This document shows positions 1-23,898 of a stretch of 23,898 bases of DNA, piece by piece. The notes below the pieces were generated by a model. The model was given only the letters and a program-made list of their open reading frames with translations, searched no databases and was not told where the DNA came from. The stretch is from a virus: IMG/VR virus record IMGVR_UViG_3300022924_000074, positions 1 to 23,898 of that record; one strand, 5' to 3'. Within the stretch, counting starts at the first letter, position 1; each line of letters opens with the position of its first letter. The position numbers and the translations under genes were made by a program.

Positions 1-23
1 TAACCCCTATGTGTTTCGGCCAT
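1..23 (-). CDS. 5' end of a further tail-region gene, cut by the window edge
   Basis: Directly after the stop of the J-like gene, an ATG at 23 opens a frame that stays open to the window edge (M-A-E-T-H-R-G). An in-frame GTG at 35 is a second possible start. The spacing suits the tightly packed operon, but only seven codons are visible, so no function can be given. Confidence 0.35.
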
Positions 24-37
24 GATACCACGCACAA

Positions 38-2770
38 TTAACTCGGCGGGAACGCGTCGTCGTCTGCGTACATCCTCACATCGTAATTGACAGCCTTCAC
101 GCTGCAGGTGCGCGTTCCGCTTGGTGACACATCCGTAATTAATGCGGGGAAGGCCCACGTCGATTCATGCCCGAACTGGATGATGGGCGGCGTGTCAATG
201 TTGCCCGACACGTTAGGTACGAAGTCCAAGGTAGGAATGGTGAACGTGTAGTCGTCGACGTAGGTCGCGACGTAGGGGCCGGATGCGCTGCCGTCAAGAC
301 GACGCACAACGACTTTGTGAACTCCGGGCGCCGTCCAGTCGAGCGGCTGCGAAACTTCCAGAGTGATCGGGTTACCTGGCGTGTATGGCTGCGGCAAGTA
401 GCTGACTACCTCGGCGCTCTGCCCGTAGCCCGGCGTGGCAACGCCGAGCGCCACGTAGTCGAAGTAGGCACTGTTCAACGCGTCAAGCTCTGTCTTGAAG
501 CTGTACTGGCGCTGGCGGTAAATATGGCCGCGGCGGCGGCGCATACCAATGCGCCACGCTTTGTACCGAACGCCCACGCCGTCTACGCGGATCTTTTCCA
601 CGCGTTCGCCTGCGTCGCCTGGCAGTCTGCATTCTACGGTTTCATCCTGTCGCGTGATGTGGTCGTAATACTCAACGTCCACGCCATCGAAGTCATCCGG
701 CTGATCCGGCATCACGAAGTTATCGGCCAAGGGCTCGAGCATGATGTGGGGGTTGTAAACGTGGTCGAACGCAGGGCCACGCGGCTCATCGCGCACTGGC
801 ACCAGCAGGCCGCGATCGATCGTCAGTTCGGAGAAGCCGGCCTGTAAAGCGTCGATCAAGTTCGACTTGACCGTCTTGGAGTCGTTGACAATGCGGTCGT
901 AGGTATCGCCGCGTGGTGTCCAGCGGGTTGACTCCAACCTATCCAGTTCGGCCAGGTCTATATCCGTCGTGTCGTTGTACCCGACGTTGCGGATGATGTG
1001 CCCGATCGCCGCGGAGATTTCACGCGTCGGCTCAGGCGCTTGCCATACCCCGCCGCGTAACACCGGCAGAATACGAGTGCACGACAGGTTAATAAGGCTT
1101 TCGCTTTGCGAAGAGATCCTGTCCCCTCCGCGGATGTTGCAAGTCATCACAGTCAAACCGGCGTAGCTGTTCGGCGAGGAATTGACCATATACCCCTTGA
1201 GAGCTTTCCACATCATGGTGTCGTTCTGTTCTTTGTCCGGATCCCCGCTCCCCTGGTTGACGAATATTTTCTTCATCCGCACTTCGGGGCGCATAGCGTA
1301 GGGCAACACTACTCGGTAGGAGTAACCCTGAGCGTCAAGCGTGTTGTCGGTCGCTTGGATCGTTGTAGCCGTCCACGCCCCGCCCAGTGCCATATCCCGG
1401 TATTCAAGGGACTGGTAAGCGATCAACTGGCCGTAGTTTCCTTTCGCGTCCAGGAATACGATACCGCTCGGGTAGAAGATATCTACTTCGATTTGCGTCA
1501 CGACCTGCCCGACAGGACACGCGGGGAAGGGCCCGCGGTAGCCAGCTACTAGGTTGGAACTGTCCAATAGGATTTGCGCAACGTTGGACGACAGTGCGTC
1601 CCAGCCCGGCCATGAGTTGTCATCAGTCCCATCCGCGCGCAGGCGCTTGACCTGCATCGTAGAAGTGGTGATCGCCAAGATGCGGAATTTAAACCCACGA
1701 TACGACATCGCCATGACGACCGGCCCCGTAACCAATCCTGTGCCGGGGGCCCCGCCATCGTAGTCAAGTTCCAACGTCGTAGGGCTAACAGCCGATACCG
1801 TATAGAAGCCTTGGTTCTGTCCAGTGATCTGGATCTCATCGCCGACAATAAAATTGAACTGGGCGATAGGCCCGGAAATCACATCTCGCCCGCCTGTCCC
1901 GGTGCCATCCGCGATGGTGAAGTTGTAAGGCGCCGCAGGATTGACGATAAGACCTATTGTCCAGTCGGGAGGAAAAGTCCCTGCCCCTGTTGGTAGCGTT
2001 ACTGTATCCCCGCTGAAATTCATCACCGAAGCCGTAACGTTAGAAGTTAAACCGCCACTACTTACGGTCAGCTCAAGACCGGAGGCACCGGTATTACTGG
2101 CCCCAACTTCAGGCGCCGTGTACCAAAAGAAATGCGCGGGATCTGCCGATATGTCCTGGCCCGGTTGGTATATGGAGAACGTAGCATCCGCTCCCAACGA
2201 GTTCAGCGGAGTCTCGCCTGTCTTAACTTCGTTCGAGTTGATCAGATAGGATCCTTGTCCTACCCCTAAACAAAACTCAGTACGGATCTCTCGCGGTGAA
2301 GCGAAATAGCTACGCGGAGGGACAAGGATGTCAGGGTAGCGCTGTGGGTTATAGCCAAACAGCTCAGGCCGCACGTCGTTGATCTTGACTTTGTTGCCCT
2401 TACTACTGGACTGGTCGAGGGGCTTGCCTTGAGGTCCTGAACTAGTGTTCGGCATGCCGGGTAGCTTCGGCATGAGCAAACCCACCACTGCTTTTGCGCC
2501 TGCGACCAGTGCGAAGGTAATCGAGAAAGGGTCCGTGCCTTTCGGTTCACGGTAGATCTCTACGCGGTCTTCTGCGGTGATCAACGCGTTCAGCCACTGG
2601 CGAGGCAAAAGCCTTTCGTCGTTCACGTACAGGCTTATCGCCAGCTTATCCAGGGGGGTGCGTTTTGAGATGCCGTGACGGTAAAGCCACTCCGCGACCA
2701 TTTGCGGCTTGCGGATCTTATAGGTTTCCTTCCCTTCGTCCGAAAGGCGGCTCGCGTAGATTTCAATCAT
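38..2770 (-). CDS. Tail tip / host-specificity protein, phage lambda gpJ-like
   Basis: A 910-residue protein in the position and size class of the tail-tip hub and central fibre of lambda-like siphophages, which closes the tail tube and contacts the host receptor. It has an N-terminal hub-like segment, a Gly/Ala-rich hydrophobic stretch around residues 83-105 as in J-like proteins, a long beta-rich middle, and a C-terminal end with NYDVRMYADD, resembling the usual end of the conserved J core. The ATG at 2770 is preferred because it overlaps the NlpC stop as ATGA. A GTG 45 bases upstream would add 15 residues but would lie well inside the preceding gene. The protein is shorter than lambda gpJ (over 1,100 residues) and seems to lack a large C-terminal receptor-binding extension, which the tailspikes may replace. 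The family call is firm; the receptor is unknown. Confidence 0.85.
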   Translation of the reverse strand: MIEIYASRLSDEGKETYKIRKPQMVAEWLYRHGISKRTPLDKLAISLYVNDERLLPRQWLNALITAEDRVEIYREPKGTDPFSITFALVAGAKAVVGLLMPKLPGMPNTSSGPQGKPLDQSSSKGNKVKINDVRPELFGYNPQRYPDILVPPRSYFASPREIRTEFCLGVGQGSYLINSNEVKTGETPLNSLGADATFSIYQPGQDISADPAHFFWYTAPEVGASNTGASGLELTVSSGGLTSNVTASVMNFSGDTVTLPTGAGTFPPDWTIGLIVNPAAPYNFTIADGTGTGGRDVISGPIAQFNFIVGDEIQITGQNQGFYTVSAVSPTTLELDYDGGAPGTGLVTGPVVMAMSYRGFKFRILAITTSTMQVKRLRADGTDDNSWPGWDALSSNVAQILLDSSNLVAGYRGPFPACPVGQVVTQIEVDIFYPSGIVFLDAKGNYGQLIAYQSLEYRDMALGGAWTATTIQATDNTLDAQGYSYRVVLPYAMRPEVRMKKIFVNQGSGDPDKEQNDTMMWKALKGYMVNSSPNSYAGLTVMTCNIRGGDRISSQSESLINLSCTRILPVLRGGVWQAPEPTREISAAIGHIIRNVGYNDTTDIDLAELDRLESTRWTPRGDTYDRIVNDSKTVKSNLIDALQAGFSELTIDRGLLVPVRDEPRGPAFDHVYNPHIMLEPLADNFVMPDQPDDFDGVDVEYYDHITRQDETVECRLPGDAGERVEKIRVDGVGVRYKAWRIGMRRRRGHIYRQRQYSFKTELDALNSAYFDYVALGVATPGYGQSAEVVSYLPQPYTPGNPITLEVSQPLDWTAPGVHKVVVRRLDGSASGPYVATYVDDYTFTIPTLDFVPNVSGNIDTPPIIQFGHESTWAFPALITDVSPSGTRTCSVKAVNYDVRMYADDDAFPPS

Positions 2771-3162
2771 GGGCGGTCTCGGTGGAAGGTCACGGTAGAG
2801 TGGTCGCGCAGCCACTTGTGCAGCGGCATGCAGCGGGGGCCGCGCGCCGGGTTGATCTCCAGGATGCGCAGCCCGTCCGACGAATCGATGACCAGCGCAA
2901 CGTGGGTACAGATGCGCCCGATCATCACCGCCGCGATGGCGCCATGCTCAGGCTCGCAACGCTCCATGCAGGATGACTCTTCCTCGTAGGCCCTGGTGAA
3001 CTCACGCGGATCGGTATTGCGCAGGCTGCCGTACTCGGCCAGGAGACGTTTGCCCAGTTCAGTGTGGCGGACAAGACGGACTAGGCCCCAGCAATCGAAC
3101 TTGTCAGGGCCGCGGGCGCCGTCCTCGTAGGAGCAACCGAGATACTTATTCACCCAGAGCAT
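2767..3162 (-). CDS. NlpC/P60 cysteine peptidase, gpK-like tail-tip protein
   Basis: A 131-residue NlpC/P60 domain. This family cleaves peptide bonds in peptidoglycan stem peptides; in phage tails it sits at the tip and aids assembly or local wall penetration. The probable catalytic Cys24 is in FDCWGLVRLVR, the His87 in CTHVALVID, and a third polar residue is near EIN (102-104). Lambda gpK also has an N-terminal JAB/MPN domain; that part is absent here, as is a gpI-like gene. The start ATG at 3162 lies inside the end of the upstream HNH gene, 13 bases overlapping, with only a modest GTGAG ribosome site inside the HNH reading frame. The stop overlaps the J-like start as ATGA. Confidence 0.9.
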   Translation of the reverse strand: MLWVNKYLGCSYEDGARGPDKFDCWGLVRLVRHTELGKRLLAEYGSLRNTDPREFTRAYEEESSCMERCEPEHGAIAAVMIGRICTHVALVIDSSDGLRILEINPARGPRCMPLHKWLRDHSTVTFHRDRP

Positions 3163-3695
3163 ACGGAGTTCTCACTATTATACGGCGCGGGGATTTTGCC
3201 GTGATCGGGATCGAATTTACCTTTCCTAAACTCTTCGACCTTTCTCTCAGCTTCGTCCAATTCCAGGAAGCGCCCGAGATATACTCCGGCGGCGTAGACT
3301 TGCCACTTTGCCTTTCTACTGTTCCCGCATACACCCGTTACTCCGGATTTATTATTCCGATTCTTGCTCCTATTTCTCTGATTATCTCCGTTTGAATCCC
3401 GTAGGTTCAACCACCGATTATCAGTGGCATCTCTGTTTTCGTGGTCAATTTCTTCTGGGGGCAGTGCGCCCGTCATGTATACCCACGCCAAACGATGCGC
3501 TGCGTGGGAGACACCCGCTAGGCGTATTAGGACGTCCTTGTACCCTCCGGGAGCGGTTCGTATACAGCCCGCCTCTTTCCCCGCGTAATTAGTATTCCAC
3601 TGTTTTGGGAAGGTCGGCTGCGGCAGCCAAGTGAAAATGCCCGACGCGGGGTCGTAGCTAAGACGCGATTTCAAATATTCTTGGGAAATTTTCAT
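3150..3695 (-). CDS. HNH homing endonuclease with C-terminal AP2 domain
   Basis: A 181-residue free-standing endonuclease of the HNH_3/AP2 type. The HNH part spans about residues 60-108, with AAHRLAWVYMTG, the EIDH motif (His85), Asn93 and Asn97. An AP2-type DNA-binding domain follows at about 116-160 (SGVTGV...KWQVYAAG...YLGRF). Such genes are selfish elements that copy themselves into phages lacking them. The start ATG at 3695 has GAGGTG five bases upstream; an ATG at 3700 is out of frame and stops after two codons. The gene is visibly richer in A+T than the tail genes around it. It separates the DUF1833 and NlpC genes, which normally adjoin, and its last codons overlap the NlpC start. A role in the virion is unlikely. 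Confidence 0.9.
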   Translation of the reverse strand: MKISQEYLKSRLSYDPASGIFTWLPQPTFPKQWNTNYAGKEAGCIRTAPGGYKDVLIRLAGVSHAAHRLAWVYMTGALPPEEIDHENRDATDNRWLNLRDSNGDNQRNRSKNRNNKSGVTGVCGNSRKAKWQVYAAGVYLGRFLELDEAERKVEEFRKGKFDPDHGKIPAPYNSENSVCSG

Positions 3696-3788
3696 ACCAT
3701 CACCTCGTGGTTCACCTAAGAGGAAATAGCAGCAGGGGTAGGTGAAACCCTTTTCGACTGGCCGGCCTAGCTGCTTGATGCGATTGTA
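3696..3788 (-). other. Open in-frame stretch between DUF1833 stop and HNH start
   Basis: These 93 bases continue, without a stop, in the same frame as both the DUF1833 gene (after its TGA) and the HNH gene. They would encode 31 residues including KQLGRPVEKGF. There is no ATG, GTG or TTG start in this frame before the HNH ATG. The stretch may be a displaced remnant of the original gene junction or simple chance. It also holds an 8-base palindrome GGCCGGCC. I see no terminator or promoter in it. Confidence 0.4.
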
Positions 3789-4283
3789 TCAGATGTACCT
3801 GAGCGCAGGAGCGTAGTTCACAGTGTACAACGCTCGCGGCCACGCGACACCGATCATGTTGAAGTACCCTGTCTCCAACTGCGCTTCCTGCCCTTGCAGC
3901 GTGCCGCCGAGCACCGTCAAGACGTAAGGCTTTTCGGCCGGCGCCGATAGGTTCGTGTTCAGATATGTGCGGTAGATCGCGGTAACCCTGGCGTTCGCCT
4001 CGATCGCCTGGTCGATACGTTTGGACACTTCGCCAGTGGTGTTATCCACCGCGAAGGCCAAAGTCTGGTTCCCCTTGTTGTTCTTCGCGGCCAGGGCGAT
4101 ATCAATGTTCGCGGCGATGAAGGTCACCGTTCTGGCGTCCTCCGTCACCGCGGTTACGTCATCGAACCCGTTGCAAATAAAGACCGGCTCGGCCCACCCT
4201 GCCGAGGTCAATTCGAGCGTCCTATAGATCGCATCAAGACGCTCGTTCGCGCCGGCGTTGACTTCCGCTAGGATCTGACTCAA
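3789..4283 (-). CDS. DUF1833 minor tail protein (gpL position)
   Basis: A 164-residue protein matching the DUF1833 pattern: a central NNTTGEVSKRIDQAIE helix region, an IYRTYL segment, and a C-terminal end of the type NMIGVAWPRALYTVNYAPALRY. Proteins of this family occur in the tail-tip operon just before NlpC/P60 proteins, in the place of lambda gpL, and are presumed parts of the tail tip. The start is TTG at 4283, overlapping the tailspike stop as TTGA; no in-frame ATG lies near, and GGGTG four bases upstream is a weak ribosome site. The gene probably depends on translational coupling. Normally the gpM-like gene would come directly upstream; here two spike genes intervene. Confidence 0.75.
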   Translation of the reverse strand: MSQILAEVNAGANERLDAIYRTLELTSAGWAEPVFICNGFDDVTAVTEDARTVTFIAANIDIALAAKNNKGNQTLAFAVDNTTGEVSKRIDQAIEANARVTAIYRTYLNTNLSAPAEKPYVLTVLGGTLQGQEAQLETGYFNMIGVAWPRALYTVNYAPALRYI

Positions 4284-6511
4284 AGGGCACCCATTACAAA
4301 CCAGGTTAGTTGCTCGTAGATCACGCTGTACACTTCGCCGGCGGCCACTGCTTCCGATTCCAGTTCGCCTTCCGCGTTGCGCACTTCAGGTTTGGCCGGC
4401 CAGGTGTTCAGTTGTACGACCGCGTAGTCTAGAGCATTCAGACCTTCTGTAGCGAAAGCTGCCACGACATCCTGGGCGATTACCCCAAAGTGCCGGCGTT
4501 CGATACCAGCCTCCATCTCGCTGCGCAGCAGGAAGGACCGGGTTAGACCCTTGCAAATCGTCGCTACGCGCTTCTCCGCTTCGGTAAGCGATTGGATATC
4601 TGCTTTCTTACGGGCGTCTGATGTAACCGTAAAGGCCACTTGCGTTGCGCCCCCAGCCCATGCTGCTCCTGCCGCACCGCACTGTGTCACGTTGTTGAAC
4701 ATCGGTTGGAAAGAGTTCTGACCCGAGTCGTTGGCTAGTCGTACACCGATGGTCTTGTTCAGTACGCCCGGCGAAGTTACGTGCTGATACTCGGCCACCC
4801 ACCAATCCGAGCGCCCTACGTACTGGCCGGTACCGCCGCCGGTGTAGTCGCTGTAAAAGCCGAAACCAGAAGACTGCAATTGGTTAGAGTCCCCGAACTG
4901 GTAGTTACGGATCTCATACGCTGGAAGGAAGCTGCTTACCTTGTGCGACAGGTAATTACGCAGTTGCAGAGTCACCCCATCGTTCTGTTTGTATGCCAGG
5001 CGGATGTTCGCTGCGATACCGAGGGTGTCAGCGTTCATGTAGCGATTGTTATCCGAGTTAATTATGCCTCGGCCCGTTGCATCCGTCTCGAAATCCACTG
5101 TTCCCGGGAACATCCGGCACCCTTCGACGTTGACCGTCGCATGGTCGGCGAAGATCTTGGACGAGCTGACCGAGTGCAGGAAGCAATTCTTCATGTCGAC
5201 AGGGCCGATCTTTTGACCCGTGAAGACACCGGCAGCAGCTCGACCCACGTTGTACGTGCATTGCTCAAAGTCTACGCCGATGAAGGTGATAGGTCCGTTT
5301 CCGGAACCGGCCAGCCAGCCGTAGTCGACCTTCTCAATGAAGCCGCCACTTACGATTACGCCGTTAGCTTCAGCGTCTTGGTCGAACAGGATACCGCCTT
5401 GTCCGGTTTTGAATTCGCCCCATATACGGGGGACGCTGATGGTCATGCCGTTGGCTGCGGAGTCTTTCAAGAAGTGCAGGGCGAATCCAGTGAAGTTCTC
5501 GATCACCGGTCCGTCGAATTTGAGGCCCCACGTGTGGGGACCAACTTGTACACCGTCCCCTGGGCTGAATTGGATTTCGCAGTCGATATTTGAGTACGGC
5601 ATGCGCTCTATGTAGATACCGTGGGCGGCAGTATCTTGGCAGTCAAGAATAATGCCTTTACCAACACGGGCTTTCCATCTCGCAGGGTTAGGACCGGTGA
5701 CTATCGAACCTTTCTGCCCTTTCATGAAGATGAACATGTGACCGTTCAGTTCAGTACCGCCGATCGCCAACGGTAAGTTAATCCCCGTATACCCGGGCAT
5801 CGCCACGATGCGAGCGTTATCGCCGTCTACCTGATGCGCTTCCTGAAACCATACAGGCTTGCTCACCATGTAGGTTCCTTGCGGAAACCAGAGTGGAGGA
5901 ACCAAGTAAGAAGGCCCTACCGATACACTGGCGTAAGAGGCCGCGAATGCTCGGGCAGCGTCAATAGCCGCCCAGTCGTCGGTCATGCCGTCGCCCTTGG
6001 CCCCGAAGTCTTTTACGTCGATGTACTGGCCCAACTTCTCCGGGAGGGGCCTACCGACTGCCCCCACGGCGTCACGCAACCAGCCGATGAGGCCCGCGCC
6101 ATTATCCGGATCGGTAATGTCTAGCAAGGCGAGGCGCAGAGAAGCATCGCCCACGTCGACTAGCAGGAGTTGATCGGTTGCCCAGTTGCCCGTCAGGTTC
6201 ACCGGGAAGCTTGCAGGCATCTTCACCTTGTACACGGAGCCGGCGCGGTCGATAAGCTGCGTAGGGCGCAGCACGGTAAGCGGCGTGCCGTCCACGTAGA
6301 CCAGGTGGGCAGCCTCGAACCCCATGGCCTCTAGGAAGTCGGTCACCAGCTTCTGCATGCCGGCCCATGTCTCACGACGCTTGTTGAAGCGGTCGTAGAA
6401 CGATGGCAGCTCCGAGTTCATCGCGTCGTCGAAGTTCGAGGCGTTGTTGAACAGCACCTTGACTTCCGTCGAGCCTAGTGGGAACTGCGTGGTTGGGTAG
6501 GTGTTGGCCAT
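4280..6511 (-). CDS. Tailspike with pectate-lyase fold and S74 autocleaved chaperone domain
   Basis: A 743-residue trimeric spike candidate that would bind and possibly cut capsule or O-antigen. The N-terminal part (1-160) holds an anchor helix region similar to that of the neighbouring spike. A pectate-lyase superfamily start, VKDFGAKGDG, lies at 166-175, followed by a long beta-helix-like region to about 460 and a beta-rich part to about 625. The C-terminal 115 residues match the peptidase S74 intramolecular chaperone: SDARKKADI places Ser631 and Lys636 at the five-residue spacing of the endosialidase Ser-Lys dyad, followed by HFGVIAQDV. In this family the chaperone folds the trimer and then cuts itself off just before the serine, so the mature spike would be about 630 residues. 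The start ATG at 6511 has AGAG eight bases upstream. The glycan target and catalytic residues of the beta-helix cannot be read from sequence. Confidence 0.85.
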   Translation of the reverse strand: MANTYPTTQFPLGSTEVKVLFNNASNFDDAMNSELPSFYDRFNKRRETWAGMQKLVTDFLEAMGFEAAHLVYVDGTPLTVLRPTQLIDRAGSVYKVKMPASFPVNLTGNWATDQLLLVDVGDASLRLALLDITDPDNGAGLIGWLRDAVGAVGRPLPEKLGQYIDVKDFGAKGDGMTDDWAAIDAARAFAASYASVSVGPSYLVPPLWFPQGTYMVSKPVWFQEAHQVDGDNARIVAMPGYTGINLPLAIGGTELNGHMFIFMKGQKGSIVTGPNPARWKARVGKGIILDCQDTAAHGIYIERMPYSNIDCEIQFSPGDGVQVGPHTWGLKFDGPVIENFTGFALHFLKDSAANGMTISVPRIWGEFKTGQGGILFDQDAEANGVIVSGGFIEKVDYGWLAGSGNGPITFIGVDFEQCTYNVGRAAAGVFTGQKIGPVDMKNCFLHSVSSSKIFADHATVNVEGCRMFPGTVDFETDATGRGIINSDNNRYMNADTLGIAANIRLAYKQNDGVTLQLRNYLSHKVSSFLPAYEIRNYQFGDSNQLQSSGFGFYSDYTGGGTGQYVGRSDWWVAEYQHVTSPGVLNKTIGVRLANDSGQNSFQPMFNNVTQCGAAGAAWAGGATQVAFTVTSDARKKADIQSLTEAEKRVATICKGLTRSFLLRSEMEAGIERRHFGVIAQDVVAAFATEGLNALDYAVVQLNTWPAKPEVRNAEGELESEAVAAGEVYSVIYEQLTWFVMGAL

Positions 6512-6546
6512 GTCGGATCTCTGGTTCTAAAACTCGGAAGTTAGCC

Positions 6547-6562
6547 GCCGCCGTTAGGCGGC
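6547..6562 (-). other. GC-rich hairpin around the stop codon of the first spike
   Basis: GCCGCC and GGCGGC form a perfect 6-base stem around a TAAC loop. The TAA stop of the upstream spike gene lies in the loop. No T-run directly follows on the minus strand, so this is not a convincing rho-independent terminator. It could protect mRNA ends or slow readthrough. Confidence 0.35.
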
Positions 6563-8284
6563 AACCCCGTAAATTTGTCGGACTGCATCGCTACTGGTCG
6601 TGATGGTAAGCGACGTAAGCGACGTAACGCTAGCAACGAACCTCCCGCTCGCAGATGTAACGGCCACGTAGTCTGTGCCAACTGCCCATGCGCGACGAGC
6701 AAATGGCCGCGCTATCGCAGATTGGTACAGGCCGCCAGTGACGGCCCCCGTAGAGACCTCTATATGCTCGTAGTTATTCAAGCTATCGAGCAGGGTGACC
6801 ACTGTAGCTGCGCCCGAGGCGCTGCCGCTAAACAACAGCACGTGCCCGTCGATATTGGTCAGGGTACCAGCGTCCGTGTAGAAGTTGGACGTTCCTTTAG
6901 ATGCGCCGGTTGTTCCGATTTCGTTTCGACTGCCCGCCGCGACCCCATATGCGTAAGGGTATTTGTTCGTGTAACCACCGTCTCGGATGATATTTTCTTT
7001 TGCTTTGTTCTCGTCACCTTCTATGCGAATAGCCGAGAACTGTCCATTAACTGAGGTGCTGGCGCCACTTATGTTGTTGCCAGTTACAGTATTTCGGTTG
7101 CCGATTAGTACGGTAATCGCCTCTTCACCAATGTTGATGAAGTGATTCCGGCATATGAAGCTGTCATCCCATCCCTGAGCCCGAACGGCTTTCTTGGCGA
7201 TATTCTCAAAAGTATTATCTACGACTATCAATCGGCTATGGTGTGCAGCGCCGGCGGCAATGCCGTGGGAGGAAACCCCGCCGTACACGTTGCGGAACGT
7301 GCAGAATGCTACGATGATATTTTTGTCGACCGTAAGGTCATACACACCGAAACCTGGGAAGCCAGCGGCGTTGGCAGAGTCGATGTTGATGCACTCGTAC
7401 GAACCGGCGCCTGCGAACGTCTGATCTTGGAAGGTACATTTGAAGAACAGCGCGTCGGTGCTCGCGTTGATCTCGATATTGTGACTCTCCCAGCCGTTTT
7501 TGAAGACGCAGTATTCCCATACGAGCCCGATAGAGTGACCCATAACGAAGGCAGCAGAGGTCCGAACACCGGGGATACCTCCAAGGTCGAAGGTGCCGCC
7601 AGTAATCCTGATGTTACCGTCGCCTAGATACCCCGTGGCGTAAGTCGCGTTGCCTACTTCGCCGTTTACGAACATCCAGGAATCAAGGTTGCCGACGCGT
7701 TTAACTACCGTGCCGGGATCAAAGACCAAGTGCGTGTTTGCCCGAATTCTGTTATGGCGGTCTTTGACGTACGCCCCAGTGCTTAGGGGAAAGCCTACGG
7801 ATTTGCCGGCACCAGCAATTAACGCGGCCTCGATGGCCGCCCAGTCGATTAGATCTGCGCCGGAGGTTACGAACGGGTAGTCGACTTGCACCGCGCCCAG
7901 GTTTGCGTAGCCCCGATAAGCGGAAAAGCCGATCGTGTACCACTCCGATACCGGGTGGGAAGTGCCGTCCCCAATCGCGCCGAAGTCCTTAACGGAGATA
8001 TCATATTCCCGCGTCTTGGTTTGGATTGGCCTATCAAGATGGCCTGCGCCTACAGGACTGAACGTAACGAGATTCGCACCATTCGCAGCGGCCAGGTCGT
8101 TACGTAAGGAAAGCGCCGGCGATACTGCAGCCTCTAGACCCGCAAGCGTCAGACGCTCGGTACCTAGGCGATCTAAAAAGGTTTCGAGAGTGCTGTTAAC
8201 GATCTCGTCGATATGCTTGGCGTTATCGTCCAGGTCGCGAGGATCGATCGAAGGGACCGGGTTGCCCGTATTGTAAAAACTCAT
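6554..8284 (-). CDS. Tailspike / tail fibre protein with pectate-lyase-like beta-helix
   Basis: A 576-residue spike candidate. The N-terminus, MSFYNTGNPVPSIDPRDLDD, is the type of virion-anchor sequence I associate with tailspikes of Pseudomonas and related phages. A second anchor helix region (21-54) resembles residues 23-56 of the neighbouring spike. A pectate-lyase superfamily start, VKDFGAIGDG, lies at 98-107, then the usual spike insertion before DWAAIEAAL, then a parallel beta-helix with repeated short NxI/NxF turns (for example CTFRNVYGG, NTFENI, NHFINI). There is no S74 chaperone; a compact Ser/Thr-rich end closes the protein. The ATG at 8284 is chosen because it overlaps the upstream stop as ATGA and begins the conserved anchor exactly; a GTG 12 bases upstream is less likely. 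A depolymerase role is inferred from the fold only. Confidence 0.85.
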   Translation of the reverse strand: MSFYNTGNPVPSIDPRDLDDNAKHIDEIVNSTLETFLDRLGTERLTLAGLEAAVSPALSLRNDLAAANGANLVTFSPVGAGHLDRPIQTKTREYDISVKDFGAIGDGTSHPVSEWYTIGFSAYRGYANLGAVQVDYPFVTSGADLIDWAAIEAALIAGAGKSVGFPLSTGAYVKDRHNRIRANTHLVFDPGTVVKRVGNLDSWMFVNGEVGNATYATGYLGDGNIRITGGTFDLGGIPGVRTSAAFVMGHSIGLVWEYCVFKNGWESHNIEINASTDALFFKCTFQDQTFAGAGSYECINIDSANAAGFPGFGVYDLTVDKNIIVAFCTFRNVYGGVSSHGIAAGAAHHSRLIVVDNTFENIAKKAVRAQGWDDSFICRNHFINIGEEAITVLIGNRNTVTGNNISGASTSVNGQFSAIRIEGDENKAKENIIRDGGYTNKYPYAYGVAAGSRNEIGTTGASKGTSNFYTDAGTLTNIDGHVLLFSGSASGAATVVTLLDSLNNYEHIEVSTGAVTGGLYQSAIARPFARRAWAVGTDYVAVTSASGRFVASVTSLTSLTITTSSDAVRQIYGVAA

Positions 8285-8796
8285 GGCGTCGGCCACTCCT
8301 CATTGATAGCTTGATCGGTTTCGAGAATGTACACCTGCCAAGGGTTAAGAGGCCATTCGTCGTTCATAGCGTAATCGAATATTTCCGGGTTCAGTACGAA
8401 GGACGGCAGCAGCTCCGCCCACCCTGGCGGCAACAGTGGACGGTTTCGCAACTCGCAGGTGACGCGGTAACGCCACAGGAATTTCCCGGTAAGCTCGCCG
8501 CCGACCGGCACTTCTGTGAACCGGACTTCATGCTCGTTGAAACCCATAGGCGTCAAGAGCGTCATCGTGAACCAGCCTGCGCCGACGATCTGAGCAGCCC
8601 AAGCTTCGAACAACATGGCTTGCGGACCGGACATTATCCAGCTCAGCGACACCATGGTCGGAGCGTTCGGGAACTCGATACGCTGCCTGGCGCGGCCGCT
8701 GTCCATCGGGGTGCGCCGAATGTTATTCGTCGGCGTGAACCCGTAGTTCTCCCGCAGTGGGCAGGGCAGCCCTTCCGGGTAGACAGGAATCGCCAT
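8281..8796 (-). CDS. Minor tail protein, gpM-like by position
   Basis: A 171-residue protein directly after the tape measure gene, with a 1-base TGATG overlap, in the place of lambda gpM. The sequence has a short beta-rich body with FEAWAAQ, FTMTLLTPMG and FLWRYRVTCELRNRP, a pattern I associate with phage minor tail proteins in this position; I cannot name a specific domain with certainty. It probably joins the tail tip that caps the tape measure. GTGGGGC just upstream of the ATG can act as ribosome site. The next gene on the strand is a tailspike and not the usual gpL-like gene, so the tip operon is interrupted here. Confidence 0.65.
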   Translation of the reverse strand: MAIPVYPEGLPCPLRENYGFTPTNNIRRTPMDSGRARQRIEFPNAPTMVSLSWIMSGPQAMLFEAWAAQIVGAGWFTMTLLTPMGFNEHEVRFTEVPVGGELTGKFLWRYRVTCELRNRPLLPPGWAELLPSFVLNPEIFDYAMNDEWPLNPWQVYILETDQAINEEWPTP

Positions 8797-11417
8797 CAGC
8801 GCCCCACGTTCTGCAAGCCGAACTTGCGCTGCATTGCATCAGTGGTGCGGCCATCGCCGAGCAGGTCCGCTACGAATACGTCGATCATTTTTTCACCCTG
8901 ATCACCGGTGCGCTCTTCGGATTGTCCGGCGCGCGATGCGTCTTCGATCAAGTTTACCGTAGTCGAGCCCATATTGCTCGGCGAGCTTATGTTGTTCAAG
9001 GTCTTGTCCAGCTTGGCGCTGGTCTGCGCAGTGGTAACGCGCTCCCCTTTCTGCAGGAGCCATGTGCCGGTCTGCGGAACGGAGTCGATACCGTCGTGCG
9101 CCATACCGGCGATGCCAGCGATACTGGCGGAGAGGCCGCCAGCGTAAGCCAGGGCCGAGGCTGCGGCAGCCGGTGCGGCCAAGGGGCCAATGATCGGGAT
9201 CGCTGCTGTGGACGTGAAGGCGTTCAGGCCGGCGGCGATAGCTTGAGCCGCTGCGTACTGGATCAGCATCTTCAAAGCGGTCTGCGCAAAGCTGGCGGCC
9301 AGGTCTTGGAACGACAATTTGCCGGTCGTGACGAAGCCGTACAGCGCGTCGGTCAAACCGCTGAAGGCACCATCGAAAAGCGTTTGGGTTTGCGCCGCTA
9401 CGTCAGTCGCTTCGGTCAGGTAGTTGTTCCAGGACTCCGAGGCGCCGAGGAAGAAATTCGCCGAAGCAGCGTCGACCTGGTTGTAGTAGTCCTGCTGCAT
9501 CACCAAGCGCGTAGCCAGGGCCTCTTCGAGAATCGCGTTCTGCTCCTCGAACAGTTCTTCGCTGATCTGCCCCTTGTTGAACTGCGCGTTCAGCTTGTCG
9601 ACTTCGGACTGGTACTCTTTGCGGATCGCCAAGTCTTCCTTGAGACGTTCGCGCAACTTGTCGCCGGAACCAAGGCCGGCGAGCGAGGAGTCGAGACCCT
9701 CCTGGGACTGCTGCAGCTTAGACGCTTGGTTCTCTTGGAACGCGGCCAGTTTGGCCGCTTCGTCGGTCGCCTGTTTGCGTGCGGCGACTTCCTGCTCTAG
9801 TGCTACGTTGCGCTTGAGCTGGGCGCGCAGCAGATCTTCCGAAGCTAGAAGCGACTTCTGATCGGCGGTCTGAATGTCTTTCGACTTGATGTCGGCTATC
9901 TGCTGCTCGAAGGCGGCGAGCGCTTTGGCTTGCACGCCGAGCTTTTCCGTCGTATCCGACTGGACCTGAAGCGCAGCGGCCTGCTGACGCAGGGTGTCGA
10001 GCATCTTCTGGCCGGCGTCTTCGCGGAACGCTTTAGGAGCAGGAGCGGATTTCTCCGCCTTCATGCGCTCGGCATCGGCCTTGATCAACGCTTGGTTAGC
10101 GCGAAGCGCTTTGCCGTCACTCTCTGCCGCGGCCTTCTTGGAGGTCTCCGCCTGCTTGAGCAAGGCGAGCTGCTTCTCTAGGGCGTCGGTAGTCTCGTCG
10201 GCCAGTCCCAGGGTAGTCGCCAGTTCGCCTAGCCCAGTAGAGATAGCACCGGCGACGCCGCCTTCTTTGCGGGTCTGCAGGATGCGTTCGAGCAGTTCGA
10301 TTTGCTTGGCGGCGTCGGGGAAAAGCTCGCCGCGCACTTTGCTGTAGGCGTTGCTGATCGCCGTCCCGATGTCATCCCAGTCGCGTTCAAGATCCGACAG
10401 CGATGCACGGTAAGTCTTCAGTCGTGCCTGTGCGTTCTCGGCCAGGGTGGCGCTGAGTACGTCTAGGGCTTCTTGTTTCTTGCCCTGGATATCGAGGGCC
10501 TTGATAACCTCGTACTGCTCGTTGGTGATCAAGCCGTACTGCGCGCTGATCTTCTGCGCCGCGACCGTGGCGTTGTCGCCCAAGTCGCCAAGAGACTTAG
10601 CGATGTCCGCTGCGCCTTTACCGGTGAACTCTCCAATGGCAGTCGCGGCTAGCGCAAGGTTGCGGAACTGGGTTTCGCTAAGCCCCGTACTTGCGGCCAA
10701 GGATATTACTGCTTGGCGAGCTTCGCCGATACGCCCGGTTAGGACAGCGGCGTCTTTCGCAAGCTGGTCAAGAGAGGAGGCAGTCTGTCCTGAACTGGCC
10801 GAACCGCTGAACAGTGCTTTGTTGAACGCACTCGCTTCCTTCTCCGCGTCGATGAACAACGCGGTTATCGTACCGAGGGTAGCGGCGAGGACCGTGAAAG
10901 GATTGATCAGCCCGACGATATAGCCGCCGAGGGCCGATGCCGCAGGGCCGATGCCGCCGAACATATCCTTGAGCTGGCCGCCCTGTTGGAGCAGTACAGT
11001 TAGCGGCGCTTGTCCGGCTTGGAGGGACACGGCGATGTCGGTGAACTGTGCCGGCACGCCGCGCAGTGCGTTTGCGGTCTGCTTAGCCGAGAGGCCGGCT
11101 TTGTTCAGAGCAGCGTCATTCTGCGCGAGGGAAGCGCGCGTGGCGTCTAGTTGGGCTTTGTACGCTTTGTAGTCTTCCGTCGGCAGCCGCCCGGCTTTGC
11201 GGTGGGCGTCTAGCTGCTGCTCCATCTTGTCGAGGCGGGAATACGCCGCAACGGTAGGGTCTATCTGCCCGATGAGACGATCTAGGGCGTCTTCTTGTCG
11301 CTTGACTTCCTTGGTAGCAGAAGCCAAAGCCCGCTCGGCCTGATCCATACCGCGCTCAAAGCCTGCGGTATTCGCTACGAGATCCACCGTGAGCTGGCCG
11401 AGGCTGCCTACCGCCAT
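8796..11417 (-). CDS. Tail length tape measure protein
   Basis: An 873-residue tape measure. The N-terminal third is a predicted long helix rich in Ala, Gln, Lys and Glu. Residues about 120-190 match the TMP_2-type region (QFTDIAVSLQAGQAP, VLLQQGGQLKDMFGG, then a hydrophobic segment to about 190). A long coiled-coil middle follows. The last third resembles the lambda gpH C-terminal domain (LFDGAFSGLTDALYGF, LSFQDLAASFAQTALKML) and is followed by an Ala/Gly/Ile-rich membrane-like stretch. The protein fills the tail lumen, sets tail length, and is expelled on infection. If mostly helical at about 0.15 nm per residue, it implies a tail near 130 nm. The ATG at 11417 has AAGGA ten bases upstream and begins two bases after the stop of the G-T chaperone frame. 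Confidence 0.95.
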   Translation of the reverse strand: MAVGSLGQLTVDLVANTAGFERGMDQAERALASATKEVKRQEDALDRLIGQIDPTVAAYSRLDKMEQQLDAHRKAGRLPTEDYKAYKAQLDATRASLAQNDAALNKAGLSAKQTANALRGVPAQFTDIAVSLQAGQAPLTVLLQQGGQLKDMFGGIGPAASALGGYIVGLINPFTVLAATLGTITALFIDAEKEASAFNKALFSGSASSGQTASSLDQLAKDAAVLTGRIGEARQAVISLAASTGLSETQFRNLALAATAIGEFTGKGAADIAKSLGDLGDNATVAAQKISAQYGLITNEQYEVIKALDIQGKKQEALDVLSATLAENAQARLKTYRASLSDLERDWDDIGTAISNAYSKVRGELFPDAAKQIELLERILQTRKEGGVAGAISTGLGELATTLGLADETTDALEKQLALLKQAETSKKAAAESDGKALRANQALIKADAERMKAEKSAPAPKAFREDAGQKMLDTLRQQAAALQVQSDTTEKLGVQAKALAAFEQQIADIKSKDIQTADQKSLLASEDLLRAQLKRNVALEQEVAARKQATDEAAKLAAFQENQASKLQQSQEGLDSSLAGLGSGDKLRERLKEDLAIRKEYQSEVDKLNAQFNKGQISEELFEEQNAILEEALATRLVMQQDYYNQVDAASANFFLGASESWNNYLTEATDVAAQTQTLFDGAFSGLTDALYGFVTTGKLSFQDLAASFAQTALKMLIQYAAAQAIAAGLNAFTSTAAIPIIGPLAAPAAAASALAYAGGLSASIAGIAGMAHDGIDSVPQTGTWLLQKGERVTTAQTSAKLDKTLNNISSPSNMGSTTVNLIEDASRAGQSEERTGDQGEKMIDVFVADLLGDGRTTDAMQRKFGLQNVGR

Positions 11418-11419
11418 AG

Positions 11420-11737
11420 CTATTGTTTCCTTGAGGCTTGGAGCACTTTTAAGAAATCTTCTGGCGTAGCATAACGCAGTTCGTCGTCGGATTCCCGGTT
11501 AGGAATGAAGTCTGCGACCTTTGCGTTTTTGTTGCCCATAAGCTGCGCGGCGGTACTGCATATCAATGCGGAGGACTGCTCGACGCGTTCAGCAATGTTC
11601 AAGCCCCCATGGCGCCGCATGTACTGAGCCCAGTGCCGCGCTTCGACCAAGGACAAGTTCTGTTGGGCTTCGGCGATCGTGCGACCGCCTATGCCGTTCA
11701 AGACTAGTTCGAACCAGAGGTCTTCGGGGGCTTCGTC
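11420..11737 (-). CDS. Tail assembly chaperone gpT-like part, made by -1 frameshift
   Basis: This frame encodes the T part of the tail chaperone G-T fusion. Translation in the -1 frame gives a continuous, natural-looking junction: after ...EAQSAK of the G protein comes DEAPEDLWFELVLNGIGG, then RTIAEAQQNLSLVEARHW, a DUF4035-like sequence. The -1 frame is open from 11755 (it has a TAA at 11758-11756) to the TAG at 11420, so the shift must occur within this interval. No ATG exists at the beginning; a TTG at 11701 with no ribosome site would be needed for separate translation, which is less likely. With a shift after Lys115 the fusion would be 220 residues. In lambda, gpG and gpGT assist tube assembly around the tape measure and are absent from the virion. 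Confidence 0.8.
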   Translation of the reverse strand, partial: DEAPEDLWFELVLNGIGGRTIAEAQQNLSLVEARHWAQYMRRHGGLNIAERVEQSSALICSTAAQLMGNKNAKVADFIPNRESDDELRYATPEDFLKVLQASRKQ

Positions 11738-12081
11738 TTTGCCGATTGCGCTTCGTTAACCGCGGTGATAAGTGCGAGGAACAGCGTATCGCACATCGCG
11801 CCGCGGCCTTCGATCCCTGTGGTGCCGAGGATGTCAGCCGTGGTGAAGATCGGGCCGCCCTCTTCGTCACACACCATGGTCGCGATCCGCGCGGCCAGGT
11901 GTTCCTGGTTGCCTTCGGCAGCTTTCCAGGTGTTGGTGATCGTGTGGTACGACGCCAGGCGCACGCAGATGTCTGCGGTCAGCTCTTCGCCTTCCGTGTT
12001 GTGCCATTTGATCTGGCGCTTCACGAAAGGCTCGCTTACGAAAGCGCCCTGGGCAACGAGGTCTTTAAGGTTCAAGGACAT
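11704..12081 (-). CDS. Tail assembly chaperone, gpG-like
   Basis: A 125-residue protein between the tail tube and tape measure genes, the invariable place of the G chaperone. Its N-terminal part (LKDLVAQGAFVSEPFVKRQI...ADICVRLASYHTI) is typical of phage tail assembly chaperones with a substrate-binding beta-sheet, and it ends with a charged tail KTKPPKTSGSN. About one tenth of ribosomes are expected, by analogy with lambda, to shift into the -1 frame near the end and make the longer G-T form. It starts at ATG 12081, three bases after the tail tube stop, with a weak GAGC site. Confidence 0.8.
   Translation of the reverse strand: MSLNLKDLVAQGAFVSEPFVKRQIKWHNTEGEELTADICVRLASYHTITNTWKAAEGNQEHLAARIATMVCDEEGGPIFTTADILGTTGIEGRGAMCDTLFLALITAVNEAQSAKTKPPKTSGSN
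11725..11743 (-). promoter_or_regulatory. Candidate -1 ribosomal frameshift site
   Basis: Two slip points lie inside the permitted interval. GGCAAAG (11743-11737, read G GCA AAG) resembles the lambda GGGAAAG site in its A-site half but has an imperfect P-site re-pairing. GCCCCCG (11731-11725) offers a Pro-Pro slip on five C residues. The first gives the better-looking junction (K then DEAPEDLW). Confidence 0.55.
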
Positions 12082-12084
12082 TGG

Positions 12085-12567
12085 TTAGCTCGATGACTTA
12101 GGAATGAGGACCGGTTCGCCCGACACTTGAATGCCGACGGTCGAGGTGACCATGGTGTTCAGTGCGAAGGTGAATGGGTAGCTGTTCATGTAGCCTTCGA
12201 AGGTCAGCCAGCTGCGGGTAGGCGGCAGAACGAATTCATCGTCGCCGTTGCTATCGGTGCCGGTGGTCGGAGCTGCGGTGCCATCGGAGAACCCGATCGC
12301 CCATTGCAGGGTAACGCCGGCAGTCTTCAGCTGGTGCAGACGGATGTGGTTCACGTCAGCCGGATCGAACTGCAGGCCGAAGGTAGCGGCGCCCGGAGTG
12401 GCCAGGCCAGCTTCGTAGGTGCGCGACAGGTCATTCAGACAGGTCGTTTCGATCTGGTCGATCGCGGTGTCAATGCCGTCGATGGAGGTGATGCAACCCA
12501 CGTCCAGCAGGGCGCCGGTATCCGGGTCGATGGTATACAGGTCTGTTCCCTGGCTCTTGATGGTCAT
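12085..12567 (-). CDS. Major tail tube protein
   Basis: A 160-residue protein in the tail tube position, between the DUF3168-like terminator and the G chaperone. The sequence is that of a short tube protein: MTIKSQGTDLYTID at the N-terminus, GLQFDPADVNHIRLHQL in the middle, and a C-terminal beta-rich part with FEGYMNSYPFTFAL and TVGIQVSGEP. It polymerises as hexameric rings around the tape measure. The ATG at 12567 has GAGG eight bases upstream. A weak promoter-like pair lies in the 65-base gap before it, which would suit the high demand for this product. No C-terminal Ig-like decoration domain is visible. Confidence 0.85.
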   Translation of the reverse strand: MTIKSQGTDLYTIDPDTGALLDVGCITSIDGIDTAIDQIETTCLNDLSRTYEAGLATPGAATFGLQFDPADVNHIRLHQLKTAGVTLQWAIGFSDGTAAPTTGTDSNGDDEFVLPPTRSWLTFEGYMNSYPFTFALNTMVTSTVGIQVSGEPVLIPKSSS

Positions 12568-12603
12568 GGGTGTTGCCTCATGGAGTAATGAACGTTCGAC
12601 GGA

Positions 12604-12631
12604 AGCATATCACGCGCCGGGGGTTTCGCAA
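12604..12631 (-). promoter_or_regulatory. Weak promoter-like sequence before the tail tube gene
   Basis: TTGCGA and TATGCT, each matching four of six consensus sigma-70 bases, are separated by 16 bases in the gap between the tail completion and tail tube genes. This is one of few gaps in the operon. The match is weak and may be chance. Confidence 0.25.
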
Positions 12632-12632
12632 A

Positions 12633-13001
12633 TCAGGTCCGTTCGACCAGCCAGTCTAGATCGAAGCTGGTTCGGTAGAGCAGCGTTTCTTCGTCGCGCA
12701 TATCGCCGCGGTAACCGGTGACGTACGAGTCGAGCTCAATCGCATTGCGGATCGCTTTCGCCACTGTGGTCGTAGACTGAGTGGTCAGGCCGTACACGTC
12801 CACCTGCAGGCTAGCTCGGTCGGCATCCGGTCGGCAGTTCAGCATGTTAAACGGCGAGCCGCCGATCCACTGGTAGACGACGTAGGGTTTGGCGACGGTC
12901 TGAGGAGCCATGCCGAACGGGTATATGCGCGGCGACGTACCACCCAGGAGCGACTGGACGGCCGGGTCAGCTTTGCACACCGTGTAGAAAGGTACGTCCA
13001 T
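12633..13001 (-). CDS. Tail terminator / completion protein, DUF3168-like
   Basis: A 122-residue protein with the DUF3168 pattern: N-terminal helix (FYTVCKADPAVQSLLGG), RIYPFGMAPQ, then KPYVVYQWIGG, and a beta strand LQVDVYGLT before a helix of the TVAKAIRNAIE type. Members of this family cap the tail tube at the head-proximal end, like lambda gpU, and stop tube growth. It overlaps the gp10-like stop by one base (TGATG), so it is translationally coupled. Its place directly before the tail tube gene fits. Confidence 0.8.
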   Translation of the reverse strand: MDVPFYTVCKADPAVQSLLGGTSPRIYPFGMAPQTVAKPYVVYQWIGGSPFNMLNCRPDADRASLQVDVYGLTTQSTTTVAKAIRNAIELDSYVTGYRGDMRDEETLLYRTSFDLDWLVERT

Positions 13002-13444
13002 CAGTTGAGCCCCAATTTAACGAGCTGAAATTTTGCGGAGGAAAGGAATTCTTGGAACACGGCCTGCTGGTTCTGCCCCAGCGCGTTACGCATGAAAGGC
13101 TGCGCGCGATTGCGCGATGTGCCCAGTTCGACCCACCACCAGTAGTACGTGTTGCCGCCGCGCTGCCCGCGTTTGGTCTTACGCACACCGACAGAGATCT
13201 TGGTCGAACCGGTCTCGGTGAAATACCCTTTGTCTTCGATCAGAGCGATGTTCTTTGAGATATCCGGGACCGTGGTTGGGTCATCGATTGCACCGGCGCG
13301 GCGGATGGCGTCTTTTAGCACGATGTCCATGGCGTCTTTGGCGGCCGGCACGACAACCTGGCGCTGTAGCTCAGATGGCAGTGTCTTGAAAACGCGTGAC
13401 AGTTCTTCAGCACCCTTCAGTTTGTACGTTATCCAGTCGGCCAC
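13001..13444 (-). CDS. HK97 gp10-like head-tail / tail completion protein
   Basis: A 147-residue member of the HK97 gp10 family. It shows the family order: an N-terminal helix with GAEELSRVFKTLPSE, a basic middle, then YYWWWVELGTSRNRAQPFM followed by a C-terminal helix. The WxxVELGTS and AQPFMRNAL segments are diagnostic. The family acts at the head-tail junction, probably as a tail completion or joining factor. The start is GTG at 13444 with a very good GGAGG six bases upstream. Both the start and its ribosome site lie within the last 20 codons of the HNH gene, which overlaps it by 38 bases in another frame. Confidence 0.85.
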   Translation of the reverse strand: MADWITYKLKGAEELSRVFKTLPSELQRQVVVPAAKDAMDIVLKDAIRRAGAIDDPTTVPDISKNIALIEDKGYFTETGSTKISVGVRKTKRGQRGGNTYYWWWVELGTSRNRAQPFMRNALGQNQQAVFQEFLSSAKFQLVKLGLN

Positions 13445-14180
13445 GTGGAACCTCCGGCGTGCGGGCGCCTTTTGCTATGTTATCCGCCGCCCATAACGGC
13501 TGCAGGTTAGTATAGTGGCATAGTCTCTCCAGCTCTTCTACGTTCCTCGCAGATGCTAGAGGTACGACGTGGTCTACGTGCCAACCGTAGAAACCTCTGT
13601 TAGCCCACGTCATCCCTTCTGTAAATTTCGATTCTAGATGCAGGCTCAAGGTCTCCATATCGCATCCTAGCAATTTCGCGGTTGTACTGCGCTTTGAGTA
13701 CCCTTTGTTCGCGAAGGCTAATAGCAATCTACGGCGGGAATTCATAAGCAATGCGAACAACGGATCTTCCTTGTAACGGAGCATTACGGTGTCTCGGTTG
13801 TACGAGTTGACCCTGTCTCTGTTTGCCGCTTTCCAACGCTTGTTATGGGCGGCTATCTTATTAGCGTTGCGTTTTCTGGCAACCGCACGCTTCTCTCGGA
13901 TCGTTTCTATATTTTCTCGATAGTATTTCTTGCGGTCTGCACTCACGTATTCTTTGTTGTTTTCATTCCACGTTTTTAGGTAGCCGCTGAGCCTTTCCTT
14001 GTTAGCCTCCCTATACCTCTTGCTGTCGGCATTTATCTTGCTTTTATTTTTGGCGTAGTAATCCTTTCCCTTAGCGCTCAAGCATGGTTTGCAACGAAAT
14101 TGCAAGCCGTCCTTCGCCTTGGTCATCGCGCCGAATTCAGTTAGGGGTTTTTCGATCTTGCAAAGGGTACATGTTTTCAT
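13407..14180 (-). CDS. HNH endonuclease with N-terminal zinc ribbon
   Basis: A 257-residue probable homing endonuclease. Cys4, Cys7, Cys30 and Cys33 form a zinc-ribbon-like start; residues 40-130 are a Lys/Arg/Asn-rich helical region with repeated YYxEN and NKxRW-like units, likely DNA-contacting; the HNH nuclease lies near 190-240 with HVDH (201-204), Asn225 and Asn234. The region is visibly more A+T-rich than the flanking genes, as expected for a mobile gene. Its final 13 or so codons are read from the start of the gp10-like gene in another frame. No good ribosome site precedes the ATG. The 93-base gap upstream, to the methyltransferase, shows no clear signal. Confidence 0.85.
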   Translation of the reverse strand: MKTCTLCKIEKPLTEFGAMTKAKDGLQFRCKPCLSAKGKDYYAKNKSKINADSKRYREANKERLSGYLKTWNENNKEYVSADRKKYYRENIETIREKRAVARKRNANKIAAHNKRWKAANRDRVNSYNRDTVMLRYKEDPLFALLMNSRRRLLLAFANKGYSKRSTTAKLLGCDMETLSLHLESKFTEGMTWANRGFYGWHVDHVVPLASARNVEELERLCHYTNLQPLWAADNIAKGARTPEVPRGRLDNVQTEGC

Positions 14181-14273
14181 GCGAAGCTCTCGGTCAGGAG
14201 GCAGTCGAAAGGTAATGCGGAAGACAGTGACTAGCTGGCTTATCGGGTGCCCCCTATCCGCAACACAACTTTA

Positions 14274-14891
14274 CTAGCTCACGCGTTTAAAAGCAAAGGA
14301 CGTAATGCCTTCGCGGCCTAGTTCCGTTTCGGCATGGTTGACTTCCATGACTTGGAAACCCTGATCCTCGGCCCATCGAATAAGCCCGGGGATTGAGAAG
14401 TACCAAAGATGTTCAGCCGGTTTGTAATGCTTGGACGCCAGGGCCTCTTCGGCACTTTCAAAGGTCGGAAGAGAAACGAAGAACCAATCGCGCACTTGAG
14501 CCAGTAGCTTTTCAGGCTCAGGGATATGCTCGAGGCTATCCCAGCAGGTTACGTGAGAAACGCTTTCGGTGTAGGGATCCGTGTAGGCACCGTTTTTCTT
14601 AAGCCAGTCGACAGCTTCACTGCTCACGTCGAAGCCGTTGCCCCAAGACTCCTTAACGTAGCGCCCTCCACCGATCCCGATATCCACCCCGCGCGAAGCC
14701 TTCGTGTACTTCTCGACCAGGGTTAGGCGCGCCCGGGTTAGGGCGGCACCCATAGGGGTGTCGTCAAGCTTCACGTAGTGGGCGAAGTATTCGCCGCTGT
14801 AGCTCATTGGTGGCGAAGAGTGCCAGCCGTAACCCTTTTCCTCACACCAGAGCAAGGTGTCGGTCAGCCCACTCGGTAAGCTTGGCGTCAT
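14274..14891 (-). CDS. SAM-dependent methyltransferase, class I
   Basis: A 205-residue methyltransferase of the small-molecule type (Methyltransf_11/23-like). Motif I is VDIGIGGGRYV (69-79), an acidic residue at 88 in GFDVS fits motif II, and CWDSLEHIPEP (116-126) with a following beta strand FFVSLP fits motifs IV-V. HLWYFSIPGLIRWAEDQGF is common in enzymes that act on sugars or lipids. The ATG at 14891 has AGAGGA nine bases upstream and is preferred over an ATG at 14918 without a ribosome site. It overlaps the glycosyltransferase gene by 50 bases, which suggests co-translation. The likely substrate is a sugar or glycan made by its neighbours, but that is inference. Confidence 0.8.
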   Translation of the reverse strand: MTPSLPSGLTDTLLWCEEKGYGWHSSPPMSYSGEYFAHYVKLDDTPMGAALTRARLTLVEKYTKASRGVDIGIGGGRYVKESWGNGFDVSSEAVDWLKKNGAYTDPYTESVSHVTCWDSLEHIPEPEKLLAQVRDWFFVSLPTFESAEEALASKHYKPAEHLWYFSIPGLIRWAEDQGFQVMEVNHAETELGREGITSFAFKRVS

Positions 14892-15669
14892 AGTTGGAAA
14901 TCCTCTTATCGCAGGCATGCTGCTTTAATTTGCACCGGCAAAAGTTGTCCGGCACCGCAAATGTAATTGTACTGCCGTCCGGGCAGATCTGCTTCGGCGA
15001 ATTGAAACCGCCTTGGCCGCCGCAGATGATCCACGCTGGAACCTTGGCCGCTAGCGCAGCAGGAACCAGCCAGCCGATACCGCCGATCACGGCAGCAGCA
15101 CCTTTCACGAGGGCCAGCAGTTGCTCGACCGGCAGTTCGCCTTTGTGATATCGCCTGTCTGCATGCGGAAGTGGCTCTACTGCCCACTCTTGCCCTTCTA
15201 CCAGGTCGGCAACGCTGACAACTCTATATCCCCTAGCCGAAGCCTTAACCGCAGCGCGCATAATGTACTCAGGATCAGGGTTACGCGTATCGGCGCGCCA
15301 CTCACTGCGCACTGTGGCCGGGCGCACAACGACGTAGGGGCCGGTTTCTGGAGAAGGCGGCAGAGGCGGAAGGTCGAACACGCCCGGCATTACGCCGAAG
15401 CTGGCAATCATCCCGGGGATAATTCCCTCGGTGCCGTAGCGGATCTGTCGAGTCGGTTGACGAGTCGGCGGCATCGTCCAGGTTGCATGGCGCGCGATGT
15501 TCTTCGCTTGGGTGCGCAGATTGGTTTGCGGTCGGATGAAGTGGACGCCGGGGATGTCGCGGTAAATTTCCGGCCAAGGTGTGTCGAGGTATACGGGTTT
15601 TGGTAGAGCTTTTATGAAAGAGCGTTGATATAGGTTGTCGCCGAGGCCCCGCATTCCGTGGATGATCAC
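14842..15669 (-). CDS. GT9-like (heptosyltransferase-type) glycosyltransferase
   Basis: A 275-residue protein resembling the GT-B fold heptosyltransferase family. The N-terminus, IIHGMRGLGDNLYQ, fits the GxGD start of these enzymes; the C-terminal half holds a Rossmann-like region with AAAVIGGIGWLVPAALAAKVPAWIICGG, where the family binds the nucleotide sugar. It ends with a small Cys cluster (244, 246, 253), not usual for the family, which may bind metal. It is shorter than LPS heptosyltransferases (about 320-350 residues). The start is GTG at 15669, overlapping the upstream stop as GTGA. Acceptor and donor are unknown; virion or host glycan modification is a guess from context. Confidence 0.65.
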   Translation of the reverse strand: MIIHGMRGLGDNLYQRSFIKALPKPVYLDTPWPEIYRDIPGVHFIRPQTNLRTQAKNIARHATWTMPPTRQPTRQIRYGTEGIIPGMIASFGVMPGVFDLPPLPPSPETGPYVVVRPATVRSEWRADTRNPDPEYIMRAAVKASARGYRVVSVADLVEGQEWAVEPLPHADRRYHKGELPVEQLLALVKGAAAVIGGIGWLVPAALAAKVPAWIICGGQGGFNSPKQICPDGSTITFAVPDNFCRCKLKQHACDKRISNYDAKLTEWADRHLALV

Positions 15670-15830
15670 GATATGGATACCGAATATTCGTCGTCCGGCT
15701 TATCCGCGTAGTAATACCTGACGAGCTCTGGGTCTCTCAGCACCCCTTCGTTATCGACTACGCCAATTTCCCGGTCACCGTTTACTGTTTGGACCAATTG
15801 CAGCTTGGCGATCAGTTCTGAAATTAGCAT
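15666..15830 (-). CDS. Small acidic protein of unknown function
   Basis: A 54-residue protein: MLISELIAKLQLVQTVNGDR, then EIGVVDNEGVL and an acidic, Tyr-rich end. The ATG at 15830 has TGGAG seven bases upstream and lies just after a terminator hairpin. A longer frame starting at 15950 would run through that hairpin and has no support. The stop overlaps the glycosyltransferase start. Phage genomes often carry small proteins of the type LISELIxxLxxxxxxxGD, usually described only as hypothetical; I assign no function. Confidence 0.7.
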   Translation of the reverse strand: MLISELIAKLQLVQTVNGDREIGVVDNEGVLRDPELVRYYYADKPDDEYSVSIS

Positions 15831-15845
15831 GGTCAAGCTCCAGGT

Positions 15846-15870
15846 AAAGAAGAGCCCGCCGAAGCGGGCT
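15846..15870 (-). terminator. Rho-independent terminator with TTCG loop
   Basis: On the minus strand, AGCCCGC and GCGGGCT form a 7-base stem around a TTCG tetraloop, followed by CTTCTTT. It would end part of the transcription coming from the DUF115-like gene and lower expression of the genes below it. Confidence 0.7.
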
Positions 15871-15906
15871 GAGGATGGCAGCACAGGAGAAAATGCCCGG
15901 GAATTT

Positions 15907-15969
15907 TTATCGAGGCTCCCGGTCCTCTTTGCGGCGTTGGTTGATCTCACGGCAGTTTGGCCTTCGCAT
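15907..15969 (-). CDS. Possible 20-residue basic peptide
   Basis: An ATG at 15969, preceded by AAGAGG four bases upstream, opens a 20-codon frame (MRRPNCREINQRRKEDREPR) that ends in TAA. It lies in the 157-base gap between the DUF115-like gene and the terminator. More than a third of its residues are Arg or Lys. Nothing else in the gap is convincing. It could be a genuine micro-protein or chance. Confidence 0.3.
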   Translation of the reverse strand: MRRPNCREINQRRKEDREPR

Positions 15970-16027
15970 GCTGCCTCTTGCTTTTAAACCTGAGTACAAG
16001 ACTCGTGAGCTACCTACGACCCAAACT

Positions 16028-16582
16028 TTAGTCGCGCACATCACAAGTGTCAACAACCTTTTGCAACTCTTTTTCAAGATGCCCGAGCCGGTAGCATTCC
16101 AACGCCGTTTCACGCGAACAATTCACGACTTGAGCCTTTTGCGGCAGCCGGGCGTGTTGCGCTGCCCATTTGCGGCACCGGAGTTCGTCAGGGTTCTTCG
16201 TGGTCGAATGATCGCCATGCCAGTGCGTACCGTTGGACACCGTGCAGTCGTACCCAAGAAGCAGGACGCGTTCTGCGCCGAGCTTGAAGGCCAGTTCAAT
16301 CGCTCTAAGCCCGCTGTTGTACTCCCCATATTTTTCATGCCAGTTCAACCCGTGCTTAGCCACTGCCTGGCGCGTACAGCTCCAGCGCTTCGGCCCTGAC
16401 GTAACCCACTGGACGTTCGCATCCCACCACGCGAGATCACCTGCGTAAAGGTGATCGCACCACGGGGCTAGCTGCCAGGAGTTGTTCACAGCGATTGTGG
16501 GAAGGCCGGACGCACGGACCAGTTCACAGTCGTGCGCGTTGAGGCTTGGGCCGGAGGCGATGCAGACGAAGGTTGTTGACAA
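16028..16582 (-). CDS. DUF115 / MptE-like sugar- or pterin-related protein
   Basis: A 184-residue protein with the GPSL signature near the N-terminus (residues 11-14, after a short beta strand), NNSW at 33-36, HLYAGDLAWWD at 45-54, NSGLRAIELAFKLG and LLLGYDC near 89-113, and HWHGDH at 120-125. This resembles the DUF115/MptE-like fold, related in outline to GT42-like sialyltransferases; some members help glycosylate flagella. The enzyme reaction cannot be stated. The start is TTG at 16582 with AAGGGA seven bases upstream. It begins a minus-strand accessory set with the glycosyltransferase and methyltransferase, and faces a divergent plus-strand gene across a 57-base control region. Confidence 0.6.
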   Translation of the reverse strand: MSTTFVCIASGPSLNAHDCELVRASGLPTIAVNNSWQLAPWCDHLYAGDLAWWDANVQWVTSGPKRWSCTRQAVAKHGLNWHEKYGEYNSGLRAIELAFKLGAERVLLLGYDCTVSNGTHWHGDHSTTKNPDELRCRKWAAQHARLPQKAQVVNCSRETALECYRLGHLEKELQKVVDTCDVRD

Positions 16583-16605
16583 GTTGCGATCCCTTGTAAT
16601 AGATT
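16576..16605 (+). promoter_or_regulatory. Sigma-70 promoter for the plus-strand 147-residue gene
   Basis: A perfect TTGACA -35 box (16576-16581) and TAGATT (16600-16605, four of six consensus bases) are spaced by 18 bases. Transcription would begin shortly before the ribosome site TGGAG of the plus-strand gene. The -35 box overlaps the first codons of the divergent minus-strand gene. Confidence 0.6.
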
Positions 16606-16620
16606 GTGAATCACATTACA
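16595..16620. promoter_or_regulatory. Possible operator: nested inverted repeats
   Basis: TGTAAT and ATTACA form a 6-base inverted repeat with a 14-base spacer; inside it TGTGAATCACA is a perfect 11-base odd palindrome. They cover the -10 region of the plus-strand promoter and the likely leader of the minus-strand gene, so a repressor bound here could control both. Confidence 0.4.
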
Positions 16621-16639
16621 CACAACTGGAGTTTACACC

Positions 16640-17083
16640 ATGGGTCTCGATTGTTCGAAGGACGCTTTTCACGGAGCCTACAGCGCTTTCAATTCTTTCC
16701 GTCAAGCCGTTGCGCACGCCGTAGGCGGCAGCTACCCGCCGCATTTCAAACGCGACGAAAAAGGGGCTCTGCTGCGCGGCGAGAAGGATCGGCCTGTCCG
16801 CGACGAAGCTTTAGACGAAAACAGTTTCTATACCGGCGACGAGTACACCCCCGCGAACAGCCCTGGGTTGTGGGAATTTCTGACTCATAGCGATTGTGAT
16901 GGGGAAATTTCGCCCGAGTTGTGCAAAACGGTCGCTGATGAATTAGAACTACTGCTGGACAAAATGCCTGAAGAGTCATTCGGGCACATCGCTCGTGACG
17001 GGGGCTATCGCGCAGTTCTTCAACGTTTCATCGACGGTTGCCGAGCTTCTCACAAAGACAACGAACCTCTGCGCTTCCGTTAA
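16640..17083 (+). CDS. Opposite-strand accessory (moron-like) gene, phage protein family of unknown function
   Basis: A 147-residue protein, the only clear gene on the plus strand. The start MGLDCSKDAFHGAYSAFNSF is of a kind I recognise from many phages and prophages, always without a function. Polar and acidic middle (GEISPELCKTVADELELLLD) suggests helices; GYRAVLQRFIDGCRASH follows near the end. No signal peptide or membrane segment is seen, so it is probably cytosolic. ATG has TGGAG eight bases upstream and its own promoter, so it can be expressed apart from the late operon, possibly in a lysogen. It ends tail-to-tail with the head-tail adaptor, the two stop codons sharing bases in TTAA. 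Confidence 0.8.
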   Translation: MGLDCSKDAFHGAYSAFNSFRQAVAHAVGGSYPPHFKRDEKGALLRGEKDRPVRDEALDENSFYTGDEYTPANSPGLWEFLTHSDCDGEISPELCKTVADELELLLDKMPEESFGHIARDGGYRAVLQRFIDGCRASHKDNEPLRFR

Positions 17084-17418
17084 CCCTCGTTAACCCCTCT
17101 CGAGCAGGGCGCACTGACATAGTCGCGCCCGCTTTCCTGATCCGGCAGCCACGCGTGGACGTTGTAGATATCGCCGTTATGCAAAATGCGTTGCTTGGCT
17201 TTCAGGCCGGGGCGATGGCGGATCACGATGCGCGCGATGATCTCGGACTGGATCGCCGCAGCAGCCAGGAATTCCCGACCACTGGCCGGGGCAATGCGCG
17301 CCGGCACGTCGGCGAACACTGTTACCCAAGCCTCCGTGAAGCCGCCGGTCTCTTCGTCGCGGACTTCGGCCCAGTCTTGGATGTCCACCCGATGGCGGTA
17401 CTGGCCGGCGCGGCTCAT
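17080..17418 (-). CDS. Head-tail adaptor (phage head-tail joining protein)
   Basis: A 112-residue member of the SPP1 gp16 / HK97 gp7-like head-tail joining family. It starts SRAGQYRHRVDIQ, continues with TWVTVFADVPARIAP-like sequence (read WVTVFADVPARIAPASGREF), and has IRHRPGLKAKQRI and YNVHAWLPDQ. These segments are diagnostic. The family forms the stopper ring below the connector. The start overlaps the upstream stop as ATGA. The 3' end touches the convergent plus-strand gene: their stops overlap at 17080-17083. In a standard operon the gp10-like gene would follow directly; here accessory DNA does. Confidence 0.85.
   Translation of the reverse strand: MSRAGQYRHRVDIQDWAEVRDEETGGFTEAWVTVFADVPARIAPASGREFLAAAAIQSEIIARIVIRHRPGLKAKQRILHNGDIYNVHAWLPDQESGRDYVSAPCSRGVNEG
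17107..17135 (+). terminator. Possible terminator of the plus-strand gene, inside the adaptor gene
   Basis: GGGCGC (107-112) pairs with GCGCCC (125-130) and an inner GAC-ATA-GTC stem extends the hairpin past a bulge; a short CTTTCC follows on the plus strand. The T-run is short, so termination efficiency is uncertain. Two copies of GTTAACCC lie just upstream. Confidence 0.3.
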
Positions 17419-18068
17419 GGGCGCTCCTCGATGACCAGGTTGTACACGCCGGTGCAGTCGCCGCTGACGCCAGTCATGCGCGCGATAACGGCGTAGTAGG
17501 TTCCTGCTGCCCGTCCTTTCTCCGATACTGCCTCGCCGCCCACGCTGGACTGCTGCGCGGTGGCGCCGGCTGTCCGGACGCGGAGCGGAGTGAGCGGAAC
17601 CTGTCCGCCGTTCGGGGTAAACGTGCCGCCTGACGCTATCTGCGATTGGAACGTGTACGCCGCTTGCTCGGTCATGCTATTTTCGGATACAGGTGTGTGG
17701 GCAGAAGCAAAAGTACCCCCCGCTACGCCTTGTGCGGCTGCGTACGTCCGCAGGGTAGCGCCACCCTGATCAAGAGTTAGGGTATGCGCGTGAATAATGA
17801 AATTCACCGGGATAATGACGCGGAACACGAGTGGTGTAGCGGCGATCGGATTGGCCGTCGCGAACTCATAGTTTATAGCCCACATGCGGCGCCCGAAGAA
17901 ACCGGTTTGACCCGTGTCAACGCGCAGTCGCCGTACAGGACCGTCGCCTCCGTCAGTCAGGAGATCAAATGGTGGCTGCGCAACTACGCGTTCCGACCAC
18001 GTTCCATCACCCATGTCGATGATCCGCCGGAGGAAGCCCCCGAAGACCCGTGCGAATTTATCAGCCAT
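17415..18068 (-). CDS. Virion-like protein of unknown function, connector region
   Basis: A 217-residue protein between gp6-like connector and head-tail adaptor. It opens with a region containing DMGDGTWSERVVAQPP and carries a beta-sandwich-like body (FRVIIPVNFIIHAHTLTLDQ, AAGTYYAVIARMTG, CTGVYNLVIEERP at the end). I recall similar unnamed proteins in several phage structural modules, often with DMGDGT near the N-terminus and an EER end, but have no function for them. Decoration or a head fibre is possible. The ATG at 18068 has AAGGA seven bases upstream. The stop overlaps the adaptor start as ATGA, which ties it to virion genes. No signal or membrane segment. Confidence 0.65.
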   Translation of the reverse strand: MADKFARVFGGFLRRIIDMGDGTWSERVVAQPPFDLLTDGGDGPVRRLRVDTGQTGFFGRRMWAINYEFATANPIAATPLVFRVIIPVNFIIHAHTLTLDQGGATLRTYAAAQGVAGGTFASAHTPVSENSMTEQAAYTFQSQIASGGTFTPNGGQVPLTPLRVRTAGATAQQSSVGGEAVSEKGRAAGTYYAVIARMTGVSGDCTGVYNLVIEERP

Positions 18069-18078
18069 TGCCGTTTCC

Positions 18079-18453
18079 TTATGCTAGGGCGGGATCGCGA
18101 AGTGGGTAGAGCAATGCCGTTACGGGTTTTGGTAGATATCCCATTTCATAGGCGCCGTCCGCGTTCTCATCGCGGTCTTTGTACAGGAAGCCGAGCTGCA
18201 GAAGCGTAGCCGCCTGGACGGCGTACTTGACGACCTTATCGCCCGAGCTATCGACCTCGTAAATGGGATCCCCGGAGCTATCAAGTATCGGATCGTCGTT
18301 GCTGTCGCGCTCTACCTCATACGGCGAAGCACTCTTGAGGTAGTTTTTTACCGCCTCAGACGCCGCGCCGATGTAGGCCGTGATCAACACGTCGTCTAGA
18401 TCGTGATCCATGTTGAGGTGCTGCTTACCGCGCTCCAAGGTGACGTACATCAT
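18079..18453 (-). CDS. Head-tail connector, HK97 gp6-like
   Basis: A 124-residue gp6-like connector. The N-terminal half is helical (LERGKQHLNMDHDLDDVLIT, AYIGAASEAVKNYL), as in the family, and the end has KYAVQAATLLQLGFLYKDR and LPKPVTALLYPLRDPALA, the characteristic helix and the short C-terminal tail that contacts the portal. A polar insert rich in Asp and Ser between them is an unusual length for the family. It forms the ring beneath the portal. The first of two adjacent ATGs (18453) is favoured: it overlaps the upstream stop as ATGA and has AAAGGAG ten bases before it. Confidence 0.85.
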   Translation of the reverse strand: MMYVTLERGKQHLNMDHDLDDVLITAYIGAASEAVKNYLKSASPYEVERDSNDDPILDSSGDPIYEVDSSGDKVVKYAVQAATLLQLGFLYKDRDENADGAYEMGYLPKPVTALLYPLRDPALA

Positions 18454-19355
18454 TTTAGCGTCACTCCTTTAGCCGGATCGTAGGTGCTGGCATTCTCGCG
18501 CAAGTCTTTGCCCGGGCGCCCGGCCTTGACGACCAAGGTCCACGCGTCGCTAGCCCCTGGCTTGTCGGTGTTTGCCGACTTGTTCGAGGTCCACTGGCTG
18601 CCGGCCCATGTCACGTTGTCGTGCGCGTCGTAGGAGTCACCTTCACGGTGCACACCTTTGTAAACCTGGATCGGCATGTGGAACTTCTGCACGACCTCGG
18701 CGCCGCTGGACTTAACCAACTTCACGGAGAACTCGCGCACGTCGTCTTGGGCTACGCTGGCCGACGCGATGCCGTCCACGATGCACTCCCAGCCGCGCGT
18801 ACCATGCGTGCGCTCGTACGACTTCCACAGACCGCCGTTGTGCGCTGCGTAAGTGCCTCGGGCGTACTGCTTCGATTCGTCAATAGCCGGCAGGATCTCT
18901 AAGTCGATTGCGTCGCGGCCGTGCTCCGGCTCTGGAACTACCGGAACAGGGATCAGCGCGGCGGCGGCGCGGGCGATGGCTTCTACGTCAACCTTCTCAG
19001 GAGCCGGGACTTCGACGAGTGCGGCCACTGCGGCCAGGTCAACTTCTGCAGCGTCTTTGCCGTCCTTCACTTCAGGCAGCACGATAAGCTTGGCGGCGGC
19101 TTCTGCGAGCGCGGCCAGGTCTACGGGTTCCGCGTCTTTGCCGTCCTTTACCGACGGAAGCGGAACAAGTGCCGCGATCGCTTCTAGGTCAGGTTCTACC
19201 GGCGTGGGTAATTCATTCAGCCTTTTATGCAACGCATCGATCTGTTGCTCTTTTTGCGACAGAGAATCCTGCAAAGGCTTAATAGCTTTGGCGATGGCTG
19301 CAGCAATAACCGGCGCCAGGGCTAGAGCCTGCGCTTCGAGTTCACGCATGTTCAA
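18450..19355 (-). CDS. Repeat-rich structural protein with carbohydrate-binding-like modules
   Basis: A 301-residue protein between portal and connector. Residues 1-50 form an Ala-rich helix and likely coiled coil (QDSLSQKEQQIDALHKRLNE). Residues about 50-150 carry 27-residue repeats of the kind VKDGKDAxxVDLAAxAxx. Two short Trp/Tyr modules follow: YARGTYAAHNGGLWKS and VYKGVHREGDSYDAHDNVTW with a later DAWTLVVKAG, reminiscent of the chitin/cellulose binding CBM5/12 pattern, where aromatic residues contact sugar. GRPGKD near the end recalls collagen-like tails. A capsid-surface fibre or decoration that holds glycan is a reasonable idea. A TTG at 19355 has AAGGGG seven bases upstream; the ATG at 19349 is the alternative. 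Overlaps the portal stop by a few bases. Family not recognised. Confidence 0.6.
   Translation of the reverse strand: MNMRELEAQALALAPVIAAAIAKAIKPLQDSLSQKEQQIDALHKRLNELPTPVEPDLEAIAALVPLPSVKDGKDAEPVDLAALAEAAAKLIVLPEVKDGKDAAEVDLAAVAALVEVPAPEKVDVEAIARAAAALIPVPVVPEPEHGRDAIDLEILPAIDESKQYARGTYAAHNGGLWKSYERTHGTRGWECIVDGIASASVAQDDVREFSVKLVKSSGAEVVQKFHMPIQVYKGVHREGDSYDAHDNVTWAGSQWTSNKSANTDKPGASDAWTLVVKAGRPGKDLRENASTYDPAKGVTLK
19030..19191 (-). repeat. Two 81-base in-frame direct repeat units
   Basis: GCGGCCAGGTC (19030 and 19111) and GCGTCTTTGCCGTCCTT (19051 and 19132) recur exactly 81 bases apart, which is 27 codons. They encode successive VKDGKDA...VDLAA units; weaker copies lie on both sides. The DNA identity suggests recent unit duplication. 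Confidence 0.75.
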
Positions 19356-20712
19356 TGTTTAGCCCCTTCTCTACGAGCATCGCGAGCAACTTCGCGCTGT
19401 CTTGGATTTCTTCGTCGGTGGGTTCTGCCGGTGCGGCCGGCTCTGTAGCTGCAGGCTGCGCGGTTGCAAAAGGATCTGCCTGCGCGTCGCGCTTGGCCAG
19501 TGCTTCAACAGAGTAGTTCTGCTGCTGGCTCAATACGGAGTCGCCCCCGGTGACCGGTGGCAGGTTCATACGACGCCGAGCTTCGTTCGGGGCCATGATG
19601 GTACCGCCTACGGCCAGTTTCAAAGTCTCTACCAGTGCGCCCATGTCCATACGCAGCAACCCATCGATGTCCAGCTCTACGCCGTACTTGTCCGGGACGG
19701 ATAGACCGTCGTCCATGCAGGCTTCGTACTCTTCGACGAGAACTTGGATACAGTCAGAGTAATATTTCTGGTTCTCTTGCGCGGCCGTGGTGCCGGTCGG
19801 TGAATTGGTTACGCCGACTTTGGACGGGGGAACGTGGAATGCAGTGCAGATCATTTCCGCGGTAAGCCGGAATTGCTCGATCAACTGCGAATCAGTGGCC
19901 GACATCTTCATCTGTTGGAACTTGAGATCGTCACCGACCACGGCGACCTTGCCCGCATTCTGGCCGGTGTAGTTCGCGTCCCAATGCGCTTTAAGTCGTG
20001 CTGCCGTCTCATCGCTGATCGCGCCGGGGGCCGACAGGATACCTCCAGGGCGCGCGCCGTTCTCAAAGAAGGTCGAGCTATCGCTTTGCATCTTGAGCGA
20101 TTGGCACGCGGCTTGCGCAGCGGCGTAGAGCGGCGAGACACCAACCAGGGGGTGAAACAAGCAGTTCATCCGGTCATGGATGATCTCGGACGCGGGCACT
20201 GTAACGCCGTCGCCTACGCGGTTCAGGTTGTCGTTTGAAAGCTGGTAGTAGATCGAACCGTCGTCAGCGACCAAGGGGAGCACGCGGCACGGATCGAGCA
20301 AGTAAATTGCCACGACGACGCCGCGCTGGTCACGCTGCTTCAACCCGTAGGTATTGCCGCTGATCAGCTTGGACGTCTGCCACCACTGCTTGAACTGGAT
20401 ATGGTTCTGGTAGTTGTTCGGCTTCTTTAGCACTGGGCTGAAAGCGGGGCTAGTGGTCTCTTTCCAGATACCGTTAGCGTCCAGTTCCATTAAGCGCTGG
20501 CGAAGTTTGCCAATGTCATTCGAGATCAGCGTTACGCAGGCGTAGACCGCGTAGTGCGCCAAGACAGATTCATTGGTCCATGAATCGTTCTTCTGCCATG
20601 CGCCTGAGTACGGTTCGCGGATCATCGGCCACCAGCCGCCCATGCCCGTACCGGGCGGCGACATCGGCGCGCGCTTGAAGGTTAGGGACAGCTCTCGGCC
20701 GAAAATGCGCAT
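19342..20712 (-). CDS. Portal protein, HK97-type
   Basis: A 456-residue portal of the HK97 gp3 (Phage_portal) family. Visible family features include SNDIGKLRQRL near the N-terminus, the wing region with LLDPCRVLPLVADDG, HDRMNCLFHPLVGVSPLYAA, and the stem-side PPSKVGVTNSPTGTTAAQEN. It forms the dodecameric ring at one capsid vertex through which DNA passes. An extended Ala/Pro/Glu-rich tail of about 50 residues ends the protein. The ATG at 20712 overlaps the upstream stop as TAATG. The terminase genes that feed the portal are outside the window. Confidence 0.95.
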   Translation of the reverse strand: MRIFGRELSLTFKRAPMSPPGTGMGGWWPMIREPYSGAWQKNDSWTNESVLAHYAVYACVTLISNDIGKLRQRLMELDANGIWKETTSPAFSPVLKKPNNYQNHIQFKQWWQTSKLISGNTYGLKQRDQRGVVVAIYLLDPCRVLPLVADDGSIYYQLSNDNLNRVGDGVTVPASEIIHDRMNCLFHPLVGVSPLYAAAQAACQSLKMQSDSSTFFENGARPGGILSAPGAISDETAARLKAHWDANYTGQNAGKVAVVGDDLKFQQMKMSATDSQLIEQFRLTAEMICTAFHVPPSKVGVTNSPTGTTAAQENQKYYSDCIQVLVEEYEACMDDGLSVPDKYGVELDIDGLLRMDMGALVETLKLAVGGTIMAPNEARRRMNLPPVTGGDSVLSQQQNYSVEALAKRDAQADPFATAQPAATEPAAPAEPTDEEIQDSAKLLAMLVEKGLNIEHA

Positions 20713-21002
20713 TAGGCAAGATCCTGGGTGTCGATAACGGCTTCAACATCGGACTTCTTGATGCGCCCGTCTTTACCGGTGCCAACAACCTTTTCGATAT
20801 CCACGCCATTCTCTTTGGCGAATTCCAGAATGGCCGGCGAGGCGAGAGGTTCGACGACAACTTCAACCGGTGCGCTGGCAGTCAGCATCCGAGTTTCATA
20901 TGTGCCGAAGCCCATCTTGCGCAAGGTCTCTGCATAGCGTTTGGCCATGGCTACGGTCTTACCGCCGCGGGCTTGGCTATAATGGAATTCGACTTTGGCC
21001 AT
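20712..21002 (-). CDS. Small protein with E3-binding (PSBD)-like domain
   Basis: A 96-residue protein. The second half (54-91) matches the peripheral subunit-binding domain of 2-oxoacid dehydrogenase E2 proteins: ASPAILEFAKENGVDI, then VVGTGKDGRIKKSDVEAVI, including the family's GTGKDGRI loop. In E2 enzymes this domain binds E1 or E3. The N-terminal half is basic (GGKTVAMAKRYAETLRKMGF) and not recognised. The ATG at 21002 has GAGGA eight bases upstream; a TTG at 21017 lies at that ribosome site and is not favoured. The stop overlaps the portal start, placing it firmly in the head operon. Similar domains in phages may serve protein or DNA binding; its partner is unknown. Confidence 0.75.
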   Translation of the reverse strand: MAKVEFHYSQARGGKTVAMAKRYAETLRKMGFGTYETRMLTASAPVEVVVEPLASPAILEFAKENGVDIEKVVGTGKDGRIKKSDVEAVIDTQDLA

Positions 21003-21033
21003 GCGGAAAATCCTCAAATTTAGCGGGAGTGTA

Positions 21034-22407
21034 TCACAAGCCTAGCGCAGCGGAATAAGCCGGTACGGCATACCCGGCGAGAGTTGCATAGCCCGCAGCG
21101 TTTGGATGAGTGCCGTCGTCGGTGGAGAAAGCCCAAGTAGTTGGGTCGATCCAAACCAGTTTAGCGTCCGCTTTGCCGTCCATGACACTTTTCAGGGTTA
21201 TGTTAGCCGCATCGACCAGGGGTTGCGCCGCTACGTTCGGCAGGATACCGCGGCATAGGACTTTTCCATACCCTTTGGCGATCAGCTTATCGATGCACGA
21301 CGCGTATTCAGCCTGCTCCGCAGGATCAATACCTCCCGCCGCGCTGTTGCCCCCGATCGCCAAGATCGCCACGTCGGTAGAAGCGACAGTGCGCGCCGGC
21401 AGAACGGTATCGAGGAGCGTGTTAAGGCCGCCGATCGTTAAGCCGCTTACGCCGCTGGTGCTACCGACGAAGCCCATGGCTGCCGCTACTCGCATTGTTT
21501 CGGTGTCGCGCGATGTAGCATTAGGCCCGGAGCCGAAAGTGATCGAGTCGCCGTATTGCTCCATCCGGCGGCGGGTGCCGACGTCTAGCAAGGTCGAGTC
21601 GCCGGCCACTGCGAAGTGTCCATTGTTGTTCCGGCCGTTGCCGTCGTCCCACACGTAGTAAGTGGCTGTGGAACCGTCACACGGAACCAGCATCGCCCGA
21701 ATCGGGTTGTCGGTCTCGTCTGCTACGGTGTAGAAGCTCGGGGCTGCGCCATTCTTGCTTACCGCGATTTTGCGCGAGCCGTTGACCGTTACGGCCAGTT
21801 TCGTGAACGCGCCGCGGATCTTGATCGAACCAATGTTTGAACCGTAGTTCTGGCCCTTCTGCGCTTGCATTGGCGGGGTGTAAGTCGCGGCGTTGGCTAT
21901 CTGCGCGCCGGAATAGAAACCTGTTGTGCTATTCGCACCGTTCTGAACTTTGTTCGAAAGCGTTACCAGGGCCGGCGGTTGACCGGTCACTTCGAGCACG
22001 TTGCCGGAGGAAGCAACGTAAGGCGCGTCGGCCATCTGCGGGTCGTATCGGACTTCAACGAAGCGCGTAGCGTGCGGCAGTCCGGTGAATAGCGTGTAAA
22101 CCGATCCGGTATTGGGCGCCAGCGTGAACGCGCCGCCGTTTAGAGCAACCTGCATAGAACCCGGCTGATCGCCAAAGTCTGACGGCGAAGTTAGTTTCGC
22201 TTCAGTGCCTGAAATAAAGCCGGACCACAGACTTACCGCGCCGCGCATGTAGATGCGGGCTGCGTTTTTGGTGGTGCTGACGGAGCCAGTGAGGCCGGGG
22301 GAAAATTGCGCAGCGGTGAAGTTTACGGTCGTAGGATCAGGGAGCGGTGGCGTCGGGGTTTCACCGTCGTCGCCCATAAAACCCATTTTCTGGATGAACT
22401 CGATCAT
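21034..22407 (-). CDS. SGNH/GDSL-type hydrolase, probable virion-associated esterase
   Basis: A 457-residue protein. Residues 1-275 are beta-rich and of unknown fold. The C-terminal third is an SGNH hydrolase: block I QYGDSITFGSG with nucleophile Ser288, a Gly-rich region near 318-327 fitting block II, block III AIGGNSA with Asn354, and block V DGTHPNAAGY with Asp431 and His434. All four signature residues appear present. Enzymes of this type in phages remove acetyl or other esters from host O-antigen or capsule. Here the gene lies between capsid and portal rather than among tail fibres. The ATG at 22407 has AGGGG seven bases upstream. It follows the capsid terminator, so expression should be below that of the capsid. 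Confidence 0.85.
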   Translation of the reverse strand: MIEFIQKMGFMGDDGETPTPPLPDPTTVNFTAAQFSPGLTGSVSTTKNAARIYMRGAVSLWSGFISGTEAKLTSPSDFGDQPGSMQVALNGGAFTLAPNTGSVYTLFTGLPHATRFVEVRYDPQMADAPYVASSGNVLEVTGQPPALVTLSNKVQNGANSTTGFYSGAQIANAATYTPPMQAQKGQNYGSNIGSIKIRGAFTKLAVTVNGSRKIAVSKNGAAPSFYTVADETDNPIRAMLVPCDGSTATYYVWDDGNGRNNNGHFAVAGDSTLLDVGTRRRMEQYGDSITFGSGPNATSRDTETMRVAAAMGFVGSTSGVSGLTIGGLNTLLDTVLPARTVASTDVAILAIGGNSAAGGIDPAEQAEYASCIDKLIAKGYGKVLCRGILPNVAAQPLVDAANITLKSVMDGKADAKLVWIDPTTWAFSTDDGTHPNAAGYATLAGYAVPAYSAALGL

Positions 22408-22419
22408 GGAAGTACCCCT

Positions 22420-22444
22420 AAAGAAAAGGCCCCGAAGGGCCTTT
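22420..22444 (-). terminator. Rho-independent terminator after the major capsid gene
   Basis: On the minus strand AAAGGCCC pairs with GGGCCTTT (8-base stem) around a TTCG tetraloop, followed by a T-rich tail with one C. It sits 23 bases after the capsid stop. Such a site lets the capsid protein be made in excess while readthrough supplies the genes below. Confidence 0.85.
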
Positions 22445-22466
22445 CCGATTCACTCAGCGTAGCGCA

Positions 22467-23873
22467 TTAAGCGCCAGTGCCCCAGTTCACGTTATCCAAC
22501 CAAGCGACGGCGCTGGTACGACGGCGCTGCCAGTTGATGAAACGCTCTGCCAGGAACGCGGTGCTGTTGGTCTGGAACATCGAGACCATCGAGGTAGGCG
22601 TACCGGTTGCGCTGTTGTTGGTAGGGTTGTCCAGCATCTGCAGCGAAGCTTCACGGGAAGCGTCGATGGTCACTTGACCGTCATCCGCCAGCCAGATGTC
22701 CGAAGCGTTCAGCAGAACAACCATGCCGCCGCCAGAATCAACCGGCAGGTAGTCGGAGACGATCACAGGCACGCCCATGAAAGTACCGCCGTTCATGGTC
22801 AGACCTGGGTACTCGGACTGGCCGAGCGGGTTCTGCATCATGCTGAGAGCCAACGCAGTGGTCGAGTCCATCAGGTACACGGCGTTACGCGGAGCGTTAC
22901 GTGCGGCGATGAACGGGGCCCACAGAGCGGCGACGTCGGCGCGGATGTCTTCAGCAGTGTTGCCACTGGAAGGAATGCCGGCGATGCCGTTGGTGATCGA
23001 AGCAGGCGAGACGTTGGCTACAGCGGCCTTGGCAGGGTCGATGAAGTCGATGTCGGCACGTTCAATTACCGCAGCGGCCAGGCCGTCACGCACGAGGCGT
23101 TCTGCCGAAGGATCGCTGAAGCGGATCAGTTCATTGGTCAGAACCGCGATGGTCGCGATTTTGTTCCAGCGAAGTTCGGTCGCATTGAAGTCGAATTGCG
23201 TCAGTGGCTTCGGCGCACCTTCACCTACCCAGTAAGCGTTACCGCCAGTGGTTTGGCCTGCGATGCGGACGTTGAACGGAATGCGGTTCAGCGACGGGAT
23301 ACCGCCGGTGCCGAACTGGCCGAGGATGGTGCGAGGACGCAGGTACTCGATGAAGTCGCCAGCGAAGTTCTGGTAATCAACCAGGGGGGCCGCCCAAGTG
23401 GTGTCGAGGGTGGTGCCGGCTTCGACGGTGGCTTTCATCAAGCCTTGCATCTTCTGGCCGCGGGCTTCCAGGTCCAGGGTTTTGATCATGCCTTCGTGCT
23501 GCGGATACTTCGACTTGGCGATTTCCACGGCCATCGCAGGGTTGTTCTGTGAGGCCATTTTGCACATCGCGTAACGGGCGAACAGGATGCCGGGTTCCAG
23601 CTTCTCGGTGTTCTTCGCTACGAGCGGAGCGCGCTGAGTCGATTTGGTGACGTCTTTAACCGGATCAGCGGAGGCTATGTTGGCTTTCTCCATCACTTCC
23701 AGGCGTTTGATGTGCACTTCAGCAGCTTTCAGCTCGTCGGTGATGGTATCGAACTCTTCTGACTCGGCTTCGTCCAGGGTGCGGCCTTCGGCGGCTTCCA
23801 TCAGTTCTTTTTGGCGCGCGGACTTCTGCACCATGGTGTCCTTGAAGGACTTGATTTGTTCTGCGAAATTCAT
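22467..23873 (-). CDS. Major capsid protein, HK97 fold
   Basis: A 468-residue HK97-type capsid protein. Residues 1-65 are charged and helical, with coiled-coil character (SARQKELMEAAEGR, DELKAAEVHIKRLEV): the delta-domain-like scaffold cut off during maturation in this family. The core shows FNVRIAGQTTGGNAYWVGEG and PKPLTQFDF (E-loop to P-domain pattern), then NELIRFSDPSAERLVRDGLA and a C-terminal beta-rich part. It forms the hexamers and pentamers of the head. The ATG at 23873 has a strong GGAGGG seven bases upstream. No prohead protease gene is visible in the remaining 25 bases to the window edge; it would be expected upstream. Confidence 0.95.
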   Translation of the reverse strand: MNFAEQIKSFKDTMVQKSARQKELMEAAEGRTLDEAESEEFDTITDELKAAEVHIKRLEVMEKANIASADPVKDVTKSTQRAPLVAKNTEKLEPGILFARYAMCKMASQNNPAMAVEIAKSKYPQHEGMIKTLDLEARGQKMQGLMKATVEAGTTLDTTWAAPLVDYQNFAGDFIEYLRPRTILGQFGTGGIPSLNRIPFNVRIAGQTTGGNAYWVGEGAPKPLTQFDFNATELRWNKIATIAVLTNELIRFSDPSAERLVRDGLAAAVIERADIDFIDPAKAAVANVSPASITNGIAGIPSSGNTAEDIRADVAALWAPFIAARNAPRNAVYLMDSTTALALSMMQNPLGQSEYPGLTMNGGTFMGVPVIVSDYLPVDSGGGMVVLLNASDIWLADDGQVTIDASREASLQMLDNPTNNSATGTPTSMVSMFQTNSTAFLAERFINWQRRRTSAVAWLDNVNWGTGA

Positions 23874-23898
23874 GTCTAGGCCCTCCTCGGGCTTCGGA

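Follow-up and report, generated by a model that had tools for sequence, protein, structure and literature searches.

The window analysed here is a 23,898-base IMG/VR virus record whose minus strand carries the structural operon of a siphovirus. A cassette spanning 14274-16582 (-) lies between the genes for the head closure protein Hc1 (17080-17418, -; PF05521, 9e-24; phrog_25, 5e-26) and a gp10-like neck/tail completion protein (13001-13444, -; phrog_5, 2e-17), and includes three conserved genes encoding a DUF115 protein, a GT9-like protein, and a SAM methyltransferase. Transcribed from Hc1 toward gp10, the order is DUF115, a small ORF, GT9-like, methyltransferase, and an HNH/endonuclease-VII-like gene, all preceded by a plus-strand gene. 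The four ORFs of the original prediction were confirmed. That the cassette separates Hc1 from gp10 was also correct, but it does not do so alone, as the gap contains the plus-strand gene (16640-17083, +; phrog_11026), which has a promoter-like site at 16576-16605 and the same place in loci L028 and L105, as well as the HNH/endonuclease-VII-like gene (13407-14180, -; phrog_1035, 2e-24). The latter occupies several different positions in relatives and is regarded as a mobile gene outside the cassette. The two structural genes had been expected to adjoin normally, but in the relatives of this phage they do not; GT9 and methyltransferase genes precede gp10 in all 52 loci in which the five genes are present.

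The DUF115 gene (16028-16582, -; TTG start; phrog_4603, 1e-50) encodes a 184-aa DUF115/GT42-fold glycosyltransferase domain, called mini-Maf below, which is a putative initiating protein glycosyltransferase. About 200 bases separate it from the next ORF, among them a terminator-like hairpin (15853-15870, -). Such hairpins are no commoner than in shuffled sequence, and the hairpin was therefore dropped as a module boundary. The small acidic ORF (15666-15830, -; 54 aa) appears to be local; because tblastn gave no matches in 287 other loci, it was rejected as a member of the cassette in which it had been placed. It overlaps the gene for the GT9-like GT-B glycosyltransferase (14842-15669, -; GTG start; phrog_6804, 4e-126), a putative second-sugar enzyme, by GTGA. 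The methyltransferase gene (14274-14891, -; phrog_6564, 7e-91; PF13489 Methyltransf_23, 1.2e-10) encodes a class I SAM enzyme that may O-methylate, and thereby cap, the sugar. Its longest ORF starts at 14918, and the candidate start at 14891 has GAGG upstream and would give a 50-base overlap with GT9. The proposed coupling of the genes by overlaps thus stands for the small ORF and GT9 and, with the start at 14891, for GT9 and the methyltransferase, but not for the DUF115 gene. Compared with nine relatives, all three enzyme genes have dN/dS values of 0.04-0.28, which indicates that they are real, functional, and under purifying selection.

The co-occurrence of the three genes in related phages, suggested earlier as a check, is clear: D3, PAJU2, a Klebsiella jumbo phage, and viral contigs in their hundreds have all three in the same order. 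D3 has orf7 and then orf12-13 directly before the gp10-like orf14, and PAJU2 has gp10-12 between Hc1 and a gp10-like gene. The genes are also carried by Psp6 and Enterobacter phage Mulvp2. In the Klebsiella jumbo phage Eowyn the trio forms a block of its own, and the genes around it run on the other strand. A Synechococcus phage has GT9 and methyltransferase relatives, and a T4-like neck gene is close by. When IMG/VR was scanned with profiles, GT9 relatives were encoded in 421 stretches and DUF115 relatives in at least 545. Within the close sets from IMG/VR, where several loci share a contig, 174 of 182 loci have the complete trio, as do 19 of 22 bacterial-genome loci; the order DUF115-GT9-methyltransferase on one strand is kept in 95 of 97 non-redundant loci. 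DUF115 and GT9 are fused into a single ORF in two contigs (L210 and L214). Many loci have head, neck, and tail genes as neighbours and others spanin or HNH genes, and in some the trio lies away from neck genes (Eowyn, Pantoea prophages). Among 50,697 phage records, GT9 or methyltransferase matches came from Pseudomonas, Klebsiella, Serratia, Enterobacter, and Synechococcus phages and one uncultured phage, and none named a phage of a Gram-positive host. P1 has the first gene alone, with no GT9 or methyltransferase match in its records.

The mini-Maf protein scores 21.3 bits against PF01973, below the gathering cut-off of 34.6, and sequence-profile searches of the PDB gave nothing meaningful. 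Its AlphaFold2 model (pLDDT 90.1) had no Foldseek match with E below 1e-3, and the likeness to Maf came out by structural realignment only, with the Magnetospirillum flagellin glycosyltransferase Maf (5mu5) first at Z 14.6 over 164 residues and 2.9 Å, within residues 271-516. Lower matches were CstII, a GT42 sialyltransferase (Z 10.9), M. jannaschii HPPK/MptE (10.4), and thiamine pyrophosphokinases (about 10). Invariant residues comprise GPSL, N33, D49, WW, D112, and H120/H122/H125, and G11-P12-S13-L14 is invariant in 50 sequences; we take this GPSL to be the equivalent of the GT42 nucleotide-binding GPSL-type motif, so that both the fold and the motif of GT42 sialyltransferases are present. 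The DUF115 protein accordingly models as a bare Maf/GT42 catalytic domain. The label MptE-like, used in the original prediction, is apt as the name of a fold group, but the closest solved structure is Maf. The name “alpha-2,3-sialyltransferase” attached to phrog_4603 is an annotation only.

For the GT9-like protein, the AlphaFold2 model has a pLDDT of 95.2, and the first 21 Foldseek rows are all TibC (best E, 2e-8). By Z-score, TibC (17.5) is tied with Veillonella GT9 3tov (17.3), followed by WaaF (16.1) and WaaC (15.4). The protein stays below the gathering score of PF01075 (GT9 heptosyltransferase), for which only one of 17 members gave any match (E, 0.069), and scores 14.1 bits against NCBIfam TIGR04414, for which the cut-off is 200. 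Residue 1 of the model aligns at TibC residue 99, and the N-terminal beta-barrel (TibC 1-97) is lacking. D11 and a C-terminal C244-x-C246-x4-H251-x-C253 are invariant in 69 GT9 sequences. D11 corresponds in position to the catalytic Asp of TibC, D110 (PMC4358343). A C-terminal Cys cluster is likewise common to both, but the spacing differs (CxC-x4-H-x-C against CxxC-x15-C-x11-C, with TibC C339, C342, C358, and C370), and the cluster was dropped as an equivalent of the TibC iron finger. In an alignment that is itself weak (E, 0.04), L184 and P203 stand opposite R286 and W305, the donor-binding residues of TibC, which are apparently not kept. With this different Cys spacing and the seeming loss of donor residues, the protein is best described as TibC-like and not as a member of the TibC/AAH (BAHT) group, and heptose as the sugar donated is guesswork. 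The third protein has an invariant D79-x-G81-x-G83-x-G85 and is a class I methyltransferase. No clear membrane segment was found in the three enzymes. The conserved set therefore differs from a gtr-type serotype-conversion cassette, having neither a flippase nor a clear membrane protein.

Across 70 loci, mini-Maf divergence correlates with that of Hc1 (0.86), the tail tube protein (0.78), the tail terminator (0.77), and gp10 (0.74), values that come from related sequences and could reflect linkage in part or altogether. In the same loci, the correlation between mini-Maf and GT9 is 0.42, falling to 0.07 with Hc1 controlled, and that between GT9 and the methyltransferase is 0.71, or 0.61 with Hc1 controlled. 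Because GT9 and the methyltransferase lie physically between mini-Maf and gp10, position alone is insufficient to explain this pattern. The capsid protein is disfavoured as an acceptor, as its correlation with mini-Maf is only 0.21 across the 33 loci that include a capsid gene, even though two kinds of capsid allele, about 94% and about 55% identical, alternate within the lineage. The tail tube protein (12085-12567, -; PF16460, 4.5e-59) is a candidate acceptor whose C-terminus has a conserved K-S-(S/T/A)-S in the lineage of the window. In D3-type phages the usual ending is K-(S/T)-A, which leaves this Ser tail a candidate.

The GT9-methyltransferase block has been exchanged for a diverged copy inside the neck/tail region, since in L088, L094, and L115 it has about 56-62% protein identity with flanks of 79-94% DNA identity. 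Independently, two broad classes of methyltransferase can be told apart (about 60-73% and about 78-89%), while GT9 stays close. Where mini-Maf occurs without GT9 and the methyltransferase, it is often followed by glycosyltransferases or methyltransferases of other kinds, including GT2 with phrog_1962, GT8-like with phrog_1962, and Methyltransf_24 with GT4-like, or by another DUF115 gene; the matches to some of these families are weak. Exceptions among the tested loci were two with a radical SAM or structural gene and one without a match. In our reading, the initiator is constant and fits a neck/tail acceptor, and the enzymes that act after it, for elongation and capping, can be exchanged. In the lineage of the window, all five loci with the diverged GT9 and one of 43 others have an HNH-endonuclease gene between mini-Maf and GT9 (Fisher p 3.5e-6, a significance overstated by the relatedness of the loci). 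The 80-90 or so bases flanking the endonuclease gene of the window (near 14183-14273) have their counterpart behind mini-Maf in L088, L094, and L115, indicating that this gene is mobile and may be what drives the exchanges.

Family matches, folds, the gene fusion, co-occurrence, and partner swapping all support the earlier idea of a glycan-building cassette. Whether the glycan is built on the virion or on the host surface was left open there, and the evidence now leans to a virion protein: both glycosyltransferases model on enzymes that act on proteins in the cytoplasm (Maf and TibC), the site is late and in the neck region, no membrane or flippase gene belongs to the set, and mini-Maf tracks neck and tail genes. 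We consider it likely that the acceptor is a protein and, with somewhat less assurance, that it is a protein of the virion. The three genes would then probably form a late, cytoplasmic O-glycosylation system for a virion protein, most plausibly of the neck or tail and not the capsid. The order of steps is inferred. Mini-Maf would use a CMP-ulosonate donor to put the first sugar on the acceptor, at a Ser/Thr, the GT9/TibC-like enzyme would add a second sugar, perhaps heptose from ADP-heptose, and the methyltransferase would cap the glycan. The initiator would stay matched to its acceptor module while phages trade the enzymes for extension and capping, so that related virions would differ in their glycans.

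GT42/Maf enzymes use CMP-sugars, and ADP-heptose is a common donor of GT9 enzymes. In LPS-making hosts, CMP-Kdo would be the likeliest donor for mini-Maf, and it is accepted by a C. botulinum Maf (PMC11339370). The nucleotide sugars would be those of the host, and the assignment of CMP-Kdo and ADP-heptose as the donors is tentative. Both compounds are precursors of the LPS inner core, and the hosts listed, none of them Gram-positive, are compatible with such donors but do not prove them. The LPS of many cyanobacteria and rhizobia is not known to contain Kdo or heptose, which argues for some donor variation.

Modification of the host surface, in which an infected or lysogenic cell would have its LPS core, O-antigen, or some other surface glycan altered so as to block other phages, is a rather unlikely alternative to virion glycosylation. 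It draws on GT9 including the LPS heptosyltransferases WaaC and WaaF, which match the model at Z 15-16, and on GT42 including LPS sialyltransferases, and we also count for it that D3-type phages convert serotype by other genes. Such a role sits poorly with the late structural operon, with three proteins that have no clear membrane segment and a conserved set without a flippase gene, with closest folds that are protein glycosyltransferases, and with the tracking of neck and tail genes by mini-Maf. Exclusion of other phages, proposed at the outset, found nothing in its support.

If the acceptor is a protein, it might belong to the host, for instance flagellin or pilin glycosylated late in infection, as the natural acceptors of Maf (flagellin) and TibC (autotransporters) are cell-surface proteins (PMC11339370, PMC4358343). 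Against this, the cassette is spread over phages of diverse genera, often in structural operons, and mini-Maf tracks virion genes; we regard a host acceptor as improbable. It is very unlikely that the DUF115 protein is an HPPK/MptE-like pyrophosphokinase in a set that makes or modifies a small molecule: the Pfam match is named MptE-like and the M. jannaschii HPPK and thiamine pyrophosphokinases share the fold, but Maf scores clearly higher, mini-Maf is fused with a glycosyltransferase, and its exchange partners are glycosyltransferases and methyltransferases. Glycosylation of a modified base in the phage DNA we hold to be highly improbable. In its favour, some GT-B glycosyltransferases do act on DNA, phrog_842 (HMC glucosyltransferase) is matched by two neighbouring proteins, and one alternative partner matches TAGT weakly; against it, no base hydroxylase or hydroxymethylase gene linked with the trio was seen, the folds match protein glycosyltransferases, and the genes lie among late genes.

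Glycosylation of a virion protein can be compared with several known systems. Maf flagellin glycosyltransferases share the catalytic fold of mini-Maf, and their genes too are clustered with those of a self-assembling protein machine. Maf proteins have two further domains besides the catalytic one (PMC11339370), whereas the 184-aa mini-Maf lacks the N-terminal Rossmann-like and C-terminal helical domains, falls below the Pfam cut-off, and has no flagellin context. The TibC/AAH proteins provide the best solved match for the GT9-like protein, with the differences described above. As cited in PMC10877033 and PMC12619734, mycobacteriophage glycosyltransferases decorate the capsid and tail tube (Freeman et al. 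2023). The phages described here are alike in encoding glycosyltransferases that would decorate the virion, and unlike in their hosts and in combining a Maf-like initiator with GT9 and a methyltransferase. PmgO of P1 is a homologous mini-Maf (39% identity), called putative morphogenetic in a phage without GT9 and the methyltransferase. In the laboratory P1 can do without pmgO (PMC10695390), which is in keeping with a decoration. The original record of PAJU2 gives ORF010 the label “structural protein”; no open paper giving the basis of the label was found, and it was set aside as evidence. The literature searched held no report of a glycan or glycosylated virion protein for these phages. Virion glycosylation as such is already known, while the role of this cassette had not been worked out previously and its Maf-like and TibC-like make-up would be new.

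More broadly, it is possible, if speculative, that a “minimal Maf” virion-glycosylation system is widespread in phages of LPS-bearing bacteria, with a constant initiator tied to the neck/tail, CMP-Kdo and ADP-heptose diverted to the virion, and elongation and capping genes swapped with the help of a homing-type endonuclease to give exchangeable glycotypes. The analysis offers a concrete proposed function for genes of D3, PAJU2, and P1 (PmgO) whose present annotations read hypothetical, “sialyltransferase”, or “methyltransferase”. Should it be true, virion glycosylation would be common in phages of Gram-negative bacteria and would use enzymes of flagellin and autotransporter glycosylation, and exchangeable glycotypes would bear on the recognition and stability of the phage particle.

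The major capsid gene (22467-23873, minus strand) occurs as two alternating alleles in the window's lineage, with identities of ~94% versus ~55%. Next to it, a gene for an SGNH/GDSL hydrolase (21034-22407, minus strand; PF13472, 1.5e-12) lies between capsid and portal genes, and between this gene and the portal gene lies that of a small protein with an E3-binding domain of the lipoyl-complex peripheral subunit type (20712-21017, minus strand; PF02817, 7e-14), for which a head gene cluster is an unexpected location.

A plus-strand gene of the function-unknown family phrog_11026 (16640-17083), with a promoter-like site at 16576-16605, runs opposite to the structural operon and occupies an equivalent position in loci L028 and L105. 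An HNH/endonuclease-VII-like gene (13407-14180, minus strand) is found in relatives at varying sites around the cassette, and accompanies all five diverged blocks of the GT9-like glycosyltransferase and methyltransferase genes (L088, L094, L095, L115 and L117). Cassette exchange is possibly driven by this gene.

Elsewhere, the DUF115-fold mini-Maf gene has other neighbors: L232 carries a radical SAM enzyme gene (1107-2063) immediately 3' of it in place of the glycosyltransferase and methyltransferase genes, and L247 a tandem pair of distinct DUF115-fold genes, phrog_4603-like then phrog_2111 (5944-7079). The GT9 protein of L269, titled Chryseobacterium, is 46% identical to the window's (14842-15669, minus strand), no more distant than those of Pantoea/Enterobacter loci; L269 may be a contaminating contig.

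In the tail region, a second HNH gene (3150-3695, minus strand; PF13392) adjoins an NlpC/P60 tail gene, and two minus-strand genes encode spike-like proteins: that of 4280-6511 combines a pectate-lyase-like domain with an S74 chaperone at its C-terminus, and that of 6554-8296 has a weak beta-helix match. Neck and tail genes remain close across the lineage in which the capsid alleles alternate, a contrast we read as capsid module swapping in the window's lineage.
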